Part shown: in pieces, positions 1 to 64,000 of the stretch | Numbering within the stretch: position 1 is the stretch's first letter | How the letters are laid out: every line of letters begins with the position of its first letter | From: Kappaphycus alvarezii | Taxonomy: Eukaryota > Rhodophyta > Florideophyceae > Gigartinales > Solieriaceae | Reading direction: 5' to 3' | DNA: 64,000 nt | Assembly: GCA_002205965.3 (NCBI GenBank) | Contig: NADL03000750.1 | Location: 620,001 to 684,000 of the forward strand | Position numbers and translations under genes: made by a program | Notes under the pieces: model-generated | Database searches by the model: none | Told to the model about the DNA's origin: nothing | What the model saw: the letters and a program-made list of their open reading frames with translations, nothing else

Positions 1-23
1 GGTTGCCCAAGTCAATGCATGTC

Positions 24-1151
24 CTAGTCTTTCCATGTGGGGCAGCCAATGATTGCATCGAAAGGGAGATCCGGCATGACAAGAAAGTCTACATCAACTT
101 TAGAGTCCCCAAAGAACACGGAAACCTTGTCAACAGTGCCCATGCATTTTGAGACGGTTCCATCCGCTACAGTTATTTTTCGAGTCGTTGGAGTAATTTC
201 GAGACCTAGATCTGTCACCAAAGTTTCTGAAATGAGGTTTGGAACAGCACCCGAATCGAAGAGAGCTTGGGTTTTCATACCCAATACTTTGACTGGTACC
301 AGCTTAAGACGTCTTGGTGCTGTCGAGGCCGATTGAAGAAACAGTTTCTTACCCTTAGCGGACTTATTAGACCTGATAATTTTTTTGAGTTCTTTTCTCG
401 CATCCTCTGCGTCGCCCCTCAAAAGTTGACCAAACGTTATCCCAGTTGGGGCCGATGCAAGCTCAGCCACCAAATTGTACCTCTTCACATACTCTAGTAC
501 GTCCTTAGAGATACTCTTAACTTTCTTACTCTTTTTCGTCTTCTTGGCCGGAGTGACTCCCACTCCTGGAACAACTTGATCAGACCTCTTGGTTCGAGGA
601 GGTACAGGTGCTGGGATATGCTCCAGCATTCCATACTCTAGCCTAGGTTTCTTCGATAAAATGTTCCCTTCCCCATCCCTTTTTGTCACATTGACTTGAC
701 TAATCTCTTCAGCGATGGATACGTTACCGGCATCCGTCAACCTTTGATCCCTTCTATTTTGTAAGATTTTCACCTCTGGTCCTGACTCACTCCTTGCTTC
801 CGATAAATTTGCTCTTCTGTTGTCTTTAGACCAGCAGTTACTTTCATGATGCCCATATCGACCGCACTTTGCACAACGAGTGTTTCTATGTGGATTATCA
901 GGACACCTGTTTGCAAAGTGTCCAGGCTTGTGACAGTAAGAACAGACTTCTGCGGCCTTAGGGGCCCCAGACTGGTTCTTCTTAATGGTAAGAGTAAGGC
1001 TTTCCAACTGCGAGGTTATCATGTCAAGTCGATTATCGAATCGGGTTTCCAACCTTTCTTCCAAGTTTTTGACATCGCTCCTGACAGATTCTAATGCCGC
1101 TGCACTAGTAGCCGGCCTTTGATAATTCTTTTCAGGATGTACGATAGACAT
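24..1151 (-). CDS. Gag C-terminal part with zinc knuckles, plus retropepsin (family A, copy A1)
   Basis: 375 residues open. A short coiled-coil-like stretch (about residues 20-60, LEERLETRF) is followed by two CCHC zinc knuckles, CSYCHKPGHFANRC and CAKCGRYGHHESNC (residues about 70-108), a basic KKTKKSKK region, and an aspartic protease with the active-site motif ALFDSGA near residue 300 and the flap-side IITVADGT-like strand following. This is the nucleocapsid-protease portion of a gypsy gag-pol; the knuckles bind element RNA and the protease processes the polyprotein. The annotated ATG is probably not the true start: the frame continues from the upstream gag segment at 1231-1695, which is separated only by single-base indels. 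Confidence 0.88.
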   Translation of the reverse strand: MSIVHPEKNYQRPATSAAALESVRSDVKNLEERLETRFDNRLDMITSQLESLTLTIKKNQSGAPKAAEVCSYCHKPGHFANRCPDNPHRNTRCAKCGRYGHHESNCWSKDNRRANLSEARSESGPEVKILQNRRDQRLTDAGNVSIAEEISQVNVTKRDGEGNILSKKPRLEYGMLEHIPAPVPPRTKRSDQVVPGVGVTPAKKTKKSKKVKSISKDVLEYVKRYNLVAELASAPTGITFGQLLRGDAEDARKELKKIIRSNKSAKGKKLFLQSASTAPRRLKLVPVKVLGMKTQALFDSGAVPNLISETLVTDLGLEITPTTRKITVADGTVSKCMGTVDKVSVFFGDSKVDVDFLVMPDLPFDAIIGCPTWKD

Positions 1152-1230
1152 CGATGTGCGGGTTTCCCTCGGTACCTCACTCAGTGACTGAAACGTCTCC
1201 GAATTTTTGACAAATTCTACTATGGTACCT

Positions 1231-1695
1231 TCAGTTCATCAAAAGTGTGAGGGCCCTTGATGAGGAGGAATCGGAGAGCCGCTTATCCCCCATAGCCGCC
1301 TTACGCAGCATTCCGTACTTGGCTTGGGCGTTGAACCCAGCCTTTTCATAAAGATCACACAAGTACACCAATGAGCTTAACAAATCGTCGAAGTTGAGCC
1401 GGGCCTCTATGGCGGTACGAATCATCTCATCTGGTTCTACCTCCTTAGCATACTCTTTCACAAGCCACTCACATACCTCACCGAAGTTACGCCCATTCCC
1501 GTTAAGAGACCACCCGTCGATAAACTTGGACTTATATTTGTGCTTTGCGTCACCATGAAGATAGGCGAAGATACTTGCGGCCTTCTCTTCATCGCCCTTC
1601 TCTCGCATCACAACGTTGACATATGTGTAAAGAAACTCCTCAACGTCTTCAGTCTTGCCCCCTGTGAACGTTATACGAGCAGCGTTGAGATCCAT
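1231..1695 (-). CDS. Gag N-terminal part (family A, copy A1), frameshifted at its end
   Basis: 154 residues starting MDLNAARITF, with a retrotransposon-gag-like helical pattern (EEKAASIFAYLHGDAKHKY, then EVCEWLVKEYAKEVEP). It starts about 90 bp inside the 5' LTR end, which is the expected place for gag. The frame is lost after GDKRLSD. In copy A2 the run GGAAATCGG restores a frame that reads on through FLLIKGPHTF towards the zinc-knuckle ORF, so in an intact element this and 24-1151 are one gag-protease ORF. Function: capsid formation. Confidence 0.8.
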   Translation of the reverse strand: MDLNAARITFTGGKTEDVEEFLYTYVNVVMREKGDEEKAASIFAYLHGDAKHKYKSKFIDGWSLNGNGRNFGEVCEWLVKEYAKEVEPDEMIRTAIEARLNFDDLLSSLVYLCDLYEKAGFNAQAKYGMLRKAAMGDKRLSDSSSSRALTLLMN

Positions 1696-1784
1696 GATTA
1701 CAGAAAAGAAATCCCCCCGAAGTGTTCCTTACTACTGCTCAACTCGAATACCTCGGGTGCAACCCCCTCCACAAGAGTACCAAA

Positions 1785-2053
1785 TGATAGGGGTAAATCG
1801 GCGGGGGAAGAGATCCTCAGAACCAATTACCCTGAGAAGGAGGTGTTGCGAGCGACAAAAGTGCTACCGTATTGTTGAACGAACAAAAGGGAGTGTATAT
1901 AGAAGAGAGTTGAGGAAGCTACAAGCAAGTATAAAAGGGGCAGGGTCTCCACCGACGCTCTGCGACTAGCGTAAGAAAAAGTTTTCTTGGGTCTGAAGTT
2001 GACTCTCAACTTCCTACTACTCGGGACTTGGCTTGAAGTTGTCTGCCAACTTT
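1785..2053 (-). repeat. Truncated LTR of family A (about 269 of 714 bp)
   Basis: It starts with TGATAGGGGTAAATCGGC at 1785 and matches 38233 onwards and 31420 onwards. The match ends after TTGTCTGCCAAC near 2053. In element orientation this is the internal-side part (R/U5 side), so the promoter-side half has been lost. No target duplication can be tested. Confidence 0.9.
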
Positions 2054-2189
2054 CTTTATGCTTTGTGTTTGACTTAACTTGTTGAGCCCCGCTCGGGTAT
2101 GCTGGCTCCCAAGTAGTCCTACCATTTCATGCAAACAGCCCCTTATTTGGTGGCGGTAGATCTTTATTTGTCGTACAATGTCGCACAGA

Positions 2190-3745
2190 GGCGTGCGGAG
2201 GGTATTATAAATTAACTACGGATGCGGGCGGCGGGTATAAACTTGGCGCGCCTGCATTGTTTGGAGACTAAATGCAAAACGGGTAACGAAGTCGCGGAGC
2301 TCCTGTTGAGGGGAGGAACCGCGACGGGAAGCAGCGAAGGAAGCAAGGCGGCGGAAAAAAATCCTTACCGTCGTCGCCCAAGGCGCCATAGATATCAATC
2401 CCGACGGGGAATACAACAGCGTGGCTTCAGTATAGTATTGGTATTGCGTGTTGAAATATACTGCAATGCCAATATACTGGACAGAGCTCTGGTAGCGGGA
2501 GTGTCGATGTATTTTTGTAATGCGGGGGACTCCAAATGCCCAGACAAGTTGGGAACCTGGTAGAGGAGCGGATATTCAACAAGGGAAACTATCCCAAATT
2601 TCTTACAGATACGGGCGAGAACGTTGCGGAGAAAGTGACGTCGACAAGTCATGCCGTCTTTTTATTTGAAGGTAAAAGCATGTTTGTCGCTTGGATCTAA
2701 GTCTGTTGTGGCGTCGGTCGAGCTCCAGGAGCAGGCCGCACAGAAGGTAGATCCAGGGAATAACGCGATGCCGAGACGGAGAGGCATTTCCACGCAGAGA
2801 GGACATGCACGTACCGTGGTGGAGTGAGAAACGAAGGAAAAACAAATAACGAGACCGTACGTTCGGAGAGGAGCCGTGCTTGGTCGAGTTCTGCTGAGGA
2901 AAAGAACAACCTATCAGACTTCGGTAGCATGAGTTCTGTTGTGATCGCAGACTGGAGCCTTTCGCCAGGGACCAGCGATGAACAACGACCGGAAAGAGGC
3001 GTAGCTGTAAGCGACGAAGAAAGCTGCTGGTGACAAGAGGATAAGAGCGAGATAGCAGACCAAGAGATCCCTTCCAGGTGGCGGTCGTTGGAAAGAGTCA
3101 GCAAGTCGGAGAGAATTCCAAAAGAATCAATTATAGATGCTGCATAAGCAGTCCGATAATGTCTAAAACTTTGCAGGAGACCTAGACAGCTCAATGAGAC
3201 GGACACAGAGGCCAGGAGCCAGGCCCGATCCTGGCAGGGCATTTACAATTGGTGAGCACTTACGTCTGCTTCTGATTGAAGCTAGCGGTGAGTACCACAT
3301 ATTGAGTGGAGAGAAGCGTTTGTAGAAAGTAAATGACCTTGGAGGCTTTTCACACAGAAGCGGTGTAATTGGAAAATCAATTGCGCATCATCCAAATCTC
3401 GAAGTGATTTTTCAAAGATACGGTCAACGGCGTTTTGACGACCTGCGAAAATTTGGGAAACAAAAGAGTTTGACCCAGTCAGAGATTCCAGCACGATGAA
3501 ACCGGGAGGGTTAGGAAAGGGACAGGATTTGAAAAATTTGACAAAGTGGGAGGGGAGCGGAGCAGAAGCCGTAAACTTTCGTTTTTGCAAGGTTGAGCTG
3601 GAACCTGAGTGGACCTCCTTCAAGCTAGATGAAAAGGATGGCAGCGGCGCCTTGCGACCGATAAGGAAAATGTTACCGTCATCGCATACCGCCCATTCAG
3701 AACAGTTGCTCAAAACATGCTGCATGAAAACTGTCCAGTTCTGAA
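2190..3745 (-). pseudogene. REL-type LINE relic L1 (RT palm end to endonuclease region)
   Basis: Reading the minus strand from 3725, frames carry AVCDDGNIF (decayed YADD box of reverse transcriptase), then the post-palm stretch with RQNAVDRIF and LDDAQLIFQLHRFC, then AYAASIIDSFGILSDLLTLS and VPGERLQSA, and at 2652-2400 the region seen in L2 as LVEHPLLYQVPN. The same blocks in the same order are in L2 (6.1-7.4 kb) and L3 (11.5-12.75 kb). Multiple frame breaks; no intact ORF. 5' truncated near 3745. Role if intact: target-primed reverse transcription. Confidence 0.8.
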
Positions 3746-4946
3746 TGAGGACTTCGAAATATCTAGGGATGAGTCAATTGAATTGTTTCTCTACCGCCTC
3801 ACCTGCGAGTTTGGACCGTTAATGGCGAGGCCATTCACTGGCTCATTTTTATGATTTTATGACTACAGGATGCGACGTAAAGATGCTGCCCAGCGAATCC
3901 AAGCTTGAACGAAGATGTAATAATAGTGACGACTAGGACCAAAAAGTGATCTACAGCATGAAGATTCCTTATTTCGCTTTGGCACTTGTAAGAAGACCCA
4001 AAGGACAAGCATGGGCTATTGCAGTTTTGTTAAACGTGAGGTAAACAAAGTAATGGTGCGGACAGAATTAGAGGTGGAGCATATACAGCTGGTCCTGTTG
4101 AAGGATGTAGTTCGCCGAGTTGCTATTTGTCATGACTGCAAAAAAAATTCCGTTTTGACGGTGGATCAAAAACGGTTGTCTAATAACGAGCATATTGCAA
4201 CGGTGCTACGTATTTTGGGCAGGGAGGGCAGGAAGGATACCCCGATGATGGCATGAACATATAATTCTGATCCTAAAGCGGTGCCTCTACAGCATGTATA
4301 TATAGAAGAAAGAAGTAGATGATGGTGATGATGAAGACTTTACCAAGCAGAAAAGGGGGGCTAGCGGCCCTCAAAAGGGGAAATCTGTCCGAGCAGGAAC
4401 GGTTGAGTAGTCGTCGGTTGATCGCGACAGAAGTTCGTTGTTGTACGAGCGAACTGATAATCGTGAACAAGCGATCCGCTCGAAGGCAGGGCTACTGCCT
4501 TTACGTAGTGCGATGTACTCAACAATTCTGGACAGACCTCGTTCGGCACCGGGACCTGCAGACCGTATATATCGAAAAGCCATCGGGTGGAAGTCGATAT
4601 GTAGTTCGGCGCAGAGGTGGCCACAGCGGAGAGATTTCGCGCGCTCAGATGCAGTAAGGGCAGCGGGGCGCGTGAATCCGCTGTTGGGCGTATGGAGCGG
4701 AGTGGGGGCTGATGACAGTGACGTTCGTAGCCCTGCGGATAGTGAATGGTCAGATGAAATACTGATGAGAATGGCACTGATGAGGATAGGACATTACGCA
4801 ATAATACAAATGGGCAGCAGGGGCAGAATAAATCACAAGGTTTGATAAATGAAAACTGAACTCTCCCTGTTACCATCGGAAGAACTTTCTCAGGAGTACT
4901 ATCGATGCGTAACAAACGTAGTACACAAGGTATAACAGGAACAAAT
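3746..4946. other. No recognisable gene
   Basis: Both strands have ORFs of up to 184 codons (for example 4361-4915 minus, 4438-4845 plus) that overlap each other and show no motif I recognise. Most likely degraded repeat or non-coding sequence. Confidence 0.4.
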
Positions 4947-5242
4947 GGGGGGAAAGGTTTGGGTGATTTACTCTGGGAATATATATCCGATCAATCCCAT
5001 GGTTATCCTGACAGCCGCAATCGGCTCAAAAAGGGTATACCGACACATAATGGGGAAGGAACTACGCTCCCTAAAATGCTACCTTCAGGCTTTTTAATGC
5101 TACCTTCAGGCTTTTTAGGGAGCGTGGTTCCTTCCTCATTACTGTGTCGGTATACCCTTTTTGAGCGATTGTGGCTGTCTGGATACCTATGGGATTGATC
5201 GGATATACCTTCCAAGAGTAAAACACCAAACGTTTCCCTCCC
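4947..5242. mobile_element. Foldback MITE-like element with ~130-bp arms
   Basis: Left arm 4947-5076 and right arm about 5112-5242 are imperfect inverted copies: GGGTATACCGACACA at 5034 against TGTGTCGGTATACCC near 5145, and CCGATCAATCCCATGG on the left against the matching GGGATTGATCGG on the right. The 35-bp centre contains two copies of ATGCTACCTTCAGGCTTTTT. The outer 40 bp (G-run, AAAGGTTTGGGTG, TTTACTC) is the same sequence that occurs alone at 7069-7111 and 10531-10569. No coding capacity. I could not find a convincing target duplication at these ends. Confidence 0.82.
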
Positions 5243-6119
5243 TAAAAGATACCTTCAGGCTAGCCATCAAGCAGGTCGCATTGGACACGACGGCTGCTGC
5301 GTGACTTTGCATCAAAACCCCCCGAAAACTCCCTATGTGTCCAATGCCCTCACGGCCTCGTTCCTTGCCACGTCATTTAGCACTGCACATGCATTCGTGC
5401 CACCCTCAAGACTGGAGATTGGCACAGGAACGAGCGCACCTCTGGTGGAGGTCGTGAAAAAGATTGATAGGGTCTCAGCTTTGCATTTCGCCACGCATTC
5501 AGAGAGGACATCGGGATGAAGGCCCAAACTCTCCTATTGGATGGAGCGAGGTGATTCACAAAGGTAACATTAAAAATGTCGGTCCCTCCGCTGCGTCCCA
5601 TTCCCTGGATGTTGGGTGTCGCGTGGTGGAGACCATGGCATTGCTCTACGACAGGTCTAGGAGCAGGGACACAGTGGTGAAGTGCTTGTGCTTATCCGTA
5701 CGGTTCATGAATAACATATTGTAGGAGCCCATTTGAGAGGGAGGAGTGTGCAAATGTGATGAAATTTGTCTGTGATTAGCAATTTGAATCGGAGATCTCC
5801 GTGCAAATGAAATGAATCTATTTGTTTAATAGTAATTCATTGTCATCTGTGTAAATGGGGGTTAATTTACTGTGGTGGATATGTGGGTTAGTATCCAGTA
5901 AATTTGTACCGAAGCGTAGATATCGTATCATTGTCATGCCCATTGCGAAACCGTACAATGCGTCGAAAGCTGTGGATGGCACTCAATCTACCAGAAGGTG
6001 GAAGGGAGACATCTTAATGGCCTTAGTTTGTTCCTTTGACAATGTTCCCAAGGTCTGCATCAAGATAGAATTATTCTACAGTTCTTTTTTCGCATACAGA
6101 GAGACGTATAAATGGAGCA
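5243..6119. other. No recognisable gene; contains a short dispersed repeat
   Basis: Short overlapping ORFs without motifs. At 5848-5912 the sequence GTAAATGGGGGTTAATTTAC followed by GGTTAGTATCCAGTAAATTTG recurs at 18938-18984, so a small dispersed repeat is present. The bases just after 5242 (CCTAAAAGATACCTTCAGGC) echo the centre of the adjacent MITE. Confidence 0.5.
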
Positions 6120-7068
6120 AGGGTTTAGTTATATCGATATGGTTAGCTTTTGAGTGGCGGCGTGCGGAGGGGTGGGCAACAGTAACGTCACGGCGATATC
6201 GGTACTGTGAGGCCCGTATGCAGCGGGTATGTAAATGTCCATTCGTAGCGCGGGGGACTCGAATGCCCAGATGAGTTGGGAACCTGGTAGAGGAGCGGAT
6301 GCTCGACGAGGGCGACGATCCCAACTTCCTTGCAGTAGTGGGCAAGAACGTTGCCGAGGATGTGATGACGACGAGTCATTCCGTCTTCGTATTTTGCAGG
6401 TCAAAGCGTGTTGACCACTTGGATCTAAGACGGGTGCGATGTCGGCCGAGCGGCGGGAGCAGACTGCACAGCGAGAAGATCCCGGGAAAAGCGCGATGCC
6501 AAGACGTAGAGACAGAGCGACTTTCCATGCAGAAGAGGACATGTACGTACCGCGGTGGGGGTGAGAAAGCAAAGAGAAAACAGACGGGGCGGAGGGTGTG
6601 TGCGCGGAGAGGAGCCGTGCTCGGTCGTGGGCTGCCGCGGACGAGAACAAGCTATCGGACTTCGATAGCACGAGTTCAGTTGTGCTCGCAGACTGGAGCC
6701 TTTCGCCGGGGACCGGCGAAGAACAACGCTCGAAAAGAGCCGTAGCTGTAAGCGACGAAGACAGCTGCGGGTGGCGGGAGGATAAGAGCGAGATGGCAGC
6801 CGGGGATCTCTTCCAAGTGGCGGTCCTGGGAAAGAGTGAGCAGGTCAGAGATAAGTCCAAAAGAATCAATTACAGATGCTGCGAAAGCAGCCTCGGTAAT
6901 GTCTGAAGTTTGCAGGAGACCTAGACCGCCCATGGAGAAGGGAAGAGAGGCTTGGAGCCAGGCTCGCTCTGGACAGGGCAGCTACAATTGGTGGAACGCT
7001 TTCCTCTGCTTCTGATCGAAGCTAGTGGCGAGAACCGCAGATTGAGTGGAGGGAAGGCACGTAGCAAG

Positions 7069-7111
7069 GGGGGGACGTTTGGGTGTTTTACTCTTGGGAG
7101 ATATATCCGAT
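7069..7111 (+). mobile_element. 43-bp insertion with 8-bp target duplication (MITE-end sequence)
   Basis: The insert (GGGGGGACGTTTGGGTG, then TTTTACTCTTGGGAG, ending ATATATCCGAT) is bracketed by GTAGCAAG at 7061-7068 and 7112-7119. The homologous LINE L1 (about 3318-3340) has a single GTAGAAAG followed directly by the downstream LINE sequence, so it shows the empty site. The insert equals the outer ~43 bp of one arm of the foldback element at 4947-5242. Confidence 0.8.
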
Positions 7112-7476
7112 GTAGCAAGTGCATGACCTTGGAGGCGTTCGCGCAGAAGCGGTGGAGGTGGAAAGCCAATTGAGCATCATCAAGTCTCGAAGAGATTGGA
7201 AAATGCGGTCAACTCGTTTTGGCGGCCTGCGGAAATTTGGGAAACAAAAGCGTCCGAGCCAATCGGGATCCCAACACGATGAAACCAGGGGGGTTGAAAA
7301 GGGGCAAGGAAGTGCCAAAGGGGAGTGGTAAGGGGAGAAGCCATAAGCTTAGGTCTTGGCAAGGTTGAGCTGGAACCCTAGTGGACCTCCTTCAAGCTGG
7401 ATGAAACGGATGGTAGCAGCGGCCTGGGACTGAGGAAGAACAATGTTACCGTCATCTGCGTACCAAGCGTTCAGGG

Positions 7477-8187
7477 TGATAGGGGTAAATCGGCGGGGAA
7501 GAGATCCTCAGAACCAATTACCCTGAGAAGGAAGTGTTGCGAGCGTCAAAAGTGCTACCGTGGTATTGTTGAACGAACAAAAGGGAGTGTATATAAAGAG
7601 AGTTGAGGAATCTACAAGCAAGTAAAAAGGGCAGGGTCTACCACCGACGCTCTGCGACTAGCGTAAGAAAAGTTTTCTTGGGTCTGAAGTTGACTCTCAA
7701 CTTCCTACTACTCGACTCTTGGCTTGAGTTGTCTGCCAACTTGCTTCACCTTCACTAAAGGAAGCAGTTTACTCGGCTCATATAGACTTTTGGCTACCCA
7801 AAAGTCTCAAACAAGCATACTAATAACCACAAAATGCATTCACGGTAATCGTGTGAACCAGAGAGACTATTAGGAGATATTTCCTCAAGGTAAATATCTA
7901 GGTGCCATACCCATGCCAGCCCCATCGGCCAGGGGTGGGAATTGATGTGGCCATATATAGACCTTTCAGAGCTACTTGTGGTATCACCCACAACCTGGAA
8001 CTGTACTGACATCTACTATGGCAGCGTGTCCTAAAATGAAAAAATCAACCGATGAATTTGCCACACTCACCCAAATTAAAAATATCTTGCAAATTCAAAA
8101 ACTATAAAAATATCTTCCCAATTCCGATACTGTATACATCATGGTCCTCATCTGGATTTTTTTTCGTGTGCGAATTTGCGCACATCA
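7477..8187 (-). repeat. Solo LTR, family A, with TSD CAGGG
   Basis: 711 bp from TGATAGGGG to GCGCACATCA, homologous along its whole length to the LTRs at 31420-32134 and 38233-38946. It is flanked directly by CAGGG at 7472-7476 and 8188-8192, a 5-bp target duplication as expected for gypsy integrase. It interrupts LINE L2 exactly between the QGDP and YADD boxes of reverse transcriptase. It arose from an integrated element by LTR-LTR recombination. Confidence 0.95.
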
Positions 8188-10530
8188 CAGGGCAGGTGAG
8201 AACTTCTCCTGTAACGATAGCAAGAGGGGATGGAGAGCTAGGGCAAAGGGCAAGGACCGTGGGGATCACCTTGCTGAAGTACCCTCTGAACTACGGACAT
8301 AGTAGGGTCCGAAAGCAAGCTCTGTAGGAGCATCGTAACAAGAGTGTCGTAACAAGAGTGTACCCACCGTGCCAGGCCTGGGCATGTGTCTGTACGGCTT
8401 CCAGAATGCGCTGCCGGGAGATGCAATTGAAAGCGTTGCGAGCATCAATCTGGACCAAGACGTGATCTTGGAACTCGGATCTCTGGGAAAGACGACGCAC
8501 AGAATGAATTATTTGCATCGGTGCCGTTCTTGACGCCTACCCGACCTGATGGGGCAGAAGGTAGGAGCGGATGGCGGGGGTGACTTTGTGTGCCGCGAGC
8601 CTAGAAATTAGGCATCGGTAGAGAAGCCCACCGCAATCGGACGGATTCCCCCGCTTGGCTTCGGCAGCGCAGTAAGGCGGTCTCCGCAGAAAACGGGCGG
8701 CACGCGGGCGGCAGATCGCTGTTCAACAGAGGTTAAGGAACTTTGTCAGGGCATGTAGGCAATCCCTCCCGGGCGTGAACCCACCTGCGGGCGGAGCAGC
8801 ATTCGCAGGAACACTGGGGATAGAAAATCAGCCCCCGCAGCGATTGAAGGATCAGGCTTTTAATGGCACGGCGGACATCGAGACCGAGAACTTTAGCGCC
8901 GGAGGCCAACCATGAGGGGGCATGGGAGTGATTGGGATGGGGGCGGGGGATGAAGTGAAGCCAAGGATTGAAAGGTAGCATAGCTGGGGAGAGTGGGGGA
9001 TCGATTTGGAGAAGGGCTGCTGTGGCCCGGGAAGGGCTACCCCGGGAGAGGAAGCGACGGCATCTGCGAAGGGCCGTGTCAGGGCGGGCGAGGGTGGAGG
9101 GGATGGAATCGGAGAGGGGGTGGCGGAGATGAACAACGAGGAGGCTCATCGAAAGAGTCATCATAGAGGCGGCTAGAGGCCATGCGGATGCGGTCACAAG
9201 GCTAGAGGTAATTTTCCTGCGGCAGCGGCCAAGAGCGCGGGGGCGGTTGTGTCGGAAACCAACTTCGGATGGCAAGAGTTCCAGAAGGGCTCGAGTCCTG
9301 TGCTCTGGCGATGGAGCAGATATCGCGTACAAGGCAGAGGTATAAGTCGTATGCCGCGGCTGGGACTGGGCGAGGAATGAAGGTGAGAGCAGGAAGGGGG
9401 CGGCGAGGAGGAGCGGAAGTGGGGGTGACTCGGATGGTCCTGAAACTAGATTCACAGCTGGAAGACTCATGCACTAGGATCCATGTCGGCATCGGGGACG
9501 GGAATGTTCAAGGAGACCATACGGATTGGTGTCTGCTGGTGTAGTAGGGAGCGGAGGGATGGGCGATTGGGCATTCGGGGCACCGACCGTAATCCAGCCA
9601 TCCGTTTGCGGAACAGGGATATTCTGGGTACGGCGGCGTTTGAATCCACCTGCCGCTGCTGTTGGGGGAGGCAGAGGGACTGCTCCAGGGAAAACCCGGA
9701 GCCGGACAGTTTGGCAAGCATTTTCGTATCGATGTCCCGGAGAGCGGTGGCGAAGGATCGAGCCGGAGACCATTTGCATTTGTCGTCTTCCAAGCGAGAG
9801 ATTTGGGAACGCAGACCTTGCCATACTGCAACGAGGTCATCAGCCGAGAGATCATTCTGTAGATCCAATATGCCGGAGAACGTAAGAGTTGGTGCGTCAA
9901 AGTTGTCAGAATGCTGCGCTAAGGTGCGATAAGAGTCATATGCCGCGTTGACCGTAGATAAGTCGCGCTCCGCCGCACAGATGTAGGAGTGGTTCGGATC
10001 TGCGGATTGGATAATAGAGCAGGAACCAGGGAACCCACCGACAGCGATGGCGGAGCGAAACTGGATGGGTTGTGGATTTGGAAGGTCGACGGAACCGACA
10101 CGCGAACGAAACCCTTCTGATTACCTCCGAAAAGGCCGCGGGTTGCATTGCGAACAGTGCCTGCAAACTTACGGGCTAGGCGGGCGTCGTCGAGATCGCG
10201 ATGCTCAGTCAAGCTTGACGCGAGGGGGGGAAGACGGCGAATAGGGTGGGTCCGCACCATAGCTTGGCCCGCTGGAGCTTTGACCGCTCGCAGATACGGG
10301 GCCGGTGCTGTGGCTGCAGATCTTCGTCAGGCGAGTTGGCGTCGGAAGCGGAAGGAGAACAGGTGTGGAAACGTCAACGCCGAAAAGCGCGGTAAGAATG
10401 TTCAGGACAGACTAAACTGCGGGTTGTTTGGAAAGACGGCTTTAAGCGCGTTGAACGTAGAGGTTTGCAGGCGGATGCGAGGAATGATCGGTTGATGCGG
10501 GGTCAGCAAGGTTCACAGCTCCGTCAAGCA

Positions 10531-10569
10531 GGGAAACGTTTGGGTGTTTTACTCTTGGAAGGTATATCC
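10531..10569 (+). mobile_element. 39-bp insertion with 8-bp target duplication (MITE-end sequence)
   Basis: GGGAAACGTTTGGGTG to GGTATATCC, bracketed by GTCAAGCA at 10523-10530 and 10570-10577 (the repeat can be read as 10 bp, CCGTCAAGCA). Same core as the insert at 7069-7111 and as the arms of the foldback element at 4947-5242, but a different target. Confidence 0.78.
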
Positions 10570-10577
10570 GTCAAGCA

Positions 10578-11270
10578 TGAAGCGGATTTGACCAGGAAAT
10601 CCGCGGCATATGAAAGGGCAACGACGGGTTGCTGAGGGTGGCAGCGGGACGGTTTGTTTTCGGCGCCATTATAGTGTGGTATGACGAGGAGCTGCCCGGA
10701 CCGACGAAGAAAGGGACCGAAAGGGGGGACTGCACGTGCAGGCGCAAGATCACTCGGGTAGACGGGAGATCACAGATTCGAAATAGTGTTACCAGTATTT
10801 CCAGGGAGGAAATACTTGAAAAACAAAAAGAGAAAGCAACAAAAACAGGAAGGATGAACTCGTTTCGCGGAAGGAAACCCGCGAGCGCTGGTGCGAGACG
10901 CACGCGGTGGCGATCAGTGCGGCGGAGACGACAAGAGAGAAGGGGATAGAAGCGACAGAGTTGTGCAACAATATCGAAGAGTTATAGTGCGAACAATCTC
11001 AAAAAGAGAGAAATGATTTGGTTCCTAAAACATTGTTCTTTAATTTTTGAAAAGTGTGGTTCGGATATCCCCGGGGGGGTTTTGGGTTATTTATAACGTA
11101 TGGAAGATGTGGTCGGTTATATCCACGAGGCTAATACGTTATGCGGGATAAGTTGATATCCCCCGGTGTATGCTGTGTGTGTGTAATCTTTACGGTTTGG
11201 AAAAAAGCATGTGAGGAGAACAGAGGGGGATTACAGAAACTAACATGCGAAGGGGGATGAGAGAGGAACT
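10578..11270. other. No recognisable gene between LINE copies L2 and L3
   Basis: Only motif-free ORFs of up to 110 codons. 11060-11150 holds a G-run followed by TTTTGGGTTATTTATAAC and later GGTTATATCC, which vaguely resembles the MITE end; I do not count it as a copy. Confidence 0.4.
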
Positions 11271-12945
11271 AATCGAAATGCATCTGGTAAGAACTTGACG
11301 CGCTTGCAGCCCGTGCAAGCAGAACACAAAGCGCGTGATTAGAGAGTGCAGCTCCCATTGGGAGTGGTGCCTCGACGGGACAGCAAACGTAGAAAGGCGC
11401 CGGAAGAAAGTCGCACCCTCGGCCCCAAGGCACCGAACATATCAATACCAACAGGAAGAAGGCGTATATCGTTCGTGTGGCAGACTAGACCGTGTGTGTG
11501 TTTCGCACGTTCAGCCATTGAGGCAGCTGCGCCGCCAGATAGGGACACTGGAAACGCGAGAAGTGACCTGTGGATGGGCCACTGTGACATCCAAAGCGAT
11601 ATCCTTCGGGTCGAGGCCATATGCACCAGGAATAAAAAGATCTATGGAGGGCGGACGAGGGAGAGGACGAAGGGAAGGGGAGAAGCAGATGTTCAAGAGA
11701 GGCAGAAATTCCAAGCTCCTTACAGTAACGATGGAGAGCGTTACGCAAGACATTGTGGCGACGAGTCTGCCGTCGCCGTACTTACAGGTGAGGGCGTGTT
11801 TGCCCAGGGGATCGAGCAATGGGGCGATGTCGTTGGAACGGCGAGCACATACCCGACATCGATCATGACCAGAGAAAATCGCGCGGCGAGGCGTAGCGAG
11901 ACAGCCGCTATCCAGCTTGCGAGGACAGATAGGTGCCGCGGTGAGGGTGCGGTAAAGTTGAGAACGCGGAACAGGAGGACGACTCACAAACGGACATGAG
12001 GCGACATCTGTCGTGGTCAGAGGATGAACGGAAGATCCGATTGAACGTCAACTGTGAAGCTCAGAAGATAGAAGACTGGAGCCGTTCGCCGGGGACCGGC
12101 GTTTGACATCGCTGAAACAGAGAAGTGGGCGACAGGGAAGCCGAAAGATCTGGATAACGGGTAGATAATAAAGAGATCGCGGCCCGAGGCACTTCCTCAA
12201 GGTGTAGGTCTCCCGAGAATGAGAGCAGATCTGAGAAACGGCTGAAAACATCAATCATCGAAGCCGCATAAGCGGACTCAGGGATTGAAGAAGCGAGAGG
12301 AATGCCGAGACCACCGTAGGAAATAGGAAGGCAGGCTTGCTCCCATTCGGAGTCGGTGCAAGGACCATGAATCTGTGCGAACGCCTCCCGCTGCTTCCGG
12401 TCGAAGCTGACGGCCAGAGCCGTAGATTGGTGGGGGGAGAGAGTCCGCAGCAGATAAATAACCTTACAAGCGCTCGCACAGAAACGGTGCAAGTGGTAGG
12501 CCATCTGGGCGTCATCGAAGGACTGAAGACAGGAAAAGATGCGATCGACTGCAGCTTGACGGGTGTCGAATGCGGCGCTGACGAAGGAATCGGAACCAAT
12601 GGGAGAGCCGAGAACGGTAAAGCCATCGGGCGTGGAGAAGGGGCAGGGAAGAGTGAGGGGAGAAGGATTATAGGAGAGGCCGTAGACGTGGGTTTTGGTC
12701 ATATTCAGTGCGAACCCGATGGCTTGTCCCTGACTCTGGAAGAAGTTCAAGGGTACTGTATCGGATGTTGTAGCAGGGGGAGGAAGGGTAGGAGATTAGG
12801 CATTGGGAGCCCCGACCGTTGTTCATCCATCCGTTTGGGGCGCAGAAGAGGCATTCTGAGTGCGGCGGCGTTTCAATCTACCTGCAGCGGTCGGTGGGGG
12901 AGGCAGAGGAACTGCCTCAGGAAAGCCAGGGAGACTGGACGATTT
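11271..12945 (-). pseudogene. REL-type LINE copy L3 with clear endonuclease motifs and internal deletion
   Basis: ORF 12061-12750 (229 codons) begins in the RT region just after the YADD box (GFALNMTKTHVYG) and runs through LGSPIGSDSF, RQAAVDRIF, AYAASMIDVFSRFSDLLSFS and PVPGERLQS. ORF 11511-11987 has the zinc cluster CRVCARRSNDIAP..GKHALTC and the endonuclease core RPPSIDLFIPGAYG followed by IALDVTVAHP, matching the P-D and D-V-T-V pattern of REL endonucleases. On the 5' side, 12755-12940 matches N-terminal LINE sequence at about 9550-9700, so the RT fingers and palm in between are deleted. Decayed by stops and frameshifts. Confidence 0.85.
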
Positions 12946-13057
12946 AGTGAATAATTACCACTAATCATTTTAATTGAACTAAGAGAGCAATAGATCTCAA
13001 AATGAGGAGCCTTACTGCCTTACTCTTTTCTTGTCATTTCCCCAATTCTGTTCCCCA

Positions 13058-14324
13058 TCAGCACCGAAACACTACCAAATACTCCTTTTCGAACAATAAA
13101 ATGTTGAGCGATCCACCGTACTGGAAATATCCCAGTTTATCCCCTTCTTGATGTCAACGGGAGCGTCCCCTGGTTCAACGTAAGTGGACCTGTCGTTGAT
13201 TACAGATGGTCTTATTCTGCTGATTGTATTCAATCCCACTGGCACCACTGCCACATGGCCGTATCCATACGTCTCGATGATAAAGTACGCTCGATGAAAG
13301 TCTTCAAAAATACTAAAGTCGGTGTCCCCTTGGCCGATGTTGTCTCCCTTGTTGAACCAATGTTCTCCATCCATGATACCATTGTATATCCCCGGAACTT
13401 CGCCGGACTCAACGATTTTGCCATTCACAGGGCAGTGGTAGTGATGGTACACATTGGGCATAAGCACACAAGAAACTGCCGTACCACCAACAAAATGCTT
13501 CGCATATTTAGATTTGTTTAGGAGATCGTGCATGCTAATTTGGCGACCTTTGACGTTCATCTTCTCGTGTAAAGTAAGGTCAGCTAGAATGAAGTTTATG
13601 ATTGTGTCTGCAGTGGCGCAAACCAGATTATCATGCTGGGGTGATCAATCGGGCGCGGGTTCTTCGAGTAGTCGAGCTCTCGAGCGAAAAACTGGTTGAA
13701 TGATTTGAACCCATCAGCCGGAACAATGAAATCTTCAATCTGCGTGGAAGGATCTGCCATCCATTCTTCAATATGCTTTGTGGACTCTAAGGAGTCCATG
13801 AACTCTCCACGAATCATGATGAATTCCACTGTCCAGTTAAAAATTTCCCTTGAGTATTCCGGAGAAGAAAACGACTTGCTTTCAAAAGTATTGAGGAAGT
13901 AATATGCGGAGGGGTTGTTTAGATAGAACCATGTGAAAGGGAGGATCATCCCCAACCCACCAGTCGGTTGTTCGAGATCGGTAAACCAAACACGGAAATA
14001 GGTCTGCAGATCCAGGATGTTTGCAAACTGCCACTCATTGAGGTCACCAAAGTTGTTCGTCTTTTGAACATGGGCAATTGCCTCGTTGAATGCCGCTTCT
14101 ACGGTAGGATTGGAGCAAATAATTTGAAGCTTATCCATATGTCCTTCCATGACAGGATTGAGAGGGGCGCACATCCTGAGACGTTGGTGAATCTTCTCCT
14201 GAATCTCTGTTCTCATTGTTTGGGCTGACGAATGGTTCCTCGAATGGTAAAAATGAAGACTGTTTCTATGGTTTGTTATAACTGCTTGATTCAGATCTGG
14301 GATACTTTTCGTTCTGTAGAACAA
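13058..14324 (-). CDS. Phosphatidylserine decarboxylase-like enzyme (PSDC / PsiD-like architecture), two frameshifts
   Basis: First segment 13596-14324 (242 residues) has the N-terminal PSDC-type domain ending in the conserved GFKSFNQFFARE and RPIDHP. Second segment 13072-13560 continues through the decarboxylase domain (KYAKHFVGGTAV, VYHHYHCPVNGKIVESG, GHVAVVPVGLNTISRI). The frame breaks at the G-run 13638-13641 (plus strand) and at the C-run 13141-13144. One extra base in each run would join the segments and give a family-like C terminus around a GGS autocleavage site, ending at the stop at 13058-13060. Family role: pyruvoyl-dependent decarboxylation of phosphatidylserine or, in PsiD relatives, of aromatic amino acids; the substrate cannot be told here. 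It is the only clear metabolic gene in the window, flanked by a LINE relic on one side. Apart from the two indels it looks intact. Confidence 0.88.
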
Positions 14325-16150
14325 CCGACAGATGGTTTATATAGGATATTTTTTGTCAGCAGGGAAAGGGAGTTCATTTACTATCGAAGTGGTGTGGGCT
14401 AATTCTCAAGGTGAGCGGAGGGAGATGTGGTCAAGGGTGAGAACAGGAAGTATTTGCTGTCCGTAATCTGCTCAAGGCGTTGAGTATGTACGTTTATCGG
14501 GGAACGATACAAGACAACAAATAACATAATGAGACGATGTCTTTCGAAGCTCGCGTAAGCTTCATGAATTTGTATCATAGCATAGGCATATTAAAGGTGA
14601 GGCAGTCGCAGCATAGGCATGCTATACACTAGAAGACCAAGATCAAAGGTGAAAATGGCGTGTATAGACTTTTTCTCGTCAATGCATGATTCCAAACATA
14701 ATGTATCTTACATATTGTCCTACTTGTGCATCAATGTTTACTGCTATCCTGTACAGCATGCCAGAAGTATTGCCTTGGGACGGGTAGGTATTTGACGTTG
14801 CGGAGCATTGGCTATTTTGTGGATCTCTTTGGGACATAATAGACTTTCTGCTTTAAGCATTTTCGCACCAAAACTTCTCCCTTTTCTATTGAGAATGGAA
14901 CGGAGATTCGCCTGGATGCGAACTCACTGCATTTGACAGTAAATTGAATATATCTTCAAAGAGCAAAACATCCAAACCTTCCCCCTTAACAGTGGCTAAA
15001 GGCTTCACAAGTCATTAGAGTATTTCGACACAGCGTACTTCACAGCGACGCATGTAAAGTGAGTGCAACTGTACTGTAGTCACCCCATGCCGCAGGAGAT
15101 GTGCCAAGTTAAACGGGGAAGCTCTAAAACTCGAAATCAGTTTCTAACGTCAGATGTGTTGGTGAAATTTCTAACGACTGCTCTAAAGCGGCGCCATGTA
15201 TTTCTCAGCTGGGCCCTAAACTGAGTAGTTAGCTTCTTGTTGAGACCACAACTTGGTATTCCACCTGATGTCCCGGAGAAAAGCAGAAGTCTTCGAGTGT
15301 CCGAATCCTAAATCCTAAAAAATTGTGTACCCTGAGGTTAAATGCCTCTGCCATCACTCGATAAAGAGAGGAAATAGGGGGTGTGTTTACTGCAGGATCT
15401 ATACAAAATGAAGACATCTGCCATATTTGTTACACCACGGCTTCCCCGCAAACTGGACTTAGAGTGCTCCTTGTATGCAAGTCCTTGCGAAATACTGAGC
15501 TCGACAAGGGTTTCCGGAAACCCGTTTCACTCGCTCCTTGTTGCTGCTTTCTTGTTGCATGTATCCCGGGACAAAGCTGACCAATTAAGGGGGGAAAGGT
15601 TTGAGTGGTGTAATATTTTGAAGGTAGGGTCATTTCTTAGAGTGACGAAACACTCCAAGAGTCGCTACCAGCCATTGCTCATATTGCCATAGCAAAAAAT
15701 CCCAATTCTTGACCTCACTGAGATTGAGCGTAGATTGCGTGTGGCTTCCATCTTTGTGTACTTGTGACCTGACGTAGCCGTTTAGTTGGTGGATGCGAGG
15801 ATGAGCTGCTTGCGTCAGTCGCAACAAGAATTTCATATCAACTGCCCGGATATATTTGGAAGTGTACTGGGCACCATGTACGGACTGGGTGGTACGTGAT
15901 GTTAGTTTGCTCCGAGTGGTGCGAAGGTTGGGAGTGCTATGATCTTGCCCATGTTTCCAGTATCTACAGTGCAAATAACGAAGCATTTCTACTGCAGGAA
16001 CCAAAAAGTAACTGGTGACCCATTCAGCAAGTGGATGGCGTTGGAGGCGATCATCAACGCCGCATGTCACTGAAGGAGAACGGCCCTCACCGTAGAGTAC
16101 TGGCTCCGGGCCCGGCTGGCGACCGATCGTGCTACCTCCTTGAAATACCA
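14325..16150. other. No clear gene; two degenerate MITE-end sequences
   Basis: 14946-14983 (ATATATCTTCAAAGAGC to CCAAACCTTCCCCC) and 15583-15621 (GGGGGGAAAGGTTTGAGTGG to TTTGAAGGTA) are diverged copies of the ~40-bp MITE end. They lie in opposite orientations with the outer ends facing each other, so they do not delimit one element. A 173-codon minus ORF at 15630-16151 has no motif I recognise and overlaps the LINE tail at its start. Confidence 0.5.
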
Positions 16151-16154
16151 CACC

Positions 16155-16285
16155 TCGGACGCTACGATTCGCACACGCATCTACCAGCGTATCAGTTGCA
16201 CTTTGTAGTTGTCGGTGGCTATGGCCATCGAATCACGGGCCCCACTGCACGTGACCGATGTGGTCCATCCAGTTAGCTCTTAACT
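16155..16285 (+). mobile_element. LINE 3' tail fragment L4
   Basis: CGCATCTACCAGCGTATCAG, then TGCACGTGACCGATGTGGTC and CCAGTTAGCTCTTAACTGAA. This matches the 3' ends of the plus-strand LINEs at 18.5-18.65 kb, 39.08-39.2 kb and 41.3-41.43 kb (RIYQRLSCT... to the terminal PVRS/stop). Confidence 0.72.
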
Positions 16286-18029
16286 GAATAGTCGGTCAGT
16301 CGGTGTAAACTCAAGATAAGTAAAGAGTAAAAAGATTCATCATTTTTGATTGTGGAGAACCTGTCGGGGTTCCACCCTGCAAGATGCCGACTGCTAAGCA
16401 CATTGGAAGATGCACCAACTAGATCCTAACAGAATGAACGTCAACGTTAATAAACACCTGGGGAGGGGGGAATTGGGGTGCTTTATTGATGAGGGATGCA
16501 GGACGGCTATATTCCGAAGGCTAGCTAGCTAGTTAGGGGGGACATAAACGCCTGGTGCGTGATGATCACGTAGGATATCGTGCTCTCTCAGCACTCAAGA
16601 CTCGTCTCGAGATACGAAGCCCAAATAATCACGAAATAAGGAGCCCAAATAGCCGGCGATGCGGTAGAATATCTTAATGATTCAGGACTGCACGTAAAAT
16701 AAATTTGCTGTAGCCTTCGAAAGTAATGTCTATCCCAAGCTGCATGCCTGATGGCGCTCCAGCCCCAAACCTCCTCCACCCCGTGCCACCTTCCAGATGC
16801 CATCCCGTCAATCGCACCCTCAATCCACGCACACGCACTGGTCGCCCCGGGCGATCAGTGCGTGTGCAAACCCCGGGCCGCCGCCACCCCTTATTTCTTC
16901 AATTGCCGTCGCCCCATCTACTGCCCATTCCATCTCCTCGACCTCCCTTGAAAGCGTTTGTAGCCTTCTTCTTTCCGGAGCAGCTATAGCTCGCATCTCC
17001 CTACCTCCCCGCATCGACATCCCTGCGATGGCGGCTTGACTGTCATGTACGTCTAGAATCCCTACCTCCCCACCATTCTCCATACCTCTCCACTGCTTCC
17101 CTCTATCTCCCGGCCCTATAGCTACATAAACCCCCGCTTCCTGCGTTCGCCGTGCATTTCTCCCCCCTGTGCTTCTCAAGGCCTCCACCGCTGCCTGGAT
17201 AACCAGAATGCACGCCTTCAAACCCGGCCTTCTACTCCAAGGTCCCTTTATGCTTCAGCCAAGTCACAGCCTTAGTTCTCCGCATCCACCCGGACTCCCT
17301 TGCCATTCCCCACCCATCCCATCCCACCGGCCCCATGCCGCACTCCACACCCTTCCTATTTTCCCATCGACCGATGCCACATCACCTAGTATCCCTCCGC
17401 CCAACTTCACATCTCGCGGCACCTCAATTCCCGCGCGTTGACCCATGCTCCTAAACCCTCCCCGCTAAACTGACCCATCCCACCAGTGCTCATAGAACTT
17501 CCGCCCGCTAAACTCGCGCACATTCTTCACGGAAGGTTGCAAAGCGCCGCTCCAAGCGAGGCAAACCCACCTCGACCCGTTCTATCTCCCCATCCAAATC
17601 CCTCCCCACACTGCACACGCACACGCACATCCTCAACCCCCTCCCCTTGGAAATGAACACGGCCTCTGCCCTCCCTGTCGCCTCCGCTGTGCTTAAGACT
17701 GTGGCGCTGCTTGCCACCCGTCTGTCGTTCCTGCTCCGGACAGTGATATAAAGCCCAGGGTACCCAACGGGGGACCAAGTCAGTGTGCTGCCCTCCTTCC
17801 GTAAAATCCAACCTCGTCCGTCGGGTACCAGACCACCGACGTCCTCCTCAATCTTTGGTTTGTTGCTGGTAGCACCCTCGTTGGGATACTTGATGGTCGT
17901 CAAACTGCGATTCGGTTGATAGATAAAATTCGTAGTATCCCTAACACCCGCATCACTCGCAGTAAACCAACCCATTAAGTAAAAAAGTAAATTGCCGAGT
18001 TAATACGTTCCAAGGGTCGTAGGCATCTC
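16286..18029. other. C/T-rich segment with motif-poor minus-strand ORFs
   Basis: 16700-17650 is strongly pyrimidine-rich on the plus strand and includes a CACACG microsatellite near 17613. Minus-strand ORFs at 17508-17975 (155 codons, MGWFTASDAGVRD start) and 16820-17221 (133 codons) are open but unassigned. The latter contains VGILDVHDSQAAI, which looks like the DSQAAI strand of a retroelement RNase H, a weak hint only. No other gene evidence. Confidence 0.35.
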
Positions 18030-18655
18030 TTCATTGCCCTTCCACTCTCGACGTTGGGGGGCTGGCACCCTTCCGCTCGGGACTTAGCCAACCGGGTTGC
18101 GACTGGCATTGCCGCACGGGCAGCCATTCCGATTGCTGATGCGCAGCGAACATTGTTCGCTCGTCACGCGGTGAGACTCGTCCAGAATAACGCCAGTTGT
18201 TTGTTGGAAGGGGTTTTGAGCGACACTTAGGCTGCAACTTGAAATTGTGTATACAGTGTATTCCAGAGAACCTCCGCGTACGAGCGCGGGCCACCCGCGA
18301 AATGGGGGGTGCCGCGGCTATCGCTCATCGCAACAAGGTGACTGACCTGGAACGAAAAATTTCGCGGCGTCTGCCACCGCCCTCAGAAAACCTGACCCAA
18401 GCCCCCAACTTTGAATTTCAACCGCTGGCGTTTGATTCCCTGGGGTCACCTTCGCCTGCCACCTTCCTCTTCATAGAGGGTCTTCTGCCGCGCATTGCGG
18501 AGAAGTTCGGCACCCTGTCGGAGTGATCCGCAAGCGCGTGTTGAGTCGCATCAGTTGCACTATCTGGTCGTCAGTTGCGCAATTATTTTCGCGCATGTCC
18601 CTGCACGTGGACGACGTGGACCATCCTGTTAGCTCTTAGCTAGCATTATAGATAC
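18030..18655 (+). pseudogene. REL-type LINE 3' end, copy L5
   Basis: ORF 18197-18526 encodes HRNKVTDLERKISRRLPPPS followed by FQPLAFDSLGSPSPATFLFIEGLLPRI, matching the C-terminal end of L7/L8 (DKVTTLERNIARRLPAPS and FRPLAFDSLGAPSPG...FIEELVPRI). Upstream at 18080-18180 another frame reads GIAARAAIPIADAQRT, an earlier block of the same protein, so there is an internal deletion. The element ends near TTAGCTCTTAGCTAGCATTATAG at 18650. Confidence 0.75.
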
Positions 18656-19260
18656 TCAATGCAATAAAATTTACCGTTCTGAGGGTATGTACAGTAAATG
18701 GTTACCCTACTTACAGTAGTCCTAGTCTGCGATTGCTCTTAGCAGGAAAATTAAGTATACTGTACCAACCTATTCAAGGACTGTACACCAGTGATAACAG
18801 AATGAACAACCTATTCAAGTAAACTCTATTTAAATATACCAACCCAACGTACAGTACCCCGCAACATGCAGAAGTTTGCCTCCCGCTCCAAAGCTAGTCT
18901 ACTTCAGTGGCCCTTGTCAAGTATTGAAGAAAATCGTGTAAATGGGGGGTTAATTTACTGTGGGTTGGTATCCAGTAAATTTGTTAATTAGTAAAAACAC
19001 AGAAACCCATTCAAGTAAACCCAAATTACCCTATTCACAGTAGTCCTAGTCTGCGATTGGTCCTGGCAGGAAAATTAAGTATACCAACCCATTCAAGTAA
19101 ACCCAATTTACCCCATTCACCCAAAGAAGGCCTCGTCTGCGCCATTGCTTTCATCAGGAAAATTATGTAAACCTCTGTTAGGCGCGTGCTGATAGGAACG
19201 GATTTTTTTGTCACCATCATCTACAGACTTTTAGTTTACTGTACCACCTCCCCTTGTCCA
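18656..19260. repeat. Cluster of short imperfect repeats
   Basis: The unit CAGTAGTCCTAGTCTGCGATTG, then GCAGGAAAATTAAGTATAC, occurs at about 18713-18765 and 19033-19085, with a more diverged copy at about 19120-19172 (CCTCGTCTGCGCCATTG, then ATCAGGAAAATTATGTAAAC). CCATTCAAGTAAACCCAA also recurs at 19008 and 19088. At 18938-18984 lies the repeat shared with 5848-5912. No coding potential. Confidence 0.7.
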
Positions 19261-20299
19261 AAAATGCTTATAGTTTCGGACCTTCTTCGTCCTCTCCTGA
19301 GCCTTGCTTATCATTACCGCGGTCCTCTCCAAATTTATTTCCATTTTATCTAGATATTTTCATAGTGTATCTACCCTTCTGAATCGATCCCGAATCAAGT
19401 TCTTTTCCCCTTTCTGATTTACCTCCTCTCCAAATTCGCTTTTTTGAGAAAAAAGACGCAAATGCACTACTACAAAATCCCTTGCAGATTTATTTTACCT
19501 ATTCCTAATCTATAGAACCTACCCAAGGAGCCTATTTAAACCCCTTAATTCCAAGTTTCAAACGTCCCCGATTATTTTACTCATCACACCTCTCCCCCTA
19601 TACACCCAAAACACCTTCCATTGCCTCCCATTCCCCAAAGCCTACCAAAATGGAAAATCTTAACCCCTTAGAAGCCATTTCCAAAAATTTCCACCCCTCC
19701 TAAACTCTAATACCCTACTCTCTTTCGACCTTCTGACCGCAAGGAATACCTGCGCCGCCAAACAAAAAGAAGGTGATCGAACTCGTTCGTCGCCTTTTCA
19801 TTGAGAATAAGGCGGAGGAGATAAGTAAGGGTCGGGAGTGGGACATCGAGGAGGGATCTGGGGAGACCTTCGAGGAGTGGGTAGCCCTGAAATGGTATAC
19901 GAGGCTAGTAAAGGGGATGATGAGGGGGATGAAGAGGATGAAGAGGAGGAAGAGGAGGATGATAAGGACGAAGAATTGGTGGATGAGGGCATGGAAAGTA
20001 TTGTAGTGGTGGGGCCTGGACTGGAGAGTTTGGAACAAGTGGTGCCGACGCTGGAAACAGATGGAGATATCTTTAGTACTTTAGATATCTCCAGGGGGAA
20101 ATAGAGGGCTATGAGCCGTTTGCAGATATTTGTGGGGATTGCTTGGGCAGCAATGATATTTTGGAGGAGTTGTTTGAATCTGACTTTGAGAATGGGAAAT
20201 AAGAGGACCTCATTGATTGTTAGATTCTTAAGTATCTTTTGTTTAAAGTATATTGTCCACACAAATTGTTTTTATGCATTTCCTGGTACCTTCTGTAGT
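19261..20299. other. Mostly AT-rich sequence with an acidic ORF
   Basis: ORF 19838-20104 (plus, 88 codons) is very acidic (GDDEGDEEDEEEEEEDDKDEE), arising from a GATGAGGATGAAGAGGA-like repeat tract; a second frame at 19773-20006 reads the same tract as basic. The upstream frame ELVRRLFIENKAEEIS might be coding. I cannot assign a function; simple-sequence origin is likely. Confidence 0.3.
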
Positions 20300-20642
20300 T
20301 TTGTTCGGACTTTAGGGGTAGCCAATACTCTATATAAGCTGGGTCAACTGCTTCCTCATGGATAAGTCAAGCAAGTTTGCAGACAATTTCAAGTCAAGTT
20401 CAGAGTAGTAGGAAGTTCAGAATCAACTCCAGACCCAAGAAACCTTTTTTCTACGCTGGTCGCAGAGCATCAGTGATAGGCCCTGCCCCTTCCATACTTG
20501 CTTGTAGCTCCCTCAACTCTCCTTCATATAAAGTCCTTTTTTCGTTCAACTATACCATGGTACCACTTTTATCGCTAGCAACACCTCCTTCTTGGGGTAG
20601 TTGGTTCTGAGTATCTCTCTTTCTGACGATTTACCCCTACCA
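20300..20642 (+). repeat. Old partial LTR of family A, opposite orientation
   Basis: It runs from GTAGCCAATACTCTATATAAGC to ACGATTTACCCCTACCA and is the diverged reverse-complement form of about half of the family A LTR (compare 47940-48269). The TATATAA box region and the CTGCTTCCT, GAGTAGTAGGAAGTT and CTACGCTGGTCGCAGAG blocks are kept. The outer part has been lost or has diverged. Confidence 0.82.
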
Positions 20643-20968
20643 ACTCCTCATTTAACACCATCACCCCATAATAGCGAGCTTACACCCCTATTCAAGAGTA
20701 AAACACCAAAACATTACTCCAGAATAGCGCCAGTTGTTAACTGGAAGGAGTTTTTGGGCAAATCTTGTTTCCACAGCGAGTTGGTTCCAGAGAACCTCCA
20801 TTTTCCGATATATCAGTCGCTACGAAAAATAGGCCTCTTCTCCGTGGTCTATATTCCCATCCCACCTATTGTTCCATTGAAACTTGACAGTAAAGACAAC
20901 CATTTACCCCATTAACGGTGGTAGGTAATTTGATGGCTGCCAAAGCATGTTCATTCATGTGTACGACA

Positions 20969-21011
20969 TAGCCAGTAATTGAAGCATCTTTTAAGCTTCA
21001 ATTACTGGCTA
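20969..21011. other. Perfect 17-bp inverted repeat with 9-nt loop
   Basis: TAGCCAGTAATTGAAGC, loop ATCTTTTAA, GCTTCAATTACTGGCTA. It would form a stable hairpin in RNA or a cruciform in DNA. It lies just downstream (minus strand) of the decayed chromovirus and may be a terminator-like or foldback remnant. Confidence 0.85.
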
Positions 21012-21193
21012 CATGAAACAGAGAGGGAGGCAGCCAGAGCGCTGCTAAAGTAGCAGTAGAGACGATGGTAGTGGGTTTCAGAAAGTTGGTGGCAATGTGT
21101 GTATGGAGTGTACCTGGATTCCCACAAGAATCCAGATGAGCCCTCCCTTTTACAGAAAGTACGGTAGCTCTACTCTAGAAATTCTATACTTTT

Positions 21194-22469
21194 TTAGCTC
21201 CGGTCCATCTTGTCAAAATCAACAAAGTACCAACTCGTTGGTTTCCACTCCGCCTCGTGACGTGGCACACCGCTCATCAAAACCAAGAACCTGTAACCGC
21301 GTCCAAACTTTTTCTGATCCAAGATAAATTCAAATTCCTGTTCTGGTCCATCAGGTAGCTCAAGCGGTGCAGATGCAGAAGGAATGGGTAAAGCAATTTC
21401 ATTGGGCTGCTCCAAATGTGTGTGGTGTTGAATGATATGAATGACTGGATGGTTTCTAAAATGAGCAGGGAGATCCAGTCTAACAGCATACTTACCAAAT
21501 TAGCCCTTAACTACAAATGGCCCATATCTGCGCGCACCAAGCCTTATAGAATCCTGGGATCTACAATAAAACCGTAAACAACGAACCATTGTTCCATAGC
21601 TTTGAACCGACTTCATAATCTGGAGCCTTGTATCGCCTTGAATCATATGCAGCTTGCCGAGCTTTTGCCTTTTGTAGGCAAATTGCGATCCTCAAGAGAA
21701 ACCTGAGCTTGGCACGAAATTCGTCCAAACTCTGAATAGGTATGCTGCTGCTAGCCAAGAAGTCCAATGGAGATTTAGGTGTCCATCAAGTCCATCTCAA
21801 ATGGTGACATACCCAGATCATCGCTCACAGCCGATTGTATGCAAATTCTGCAGAAGAAAGCAGTTCATCCCAGTCATCCTGATGAACGAGCAATAGCATC
21901 GGAGATATTCTCGATCATCCTATTCATAATCTCGGAAGCGCCATCTGTTTGTGGTCTATTGTAGACTTCTTGTGAAATTCTTAATTTCACCCCACAAAGA
22001 TTCATTTTGTCCCAAAACTTTGAAATGAACTTTCTGTCCCTATCTGAGATCATCATTCCGGCAACCGTGGTTCTTGAAGTTTTCGCGAAGAAGTCTCGAG
22101 CCGTGTCCTCAGCAGTATCTGATGTTTTAGATTTCAGAAAATGGACTCGACGAGTAAGTCGATCAACCCAAGTTGTGATCGCATCATGACCTCTCGCAGG
22201 GGTAGCCTCACAATGAAATCTGTACTAATGATCCCATCTGCGGTCAGGCAATTCCAGTGACATTGGATCAGTCAACTTTTTTCGATTAGAGTCCTTATAC
22301 TGCTGACACGTGAGACATCCTTCACAATACTTTCGAACATATGGCTCTTATGTTTCCAATGGAAGTTGCCTAATCTGGACAGTATCTTCGCAAATTTAAA
22401 ATATGCATCAACTCTTGAGTCGTGAGCAATTTGCAAAATATCCGAAACTGACCTTCTCGGTATGCACAA
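21194..22469 (-). pseudogene. Integrase and chromodomain-like end of element D
   Basis: 21874-22056 has ISDRDRKFISKFWDKM and RPQTDGASEIMNRMIE, the second Asp and the Glu of the integrase DDE core. The C-terminal ORF 21194-21415 has FEFILDQKKFGRGYRFLVLM followed by WKPTSWYFVDFDKM, in the position and pattern of a diverged chromodomain. Not functional as it stands. Confidence 0.72.
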
Positions 22470-22889
22470 CTTTCAATCGTAAAACAACCTCGAACCATCT
22501 TTTTGGAACATAGGTAGAATTCTTTCAAGTTTCTGCTTCTAAACCATATCCTCTGCCCACTCTCCTTCCATGGATTTTACCACAGGACCAAATAACTGGT
22601 CTTCATCCTACCGAGGAATGATCTGATCAACATCAAGGTAGGGAAATTAAACGTCATTGACTGAGACGTCACGATATCCTCTCGTGACGTGCGGAGCTCT
22701 GGATAATGAGTCTCCCCAAACGTGAATTCTTCAGGATTCAGTATGATGGAAAGATTCCGAAGTTACCGAGAGTTTACAACCAAAGTTCTTCTTCCGACTA
22801 AGTCTCGATTTTGTGAAGAAGCTCTTAAGCACCTGGTTGTCTGTGAAAATCTCAAATTCAGAAACTTCAAGATAACACCTGAATCATCC

Positions 22890-24064
22890 CGGAAAATTAA
22901 TCAAGCCAGAAGCTCTCTGTCATTTACAGTGTAGTCCGACTCAGTTGGTGAAAGCTTCTTTGAATAGACAGAAATTACAGGATCCATTCCATTCTCATCC
23001 AACTGTGTTAGAGTTCCACCGCCAGCAAGCCGTGAATCATCTAATTGACAACGAAATGGGTTTTTAAAATTAGTAGCGACTAATATTGGAGCCAATATCA
23101 TCACTTCCTTTATCTCAAAAGCTTTATCACACTGTTGATCTCATTTCCCTGTACTCGACCTTTCTTTGTCAGATATATGAAAGTTGCAGCAATTGCAGAG
23201 AACTTCGGAATGAACCTACGAAAAACTGTATTAGACCTAAGAAACTTCTTAACTCCGTTAGAGATTCAGGTTTCACCAAGTTTATAGGACTTCGTCCTTC
23301 TCAAAATTGACACGAATGCCGTCCTTCCGATATTAAACCCAAAAAATCCAGCTCAGTCTGAGAGAAAGAGATTTCTTCGGAGAGATGTACAGCTTTGATC
23401 CTTAAGTCTCTTTAATACAATTTCAGATGTTCGTATGTTATTCCTCATTCTTACTGAATGTAAGAAGATCATCCATATAGAAACCAAGAAGACATCGATG
23501 CAATCATAGAATCTGGTTCATCAAAGTTTGGAACGTAGCAGGAGCGTTGCAAAGTCCATTGGCATAACAAGATATTCAAATTGCCCATACTTTGTATTGA
23601 ACCAGTCTTTCGATGTCCTCCGGTTTCACCTTATCTGATGGAATCCCGTTTTCAGATCAAACTTGGAAAAAATCTCGCATCTCCAAGTCGATCGAACATT
23701 TCATCAGAACGAGGGAGTGGAGCATTATTCTTTTTGGTGATGCGATTCAAAGCGCGATAATCGACAACACTCTAAGTTTTCCATCCTTTTCTTTCACAAA
23801 GAAGATGGTGCTCATATGCGTTTTACTGGACCTGATCTTCCTTTCCTCAAAGAAACTCGACGTACTCTTTTGCTGCCCTAAGTTCGGATGGAGACAACTG
23901 GAATAAAGGTCGATGAGGTGCCTTTGCTCTTCCTCCACTTTGATCTCATGATCAACTGATCGAATCGGAGAAGCCCTCTGGCAATTCATCCTGAAAGACC
24001 TCTTTAAATTATCCAGTAATCTGCTCAGTCTTCCACCGAACTTTGAATCTGTCACTCCTCTCAT
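22890..24064 (-). pseudogene. Reverse transcriptase and RNase H of element D
   Basis: 23747-24064 carries FFEERKIRSSKTHMSTIFFVKEKDGKLRV, the start of gypsy RT (LLEKGIIRPS...FVKKKDG pattern). Later frames between 23.3 and 23.7 kb are heavily broken. 22901-23104 carries LDDSRLAGGGTLTQ and ISVYSKKLSPTESDYTVNDREL, the RNase H block of gypsy pol. Confidence 0.78.
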
Positions 24065-24387
24065 ACTGTGAACTTCAAGTAACTGAAATACTTCGAAGTC
24101 ACCCCCTTCAGCATTCGTCTAAATTTCTTCACTCCAAATTGGACACATCAACACGGTTTCGTCATCTGGATCAATCACTGGAATGGAAGCATCTTTCACA
24201 ATCACAATCCGTTTCCGATAGTCGACACGTAGATTGTGGGCAACATGCACGGATTCCAACAGAACATCATACCTGGTTTGGGAAACACCAACTAGAAGTA
24301 TATGTATGTCGCCTAACTTAATAGTTCCTTTGGAAATATCTCAGAAACTTCCTCAGTAACTAACTTCTGTGAATGGCAAACATTGAG

Positions 24388-25507
24388 TCAATCGCGAATC
24401 TCAAACAAGTTCCTATTTCGCTTCAGGAACTCGGCTGAAACCACGTTTGTATTGCATCCATCGTCCTTTAGTACTTTGACTGCTATTCTATTCAGTCTAC
24501 CTTCAAGTACTAACAAAGGCTCCACTGGTATACTTCCATCAGTGGGGATGCTGTCATCATGAATAGACGTGATTCTATTAGACTCGGCTTCGGAGATTCT
24601 CGACTTTCCTGTCCTCTGAGAATTTAGCTCCGGTGATGTCCACAACAGTTTCACTCTGCTCATTGGAAATCTTTCACACTCACCTGGTCTCACCTGAGTG
24701 TTCACAAGTCTGGTGCAACTAGTTTTCCGAGTCAAAGCCATTCAAATCATTACTGTGTCCTGCCTGTGTATTGTTCGCCTATGCGAGTACCACCCCTGTT
24801 ACCTTTATTCCCGTTTCCTTTTTGTGTTTCCAAGGTCTACATCCCACCTTATGGCACGTAAAGCATCGGTTCTCCATCAAGTCTTTCTGACGCTGCCCAT
24901 CGTTTTTACGTTCCAGGTTTCCGATCTCCATCGGCATAGGACTGAGGCATTTCGATTGGTGTGAAATGAACTCTGCCAGTGAAGAACCAGCACCGTAAAA
25001 TGCTCCATCAACGTTAAGAGCAATGGTAGTCGCAGCTTCAAACTTGGATGGGTTCCCTTTACGAACCTCCAACAGAATGTGGGTTTGAGACCTTCACAGA
25101 ACCGCGCCAATTTTTCCGACTCACTGATACCGGAATATTGATAACCAAATTCCTGAACTCCGAGAGGTACGCTGCCACACTTGTTTTCTGGCGGATCTTG
25201 GTAAGCTTGTCGCGAGCTCGAATGAAACAGTCCTGTTGTACAAACTGTGCCTTTACCAGAGTTTTTAAGCTTCTTATGTCGGCGAACAACATTCTCGGAC
25301 ACAACTGTACCACCAGCTTGCGGTAGTTACGCATGAATTTGAAGCAAATTCGATAGCATTGTGGGCACTGATGACTTCTTCATGGCCCACCTGAATAAGT
25401 CTCAGGTACTTTTCGACTGAATGCAACCGTGACCGAACCGTTAACGCATCTCGAGTCCCATCGAGCAAAAAAGGCTTATTTGGTTCGAAGAAAGACATGT
25501 TCAACAA
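24388..25507 (-). pseudogene. Gag, zinc knuckle and protease of element D
   Basis: Gag pieces at 25274-25507 and 25059-25334 include ARDKLTKIRQKTSVAAYLSE, a retrotransposon-gag block. 24779-25072 has a degenerate zinc knuckle, CFTCHKVGCRPWKHK. 24388-24741 has protease-like VLKDDGCNTNVVSAEFL, in which the active-site DTG/DSG has become DDG. Frames are broken between the pieces. Confidence 0.75.
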
Positions 25508-25520
25508 ATCTCCAACTTAA

Positions 25521-26430
25521 AGCCTAACAACAACACCTAATCTTGAATAAAAGTTGAAATATGCAAGGGATTCGTCTTCGACGACGGCTTGGCTTCCTAC
25601 CTGCGGAGAGAGTGATTCTCCAGCAGATTTGATCCCAACTACGAAAGAGTTGGAATTCATGGATCGAGTGTCAAAGAAAGAGAGGCTCCTTCCTGGAGGA
25701 TTAGGTGCCCAATTCATTGAGCAGTGGGAGGACAGTGGATTAAATAGAAGTTCCGGCTGGTATCCAAATGGAGACCGACACTCCCGTGGGATCTGGTGGG
25801 AGTGGAAACTCGAGTACAAGGCCGAGTTCAAGCCCAATGCAAGTATCAGAAGCTCATTTTGAAGGTGTAATAACATAGAAGGTGGAATTTAGCTGGCCGG
25901 AAACAGCTGAAAATGGCAGATAGTGGACTTGGAAAGAGATAAAACTAAATTTGCATGGACCTATCAACCGAAGACTTCGGAAAGTGCATGGCACGGTGGA
26001 TGGGCCGATTCCTGCAGGTATAGCTCCCAAGGAACGACACCTTATAAATATTTCCTGTGAAGGTTTCCCGTGACATTCCTTTCAATAATTGGTCTTTGGA
26101 AAGCAATGATTTCATTCCTTTCTGTAAAGGTTTCCCATGTAATTCCTTTCGATAATTGTCCAGTCGACAAACTTTGCTTTGAAAAGCAATGGTTTCATTC
26201 CTTGCATAGCAGGTGAAAATGTGAAGTTTTTTGGGTCCTAATTCCCATGAAATGGTTCAAATTTGGCGATCTCAAGACCTTATTGGTAGTTCTTCTCCGT
26301 CGAAGTACATAAAATGTCCAAATTTTGGAAATATCATGCCATTTGGATGGATTGAGATTATTCGCCGTTAGATATTCTTTTCAGAATCTAGACCTCTTAC
26401 AGAAGAAGGAGAATCCAGTTCTGCGAGGCG
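25521..26430. other. No gene; possible LTR/leader region of D and a local duplication
   Basis: A 119-codon ORF on the minus strand and a 102-codon ORF on the plus strand overlap and show no motif. 26050-26217 holds two imperfect direct copies (about 70-85 bp) of AAGGTTTCCC, ATTCCTTTC.ATAATTG, then GAAAAGCAATGRTTTCATTCC. Confidence 0.5.
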
Positions 26431-26439
26431 TTTTAACCT

Positions 26440-27318
26440 GATTAGCGACATTGACGCGGCAATAAGCAGGCATTTTAATCTCCATGTCAAGCCAGCAGAG
26501 TCAAATTGTGTAGATGAGTGCATGTCAAAAAGGTATGGAATTGGCGGTAAATGGATTCAGAAAGGACTTACACACCATTTCGGTCTTTGCAGGAAGCCTG
26601 AGATGGGTCTGAGCTTCGGACTGCTACGTGTGGAGAAAGTGGAATAATTATCAACATCAAGAACTGTAAGTCGTCAGAACACACTGAAAGCTCAAATACA
26701 GAATGTTTGCAGGAAAAGAGAAAATTTACAGCTTAAGGAACCATGGTTTGGTTAGATAGGATTGTGTGTGGTGATTCTTTCTTTTACTCCGTTCAGACCG
26801 CAGAAGTCTCGCCGGAGAAGGGCTTAAGTTTCACTGGGGTTGTCAAGAATTCCAGTCGTCAGTTTCCGATGGCGTACCTTTCTGGTCAAGAAGTTGCAGA
26901 CCGGGGTCAGCACATGGAAATGAAAAATACTACAAATGGCAATAATTTAATTGCAGCTGTCATGTGGGTTGATCGAGAGAGAAGATACTTCGTCAGTACG
27001 TGTGGAACAACGAATGCTAGTACTTCAGTTTATCGCGAGCGATGTAGATCTGTTGCAGGACGAGCACAACTTGTCAGTTCTGAAATAGATATTCTGAAGG
27101 TTCTTGAGAAGTATTACCATACCTGTGCTCAGGTTGACCGCCACAAACGCTGTAGTCAGGACGAACTGAGTCTGGAAACAAAGCTCAAGATAGAGGAGTG
27201 GTCAATGCTCGTCAACACAACATTGCTGGCAATCTGCTGTGTGGATACTTGGAACCTAGACAAAGGGGGTCGTGGATATCATGAACAATGTACCCAAATG
27301 AATTCTACTGCAAATTAG
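26440..27318 (+). pseudogene. piggyBac-like transposase relic (DDE_Tnp_1_7 type)
   Basis: The upstream frame (about 26490-26600) reads CVDECMSKRYGIGGKWIQKG, the first catalytic-Asp block of the type seen in protist and early-fungal piggyBac proteins (CVDESMSxWxG). After a frameshift near 26620 and an in-frame stop near 26737, ORF 26743-27318 (191 codons) reads DRIVCGDSFFYSVQTAEV (second Asp), GLSFTGVVKNSSRQFPMAYL, AVMWVDRERRYFVSTCG, YYHTCAQVDRHKRCSQDEL (third Asp, VDRHNR-like) and LKIEEWSMLVNTTLLAICCVD. The N-terminal part was not found. No terminal repeats or TTAA duplications were established. Confidence 0.75.
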
Positions 27319-27910
27319 CAGTGGGCCTGATTGACAATAATTTGGATGCTTTGAGAACTAGGGCTCTAACGACCTCCGTAGGTGAAAAACAGAAGCTGAA
27401 CACGTCAGTGGTATTGGAATTCATCTGGTTACGACAAAAAAAAACGTGATCTGAATGTTAAGAAAGAAGAATTTGCTGTCCAATTGCGATGCAAGGTCTG
27501 TATTGAAAAACACGGCTAAACACGTGTGCACTTGGTGTCTTACCACAATTAAAAAAGAAGTTTTCATTTTCCGTGGTGAAAGCGGCCGCGATTTCAGAAG
27601 CACTATCGCCTCGTGCATAATACTGAAGGCTTTTAGATGAACTATCTTTTATTGTTATAGCTATTTCAATCTATTCTAAACATTTACTGAATTCAAACTT
27701 TCCTACTATTGCACGTCAAGTATTTTCTTACAAAAATTTGATAAGTAGAACAATGCTCTTTCCTATTGTCCTCTACGAATCTTTTCTGCGTCATTCGACT
27801 TGCTCGATGTACTTGATTTTATGGCAGAATACCCCTTTATGAGATGCCACCTTGTCCCGTCTCATGTTCAAGAGGACGCCATAGCAATCTGAACACCAAG
27901 TAACTTTACA
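27319..27910. other. No recognisable gene
   Basis: AT-rich, short ORFs only. It may be the 3' untranslated part of the piggyBac-like element. Confidence 0.45.
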
Positions 27911-27955
27911 TTTGTCGAGCCTCAACATAGTTGAGGGTTTTTGAGTTCCCACAGA

Positions 27956-28039
27956 GAACTCAGCAAGGAGTTGAACCTATGAACGATCTGTTGTAGAAGC
28001 GCAGAAGAACTCCTGTCAACCACTATACCACACAAGTCC
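27956..28039 (-). ncRNA. tRNA-like sequence (pseudo-tRNA or tRNA-derived SINE head)
   Basis: On the minus strand a polymerase III A-box-like TGGTATAGTGG is followed 42 nt later by a B box GGTTCAACTCC. The ends GGACTTG and TGAGTTC can pair over 7 positions, mostly with wobble pairs. Length 84 nt. The anticodon arm cannot be folded convincingly, so a functional tRNA is unlikely. Next to it (27920-27962) are two perfect small hairpins, CCTCAAC/GTTGAGG and GAGTTC/GAACTC. Confidence 0.35.
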
Positions 28040-28448
28040 TGCTTGTGGGGATGCGACTGAAAGTATTTATAGCATTGCTACGGTACAGCTGAAAGTTAAA
28101 AAATTAAGATGCACATGCGCTTTGTTTTTAGAAAATGTTTTTGTATGTGGTCATTACATTTGAATTTAATCACAAACCCGGATATCAGGGCCATAGAGTA
28201 TGTCAGTTTACCGTCCTTCGGCACAAGACAGAGCCAGGAGTTCAGTTTGACTCCCGACAGCGGTAGCCTTGGTGCGGACGATGGCTTTGAACTAGGGAAC
28301 GACTGTGATGTCACAGGCGACGGGTGGTGTCTCTTCGTTACTCGGATCGTCGGAGGGAGACCCAGGAGTTGCGTGGGTCGAAACTCGGTGCCTGGGATCA
28401 AGAAAGCGGCGCGCACAAGCCGGGAAGCGAAAGGATTGCAAGGGTGGT
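28040..28448. other. No assigned gene; left flank of nested element C
   Basis: Overlapping ORFs on both strands (28109-28513 plus, 28096-28461 minus) without motifs. Bases 28444-28448 (GTGGT) are the proposed left target duplication of element C. Confidence 0.4.
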
Positions 28449-28961
28449 TGTTGTATTTCACTTCACAGACCTTACAGCTTACACCAAAATTAACTGCATC
28501 TACTGTACTGTAGATTCAAACCAGTGGTAACTTGCAGCCAGCCTACTAGGAACTTGCTGTCATTACACTTTCTTTACAGTTCTGAACACAGCATTGAACC
28601 CCATTGGTACACTGGAATAGTTACGGGCGAGTTGCAAAAGGGATCTTATATCATTGCTTTACCAATCAAAAGTCGCCTTGCTATCCCATACCACCTGGAC
28701 CAATGTACTTCTTACATCTTGTCAGAGTATGTCACTCGTGCCGACTACAATTCTGAAAGCGCTACTTACGATACTGTCAGGGCTGTTTTACGGGAATACG
28801 TTTGAATTCGCTACTGCTAGACTGCATTTTCCTTTAGTTTGTAGCTATCTTCAGTTCTATATAAACCCGTTTGGAGCGGCCGGCTTTACCCAGCCAGCCT
28901 AAACCAAAGTTTCAACCACAGTTCTACCTTGATCTGCTCGTGTGCGCTTAACCACCCCACA
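28449..28961 (+). repeat. 5' LTR of element C
   Basis: 513 bp, TGTTGTATTTCACTTCACAG to GCTTAACCACCCCACA, with a TATATAAACCC promoter-like box near 28858-28868. It aligns end to end with 46194-46709, with clearly more substitutions than between the A2 LTRs, so this insertion is the older of the two. Confidence 0.88.
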
Positions 28962-28964
28962 TCG

Positions 28965-28976
28965 TGGTAGCATCGC
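28965..28976 (+). other. Primer binding site of element C
   Basis: TGGTAGCATCGC begins 3 nt inside the left LTR. The TGGTAGC start is the usual complement of a tRNA 3' end and resembles the initiator-tRNA-Met type used by many fungal LTR elements. Confidence 0.6.
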
Positions 28977-29214
28977 AAGTAAGTTGTGCCTTATTGAGGT
29001 TTTTCCAACCCGCCAGTTGGATAAATATCTACTAGATCTATCTTAGCTGCCCGATTGCAAACAAGATTAACATTGTGTTTTTCACTCTGACCCTTACGCG
29101 GTAACCCAGTGTCGTACAACAGAAAGTCAAAGGGACGCCCTCCTTCGCCGTCAGAGTACGACTCAGAAGACCTCGCCGACTTTCGTTACCGGCCCACCTC
29201 GCCAATAGTACCGA

Positions 29215-29814
29215 TTGGCGAGGAAGAAGATCACAAGACCCCGTCTCGTCCTTCGACTCCGAGAACCCGATCGCCTTAGTCAGCCCCGCGGAGCCCAAGA
29301 CACCGACGCTGACCTGCCAAGATCTTTTATTACCCCGAGCACTGTCAGTGGCATCTCCCTTGTTACGGTCGAAGAGCCTCGCACCCCTTTTCGCTCGTTC
29401 GCCCTACCCTCATCGACCGGTCTTCGATCCTTACCCCCGGTTCCGAGGAAGCCGTCGCGTCCGATCGTCTCGAACCCGTCAAGGCCACCAAATAGTACAA
29501 GGGCTCCTCCGAGAAGGCTTCAAGTGCTGCCGGACGCCGCCTCGGTGTCGATCCAAAGGGTGGTAAACCATCGAATCCGCAAGGCTAGGCCCTCGAAAAG
29601 GCCGCGAATCAACAAGACTCCGAGGTTCTCTCCGTTTCATTGCCGTCATTGCCAAGTCACTTGCTCCGTGCGCGTTCAGTACTTCGAGCACCTCCGTTCC
29701 CATCGTCACATCCGCCGTACAATCAAGAAGGAGTATAAGTGCAAGGACTGCGAAATTGAGTTGTTCAGTGAACAAGATCTTGTCCGCTATCAGAAGGGGC
29801 TCAGCATCGACTGA
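29215..29814 (+). CDS. Hypothetical basic protein with C2H2 zinc finger
   Basis: 199 residues. The first ~135 are disordered and rich in Pro, Arg and Ser (PPVPRKPSRPIVSNPSRPP). The C terminus has a C2H2 finger FHCRHCQVTCSVRVQYFEH with a second His in LRSHRH (C-x2-C-x12-H-x4-H), then a degenerate CKDC half-finger. The true start is uncertain: a good reading frame (SEYDSEDLADFRYRP) precedes it in another phase from about 29145. It lies inside element C, between its primer binding site and the LINE insertions; it may belong to C or be an older insertion. No family recognised. Confidence 0.45.
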   Translation: MARKKITRPRLVLRLREPDRLSQPRGAQDTDADLPRSFITPSTVSGISLVTVEEPRTPFRSFALPSSTGLRSLPPVPRKPSRPIVSNPSRPPNSTRAPPRRLQVLPDAASVSIQRVVNHRIRKARPSKRPRINKTPRFSPFHCRHCQVTCSVRVQYFEHLRSHRHIRRTIKKEYKCKDCEIELFSEQDLVRYQKGLSID

Positions 29815-30128
29815 CAGTCAGGGGTTGCAATTAGTATCTTTATTTTCCATTAAAATTGCTCTATTTTGAGTAACAAAAAGGAAAATGGAGCAATAAGTTC
29901 ATTTCTCAATAAACTCCGTGTGTGTGTTGTGTTCACCCTTCCGCTGTGATTGCAAGCGGCCCTCTGCTGCCCCTAGATCCTTGTAGTAGGACAATCGTAA
30001 GTCCGTATCGCCATCAGGACCTAGACAGGACAACCACCGCAAAAGCAAGAATCGGAAGAAGGGCTACTATAACGCACCCGACGTGACTGACGTCAATCCT
30101 TACGTCAGAGAAGGAACTTTTTGTAAGT

Positions 30129-30198
30129 GCTCCTGGCGGATGTGAACCGCGACCACCTCATAAGAGCTGCCTACACTTAACCAATAGGGCACCAGAAC
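30129..30198 (-). tRNA. tRNA-like sequence, probably degenerate
   Basis: The minus strand reads GTTCTGG TG CCCTATTGGTTAAG ... CAGCTCTTATGAGG ... CGCGGTTCACATCCGC CAGGAGC. The acceptor ends pair at 6 of 7 positions and the T stem GCGG/CCGC is perfect with a TTCACAT loop. The A-box TTGG and the CTTATGA loop (would be anticodon UAU) are in place, and the length of 70 nt is right for a tRNA. The D stem pairs poorly and T-loop position 58 is C, not A, so a pseudogene is likely. Confidence 0.4.
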
Positions 30199-30254
30199 CG
30201 AAATTTGAAGTGCAAGGAGAGCTAATCAGATTATAAATCACAATTTTTTCAAAA

Positions 30255-30415
30255 ATCATTGTCGCTGCACGTGGCCGACGTGGACCACCCGGTTAGCACT
30301 TAGCTAGCAGTATAGTCGGATCCTGCAGCGGACACCCGTTCTACTGATCCATAAAGTTACCAAAGTACCGTATAGTTAGGACGTGCGCAGTCCACAGTAG
30401 ATACTGAAGCCATTA
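30255..30415 (+). mobile_element. Two LINE 3' tails in a row (L6)
   Basis: 30268-30315 (CTGCACGTGGCCGACGTGG to TAGCTAGCAGTATAG) matches the L5 tail at 18600-18652. 30366-30411 (ACCGTATAGTTAGGACGTGC to ATTAAACT) matches the tails at 39196-39246 and 41423-41475. L7 follows directly. Confidence 0.75.
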
Positions 30416-31419
30416 AACTTCCTCCTATAGCTCTCACGGACCGAGCCTGGGACAAGTGTGCTCCCCATGCACCTCGGAGGCCAGGGCTTCGAAAGCATCG
30501 CCTCGTGCCTCCACGGCGCTGCCGCGCCAGCATCATTGATGCTGCGCCCGCACGGCAGCGAACTTCCGCATACGCCACGCCGCGTGCTTGTGCACTAGCT
30601 TGTGGCCGCTACCGCGGCGGACCGGTCCTTCCTCCTCCGTCAGGCTGGGCCTCTCTCCGCCGTTTCGCCCCTCCATCCCCGGAAATAGTCGACCTTTCCA
30701 CCCTTGACCCTCCAACTCTAGCTGCTTCACCCACCAACACACTAACCCTTCTCAAACGGGTGCAGCAAGAGGCGCGGGCAAGAGTACATTGGCACGACGA
30801 CTCCTGGGAGAATGCCCCAAACCCGACCGCCCATAGCGACGCCGACATTCGACATCGCATCCGTGGCCTAGCGTTCGCCGCAGCCCCCGCTGCGGCGTTT
30901 CTCTTCGCTCATCCCACGGCAGCTACGAAGGTGCACACTACACACTGGCAGATCATGCTCCGCCGTCACCTCGGACTGCCAGTGTATGATGACTCCATGG
31001 CCCTCAACTGCCACCACTGTGACCACCCCTTGGACACCTCGGGGATCACGCCGCCGACCTCTGCTGCCCTGGTTTCGGCCGTCGTCACCGCACAACTCGC
31101 TATGTAATGCGATTGCGACGCACGTTACCCGCGCCGCGGGTCTGGATACTCGGCAAGATGTTCCGTTCCTCGTCCGGGCACTGAGCTCCGCCCGCCGATA
31201 TCCTTGTACAACCACCACCAACCCCGGAAGGACAACGTTGCGCCCCATTGCCTGTGACATCACCGTCGTTTCACCGTTCAAGGCCGCAGTTCGCACCAAG
31301 GCGACCCAGGCTGCCGGAGGCGCTGCTGAACTGGCGGCCCGCGACAAGGTTACAACCCTGGAACGCAACATCGCCCGACGACTCCCCGCTCCATCGACTG
31401 GCCCATCTTCTGCGCCTTA
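30416..31419 (+). pseudogene. REL-type LINE copy L7, part 1 (5' truncated; split by gypsy A2)
   Basis: It begins in the middle of the LINE ORF (ATAGCTCTCACGGACCGAGC; compare 40182). ORF 30505-31107 reads LPPPSGWASLRRFAPPSPEIVDLSTLDP, ARARVHWHDDSWENAPNPTA and LNCHHCDHPLDTSG (zinc cluster). Another frame gives LRPIACDITVVSPF-type endonuclease sequence and DKVTTLERNIARRLPAPSTGP. At 31415-31419 it is cut by element A2 and resumes at 38947 with the same 5 bases. Several frameshifts. Confidence 0.85.
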
Positions 31420-32134
31420 TGATAGGGGTAAATCGGCGGGGGAAGAGATCCTCAGAACCAATTACCCTGAGAAGGAGGTGTTGCGAGCGACAAAAGTGCT
31501 GCCGTGGTATTGTTGAACGAACAAAAGGGAGTGTATATAGAAGAGAGTTGAGGAAGCTACAAGCAAGTATAAAAGGGGCAGGGTCTACCACCGACGCTCT
31601 GCGACTAGCGTAAGAAAAAGTTTTCTTGGGTCTGAAGTTGACTCTCAACTTCCTACTACTCGGGACTTGGCTTGAAGTTGTCTGCCAACTTGCTTCACCT
31701 CCACTAAAGGAAGCAGTTTACTCGGCTTATATAGACTTTTGGCTACCCCAAAAGTCTCCAAACATACTAATAACCATAAAATGTATTCACGGTAATCGTG
31801 TGAACCAGAGAGACTATTAGAAGATATTTCCTCAAGGTAAATATCTAGGTGCCATACCCATGCCAGCCACCATCGGCCAGGGGTGGGAATTGATGTGGCC
31901 ATTATATAGACCTTTCAGAGCTACTTGTAGTATCACCCACAACCTGGAACTGTACTGACATCTACTATGACAGCGTGTCCTAAAATGAAAAAAATCAACC
32001 GACGAATTTGCCACACTCACCCAAATTAAAAATATCTTGCAAATTCAAAAACTGTAAAAATATCTTCCCAATTCCGATACTGTATACAATCATGGTCCTC
32101 ATCTAGATTTTTTCGTGCGAATTTGCGCACATCA
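31420..32134 (-). repeat. 3' LTR of A2
   Basis: 715 bp, TGATAGGGGTAAATCGGCGG to TTTGCGCACATCA (plus strand). Adjacent internal bases 32135-32146 read AGCGAGAGGGCG on the minus strand, a short polypurine tract. The TATATAA near 31728-31734 is the likely promoter box (reads as TTATATA on the minus strand). Confidence 0.96.
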
Positions 32135-32167
32135 CGCCCTCTCGCTCAAGACGAACGTCCCGACTCG

Positions 32168-33232
32168 TCACTGCTCTTCTTCTGCTTCCGTTAGTGTTCG
32201 CTGTCTTATTGATAAAATGTATGGTCTCTCAAACGGGTACGGATGCAACTGATTACCAATATGATGCTCTAAAAAGTAGGTTCGCATTACTGGTACCTCA
32301 CTTTGTAGCATAGCCTCATATATTGGTTTGATCACATCGAGGTGGGGTTGAATACATTCTTCTTCCGTGACTCTTCCGAATCTTCCAAGAGTGAAAAAAT
32401 ATATGTGATATGCAAACTCTTCTGGAAGATGCCGGAGGAATGGATGTCGATAAGAAAAGAAGACGCGCATCATCAAGAACGAATCTTCGTAAGATAAGTG
32501 CGGTCCATGTAGCGCCCTAAAACATAAACAGATGCTTATCATGAAATAAGAAATGACCTGCGCATCGTTCGCATCCTCGGAGATATTGCGCAGCCAAAAA
32601 GATAATCTTCTTCTTCCGACTGTATGCTGTGCATGGTTGTGAAGGAGAGCTAGAGATGAAGTTGTGGTGGACGGTCCCGATGAATGGCCGCGACCAGCTC
32701 CTGACGTACTGGGACCTGCACGAGGTCCTCTCGGGGGACGACCGGAACCTCTTCTGGGCGGGTTGTTGTCTCCTGAAGGTCCTCCTCTGGTCATCATCAC
32801 TGCTTCAGGAGGATCCTCGCCGCCTCCAACGTTCCCAATTTGTGGCGGAGAAACGTAAGGTTCCCATAGAGGATACGGGACCAGCCTGTATTCCATATCC
32901 GGGGGTAAGGCGTAACCTCTCAGTCGCACGTCTTGGTTGTTCTTGAGAAATACGTAAATTGGACGGATAATATTCAGATACGTTTGCGACAAGTCTCCAG
33001 CAGCTACCATTCCATATCTTCCTATAGAGTAATGATATATTACCTCCACAAACTCTGGACCTGCTTCCGTGAACCTTCCGTTTTGGAATGAAAATAGAAC
33101 TCTTATTAATAGTCGGAAATCTTCTTCAGGTAGCAATGGTCCGTTCAACGTACGAAAACATAGGCATATATTAATGTAGAAATGGATGATTACGTGGAGT
33201 TCGTAGTAGTCCCGCGTAACGAGATGATCCAT
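32168..33232 (-). CDS. Extra ORF of element A2: two-repeat protein of unknown function
   Basis: 354 residues, uninterrupted, between integrase and the 3' LTR. Residues 14-127 and 226-339 are copies of one domain that align without gaps at an offset of 212: ICLCFR.L.GP.L..ED, then GR.G.V, PIY and PYP..PY are shared, with 17 of 29 identical between 21-49 and 233-261. The linker (about 130-195) is rich in Gly, Pro, Arg and Ser (PRRGSGRPPRGPRAGPSTSG). No signal peptide, membrane segment, zinc knuckle or chromodomain is visible, so it is not an obvious envelope. Its ATG (33232) overlaps the end of the integrase frame (stop at 33190) by about 40 nt in the -1 frame, so expression could be by reinitiation or frameshift. 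Intact while the rest of the element is frame-broken. I do not recognise the family. Confidence 0.85.
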   Translation of the reverse strand: MDHLVTRDYYELHVIIHFYINICLCFRTLNGPLLPEEDFRLLIRVLFSFQNGRFTEAGPEFVEVIYHYSIGRYGMVAAGDLSQTYLNIIRPIYVFLKNNQDVRLRGYALPPDMEYRLVPYPLWEPYVSPPQIGNVGGGEDPPEAVMMTRGGPSGDNNPPRRGSGRPPRGPRAGPSTSGAGRGHSSGPSTTTSSLALLHNHAQHTVGRRRLSFWLRNISEDANDAQVISYFMISICLCFRALHGPHLSYEDSFLMMRVFFSYRHPFLRHLPEEFAYHIYFFTLGRFGRVTEEECIQPHLDVIKPIYEAMLQSEVPVMRTYFLEHHIGNQLHPYPFERPYILSIRQRTLTEAEEEQ

Positions 33233-34295
33233 TCCCAGGCCCTTTTTCCTCCCATAGGAATCATTCTATAGTTAAAGATGAGTATGCCCCGTGGTTGCGC
33301 ATAGTCCTGTGTGAGAAGGAATTCTTCAGGCCTCTGATGGTAAGGGACCAGACGACGTGCATGGATGGCCCTCCTTGATCTCTTCCCTGAGCTTGAACAG
33401 AGCTGATAGTGCGGGTGTCTTTCCTCCGTGACGATGCAAGGGTTCGAGTACTTGGTTTGGAAGGCCGGCCACTTCACAGCCTGCTGCATTGCTTTTCCAT
33501 GTACTACAAGTACTTTAGAGCCAACTGAAAAGGTTCTGACTGCAGGTTCTGCATCCTTATTTCTTGTCTGTGTTAGCGCGCGGTGTGATCTCCAGCCTTC
33601 GGTGGCCAGTAGTTCAACTTCCCTACTCTCTTCATCGATAATATTTGTTTCCATGTCTCTCTGTAACATTCTAGGAGCCCTTCCGTACATTAGCTCGAAT
33701 GGTGAGCGTCCATTTCTTCCTCTTCTTCGACGGTAGCCGTATAACACTTTTGGTAAGGCATCTTCCCACTGGATTTCATTCTCCAACATAGTTTTCGATA
33801 TTGCTCGTTTGATGGTTCCAACCATCCTCTCCGCTTTCCCGTTGGACATAGGAGCGTATGCGAGAACGGTCTTCAGCTGAATCCCTTTCTCTTCCAAAAA
33901 ACGAAGCAGTGAAGTTGCAGTAAAACAAAGGGCGTTATCCGAGATGATCCTTTTTGGAAGACCAAACGGTTCAATTATTTCTTTTTCGATGAATCTCAGT
34001 ACCACCTCAGCATTTGCCTCCTCACTGCAACTGCTATTGGCCATCCAGTAAGATGTTCCACCCCTATAAGGAGATATTTGTTTCCGGAAGAAGTTTCCTT
34101 GAACGGGCCCGCGAAGTCAATTGAGAAGGTTTCAAAGAGACCGGAAACTGGAAAACTTAGAGTTGTCTTATACTTCCGTATTGGAGTGAATTTTTGGCAG
34201 TTGTCGCAGCTTTTCACGAAGTTATAGACGTCCTTATGGATACCGGGCCACCAGAATCTCTCAGTTACGAATTTTTGGTTGTTTCGAGATCCCAA
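33190..34295 (-). CDS. Integrase of A2
   Basis: Two overlapping frames. 33996-34295 has RFWWPGIHKDVYNFVKSCDN (zinc HHCC region, CDNCQK) and FSIDFAGPFKET (first Asp). 33190-34044 has IISDNALCFTA (second Asp) and APMSNGKAERMVGTIKRA (Glu), then a C-terminal region with VGSKVLVVHGK and IHARRLVPYHQRPEEF. A frameshift near 34020 separates them. The catalytic D-D-E residues are all present. No chromodomain follows. Role: insertion of element cDNA. Confidence 0.9.
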
Positions 34296-34353
34296 TGCCC
34301 TAGCTCATCATGGAAAGTCCTCAAGATCTTCATTCTTTCTTTCAAAGGGGCCA

Positions 34354-34746
34354 CTAGTCGGGGACCGGCTTTAGTGTGCCGGAAAGTTTCCCATTCCACA
34401 ATGTAAAAGCCTTTTGATTCCTGCGTACCCAATTTCGGTGTTCAAGATCAACCTTTCTCATTTCTAGTCCATCGAGGAATTTGATCAGTCCGTGAATATT
34501 AGCTTCGTACTCGTTATCGTTCGGCAACTGCAACTCGGCGACTCCGACGATGTCCTCCGAAGCTTTTTCATTTGGAATCAGTGCGTCCCTCAAGCGGGAT
34601 AGGTAATCGGCAGGCTGATTATTGCGTCCGGGTCTATACACAATTTCAAACCGATATTCTGCGAAAATGTCGAGCCATCGGGCCAAGCGGTGATGTACAT
34701 CCTTCTTTTGGAATGCTGTTTTAAGTGCCTGGTGATCAGTTATCAA
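34354..34746 (-). CDS. RNase H C-terminal part and connector of A2
   Basis: 130 codons starting in the RNase H region: ITDHQALKTAFQKKDVHHRL, then RWLDIFAEYRFEIVYRPGRN and NQPADYLSRL, the hallmark end of gypsy RNase H. It follows the RT ORF after a frameshift near 34810-34830 (the RT frame is lost just after FASRTLNE). Confidence 0.88.
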   Translation of the reverse strand: MITDHQALKTAFQKKDVHHRLARWLDIFAEYRFEIVYRPGRNNQPADYLSRLRDALIPNEKASEDIVGVAELQLPNDNEYEANIHGLIKFLDGLEMRKVDLEHRNWVRRNQKAFTLWNGKLSGTLKPVPD

Positions 34747-34805
34747 GACAAATTTCTCGAGTGATAAAAGGTATACGCGAAACTTTTTCAGCGCGAAGAC
34801 GACAG

Positions 34806-36182
34806 CTAGCGCTTCTTTCTCGCAGACTGAGTATCTCTTTTCCGCTCATTCAGAGTTCGGCTTGCGAATTGAACAGGGTGTAGTCTTCCGTTTTCATCTT
34901 TTTGGGACAAAACGGCACCCAAAGACCGTTCTGAGGCATCTGTCTCCACAACGAATGGTCTCTTGAAATCTGGGTACATGAGAACTGGGGGGACACATAG
35001 CTTATCTTTAAGCTCCTGAAATGCAGTTTCCATTTCCTTGTTCCAGTAAAATTTTCCGTTCTTCGTAGTGCTGGCATGTAACGGTGCTGCAGTCTTGGCG
35101 AAATCTTTGATAAATCTTCTGTAATATGAGGCCAGTCCTAAGAAGCTTCGGACCTCCGTCTTTGAAGCGGGCCTTGGTGCCAACTTTATTTTTTTCGTTT
35201 TCTCTGGATCCACTCTAATTCCCTCTTGGTCGACGATATGACCGAGTAATTGGATAGAAGTTTTCGCAAAGAAGCATTTGCTCAACTTAATTTTCAAGCT
35301 ATACTCCGATATCCTCTCCACAACTGTCTTGACGTGCGAGATGTGCTGATCCAATGTTTCTGAGAATATGACGACATCATCGATATAGACTCTTGCGAAT
35401 GGAAGTCCTTTCAAAACCTCGTTCATCATTCTTTGGAATGTAGCTGGTGCATTCATGAGACCAAAAGGCATCACTTCGAACCTGAACGTACCGGCTTTGC
35501 TGGTAAAGGTTGTTTTTTCCTTACATTTTTCATCCAATGGAATCTGCCAATAGCCAGTGTAAAGGTCAATTGAGGTGAAATATCTCCCGTCCTTCAGGTC
35601 CTCGAGGATCTCCTCCATGTTCGGAATCGGAAATCGATCGGGTATCATTCTCTGGTTCAGTTGTCGGTAATCGACGCAAAAACGCAGCTTTCCATCCTTC
35701 TTTGGTGCGACCACAACTGGAAACGACCATGGGGATGAAACTGGTCGAATAATATCATTTTTCAGCATACTTGTAACATTTTCTGAGATAAATTGGTCAT
35801 ATTTTGGCGGTTGACGTCTAGGCTTGTGGTAAATCGGTTGAGTGTCGGTAAGTTCGAACGAGTGAGTAACCGGTACACTTGCTTGTCTTAAATCTGAAAC
35901 GCTCCATGCAATTACTTCGGAAGATGTTAACATGTCGGATATTTTCAGTGAGGCGGGGGCGGGAAGGTGCTGCACTTTTCCTTGGATTTCTGCCATTTGG
36001 CGCCCTTTTTCTTCTTGATCCTCAACCTCAATATTTTGAAGGACCTCTTCCGTCGTGCTCACATCTTCATATATGGAATTCGACGTATTCTTATTTTCTT
36101 TGCAAAGGTAATCTTCTTTCATGCTCCGAATTCTGTCCTTTGATTCGATATCATCGCAAAAAGAAACACATTCGGGTTTCAA
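34806..36182 (-). CDS. Reverse transcriptase and RNase H N-terminal part of A2
   Basis: 458 codons. The N-terminal linker is acidic. RT motifs are complete: KPRRQPPKYDQFISE, SPWSFPVVVAPKKDGKLRFC, VDYRQLNQ, YFTSIDLYTGYWQIPL, MPFGLMNAPATFQRMM, and the catalytic VYIDDVVIF (YxDD) near residue 268. The thumb ends in LGLASYYRRFIKDFA. RNase H begins with VVETDASERSLGAVLSQ and FASRTLNE, then the frame is lost. Role: copying element RNA into DNA. Confidence 0.95.
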   Translation of the reverse strand: MKPECVSFCDDIESKDRIRSMKEDYLCKENKNTSNSIYEDVSTTEEVLQNIEVEDQEEKGRQMAEIQGKVQHLPAPASLKISDMLTSSEVIAWSVSDLRQASVPVTHSFELTDTQPIYHKPRRQPPKYDQFISENVTSMLKNDIIRPVSSPWSFPVVVAPKKDGKLRFCVDYRQLNQRMIPDRFPIPNMEEILEDLKDGRYFTSIDLYTGYWQIPLDEKCKEKTTFTSKAGTFRFEVMPFGLMNAPATFQRMMNEVLKGLPFARVYIDDVVIFSETLDQHISHVKTVVERISEYSLKIKLSKCFFAKTSIQLLGHIVDQEGIRVDPEKTKKIKLAPRPASKTEVRSFLGLASYYRRFIKDFAKTAAPLHASTTKNGKFYWNKEMETAFQELKDKLCVPPVLMYPDFKRPFVVETDASERSLGAVLSQKDENGRLHPVQFASRTLNERKRDTQSARKKR

Positions 36183-36249
36183 ACTTATCCTAGAATCCAG
36201 TCGTCATCTGTTTCAAACCCGGAATCATAATCGTCCCATGCCATGTTCA

Positions 36250-37600
36250 TTACCCCCGAGGGTACCCTTTTCCACTTCCGAAAGTGTTAGTTGGTTCCGA
36301 ATCTTCGCTGTCATAGCTAGAAGTGAAATCTTCACTGTCCGTTTCTTTTAAATCTTCAGGATGCGTGCTTTTGTCGAAATCCAGGGGCATCTTCACGGTT
36401 CTGCCGTCAATATTAACTGAAACCATTTGGTTGCCCAAGTCAATGCATGTTCCTAGTCTTTCCATTGTGGGCAGCCAATGATTGCATCGAAAGGGAGATC
36501 CGGCATGACAAGAAAGTCTACATCAACTTTAGAGTCCCCAAAGAACACGGAAACCTTGTCAACAGTGCCCATGCATTTTGAGACGGTTCACACGAGTATA
36601 CGGAATGTCCATCCGCTACAGTTATTTTTCGAGTCGTTGGAGTAATTTCGAGACCTAGATCTGTCACCAAAGTTTCTGAAATGAGGTTTGGAACAGCACC
36701 CGAATCGAAGAGAGCTTGGGTTTTCATACCCAATACTTTGACTGGTACCAGCTTAAGACGTCTTGGTGCTGTCGAGGCCGATTGAAGAAACAGTTTCTTA
36801 CCCTTAGCGGACTTATTAGACCTGATAATTTTTTTGAGTTCTTTTCTCGCATCCTCTGCGTCGCCCCTCAAAAGTTGACCAAACGTTATCCCAGTTGGGG
36901 CCGATGCAAGCTCAGCCACCAAATTGTACCTCTTCACATACTCTAGTACGTCCTTAGAGATACTCTTAACTTTCTTACTCTTTTTCGTCTTCTTGGCCGG
37001 AGTGACTCCCACTCCTGGAACAACTTGATCAGACCTCTTGGTTCGAGGAGGTACAGGTGCTGGGATATGCTCCAGCATTCCATACTCTAGCCTAGGTTTC
37101 TTCGATAAAATGTTCCCTTCCCCATCCCTTTTTGTCACATTGACTTGACTAATCTCTTCAGCGATGGATACGTTACCGGCATCCGTCAACCTTTGATCCC
37201 TTCTATTTTGTAAGATTTTCACCTCTGGTCCTGACTCACTCCTTGCTTCCGATAAATTTGCTCTTCTGTTGTCTTTAGACCAGCAGTTACTTTCATGATG
37301 CCCATATCGACCGCACTTTGCACAACGAGTGTTTCTATGTGGATTATCAGGACACCTGTTTGCAAAGTGTCCAGGCTTGTGACAGTAAGAACAGACTTCT
37401 GCGGCCTTAGGGGCCCCAGACTGGTTCTTCTTAATGGTAAGAGTAAGGCTTTCCAACTGCGAGGTTATCATGTCAAGTCGATTATCGAATCGGGTTTCCA
37501 ACCTTTCTTCCAAGTTTTTGACATCGCTCCTGACAGATTCTAATGCCGCTGCACTAGTAGCCGGCCTTTGATAATTCTTTTCAGGATGTACGATAGACAT
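36250..37600 (-). CDS. Gag zinc knuckles and protease of A2, broken by a 20-bp insertion
   Basis: 36518-37600 has the same two CCHC knuckles and ALFDSGA protease site as copy A1. At 36590-36609 a 20-bp segment (ACACGAGTATACGGAATGTC) that is absent in A1 shifts the frame right after ITVADG, inside the protease. 36250-36465 continues the linker to pol (VSVNIDGRTVKMPLDFDKS, then an acidic Ser-rich stretch). Without the insertion gag-protease would match A1. Confidence 0.88.
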
Positions 37601-37680
37601 CGATGTGCGGGTTTCCCTCGGTACCTCACTCAGTGACTGAAACGTCTCCGAATTTTTGACAAATTCTACTATGGTACCCT

Positions 37681-38144
37681 TCAGTTCATCAAAAGTGTGA
37701 GGGCCCTTGATGAGGAGGAAATCGGAGAGCCGCTTATCCCCATAGCCGCCTTACGCAGCATTCCGTACTTGGCTTGGGCGTTGAACCCAGCCTTTTCATA
37801 AAGATCACACAAGTACACCAATGAGCTTAACAAATCGTCGAAGTTGAGCCGGGCCTCTATGGCGGTACGAATCATCTCATCTGGTTCTACCTCCTTAGCA
37901 TACTCTTTCACAAGCCACTCACATACCTCACCGAAGTTACGCCCATTCCCGTTAAGAGACCACCCGTCGATAAACTTGGACTTATATTTGTGCTTTGCGT
38001 CACCATGAAGATAGGCGAAGATACTTGCGGCCTTCTCTTCATCGCCCTTCTCTCGCATCACAACGTTGACATATGTGTAAAGAAACTCCTCAACGTCTTC
38101 AGTCTTGCCCCTGTGAACGTTATACGAGCAGCGTTGAGATCCAT
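37681..38144 (-). CDS. Gag N-terminal part of A2, frameshifted
   Basis: Same protein as 1231-1695 in A1. The natural ATG is at 38144 (MDLNAAR), but a C-run at 38107-38110 has one base fewer than A1 and breaks the frame after about 10 codons; the ORF 37681-38379 therefore enters from LTR-side sequence in another frame. A second one-base difference near 37737 (CCCC against CCCCC) shifts the end. Conversely, the run at 37719 keeps the base missing in A1. Confidence 0.82.
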
Positions 38145-38232
38145 GATTACAGAAAAGAAATCCCCCGAAGTGTTCCTTACTACTGCTCAACTCGAATACC
38201 TCGGGTGCAACCCCCTCCACAAGAGTACCAAA

Positions 38233-38946
38233 TGATAGGGGTAAATCGGCGGGGAAGAGATCCTCAGAACCAATTACCCTGAGAAGGAGGTGTTGCGAGC
38301 GACAAAAGTGCTGCCGTGGTATTGTTGAACGAACAAAAGGGAGTGTATATAGAAGAGAGTTGAGGAAAGCTACAAGCAAGTATAAAAGGGGCAGGGTCTA
38401 CCACGACGCTCTGCGACCAGCGTAAGAAAAGTTTTTGGGTCTGAAGTTGACTCTCAACTTCCTACTACTCGGGACTTGGCTTGAAGTTGTCTGCCAACTG
38501 CTTCACCTCCATAAAGGAAGCAGTTTACTCGGCTTATATAGACTTTTGGCTACCCCAAAAGTCTCAAACAAACATACTAATAACCATAAAATGTATTCAC
38601 GGTAATCGTGTGAACCAGAGAGACTATTAGAAGATATTTCCTCAAGGTAAATATCTAGGTGCCATACCCATGCCAGCCACCATCGGCCAGGGGTGGGAAT
38701 TGATGTGGCCATTATATAGACCTTTCAGAGCTACTTGTCGTATCACCCACAACCTGGAACTGTACTGACATCTACTATGACAGCGTGTCCTAAAATGAAA
38801 AAATCAACCGACGAATTTGCCACACTCACCCAAATTAAAAATATCTTGCAAATTCAAAAACTGTAAAAATATCTTCCCAATTCCGATACTGTATACAATC
38901 ATGGTCCTCATCTAGATTTTTTTCGTGCGCGAATTTGCGCACATCA
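38233..38946 (-). repeat. 5' LTR of A2
   Basis: 714 bp, homologous end to end with 31420-32134. Just inside it (38232 downwards, minus strand) the sequence TTTGGTACTCTTGTGGAGGG starts with a TGG and sits where the primer binding site should be; I cannot name the primer tRNA. Confidence 0.96.
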
Positions 38947-39246
38947 CCTTACACGCCGAACTTCACGTTTCGACCTCTGGCGTTTGATTCCCTAGGTGCC
39001 CCTTCCCCTGGAACTATTGCATTTATCGAGGAGTTAGTTCCGCGGATCGCGTCCAAGTGTCACTCGACAGTTGGCATTGTCCGCCGCCGTATCTACCAGC
39101 GACTGAGTTGCACCCTGTGGTCCTCCATCGCTGAAGCTATCCTGTCGCGAGCACCGATGCGCACGGACGACGAAGTACATCCGGTTAGATCTTAACCGTA
39201 TAGTTAGGACGTGCGCAGTCACAGTAGATACTGAACGCATTAAACT
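38947..39246 (+). pseudogene. REL-type LINE copy L7, part 2 (3' end)
   Basis: It continues L7 after the A2 insertion: TPNFTFRPLAFDSLGAPSPG, FIEELVPRIASK and RRRIYQRLSCTLWSSI, then the 3' tail ending ATTAAACTTC. The junction with 31419 is confirmed by the uninterrupted copy L8 at 41160-41190. Confidence 0.88.
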
Positions 39247-39249
39247 TCT

Positions 39250-41475
39250 TCCTTCCTTCCTTGCCCGATCGCCATCGGGGCTGTGCTTCGTAGGATAGTG
39301 ACGAAGGCACTGCTCCCCGCCTTAATAGCCGATTCACACTCGGTTCTGTCGCCGCATCAGACGACCAATGGTGTTAAAGCGGGTTGGACTCTATTGTCCA
39401 CGACACCCGCACGACACTACGCCGCTTCTCCGCCACCCGAACGTCGCCCAAGGTCCTCATAGACGCAAACAACGTCTTTAAACGCGTTGATCGGCAGACT
39501 GTGCTGGACCACCTACCAATGCTCGCCCCCTCGCTAGCCCGCTTCGCAAACATAATCTATGGCCGAATGCAACCGCCATTGCTTGTCCCGAACAGGGATC
39601 GCACCGTCATATCAAGTGCCCAGGGCACCCATCAGGGTGACCCGGCCAGCATTTTGTTGTTCTCGCTAACGATTCAACCCCTCATCCGTCGGGTTGCTGA
39701 GATCCCCAACATTGCTCTCTGCTAATGGTACGCCGATGACGGCACGATCGTCGGGAACCTAGGCGCCATCCGTCAGACGCTCCGTCTCCTTGCCCGAGAT
39801 GGTCCAACGGTTGGGTTCCACGTCAGCCAACGAAAGACACGCATACGTTGGCCTCACGTCATGCCGCCGGATCGAGCAGCCCTCTTAGCGGAATTCCCTC
39901 TTGCAGAATGCCCGCGGGACGGCTTTCCGCTTCTAGGGGCCCCCATTGGGAAAAAACGTTCACGGAGAGTTTTCTCCGGTCTAAGATTGCTCAGTGCCGC
40001 CGTACCCTGGACTGCCTCCTGCTGGTCCGCGACGCCCGCGCCCGGTTCCACATGCCCCGGATCTGTGCCTCTGCATGCCTTCTATCGCATGCCTTCAAGC
40101 TCCCAGATCCGCGCTTAGCAGAGTCCGCCGCAGAAGAATTTGATGATCTACAACGGTCATCATATGAAAAGTTACAGGGCATAGCTCTCACGGACCGAGC
40201 CTGGGACCAAGTGTGCCTCCCCATGCACTTCGGAGGTTAGGGCGTCGAAAGCATCGCCTCGTGCCTCCACGGCGCTGCCGCCGCCAGCATCATTGATGCT
40301 GCGCCCGCACGGCAGCGAACTTCCGCATATGGCACGCCGCGTGCTTGTGCACTAGCTTGTGGCCGCTATCGCGGCGGCCGGTCCTTCCTCCTCCGTCAGG
40401 CTGGGCCTTCTCTCCGCCGTTTCGCCCTCTCCATCCCCGGAATAGTCGACCTTTCCACCCTTGACCCTCCAACTCTAGCTGCTTCACCCATCAACACACT
40501 AACCCTTCTCAAACGGGTGCAGCAAGAGGCGCGGGCAAGAGTACATTGGCACGATGGCTCCTGGGAGAATGCCTCAAACCCGACCGCCCATAGCGACGCC
40601 GACATTCGACATTGCATCCGTGGCTTAGCGTTCCGCCGCAGCTCCGCTGCGGCGTTTCTCTTCGCTCACCCCACGACAGCTACGAAGGTGCACACTACAC
40701 ACTGGCAGACCATGCTACGCCGTCACCTCGGACTGCCAGTGTATGATGGCTCCATTGCCCTCAACTGCCACCACTATTGCCACCCCTTGGACACCCTCGG
40801 GGTCACGCCGCCGACCTCTGCTGCTCTGGTTTCGGCCGACGTCACCGCCACAACTCGCTATGTAATGCGATTGCGACGCACGTTACTTGCGCTGCGGGTC
40901 TGGATACTCGGCAAGATGTTCCGTTCCTCGTCCCGGGCACTGAGCTCCGTCCCGCCGATATCCTTGTACAACCACCACCAACCCCGGAAGGCACAACGTT
41001 GCGCCCCATTGCCTGTGACATCACCGTCGTTTCACCGTTCAACCGCAGTTCTCGCACCAAAGCGACCCAGGTTGCCGGAGGCGCTGCTGAACTGGCGGCC
41101 CGTGACAAGGTTACAACCCTGGAACGCAACATCGCCCGACGCCTCCCAGCTCCATCGACTGGCCCATCTTTTCGCCTTACACGCCGAACTTCACGTTTCG
41201 ACCTCTGACGTTTGATTCCCTAGGTGCACCTTCCCCTGGAAATATTGCATTTATCGAGGAGCTAGTTCCGCGGATGGCGTCCAAGTATCACTAGACAGTC
41301 GGCGTTGTCCGCCGGCGTATCTACCAGCGACTGAGTTGCACCCTCTGGTCCTCCATCGCTAAAGCTATCCTGTCGCGAGCACAGATGCGCACGGACGACG
41401 AAGTACATACGGTTAGATCCTAACCGTATAGTTAGGACGTGCGCAGTCCACAGTACATACTGAACGCATTAAACT
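39250..41475 (+). pseudogene. REL-type LINE copy L8 (5' truncated, most informative plus-strand copy)
   Basis: 39384-39725 reads KVLIDANNVFKRVDRQTVLDH and SAQGTHQGDPASILLFSLTI, the RT palm motifs, then a stop codon immediately before WYADDGTIVGN (39726). 39848-40240 has PLLGAPIGKKRSRRV, CASACLLSHAF and ALTDRAWDQVCLPMHFGG. 40517-41215 has ARARVHWHDGSWENASNPTA and the zinc cluster LNCHHYCHPLDTLG; another frame has RPADILVQPPPTPEG then LRPIACDITVVSPF (PD and DxTV endonuclease core) and DKVTTLERNIARRLPAPS. The tail runs to ATTAAACTGC at 41475. It joins L7's 3' end directly. Confidence 0.9.
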
Positions 41476-41696
41476 GCTTCCCCTTAAACTTCTTCCCATT
41501 CTTGGCATTTTCAAAAACCAGCTTGCTGGAGGCTTCGCATCGTGGGTAGTTAGCCCAAGAACCATCTAGGAGACTCTCTGGTACTTCAAATGTTACAGAA
41601 ATCGTGTACACGTATCACCACGTGTACACTTGTAAAGTCGTAAACTTCTCTCAGATATCAGGACTAACACTGTTACTGCCTTTGTGACCTAATCCC

Positions 41697-42638
41697 TATG
41701 GATCAGCCGCAAGTCACCCTAGAGTCCCTTACGCAAATGGTGCTTCAGTTGCAGCAGAATATTGAGCACGCCAATAACCAGATTGCGGCACACAGATCAG
41801 AGCTTTCTATGCAGCGCAAAAGATATCCTCCTTAGAATCTATACTCGTAAACGCCCGAAACCAGGCCAGTTCGTCAAGTAATGCCCCAGTGAATAGTCAG
41901 GCTGGCCCAAAGAAAAACAAGCCAACTACATTCACTGGAAAACGATCAATTGGCAGCTGGTGTGTTCAGATGGACAACTACCTCGGAGCAAATGATGGCA
42001 ATGGAACCCTACACATAGCACTCAGCTACTTGGCTGGCAATGCCCATGAATGGTGGATGGTCCACTCAAAGACAGAAGAAGGGAAAGGGATAAATTCCTG
42101 ACAGACCCTGAAGGGTGCTTTGATCCAGCGTTTTGAAGCACTAAACAAAGAGAAAATCGCTCGAGACAAACTCGCCCACTGGAAACAAGTCAAAGATGTT
42201 CCTACCTTCAATGAAGACTTCAACAAAATTATACTCGACATCCCCGATATTGGAGTTAAAGACCAGATAGATCGTTACTCTCGCGGTTTGAAGTCCTATA
42301 TCTGGATGGCATTGTGCACCAAAGAATACGTCAAACTCTTTGATCTAATGAGGGATGCTGAGCGAGTGGAGTCGGCCTATCGAAGTTCTGGACCCGGTAA
42401 CATACCAAAGTCTTCTGGAGGAAAGAATGGAAATGGAAGCTCTTTTTTCTGGAACCAGCAGTCCTGTACCAATAGAAATTGGGAACGTAGAAGTGATACC
42501 GGGCTGAAAAGAAACACTCCCAATATACTGAAGCTTGACAAAGAAGAACGTGAAAGATGTATGCGCGAAGGTCCCTGTCTCAGGTGCAGACAGAAAGGCC
42601 ACATGGCTAAGAACTGCCCAAAAGCCCGTAGGGACTGA
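41697..42638 (+). pseudogene. Gag with zinc knuckle, element C
   Basis: Starts at ATG 41698 (MDQPQVTLESLTQMVLQLQQ), frame broken near 41830. 41889-42101 has TFTGKRSIGSWCVQMDNYL and ALSYLAGNAHEWW (gag core), then a stop. 42120-42638 has RFEALNKEKIARDKLAHWKQ and one CCHC knuckle, CLRCRQKGHMAKNC. Standard chromovirus gag order. Confidence 0.88.
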
Positions 42639-42741
42639 TTGAAGGTCCCTGATCAGTTCCAGTCATTTAATAACCATAAGAAACCATTGTACTAGACAAA
42701 TAAAGTCGATATTTATCATTGAATCAAACAAAAGGTCCATC

Positions 42742-44830
42742 GTGTCAACCATAAGATCGAATGCAACGTTCATTGAAACATTCTCCCCTGCATTCGAGAG
42801 AAATCACAAGGGTCTTCTCATTGTCACGGGTACAATTACTGGTGGACCAGCAAAAATCCTCATAGAGCCTGGTGGTGAGATCAACTTCTTGAGTGAATCA
42901 TTTTGCAGAAACATCAAATATAGACCCGAGATTCCAGAGAGCTTGCTGAAATTGCCAACGATGCGGACCAGATACTTCAAGAATTGGTAAATGCTGTTAG
43001 TGTACATATTAACGCCTATACTGAAACTTTGTACTTTGCGATAAGCCCATTGAAGCGTTATGATGCAATTCTTGGGAAAGAATGGTGCGCCTTGCATGAG
43101 GCAAAAATCAATTGCCTTAATAATGAGGTGAAATTCAAGCATAAGGGAAATATATTCGTATTTATTGGCTGATGATGCCGTAGTGAGTCCTTTTGTATTT
43201 TTCAATACAATAGTTAGTGATTTAGATGAGAAAAAGAGTTATTTTGTAGTTTTACTTAGACCGTTACACTCTAATGAAGCAAGAGCACCACTATACCCTC
43301 GAGACATACAGAAGCGTTTAAAAACATTTGCTGATGTTTTACAGAGAAGCCCCCAAGAGATTTGCCACCGAGAAGGAAACAAGACTTTGAAATAGAATTA
43401 AAGGAAGGAGCAGAACAACATAAGAAAGGTCTCTATAGACTTTTTGACACAGAAATGTCAGAACTCCGAAAACAGTTGGACGAACTACTAGAAGCTGAGT
43501 TTATAAGACCTAGTAAGAGCCCTTGGGGAGCTCCTACTCTATTCGTGAGCAAAAAAGGATGATATTATACGAATGAGTGTGGATTAAAGAGCCTTAAACC
43601 GGCTTACTGTAAAAAACAGCTATCCCTTACCACGAGTGACGACATTTTCGACCAGCTTAAAGGAGAAAAGTTCTTCAGCAAAATTGATCTTGATCGGTTA
43701 TCACCAGATTAGACTACACGAAGATTCGATTCTATTTACCGCTTCAGAACACGATACGGGCACTTTGAATTTCTTGTTCTGCCGTTTGGACTCACTAATG
43801 CCCCAGCAACTTTCATGAACCTAATGAATCATATTTTCAAGGATCAGCTCGACTTATTTGTGATTTCTATCTGGATGATATTTTCATCTACATAAGACAT
43901 GGAAGGATCATTGGATCATATTCAAACTGTACTCGAAATCCTCAGAAAAGAAATGTTATTTGGCAAATTATCTAAATGTGTTTTTGGAGTTACAGAAGTG
44001 GAGTACCTAGGCAAATCATTCTAAACGGTATTTCTTTGATCCAAATAAGAGAAGTGCAGTCATGGAATGGCCGATACCAAAGAATAAGCAACAAATATAG
44101 TCTTCTCTTGGTTTTGTCAATTATTACCGGAAGTTCATAAAAGGCTGTTCAATTCTTGCAAAACCTCTCACATAATTGACGAAAAACGTGAATTTCCAAT
44201 GGAGCTACACTCAAGATGATGCCTTCAAATTACTCAAGCAAACACTTTGTATCGCACCGGTTCTCAGAAATTTCGACGTCACACTGCCTATCTCCGTAAC
44301 CACAGATGCATTACAGTATGCAATGGTGCAGTGCTGAAAGAAAGAATTTGGTTCTAAAAGGCCGGTATCGTTTGCGTCCAGGACTCTTAATGATGGCAGA
44401 ACAAAACTACTCGGCCCACGAAAGGGAACTTTCGGCAAATGCAGATTCTCTCAGTGGTGGAGATCATACCTTTATGGTATTCATTTACCATTCACTCGGA
44501 TCACTATCCCCTAAGATATCTAGAAACTCAAGAAACCTGTCCCCGAGACAAGTGAGATGGCTGGAAAGATTAGTTAATTTCGACTTCAAGATGATCCCCA
44601 TCTCAGTAAAATCAAATGTAGTGGCGGACGCACTATCGAGGCAACCACAATATGTGCCGTCACCTGATCACCGAAACAATTCATTACTCCAAGAAGTTAT
44701 TACCAAGAAAACCTCAGAATCCAATAGGATTTCGACCACATCATTCACGATCACTGAGTTAGTGGGGTTGGCAGAAGAATATGGTAGGACGAGAACCTCA
44801 GAACCCATTATCAAGATCCTAAAGCTCCTT
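42742..44830 (+). pseudogene. Protease, reverse transcriptase and RNase H, element C
   Basis: 42742-42990: LIVTGTITGGPAKILIEPGG, a retropepsin whose active-site DSG has become EPG. 43362-43562: EGAEQHKKGLYRLFDTEMSE and FIRPSKSPWGAPTLFVSKK (RT start). 43570-43990: broken frames with SDDIFDQLKGEKFFSKIDL and YLDDIF-like sequence. 44306-44833: RNase H end with RWLERLVNFDFKMIPISVKS and VVADALSRQP. Numerous stops and shifts. Confidence 0.85.
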
Positions 44831-45880
44831 TGAGCGTCGAGGGATGCTTCTACTTAGAAACAGGAAAGATCTGTGTAACAGAAGGAAATTTCAGATTCGA
44901 GCTCCTGCATGACTATCATTGCAAGCCTAACAAAGGACACCTAGGAATAAGCAAAACTATCAACAGAATATCACAAAAGTTTTATTGGAAAAATTTAAGA
45001 TCGGATGTAATCCGATAAGTAGATTCCTGTCAATGCCAGAGAACCAAAGCAACCAATCGGAAGCCCACAGGTCTTTTACAACCACTAGAACCACCGAAAA
45101 CCAAATGGATCCACATAACCATGGATTTCATCACACCTCTCCCAACGTCAAGAAGTGGAAACAACGGCGTGTTAACAGTTGTTGACAGACTTTCTAAAAT
45201 GATCAGAATAATACCAAAGAAACCAAACACAGATGCTCCTGAAACAGCACTGCTGTTCAAGAATCACGTATACCGAAATCATGGATTACCAGAGAATATC
45301 ATATGTGACCGAGATCCCATCTTCATGAGCAAGTTTTGGACAAAACTTTTTGCTCTACTAGGAACAAAGATATCCCCCTCCTCTGCATACCACCCACAAA
45401 CTGATGGACAATCGGAGATAATGAACAGGAAAATAGAGGAAATGATCCGTGCTTTCGTTAGCTTCGACAAATCAGATTGGGATAATTTTGGTAGACTTTG
45501 AAGTTGCTTACAACTCCTCTGTGAATGTCACCACAACTTTCTCACCATTTTTCCTCAATTACGGAATTCAACCACGAACAGTACCTTAGATGTTTTAGCG
45601 TCAGACAATCCAGCGGCAGCAGGTTTTCTAAAACATATGCAAGAAGCATTAAGGAAAGCCCAGAATCAGATCCGAAAATCCAATGAGTCCACCGCAAAAT
45701 ATGTAAACAAGAAAAAAGGCCGTCTACGTTCAAGATTGGTGATAAGGTTTGGCTATCAACAAAGAACTTATCACTTGAAGATGCGGCTGGATCACGCAAA
45801 CTGAACCCAAAGTATTGTGGTCCCTTTGAAATAACAGAGGACATTAACGGTGTACTTACCGTCTGCAGTTATCTCAACCG
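44830..45880 (+). pseudogene. Integrase, element C
   Basis: 44830-45018: FELLHDYHCKPNKGHLGISK (HHCC zinc region). 45121-45501: MDFITPLPTSRSGNNGVLTV (first Asp), IICDRDPIFMSKFW (second Asp), AYHPQTDGQSEIMNRKIEEM (Glu). The C-terminal part is broken at about 45500. Confidence 0.9.
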
Positions 45881-46141
45881 ATGATCGACAGAGGAATACA
45901 TAATGCGTTCCACGCTAGCCTCTTGAAACCGTTCTTTGAAGATGAATTCAACCGACAAATTCCACCACCGCCACCACTCCAATTTCAAGATGGACATGAG
46001 GAATACGAAGTTGAGTCTATACTCGCTCATAAAAAAGAACGTGGAAAAAATAAATTCCTTGTCAAATGGAAAGGGTACGGAGATCATGAACTCGTGGCTT
46101 CCCGAATCATACCTCAAGAATTCACAAGAACTTTTGAATAA
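45881..46141 (+). CDS. Chromodomain at the end of pol, element C
   Basis: 86 codons. HNAFHASLLKPFFEDEF (GPY/F-like end of integrase) precedes a chromodomain, YEVESILAHKKERGKNKFLV, KWKGYG, ending with a terminal helix (ASRIIPQEFTRTF). In chromoviruses this domain directs integration to particular chromatin. The stop lies about 50 bp before the 3' LTR. Confidence 0.9.
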   Translation: MIDRGIHNAFHASLLKPFFEDEFNRQIPPPPPLQFQDGHEEYEVESILAHKKERGKNKFLVKWKGYGDHELVASRIIPQEFTRTFE

Positions 46142-46193
46142 GTACAAGCAGAACCTCAAGAATCGGGGCGATTCTTCTCTGTAGGGGGAGTGA

Positions 46194-46709
46194 TGTTGTA
46201 TTTCACTTCACAGACCTTACAGCTTTACACGAATTCACTGCATCTACTGTACTGTAGATTCAAACCACTGGTAACCTTGCAGCCAGGGCTACTAGGCACT
46301 TTGCTGTCATTACACTTTCCTTACAGTTCTGAACACAGCGTTTGACCCCATTGGTACACTTGGAATAGTTACGGGCGAGTTGCACACTGGGATATTATAT
46401 CATTGCTTTACCAATCAAAAGTCGCCTTGCTATCCCATGCCACCTGGACCAATGTACTTCTTACATCTTGTCAGAGTATGTCACTCTGCCGACTACAATT
46501 CTGAAAGCGCTACTTACGATACCGTCAGGGCTGTTTTACGGGAATACCTTTGAATTCGCTACTGTTAGACTGCATTTTCCTTTAGTTTGTAGCTATCTTC
46601 AGTTCTATATAAACCCTGTTTGGAGCGGCCGGCTTTACCCAGCCAGCCTCAACCAAAGTTTCAACCACAGTTCTACCTTGATCTGCTCGTGTGCGCTTAA
46701 CATCCCACA
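46194..46709 (+). repeat. 3' LTR of element C
   Basis: 516 bp, TGTTGTATTTCACTTCACAG to CATCCCACA, preceded by purine tract GTAGGGGGAG (46181-46190) and followed by GTGGT (46710-46714), which equals the 5 bases left of the partner LTR at 28449. TATATAAACCC box near 46606-46616. Confidence 0.92.
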
Positions 46710-46714
46710 GTGGT

Positions 46715-47519
46715 GGTGCCTGTGGAGGCGGCCGAACCCATGCGAGCAATGGTCATCTTCATGGTTTTCCAAGGCGTTCTGGAGATGGTGGTAGTGTTGG
46801 CACTGATCAGCAGAAATCGAACTTTATGGCAATATTTTCAGGGGTCCAATACAAGTATCGGCTAATATGCAGAAGGGGGACCGGCTGGGTCTATTTAATT
46901 CTCCCTCGTTTGCAAGAAGTGACGCGGGAACCCTAGAGGATGCTCATTTAGCTCACTACCTATTGCGGACCTGCATTAGTGTATGTCGGATCAACTACCT
47001 CTGACGTGGATTTATCCTAATTACACTCTGAAGGGAGCTGCTGAATTCGACACAGCTGTGGAAGAAATACTGCGGCGGTTGGTGGGCGGGGTTCTAGACG
47101 CAGAAACTTTTTGGAATTTCAAATTCCTAGTGCGACCTTTGGGCCCTGCAAACCACATTTGGCGTCGGGCTCTGCTCCCCTAAGCTGACTGCGTCGGCTG
47201 CCTTCCTTTTCTCTGTATCCCTCACGTGTGCCCTGTTTTCTACCATCCTCCCTGTGCTACGGAACACTGCTCTCTAATCTGAAACATCCGCAGTTCGGGC
47301 ACATGATGAATGGGAGACCCAATTGACACCCGAGAAGGTTGTGCAGTTCACGGTTATTGATCCGTACAGCGCCTGGTAGCAAGATTTTTATGGAGCGTCG
47401 AAGGCATTCGCAGCGGGACTGGCGTGTCGGAAGATTAACAGGGTGATGCACAAAGATGCAGAAAAGGTGCAAAAAAGTAACTACAGTATTTTTTTCTGAA
47501 ACAACTGTCCAAATGCCCA
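46715..47519. other. No assigned gene
   Basis: A 66-codon ORF at 46983-47183 (MSDQLPLTWIYPNYTLKGAA) and a 95-codon minus ORF at 47257-47544 have no recognised motif. Confidence 0.35.
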
Positions 47520-48269
47520 TGATTTGCGCAAAATTCGCACACAAAAAATCCAGAAGAGGACCAAATTTGGATACAGTATCGGAATTTGGAAGATAGTTTT
47601 ACAGTTTTTGATTTTGGAAGATATTTTTACAGTTTTTGAATTTGCAAGATAATTTAAATTTGGATGAGCGTGGCAAATTCATCGGCTGATTTCCTATACT
47701 AGGAAACGCTTTCATAATAGATGTCAGTACAGCTCCAGATTCTGGGTGATACTGCGAGACACCCTGAAAGGTCTATATAATGGTCACATTAATTCCCACC
47801 CCTGGCCGGTGGGTGGCTGGCATGGGTATGGCAACTAGATATTTACCTTGAGGAAATATCTTCTAATAGCCTCTCCGGTTCACAAGATTCCCGTGAATGT
47901 ATTTTATGGTTGTTAGTATGTTTGTTTGAGACTTTAGAGTAAGCCAAAAAGTCTATATAAGCCGAGTAAACTGCTTCCTTTTGTGGAGGTCAACCAAGTT
48001 GGCAGACAACTTCAAGTCAAATCCCAAGTAGTAGGAAGTTTTAGAGACAACTTCATACTCAAGAAATGTTTTTCCTACGCTAGTCACAGATCACCAGTGG
48101 TATACCCTGCCCGTTCCATACTTTCTTGTAGCTCTTTCAACTCTTTTCCATATACACTCCTTTTTGTTCGTTAAACTATACCACGGTAGCACTTTTGTCG
48201 CTTGCAACACCTTCTTCTTGGGTTATTTGGTTCTCAGTATCTCTTCTTCCTACGATTTACCCCTTATCA
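47520..48269 (+). repeat. Solo LTR of family A, inverted and diverged
   Basis: About 750 bp, TGATTTGCGCAAAATTCG to GATTTACCCCTTATCA, the reverse-complement orientation relative to 31420-32134. It has many substitutions and small indels, so it is old. Flanks are GCCCA (47515-47519) and ACCCA (48270-48274), consistent with a 5-bp target duplication with one change. Confidence 0.88.
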
Positions 48270-49269
48270 ACCCATGCCATTAATTGATTACAACAATTTA
48301 GTCAATTGATGACATTGACCTTTTGGATAAACAATACTAACAGGCTCGAGTCGGATCTTGAAATTGAATTGAGAGATTTTGAGTAAAGTTTGATTCCAAG
48401 TTTGCCATGCTGGACGTGGGCTGTGTGTCGTGGACAATTTGGAACGCCAGAGGCTTCTAGGCGTTGTACTGCACTCGAATGATGAGAACGGCGGAAGCTC
48501 ATGGCTACGAGCGGGAACAGCAACAGGGAAATTAGTTGGAGGGATGAAAGGGTCGGAGTTGCAGGGGTTCGAGATATCTGTTGCACAAAAGTACTGTGTC
48601 ATACATCGCTCGCACTGTATGCCACTCGGCACCGTCCAGCAACAACGTGTATTCTTCTAGAAATTTCGCTGTTACTGCCACTGTAGCTTGTTTAATCTGA
48701 TACTGTACTGTTAAGTGCATTATAAAACACCTCTACCGATGAAAAGAGTAGAGAGAGAAAAGAAAAAATCAATACTTTTCCAAAATCCGGCATCCCCCAT
48801 TTCCTTTCTCCGAACACCATCACCCCTTCCTCCGCATCACACTCCATTCCCACAACTTGCGCGCGACCCTACACGCGAGCACTCAACACGGTGCATGTGA
48901 ATCTACCGGCCTGGGAAGAAACTGTAATTTATCTCCACAGATTATATAGGGTTACAGTAGGGATCACGCATTTTAGCCTGGCCACATGGCACAATACTGT
49001 ACAGTATACTGTATAGTATATTCCGTACTGAAGGAGAGAAACAAGCATTCAATGGTACTGCATCCAAGTTCCGACAAAATGAAGGAATCCAACACCCTTT
49101 ACTTCTCCATCGAAGGGTCCCCATATTCAATATCTCCTGTTTCATTTTTAGGTTCGAGAACGTGGTGATGCATGGCATAAGAGTCGCCGGGAAGGTCCTC
49201 CAGATTCTATATAACTCCTGGGTGACTGGTTTTGACTTTTAGTAAGGGTTAATAAAACGTAAATATTAC
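48270..49269. other. No recognisable gene
   Basis: Short ORFs on both strands. A TACTGTA-rich stretch at 49000-49030 (ACTGTACAGTATACTGTATA) is palindromic and of simple-sequence type. Confidence 0.45.
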
Positions 49270-52200
49270 TTGATGGGAGAAGCCAATGCTGACGAGATCG
49301 TAAGGAGGAAACTTCTCGCACAATTGACAAAGAAAATGAACCCTAAGAGAAAGGTTAAAAAGGCCGCGACTGCGCAAATGGACCTCAGAGACATAGGAGT
49401 TCCTTTTTTGAGAGTAGACGCTCTAAACAGGAGAGTAAGCTTCAAGATGCGGCTTTATCTGGTCTTTTTGGCTAGATGGTGGCGGAACACCGGATTTTGC
49501 ACAGTTTGTCATGTATCAGGCGCTCAAGGACTACAAAGTACTGAAGAATAAAAGATTTCCAGGTTGAAACGAAAATTTTTCGTATGATCGTGAGGAGAAA
49601 GATATAGAGTCGATTGGGCTAAATAGGGCTTTAGAGTGACCTGATGCAAAAACTCCCAAATTTGAGCAGCTCCAAGATAAGCTGTATGCTATCGCAGGGC
49701 AGTTCGGGGAGCTGTTCGTATCCGTGGAAAGAAAATTTGAGAAGATTACTAAAGCAGTCAATTCCGACCAGTAATTCATTTGCAGGTACTGCGGAAAGAG
49801 GGAGCATTAGGCTTCTCCATATATTCAATAACAGCTAATGAATTCTCGTTGTATGACTTATGGGAAGTGAGTCCATTCAGAGGAGACATGCTTGAAGAAT
49901 ATAAGCATGGTGGGGACAGTCAGGTTGGAATCACTAGAGCAGGTGCTGAGTCTGAAAGGGGATTCCAGCTCAGACAGAATGCTTAAGAGGAGCCTTTGGC
50001 CTTACTACGAGACTAAAGGGGCGGTAAAGTCGTGACAGGAGGAAAAATTATTACTGAAGGCCGTTCTCTACCAGAAAAGAGAAGAGAAAAAACAATTGAC
50101 ATCGATTTCCTCACGGGAAAGACCCGACAGCTCATTCGCCGCTGGTTTTGTCGGTATCCAGCAGGAAGAAGGCCAACAATCACAACTCAAACATAACGTC
50201 GGCTGGTGTGAGAGACCACATTGAGACGTAAGACGCAGTTGTTGAGGTTACCTCGCCAAATTCAGGGATTAATTTTAGTCATCTTCTTTGGGGCGCGCGC
50301 ATAATGCTAGAAAGCACCTCAAGAGGCTGGTTGCATGTAAAATGACGGTAAAAAAGGACTACGAGGCTATACCTTTGAGATAATCTTCTCCAGTTGGATG
50401 TTCTTACTACGAGGGCGTATGGGACTGGGACCCACGCCTTATTAGATACGGTTGCTGTCCGAAACCCCTTGTAGTGGTAATTCTGTGAGACACTGGCGTT
50501 AGCTCCGACGGAAACAATCATCAGGTGACTGTGGCAGATGGGACGGTTGTAGAAGACGTTGGTTGCGTCGAATTTGTTCCGGTTTCTTGTGGATCATTAG
50601 CTATTGCTTTGGAATTTCTGATGGTGCACAATGCTCGATGCAATTATCGTCTGTCCGACTCTGGAATACCTGCAGGCAAATCTCATTTATATATTTCAGC
50701 AGGTCACCTTGGTGTTTGGGCAAAATAAGGTGCGTTTATCGTTACTTGGCAAACACCTTGTGATCCATAAGAAACAACGTGATAGTGAGGATTTAATTTC
50801 CCTCTGGGAGTCCGAAAGCTATCAGTTTTGGTATCCTTCTTAGAATTTGGTGGTAGTGGCAACGGATTGGAAAAAGAACAAAAATTAATTCGAACTATCC
50901 TGAAAACCCGGATTTAAGGAATGCAAAGGGTCAAAATCAACTGGAGAAGACGAAGAGGCAGACAGAACCGTTCTGATTGCCTCAAAAGTTGAGCATCTGG
51001 ATGAGCGGGACTGCAGAGAATGGTTGAAGGCACTTAAGGACATATGGTTTGGGGTATGTAGGTTGTTTAATAGGCTATCCTCCTGGTGGTCCATTTACTT
51101 GAGTTGATGGAAGACACACAGATACACCGAAAGGCTAGCAGTATGCCCCCCAAGCACAATGAATTCGTGAAGAACGAGTTTAAAGAGCTTTTGGATGTGT
51201 ATCGCCACTCCTGCGAGATCACCCTGGTCGCTTCAGGTCTTGATATATACGAAGAAGGATGGAATGACCCTGTCTTGTTCTGTTTTGAAAACAACCAACC
51301 AACAGGGTGATGAAGCCAGATACATGGCTTCTTTCTAAGATTGAAGAGCTTGTTGATGAACTGAAGGGCGCTAAGATCTCCACTACTCTACAAATCTACA
51401 CCGGTTATTGACAGGTTCGTATGTTTGGAGCTTGCAAGGACAAGAAATATTCATTTACAGGTAAGTATAATAACTTATAATTTGGAGTGCTTTCATTTGG
51501 ATTAATGAGAGAGCCAGCCACTTTTCAATGACTGATGGACGACGTCCTCCGCGATCTACCTTTCTCGACAGTTTATGGCGACGAAGTCGTGATATTCTCG
51601 CATTCTGGAAGGTCATATCAAGAACTGTGAGGAAATTTTCAGTAGGGGTAAAGAGGCCAACTTGGAGTCAAAGGTGACCAGGTGTTAGTTTCGCTCTAGC
51701 TGAAGTCAAAATGCTCCTAAACTTGGTGAACGAAGCAGGTTTAAAATTATTCAAAGAGAATATCTAGGAAGTCCTGTAAGACACGGCTCCGAAGAATTCA
51801 ACTGAACCAAGAAGTTTTCTCAGACTGGCTGGCTACTGCAGGATGTTAAAAAGTAATTTCGCTGAGATTTTTGGGTTTTTTATATGACAGTTTCCGTGAA
51901 TAAGGCAATAGAGTGGGCTCCAAAAAATACAGATGGCATTCGAGGAAGTAAAACAGAGGCGGATTTCACCTCCGTTCCGGCAATTTCGGACTTTTACTCC
52001 CAGTTCATGATGAAGACCGATATTTCCGCTTTCAAGAATGGAGTGGTGCTCCCGCAAAAGAAGCGTTGACGGTAAGCTCTACCTCATTCAATTCGCCTCG
52101 CGCACTATGTCGGAACGGGAACGCTGCTACTCGACGAGTAAATGGGAGGCGTTTGCTGATTTGTTCGCTCTCAAAAAACTCCAGGTGTCCCTGTTGTCAG

Positions 52201-52430
52201 AAAACATTTCTACGTCTATAAATACCATCAGACACTGCAAAGGGCCTTCAAGAAGAAAAACATTCACGGGAAGTTGGCTAGATGAATTGAACTGATGGCG
52301 AAGTACGATATAGAGATTAATTACCAGCTTGAGCCCGCCAATGGGGAAAAAGACCATCTTTCCAGTTGGCCGTAGAAGGCTATGAGAGTTGAAAGGAGAA
52401 GAAAGTCTCCAGAGAACTCCTAGTGACAAT
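49270..52430 (+). pseudogene. Heavily decayed gypsy gag-pol (element E)
   Basis: 50519-50728 reads VTVADGTVVEDVGCVEFVPV, the protease-side strand also seen in family A (KITVADGTV). 51300-51620 gives, across frames, DTWLLSKIEELVDELKGAK, DKKYSFTGKY, SFGL.REPATFQ, LMDDVLRDLPFSTVYGDEVV (YxDD changed to YGDE). 52038-52380 gives KLYLIQFASRTMSERERCY and DIEINYQLEPANGEKDHLS, the RNase H. No integrase or LTR recognised. 49270-49551 may be gag. It resembles family A more than C. Confidence 0.72.
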
Positions 52431-53519
52431 ACAGTCGGATGACCACAAGTTAATTGCATTGAAAACGGACTAATGTACGTAGCGAGGTGTCTGGCTGGTA
52501 AGTATTAGTATTAAGAACAAAGAAACCACGGTGATTGTGGGACTGAAGCATAGAATTCCATATCTTCGTAGGACTCGGTGTGGCCAACTAATATGCATCT
52601 TTTTGGGTAATTTTTCAGCCCGCATACTGCAGTCGAAGAGCACCTTGTGCCTCAGTTTTGTCTTAGCTACCGAATTGAGAAAGCTGCAGGCGTAGTGCAA
52701 GGTACTACAGTTCCGGTATACGAATTTGCAATGTCGTAGCGGACCCGAAGTCGACCTTAACTACGAAAGTTCGATCTGTGCAGTTGGTTGGTTTCAAAGA
52801 CAACCAAGGGGCATGAATTGAGTAAACAGCCGTTTCACAAAACTAATGCAAGTTTGCATGTTACAAGAGGCAGTAGAGTAAGGTTAAGGGCGTGACGAGG
52901 TGGTTAGAGGAGTTGAAAGAGATCAAGATTGCGCATTAGGGAAGGATCAGGGACATTATTCGGGGGTTGGAAGTGCGGGTACAAGAGTATATTGAGCGCC
53001 CGTGGCGCGATCTAGAGGCGGGAGTGTGCACCTCCCGGCTGGGAAGACACTTTACTGAATCTTTCCAGATTATGTAGGGTTATGATTCACGCAATGTAAG
53101 CCGGCAGCACGGCAAAAATTCATTATATACTAAGTCTCTTCACCAAGACTGAGTGATATCTAAATGATTTGATAAATGATGATTGACTTACAATGAATAT
53201 ATATAGTTGAATCCAAGTGGATTGATATCGTACCTGGCGTAAATTACTGTATCTTTTGTTGTAAAGCACGAACCATTAAATAATATGTGGCCATTTAAGA
53301 ATAAGAACATCATTAAAATTTAATAAAGTAATTATTAGGACGTTACCTCTGCAGTGTACTAAAACAAAGCCTTTTCGGTCCTCCCAAAATAACGTCCGAG
53401 AGTTACAGTACATTCGGTGATATAGATGCTGCTGTTCGCCATGACAAGCGTCCCGATTCTGCCTTTGGGACAACAAAAACTATCTCTGTATCTCCTGTTC
53501 GCTCTCGGGCTATAAACCC
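52431..53519. other. No recognisable gene
   Basis: AT-rich, dense stops in all frames. It may include the rest of element E beyond recognition. Confidence 0.45.
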
Positions 53520-54675
53520 TACTATGTGAGCTCCGCAATACCTTTCCACACCTCACCCTTAAAGCCTTGTACGCAGATGACGAAAACATCTATGGCACTG
53601 AACACGCTCGCTCGGTGCTTGGGTTTCTCTGAGACCGTTGACGGGCCTTTGGGTTCCACACAAACATTTTCCGCGACAATACTGCCGCATTTAGGCCGAT
53701 CACCCAGTCCCAGGACCTCCTAACCGCCGCCGCAATGTCTTCCGACTTCAACATCGGGGAGGTCACTGATGTGCTCGAAAGCCCGGTTGGCAGTACCGCG
53801 GGTGTCTTCGCCTTTTTGACGACAATTTCGACACTATTCAAGCTTTCTGGACGTCTCTTGTCATGTTATGTTGAACGAGCTCCATCTAGCTTTTCAGATT
53901 CTTCGCTGCTGCGCATACTTTGACGGCTTCAGTATCTTTTCCGCAGTACCCCGTCACATTTTAACCGCTTCACTTGCTAAATCCTTTGACGAGGGTATAC
54001 CAAGGGTGTTCGAAAGCATGCATAGCCGCCAAAACGACACAGGCTGCACCCAGGATACATTGCCTTTCCTTCGAGTGGCTTCTGCTTATGTAAATCCCAA
54101 GGAGTTCAAATCATCGCATACAAAGTATCTCTCCTTACAAACTCGGCACTGGTACCACAGGTTCTTGGCTATTTCCCACTTCGCACGTCCACCTCCTCGC
54201 TCAATTATATGAACCCCTTGCAATCGACCTCAACCGCCCTGCTGACCTCCAGCTACGGAACGTGGTCTCTACGACGTTCTGAAAGGACGCCTCCAACCCC
54301 GTCATCTCCGGCAAGAAATAGCCGCTCACCTCCACATCGACATGTGACTCTGTCTGCAACAGCAAAAACTCGCATCCTCCACTCATCACCGTGCCCGCTT
54401 GGCAGCCGCTGGATCCACGGCCTCATCCGCTCTATTGTACACCCTACCATCATTCAGGACCTGTATATAGAGGCCAGGGTCTGGCGCACTATGCATGACG
54501 TTCGTCTCGGTAACCCCACGTTGGAATGCTCTCATCTCTGCGCGATGTGCGCGGCAAGCACCGCACAGCATTTACCAATCCTTTGTACACCGGTCACCAC
54601 GCCTCTGTTTGTAAGGGCCGGCAGGGGCCGTGAGACGACTAAACCAGTCACGCGACACTCTTCCTCTTGCTTCTA
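53520..54675 (+). pseudogene. REL-type LINE 3' half, copy L9
   Basis: 53555-53600 reads LKALYADDENIYG, the YADD catalytic box. 53735-53923 has the following block (LESPVGSTAGVFAF, matching LGSPIGSDSFV). 54209-54676 carries CSHLCAMCAAS and AQHLPILC, a likely remnant of the C-x2-C...H-x3/4-C zinc cluster that precedes the endonuclease. Frame-broken throughout. Confidence 0.65.
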
Positions 54676-54813
54676 GCTCTATGGTGTCAAAAGTTGTGAA
54701 TCTTTCTCCTTCCCCGGCCCCGTATCCATTCTGATTGACGAAGGCCGTTTCAAAAAAAACAATGTTTGTTCCTTCTTTAATCAGACTCTAATCCTCTACT
54801 GTTAAACTTTACA

Positions 54814-56087
54814 CTACGAAACTGCAATTAAATACGCCTGCGCCGCCTTTTTACGATATCGCCCCTGAACGTTGCAACGCCTCGTGGCAATATCCTGGCC
54901 AATACAATACAGACTATTTTTGAACTGCTTTTCCTGAGTGCTGTCTTCCGAGCGCAGAGGATGCATCTGAATGTGAATATTTGACAGCGCTACACAAAGA
55001 CGAAAAACGCAATCATAGCGGTCTTCTTTCCAGCGCCCCTTACAGACAAACACCACCCACAGTGAGCACATCCGCCCGAAAATTTGTTTTACGATAATAC
55101 GATTAGACGACAATTTCTTGTTTGGGGCCTCTTCTTCACGACTTAAATTTCGAGTACGCGGTTTCTTTTTCAGAATCAATTCCATGGTCAATTACATCGC
55201 CCCTTGGTATCTTTTATCCATTAATACACTCCAATAGTCTGGGAACTCACCGCATAGGGGACCAATGTCGGCAATTTCTCTTTTTGAGAATGTCTTCTTG
55301 AGGGTCTCTCTGTGGAAGGTAATATTCCCATGAAAAGTTTCCAAATAAGCTACTGGTCTAGGGTAAGGCGTCGAGCAACTCAGAGCATGTTCATTTAGGA
55401 GCACAGAAAAGTCGACTTTGAACCCATAAATCTTGTGTTTCCCGCTAAAATAAACCTTCCCCTCCAACATATTTCCAATCGGCCTGTTCGCTTATTGAAA
55501 AGTGACATTGGTAGCGTACTTAGCGGTAGGGTAGTACTTAAACGTATTGTAGTCTTGAAGCATCCGATCGAAAGGAAAAATGGTCTTATTACGTTCTACA
55601 ACTGCTTTGTGAAGAGGTTCACTAAGCATTTCCATGAATTTCTTCATCATTTTTTCGAATATTGGCCGTTTCGGGCTGAACATTTTCTCCAGAACTTCCC
55701 ACTGGCCTCCCATCTTTAGTGTCCTTAGAAGCATGAACAACATATCTTTTCCCCCGTAATTCCCCTTTGTGCCAGACCCAACGTTATGGCGCTCACTGAC
55801 AATTGGCTCCACACTTCCCAACTAGTATTGAACTCTGAAGCATTGAGATTGGTCATGTAGTGTACTCATTTCGCGCCGCCAACTTTTTAAAAGGTGTCGA
55901 AAACGGTGGAAGGGAATAAATTCTCATCGTCAGTTGAATAGTAGCTGTCGTTGTCATCAAAATCTTGCAGCTCTGCTTCCCGTTCTACCGCTGTGTTTGC
56001 AAGAGTATGCTGCGCATTCGCTGCCTGCTGCTGGGTAGTGATAAGGGCGGATGTTTCAGTGGTTGTTGCTTGCTGCGTGGACGGCAT
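54814..56087 (-). pseudogene. PIF/Harbinger transposase with two in-frame stops
   Basis: 55492-55821: RHNVGSGTKGNYGGKDMLFM then LLRTLKMGGQWEVLEKMFSP (helical N-terminal region) and YATNVTFQ (first Asp region has become N). 55192-55470: VYFSGKHKIYGFKVDFSVLL, the DDE strand block, and YWSVLMDKRYQGAM with the Asp of the third block (LADKGYQG pattern). 54814-55191: NKKLSSNRIIVKQIFGRMCS, the conserved end (xSSxRxxVExxFGR). These three stretches are in one frame separated only by TAA codons at 55492-55494 and 55192-55194. 55887-56087 is an acidic, Gln-rich frame that may be the N terminus, with a frameshift near 55830. No terminal repeats identified. Confidence 0.85.
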
Positions 56088-57411
56088 TATATTTGAAGTG
56101 ACGGGGAAGGAAGTGGAGCGGCAACCACATGGTATTGCAAAAGGACAGAATGTGGTTTTAGAGATTGAAGGTATTTGGTATTCGTATATTGAAATTAATC
56201 GTGGGAAGATTGAGTTTTATATCAATGCCTAGGTTGTTTACAAAAAGAGCGGGCTTGCTTTTAGAGTCAGCACTCATTTCTAGTTGATTTGATTGTACGT
56301 TTACCTTTTAGTCACTGTACGATATTATTGTCATATTGTACATAATTTTTCTTTTATTTTTGTATGTATCATTGCGAAATGACCAACAGTATTTCACAGG
56401 CAACCCTCGTTGCCAGGAATAAATTGGCTCATTCGGAATATTCCTCATACATGATAGAGGGGTCTACTGTTTACTGCATTGTACTGTGTGTAAAGGGAAG
56501 AGGCCAAAAGAAAGTGGCTTAAGATAATCCAAAACGCAGGAAACTAAATTACAGAAACAAGAATTCCACTGACTATATCACTGCCACGCCAGCAGTTCGG
56601 GCTATGTCATTGTCAGTACTTGTTTTATATTATTAGATGTTTCATATTTCCATTTTTTGTTTTTTATTCGCTTGTATGTATTCCTGCTCTATTTCTAGAA
56701 CAAGACAGCAACCAAAGAAGAGATCCACAAGGTAATGTTTGCAGCTTCGGTTGATTAGTAAAGTATGTAGAAACGGCGCTCAACAAAAGCGCAGATAATG
56801 ATGCAGTCAACGCATTTCTAAAGGCCTAGTGATAAATAAAATCCACCTCCTGGGGAGCTAGTCTATTTAAAGTTACGTCGAATGCCGTGTTGTGAACTTA
56901 CAAGCAACACAGAGTCTCCTTTTTAGTGAATGGTTGAAATGTTTGCCTTTAATTTCAACTGTCTCTGGGCTTGGATATACGGTATGCAGCAACATCATAC
57001 CAGGTTAGATAAGAAAGCAAGACGGGAGTACCGCGGTATAATGTCTTAAACTATAACATGTATTGACAGTAGCTTCCGACGAGGCATGTCAGCTTTCTGA
57101 CCACCGCTCTGCTCACTGATAGTGTTAAGTTCTATCAGCACCTGTTGCAGCATTTCAAGTATATGTGCACTAACAAATATGCTGACTTTTATCAGCCAGA
57201 TTATCTGTTACAGCACTTTAGGTGAATTACCCTTGTTACCCCTAATGTTTTTGGCATGGGCTGCACAAATACGGTAATTTGGCTGCTAGAATATTAAGAT
57301 ACTGCAGACACTGATTACATGTCTTGGTTCACTCCCGGAGAGGTCCAATAGCCACCATTGTAATATATGGAGATTTTTTGGTAATAGCTAGGTTTTAGTG
57401 CTCAGACAATA
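56088..57411. other. No recognisable gene
   Basis: AT-rich intergenic sequence, no ORF of note. It is unrelated to the corresponding upstream sequence of the second gene copy (60.0-61.49 kb), so the tandem array ends abruptly at 57412. Confidence 0.55.
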
Positions 57412-57498
57412 GACATTTTCACTTTTCAGCCGATCTAGATTTATTGCTGTAGTTTCTTTAATAATAATGAATATCTTTGGCTGAGCAGGCCGTTAATT

Positions 57499-58953
57499 AT
57501 GGTACCCATCCAGTCCATCCCTATCCCAACTGGATTTGAGAGGAAAGACCTGACTCTTGCTCCTTTGGGTGGAGGCTATCTGCTCTCAGGAGATCCGGGA
57601 AATGAGGAGGGATCTCCAAGGTTTCAATTTTTTGCAACAGGATTGAGTGTACTTGCAACGGGACCGAATGAAAACAACACTGCGTTTTTCACGCAAAATG
57701 AAAACGAGTTACTACTCTACCATCTTCCGACTGATCTTTTCAAAGGCGAACTGGACAATGCAGTAACCGATAAATTTTATACACTTGGATACGTAGGCGA
57801 ATTATCCCTCGAGAGACCTCAGCCACTGCAGTACTGTGCTACGACATCTTCAAACTCTTTGGAAACATCCTGTGACGGAGAAATACCGGAAAAAGGTGTA
57901 AGGTTTGAATTCAATGTGACCAATGTCGTACAAAATGACAACACTGATCACATTCAGTACAAAGTGTCTTTCTTGAATAAAGACCCCAATATTTTTGGGC
58001 CGGAGTGGATGTACTCTATAACATTACGAAGAAGTATAGTTTCACTTAGTTGTGAGAAAAAGGCTGGACAGATAGCTTGTGGGCATGTAAAAGATGAAAG
58101 GAGAGAGATACCCGGTATGCACTGGATTGAAGCGGAATCACATGCTAACGATTTGCAAGCAACAATGGCTTCTTGTTTCGTTAACTTGCTTTCATTCAAT
58201 GTTCGAGCAAGAAGAATTGAACAAAGATTCCTGGCTGGAAAACTGATTACTGCTATGCATATAAGACATGCAGCGGATGATTCGTTTACGGGGGGGCTAG
58301 CAACATCAGTTGTAAAGAATCTCGGGCTTCAAGTCAACATTTCCAACGGAATACTTACGTATAGGGGTCCCTTCTGGATACGAGTACTTGTTTTAACCAT
58401 TTCAGTACTGGCGTCTCTGGGTTTTGTCGCCAAACTGGTTTCGCCTCCAACAATTTCCTCCTCTTTGGTTTCCATCATAAGCAGCTTAGGAAAAGTTGTG
58501 ACCAAGCATAGAGCTCCCTGTGCGTCAGAAAAGTGGAGAGCGCTTCGTGGGCTCTACGAAGACTACGATAGGAGCTTAAAGGTGTATTCTGGGTTAACTG
58601 CTGGGCATGACCGAAAATTGTTGAGCGGCAAGTCCATTAAACTGACCAAGTGGGCTGGTCCGGGCCCAGAACGTGGGTCAAGTGCGGCTGACCAAGAGCT
58701 TTTACACCACTTAGCCCATTTTGAGGTATCTACCGAAGAAAATGTTGTCAAAATCTCCGACATCCTTCCTAAGGAAATGGAAACGATTGTGTACGGAAAA
58801 TCTTCAGACCCATGCAATCGGTTGTCCGGGCCAGCAGATCAGAAAAAATACCTTCAGAGAGATTATGAGACTTCGGGGGGATCAGAACTTGACGCACTGT
58901 CCACTTCGGTTTCTAACTGTATTCGTCGCCGTAGTCCTGGACCATTCCGGTAA
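57499..58953 (+). CDS. Membrane protein of unknown function, left copy (N-terminally truncated)
   Basis: 484 codons from an internal Met. Residues 1-290 form a predicted extracellular or luminal domain with five Cys (113, 125, 184, 194, 226) and N-glycosylation sites (NNT, NVT, NIS). Residues 294-314 (IRVLVLTISVLASLGFVAKL) are a transmembrane helix, followed by a ~170-residue soluble tail. Compared with the right copy it lacks the first ~110 residues with three membrane helices, because the array breakpoint is at 57412, and a +1 indel near 57473 adds a stop before this start. The overall layout (several N-terminal helices, ectodomain, late helix, cytosolic tail) recalls fungal DUF3176-type proteins, but I see no diagnostic motif. 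Whether it is expressed is unknown. Confidence 0.65.
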   Translation: MVPIQSIPIPTGFERKDLTLAPLGGGYLLSGDPGNEEGSPRFQFFATGLSVLATGPNENNTAFFTQNENELLLYHLPTDLFKGELDNAVTDKFYTLGYVGELSLERPQPLQYCATTSSNSLETSCDGEIPEKGVRFEFNVTNVVQNDNTDHIQYKVSFLNKDPNIFGPEWMYSITLRRSIVSLSCEKKAGQIACGHVKDERREIPGMHWIEAESHANDLQATMASCFVNLLSFNVRARRIEQRFLAGKLITAMHIRHAADDSFTGGLATSVVKNLGLQVNISNGILTYRGPFWIRVLVLTISVLASLGFVAKLVSPPTISSSLVSIISSLGKVVTKHRAPCASEKWRALRGLYEDYDRSLKVYSGLTAGHDRKLLSGKSIKLTKWAGPGPERGSSAADQELLHHLAHFEVSTEENVVKISDILPKEMETIVYGKSSDPCNRLSGPADQKKYLQRDYETSGGSELDALSTSVSNCIRRRSPGPFR

Positions 58954-61182
58954 AAAGTGTACAAAAAAACCATAAACGATTAGCTGACCTTCCTCCTATT
59001 TTTACTGACGCAGGGGATGGGTCTCAGTTTGGTTCTCATTTTGGGAAAAGAGGGCAAAAAAACTACAATGCACACCCTTTTTATTTTACGCACAGTAGCT
59101 ATGTCTAATACGGCCAAATAGCGGAAACTTATTCTTTCTACTCTGAAATTTTTTTCGAGCCGCATATCAAAACAATCGGCGCCATCTTTCTCTGTCCGCT
59201 GAATAATGGCAATCATCTAAAAACTAATGCACTACTTCAAATCGTCGGAAACATTTCATGAGACAGAATGTTCAAACCCCGATATTATCTGTCACGTTTC
59301 AGAAAATCATAAATTTGTGATGTAAACAGCTCAGCTGGCCGAATGCATTTCCGCGTCGGCCATTTTTCTGTTGGTCTTTCGAAAACTTTTCGTGACAATT
59401 CAATTCAGTTATTGAGCAAGTTCATTTTCTCAATTCCACGCCCAATTTGCTGGTTATTCAACGTTCAAATAGAGCAAGAATACATCAATGAGTTGTTTTA
59501 TTGCATGAAATAGAGTATTTAAAATATCCTCGATTCATGATGAATATTTAGAGGTCTTGTAGCAAAAAGTTTACATCGAGTTTGTTGTTTAAGATTACAA
59601 GATACTTTTTCTTTGTGAATCATGAAACTGGTGTCTCGAAACGAAATTTTTTTTAGCAAACAAAGAACCCGGATGTGGTAGCTTCAATTTCGAATTTTCG
59701 AAATAATTACACGGCGCTCTATTTACATTTATGAAATAATCAATACAACGGATAGGGAAATTTCTGATAATGATGTTTGCATTTGAGAAACTGCGGTTTC
59801 AAGAGCACCATCGAATACTGGATGTATTATCAGTTTCTGGTCTTAGTAATAGGAAATGTTACATAGTAAATTTTTATTGATTTCACGGAATGGGCATGGA
59901 ACAACAGCAAAATCAGTTCTTTTACGCCCAATGTTACCTCCATATAATTGTCGTACTGTTTTTGAGATTTTGCAGTACTGTAATGGGCAATTTCATTATC
60001 AGTGACGTGTTGCGCCATTCTATGTAGCGATTGAAAAAGGTTTGGGTCTTAACGAATTTTTCCAACTGAAAAAAGGGCAAGGCGAGCATGCCCTGATAAA
60101 AATAGGAGAAATTGCAGACTCATTTCAAAATCGAATGATTTTATTGTACGTAAAATATGCGTGCTTGTAAATTATGTTTTCACATTTTCTCCATTGCACG
60201 GTACCTAAGTTTTCCGAATGTTTGTTAGCTTGATGAAAAAACCGCTAAAGAACGATTATAAAATTCTACCTCACGGACGTTTTCTATTTTGGCAAGATTT
60301 TGAATTTTATATTTCCGGTTGATAATTTTTTTTGCGATTTCTGTCAAGCAGTCAGTATGATAAAACTTGCTGGGGCCGTGAGGAGCCACTAATGTTGGAA
60401 ATTATTTCTTGGAAAAGAAAAATCCCAATACAGCCTCATTTGGGTTTCTGCAACTTTTTCATGCTTTTTTCTTGCAAAAAAAATTATTCAGAATTCGTGG
60501 TTTGGGTTCGGCAAAGTTTTTCCCCCTCCATTATGGAGCCCAAACTCGTTTGTGACTTCAAACTGAATTTTGCCAGTTACAAATATCTCGTTTCATCATT
60601 AGGGCGCGGACCAACTGTTGTCCGCCGGATTCGGGCTTTTAGTACATATTCTGGGCATTGTCGTTTTCATTTCCCTGCATTGATTTTTTAATACTGCTAT
60701 ACTGCTGCATGTTCCTCTCAATTTAATTCGGGCACATTCATAAATATCTTGTGCGAAAATTCGGAGTGCGCAACTCTTCCCCTCCTATATTCCCACAAAT
60801 TATTTTCAAACTATTAAATGTTCCTTGTTCCAACTGCTGAGAAAATAAAATTACGGGAAGGGGGAATATATATTGTGTGCATGTTGTACCCGCTAAAAAC
60901 ACCCCCCTTTCCACATCTAACAACAGGTGTCCCACTACTATCCCCAACGCAAATTGCAATACCGAGGCCGGAAAAAAGTAAATATTTAGTAAATTCCATT
61001 CTCCGAATCGCTAGTATTTACATTACCCCACATTTTGTAAACAATATGAACGATGCCATTTTCACGGCTTTGATACATAATAAATACCTCTGCAGCTTGA
61101 TCCGAGGGATTCGGCACTGCGAGAGACTAGACTTGTGCACGTGTTTCATCGTTTCCAAACTTGGTGAAGTGCTTCCTCGAGA
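58954..61182. other. Intergenic spacer of the tandem unit
   Basis: AT-rich, no recognisable gene; ORFs of up to 127 codons lack motifs. The first 1 kb is repeated after 63055. 60.0-61.18 kb presumably holds the promoter of the right gene copy; no convincing element was identified. Confidence 0.55.
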
Positions 61183-63055
61183 ATGGAAAATGTTCCAGTA
61201 GTTCGGAGAGCCAATCACAGAGGACCAAAATTTTTCCATGTGCTCGGGGATGATTTGATTGAGATCGGTTTGTTTATTGCACTTTCTGTCCTTATTTGGA
61301 TTATATGTTTCTCAGGGATTCCTTTGCAAGGAAACAGAAACATTGTTGCCGCCATATACTCCCTGGGTGGAGATTTAGGCTTGCACATTCTCGTCACATC
61401 GGTCACTACCGCCATTCTCTCTATTCGTTTGAAATATGGAATGAGACTTGACTCCCTTTGCGACTATCTGGCAATCGTAGCACGTCCAAAAGCGACATTT
61501 TCACTTTTCAGCCGATCTAGATTTATTGCTGTAGTTTCTTTAATAATAATGAATCACTTGGCTGAGCAGGCCGTTAATTATGGTATTCCATCCAGTCCAT
61601 CCCTAATACCAACTGGATTTGAGAGGAAAGACCTGACTCTTGCTCCTTTGGGTGGAGGCTATCTGCTCTCAGGAGATCCGGGAAATGAGGAGGGATCTCC
61701 AAGGTTTCAATTTTTTGCAACAGGATTGAGTGTACTTGCAACGGGACCGAATGAAAACAACACTGCGTTTTTCACGCAAAATGAAAACGAGTTACTACTC
61801 TACCATCTTCCGACTGATCTTTTCAAAGGCGAACTGGACAATGCAGTAACCGATAAATTTTATACACTTGGATACGTAGGCGAATTATCCCTCGAGAGAC
61901 CTCAGCCACTGCAGTACTGTGCTACGACATCTTCAAACTCTTTGGAAACATCCTGTGACGGAGAAATACCGGAAAAAGGTGTAAGGTTTGAATTCAATGT
62001 GACCAATGTCGTACAAAATGACAACACTGATCACATTCAGTACAAAGTGTCTTTCTTGAATAAAGACCCCAATATTTTTGGGCCGGAGTGGATGTACTCT
62101 ATAACATTACGAAGAAGTATAGTTTCACTTAGTTGTGAGAAAAAGGCTGGACAGATAGCTTGTGGCATGTAAAAGATGAAAGGAGAGAGATACCCGGTAT
62201 GCACTGGATTGAAGCGGAATCACATGCTAACGATTTGCAAGCAACAATGGCTTCTTGTTTCGTTAACTTGCTTTCATTCAATGTTCGAGCAAGAAGAATT
62301 GAACAAAGATTCCTGGCTGGAAAACTGATTACTGCTATGCATATAAGACATGCAGCGGATGATTCGTTTACGGGGGGCTAGCAACATCAGTTGTAAAGAA
62401 TCTCGGGCTTCAAGTCAACATTTCCAACGGAATACTTACGTATAGGGGTCCCTTCTGGATACGAGTACTTGTTTTAACCATTTCAGTACTGGCGTCTCTG
62501 GGTTTTGTCGCCAAACTGGTTTCGCCTCCAACAATTTCCTCCTCTTTGGTTTCCATCATAAGCAGCTTAGGAAAAGTTGTGACCAAGCATAGAGCTCCCT
62601 GTGCGTCAGAAAAGTGGAGAGCGCTTCGTGGGCTCTACGAAGACTACGATAGGAGCTTAAAGGTGTATTCTGGGTTAACTGCTGGGCATGACCGAAAATT
62701 GTTGAGCGGCAAGTCCATTAAACTGACCAAGTGGGCTGGTCCGGGCCCAGAACGTGGGTCAAGTGCGGCTGACCAAGAGCTTTTACACCACTTAGCCCAT
62801 TTTGAGGTATCTACCGAAGAAAATGTTGTCAAAATCTCCGACATCCTTCCTAAGGAAATGGAAACGATTGTGTACGGAAAATCTTCAGACCCATGCAATC
62901 GGTTGTCCGGGCCAGCAGATCAGAAAAAATACCTTCAGAGAGATTATGAGACTTCGGGGGATCAGAACTTGACGCACTGTCCACTTCGGTTTCTAACTGT
63001 ATTCGTCGCCGTAGTCCTGGACCATTCCGGTAAAAAGTGTACAAAAAAACCATAA
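61183..63055 (+). CDS. Membrane protein of unknown function, right copy (complete 5' end, three frameshifts)
   Basis: ORF 61183-62172 starts MENVPVVRRANHRG and adds three membrane helices missing in the left copy: about residues 26-46 (IEIGLFIALSVLIWIICFSG), 65-83 (LGLHILVTSVTTAILSI) and 112-130 (RFIAVVSLIIMNHLAEQA). It then enters the ectodomain. The frame is lost at 62164 (GG against GGG in the left copy), again at 62372 (six against seven G) and at 62956 (five against six G). The last shift gives a different C terminus (SGDQNLTHCPLRFLTVFVAV instead of SGGSELDALSTSVSNCIRRR); I cannot tell which is original. Probably one gene of about 590-620 codons. Confidence 0.75.
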
Positions 63056-64000
63056 ACGATTAGCTGACCTTCCTCCTATTTTTACTGACGCAGGGGATGG
63101 GTCTCAGTTTGGTTCTCATTTTGGGAAAAGAGGGCAAAAAAACTACAATGCACACCCTTTTTATTTTACGCACAGTAGCTATGTCTAATACGGCCAAATA
63201 GCGGAAACTTATTCTTTCTGCTCTGAAATTTTTTTCGAGCCGCATATCAAAACAATCGGCGCCATCTTTCTCTGTCCGCTGAATAATGGCAATCATCTAA
63301 AAACTAATGCACTACTTCAAATCGTCGGAAACATTTCATGAGACAGAATGTTCAAACCCCGATATTATCTGTCACGTTTCAGAAAATCATAAATTTGTGA
63401 TGTAAACAGCTCAGCTGGCCGAATGCATTTCCGCGTCGGCCATTTTTCTGTTGGTCTTTCGAAAACTTTTCGTGACAATTCAATTCAGTTATTGAGCAAG
63501 TTCATTTTCTCAATTCACGCCAATTTGCTGGTTATTCAACGTTCAAATAGAGCAAGAATACATCAATGAGTTGTTTTATTGCATGAAATAGAGTATTTAA
63601 AATATCCTCGATTCATGATGAATATTTAGAGGTCTTGTAGCAAAAAGTTTACATCGATTTTGTTGTTTAAGATTACAAGATACTTTTTCTTTGTGAATCA
63701 TGAAACTGGTGTCTCGAAACGAAATTTTTTTTAGCAAACAAAGAACCCGGATGTGGTAGCTTCAATTTCGAATTTCGAAATAATTACACGGCGCCTCTAT
63801 TTACATTTATGAAATAATCAATACAACGGATGGAAATTTCTGATAATGATGTTTGCATTTGAGAAACTGCGGTTTCAAGAGCACCATCGAATACTGGATG
63901 TATTATCAGTTTCTGGTCTTAGTAATAGGAAATGTTACATAGTAAATTTTTATTGATTTCACGGAATGGGCATGGAACAACAGCAAAATCAGTTCTTTTA
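63056..64000. other. Downstream spacer of the second tandem unit
   Basis: Near-identical copy of 58974-59920 with a few single-base differences and homopolymer changes (for example TCCACGCCCAATTTG against TCACGCCAATTTG). No gene. Confidence 0.8.

Follow-up and report, generated by a model that had tools for sequence, protein, structure and literature searches.

The window analysed here, a stretch of 64,000 nt, contains a Ty3/Gypsy element whose features all lie on the minus strand (−). It is bounded by a 5′ LTR at 38232–38947 (−) and a 3′ LTR at 31419–32135 (−), which match each other at 97.7%. Gag with CCHC knuckles and an aspartic protease are found at 36518–38397 (−) in frames that are broken in this copy (assigned from the open reading frames and a Pfam match to Asp_protease_2, E 2.2e-5; the zinc-knuckle models gave only weak matches in the gag region). 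Reverse transcriptase (RT) and RNase H follow in two frames at 34354–36203 (−) (Pfam RVT_1, E 1.2e-35; RT_RNaseH_2, E 1.2e-24; RT_RNaseH, E 1e-19). The integrase also occupies two frames, at 33190–34304 (−) (Integrase_H2C2, E 6.6e-11; rve, E 3.4e-6, which is under the curated cut-off of that family). The element thus has the paired LTRs and short target-site duplication of the Ty3/Gypsy group as well as its Pol order of protease, RT, RNase H and integrase. The target-site duplication is 5 bp long and was seen by eye in nine of the 14 copies with both ends, including the window copy. The insertion looks young, for across 709 aligned columns the two LTRs differ by 2 mismatches, besides 11 gap runs.

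The element was inserted within a repeat (30427–31419 and 38944–39252), a second copy of which, ∼94% identical, lies at 40181–41481; the open frame in this repeat has no Pfam match. The 3′ flank of another copy (L044) matches the same repeat, near the same place. In two copies (L003 and L028) the start of the internal region (window 38231 downward) stands directly after the 3′ LTR, as in tandem elements that share an LTR. The same LTR family occurs elsewhere in the window at 1–2056, 7477–8188, 20300–20642 and 47520–48269, comprising LTRs at 81 to 95% identity and a further copy that the window edge truncates, leaving its 5′ part. Distantly similar RTs are present at 22934–23765, 43464–44424 and 51201–52124, with no match there to the ORF protein described below. 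The window also holds a direct duplication of ∼2.5 kb (57412–59924 and 61494–64000, 99.3% identical) containing a 504-aa frame (57439–58953) with no Pfam match up to E 0.1, a phosphatidylserine decarboxylase domain at 13072–13644 (−) (E 7.2e-21) that likely belongs to a host gene, and a DDE_Tnp_1_7 transposase remnant at 26737–27318 (+) (E 1.5e-7).

Between the integrase and the 3′ LTR we find a 354-residue open frame (33232–32168, −), at the place reported in a first-pass annotation of this DNA and closed by a stop codon at 32168–32170 (−). When the ORF is aligned with itself, the best ungapped segment pairs residues 5–127 with residues 217–339 (45 of 123 identical, score 219). The scores of 1000 shuffles had a mean of 30.5 and a maximum of 48. 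Over residues 14–127, where the annotation had seen an ungapped duplication, 44 of 114 positions are identical. The duplication within the ORF is therefore beyond doubt. The first domain (residues 5–127) spans 32852–33220 (−), as defined by the ORF and the self-alignment. It is followed by a linker at 32654–32851 (−) (residues 128–193), delimited by its composition and by an ungapped alignment to P0002, a relative from outside this genome. As the annotation had noted, the linker is rich in Gly, Pro, Arg and Ser; together with Thr these residues make up 74% of it. The second domain, residues 194–354 with the repeat proper at 217–339, is found at 32171–32653 (−) and was defined from the ORF, the self-alignment and the relatives. 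Net charge is −3 and −4 in the two domains, both of them acidic, and +3 in the basic linker. We refer to the two domains and the linker as the extension.

The annotation had taken this frame for an extra accessory ORF in the position of an env gene. Other copies of the element contradict that view. We searched the genome from which the window comes (336 Mb, 884 contigs) with the ORF and scored the best 115 of 5611 candidates, that is, the copies most similar to it. By row count, the extension ends a longer open frame of 435–1373 aa in 105 of the 115. In the other 10, the window copy included, it is a separate frame of 364–365 aa. The match starts at residue 5, and not at the Met, in 107 of the 115. 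Of these 105 we fetched 20, picked for their long frames; given that choice, 105 of 115 is the figure to cite for the longer frame, and it applies to the copies most like the ORF. All 20 have the integrase tail motif RRLVPYH in the long frame, with 396 residues from the motif to the end of the frame, and five of them (L009–L013) have the RT in that frame as well. At none of the eight loci L001–L008 is the integrase tail in the same frame. A second set of 29 loci (L030–L058) was chosen by similarity to P0002, which spans the linker and the second domain, and partly overlaps the first set (L056 is L020). Here the integrase tail is in frame with the second-domain motifs at 16 loci. For the last 900 residues of L009 the best PDB match is the Ty3-G polyprotein (E 1.4e-33). 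This alignment passes through the integrase tail and ends shortly beyond it, and therefore marks the start of the extension. Env-bearing gypsy elements of the errantivirus type carry a separate ORF; here the long frame of every one of the 20 fetched copies takes in both the integrase tail and the extension.

If the frame is naturally a continuation of the integrase, the start of the first domain is to be expected before the ATG, within the integrase frame (34116–33190 in the window). Homology was indeed found there. The 22 residues before the ATG, read in the integrase frame (33220–33285, −), match, in register, the 22 that precede the second domain, with five identities and a score of 23 against −23.8 ± 10 in shuffles (p 5e-5), and we assign them to the start of the first domain. 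An hhalign comparison with the window integrase frame picks the same stretch, at a non-significant probability of only 0.3 per cent. The ATG consequently lies inside the coding region of the first domain and outside its natural frame.

We conclude that the extension is the C-terminal part of Pol, joined in frame to the integrase in most scored copies. It is nearly certain that Pol in this family consists of RT, RNase H and integrase followed by a C-terminal extension of ∼370 residues with two domains, and that the window copy is split at the junction. In most scored copies a single frame leads from the integrase through one domain (∼145 residues) and the linker (∼66 residues) to the second copy of that domain, and stops just short of the 3′ LTR. 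The frame of the window copy is broken where integrase and extension meet. This severs the extension, and a Met codon in the coding region of the first domain mimics a start. It is extremely improbable that the extension is a truly separate accessory ORF read from its own ATG and that the long-frame copies are secondary fusions: the split form makes up six of the first eight rows of the ORF search, with a protein identical to that of the window copy, and 10 of the 115 scored copies, but the remaining 105 are fused, homology to the second domain reaches beyond the ATG into the integrase frame, and at a diverged locus, L029, the integrase tail passes straight into the first domain, though the frames there are broken. 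On this frame continuity and upstream homology we set the separate ORF aside. The extension is a real, conserved feature that was misread as an extra ORF.

That the ORF is intact beside broken gag and pol frames had been taken as special. We do not find it so. Of the 29 loci picked with P0002, 13 keep all seven motifs sought, from the integrase tail to the end, in one frame, and in many copies of this set the extension is broken. The openness of the extension beside broken gag and pol is thus no sign of special selection. Among the best 150 of 4486 candidates, 22 rows share a frame of exactly 318 aa, shorter than the ORF, which suggests either a common break in the first domain of some copies or a recurrent assembly error. 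Compared with the window copy, we counted 106 frame-changing gaps and 75 substitutions in gag (19 copies), 125 and 46 in RT-RNase H (19 copies) and 64 and 51 in the integrase (27 copies). Since the window copy serves as reference, its breaks are counted again in each row, and 56 of the 125 RT gaps come from two decayed copies (L026 and L027). The extension had no frame-changing gap in 27 copies, a count that supports no conclusion since these copies were mostly chosen by the extension. Gap, substitution and flank comparisons omit L005, which is the window copy, and those of gaps and substitutions also leave out matches with less than 85% coverage of a region. Between 31 and 49% of the frame-changing gaps fall in runs of at least three identical bases, which make up 19% of the element; assembly error and indel-rich decay would both fit the gaps.

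L029 represents a diverged second family in the same genome, with the same order of integrase, first domain, linker and second domain. Compared with the window element, its integrase is 33–64% identical depending on the stretch, its first domain with the linker 48% and its second domain 58%; the copy is itself decayed. Against this one diverged and decayed copy, dN/dS (Nei–Gojobori) is ∼0.37 for the extension overall, with 0.31 in the second-domain block and 0.41 in the first domain plus linker. For the integrase it is 0.46 overall and 0.55, 0.25 and 0.37 by block. Mismatches to L029 in a 163-codon block number 39, 30 and 66 at the three codon positions. In close copies chosen by protein score, distinct changes were 6 nonsynonymous and 8 synonymous in the extension (27 copies), 4 and 7 in the integrase (27 copies) and 10 and 7 in the RT (19 copies). 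In the comparison with the single copy L029, the extension is thus under purifying selection of about the strength acting on the integrase. The earlier claim of a duplication preserved under selection is borne out by its presence in the second family and by the dN/dS of ∼0.37; a value near 1 had been named as speaking against it.

The two domains of the ORF share 37% identity, and between the second domain of L029 and the first of the ORF identity is 24%. Each ORF domain is closer to the corresponding domain of L029 than to its partner in the ORF, so the duplication probably predates the split of the two element families in this genome.

Relatives outside the genome were few, namely five fragments in 5.8 billion proteins, each from a single short contig (1 of 2106 candidates in one protein search and 5 of 229, the first one included, in another at E up to 1). 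P0002 and P0005 run from the last part of the first domain through the linker into the start of the second, and P0003 and P0004 extend to the C-terminal end. All five relatives retain parts of the same domain order. No longer protein carrying the extension was found among 2954 candidates, and no relative was confirmed in the viral and prokaryote contigs searched. That these fragments are the only relatives outside the genome, and that the extension matches no known domain, would suit a passenger without function. We consider this very improbable, as the extension has been kept in two families at 48–58% identity with a dN/dS of ∼0.37, and the 27 close copies, chosen by protein score, show 6 nonsynonymous against 8 synonymous changes.

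The ORF matched no Pfam family up to E 1, and the last 420 residues of the L009 Pol matched none up to E 10. A PHROGs search of the extension gave no match, and PDB sequence and profile searches gave nothing significant. These searches agree with the annotation, which had recognized no known domain or motif. AlphaFold models had a mean pLDDT of 39 with 3 alignment rows and 48 with 7 rows. The 7-row model contains helices only, which at this pLDDT gives only a hint that the domain may be all-helical. A fold search with the pLDDT 48 model against PDB and viral models returned no match at E ≤ 0.001, a result that says little at such confidence. We also considered an origin from the element's own gag or integrase and rejected it, the hhalign probabilities being 0.2 and 0.3 on a scale of 100; the stretch matched in the integrase frame belongs to the first extension domain.

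The best PDB profile match was the DNA-binding domain of Sap1, with E 0.17 (alignment A5) and 0.26 (alignment A6), and Sap1 was also on top for the ORF alone at E 1.7, all of these being non-significant. Sap1 may itself be linked to integration. The match could point to a pair of Myb/SANT-like domains that add DNA binding to the integrase. The three matching chains are one protein, however, each domain carries a net negative charge (−3 and −4), and Pfam gave no match, so we regard such a pair as quite improbable.

By analogy with known elements, the likeliest role of the extension is that of a tether borne by the integrase, which we propose tentatively and at somewhat less than even odds, because the extension is made as one protein with the integrase and is placed where chromodomains are. 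A two-headed binding module at the end of Pol would tether the integrase or the integration complex, and its partner would be a chromatin or nuclear protein of the host, or other integrase subunits, much as chromodomains serve chromoviruses. We lean towards a protein-binding domain over direct DNA binding or membrane association. No common insertion target was seen in 42 3′ flanks (41 and that of the window copy), and one repeated target was discarded as an explanation. Fifteen pairs among the 42 share some sequence, several of them being the same or duplicated loci. Since the flanks share no one target, a strict single-site preference is unlikely.

The element's protease could release the extension from Pol, and the freed protein might then have a structural or membrane-associated role of its own, such as helping to assemble particles or acting in an env-like way. 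Env genes occupy the position after the integrase in other elements, and the first helix of each domain is hydrophobic, with Kyte–Doolittle peaks as high as 2.15 and 2.11 in P0003 and P0004. However, the peaks are 1.28 and 1.44 in the window copy (19-residue window), borderline for a membrane helix, and they range from 0.42 to 2.15 over P0002–P0006 (1.32 in P0006 and 0.58 in P0002). The hydrophobic segment is inside a duplicated helical domain and may therefore be buried core, and most scored copies encode the extension as a continuation of the integrase frame. We find such a released protein unlikely. The ORF matched none of the Pfam envelope families.

For the Pol-tail anatomy and the integrase-tethering role taken as a whole we put the probability at roughly 0.5. 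A more specific form of the tether, which we hold to be doubtful, is a new kind of integrase tail in which two copies of an unrecognized domain on a flexible linker would grip a factor of the host chromatin or nuclear envelope at two places and thereby steer or anchor integration, doing the work of a chromodomain though folded differently.

What looked like an extra gene becomes a tail of Pol, and the case shows how reading one copy alone can let a single frame break pass for a new ORF. Should the tail indeed tether the integrase, it would have been invented independently, once more at the site where chromodomains were acquired, and it would become testable whether a two-headed module after the integrase can steer integration. 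This genome contains the family in many nearly identical copies, whose insertion pattern offers rich material.

Extra coding sequence after the integrase is known from several elements, which we compare here as they are described in excerpts of the respective papers. Chromodomains are binding modules at the C-terminal end of Pol, after the integrase, in the descriptions excerpted (PMC3248453; PMC5348765). The present extension has the same position but is ∼370 residues long, duplicated and without a chromodomain match; neither the ORF nor the L009 Pol tail matched any Pfam family at the cut-offs given above, which separates the element from the chromoviruses, where a chromodomain follows the integrase. 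The bdelloid LTR elements Juno, Vesta and TelKA carry a varied ORF3 between integrase and 3′ LTR (PMC5408684, in part), and they resemble the present family in having lineage-specific coding sequence at that place. The ORF3s, of env, GDSL, DEDDy, membrane or coiled-coil types, are separate ORFs according to the same excerpt, whereas our extension shares the Pol frame. In orchids, Ty3/Gypsy elements that carry an m6A demethylase domain (PMC9289625, in part) are likewise a gypsy lineage that has fixed an additional protein domain, in their case a known enzyme domain and here an unrecognized, duplicated one.

The nearest parallel in arrangement is Gypsy_Ds1 from the ostracod Darwinula stevensoni, for which the excerpt describes a fused, atypical extension of 250 aa beyond the integrase without detectable sequence homologs (PMC7998251). 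In this family, too, a Gypsy pol carries a fused extra domain after the integrase. For Gypsy_Ds1, HHpred pointed to the trimeric coiled coil of viral spike proteins (PMC7998251, same excerpt), whereas here, comparing by description, there are two copies of a domain and a Gly/Pro/Arg/Ser-rich linker. A literature search in general terms, with subscription journals mostly outside its coverage, found no description of a duplicated post-integrase domain of this kind. The annotation's statement that no gypsy accessory protein like this one had been described accordingly holds for the domain itself, which is apparently undescribed, but not for the arrangement, which is known from chromodomains and, as far as the excerpt goes, from Gypsy_Ds1 (PMC7998251). 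Fused extensions after the integrase are thus an established theme among these elements, to which the present family adds its own particular domain.
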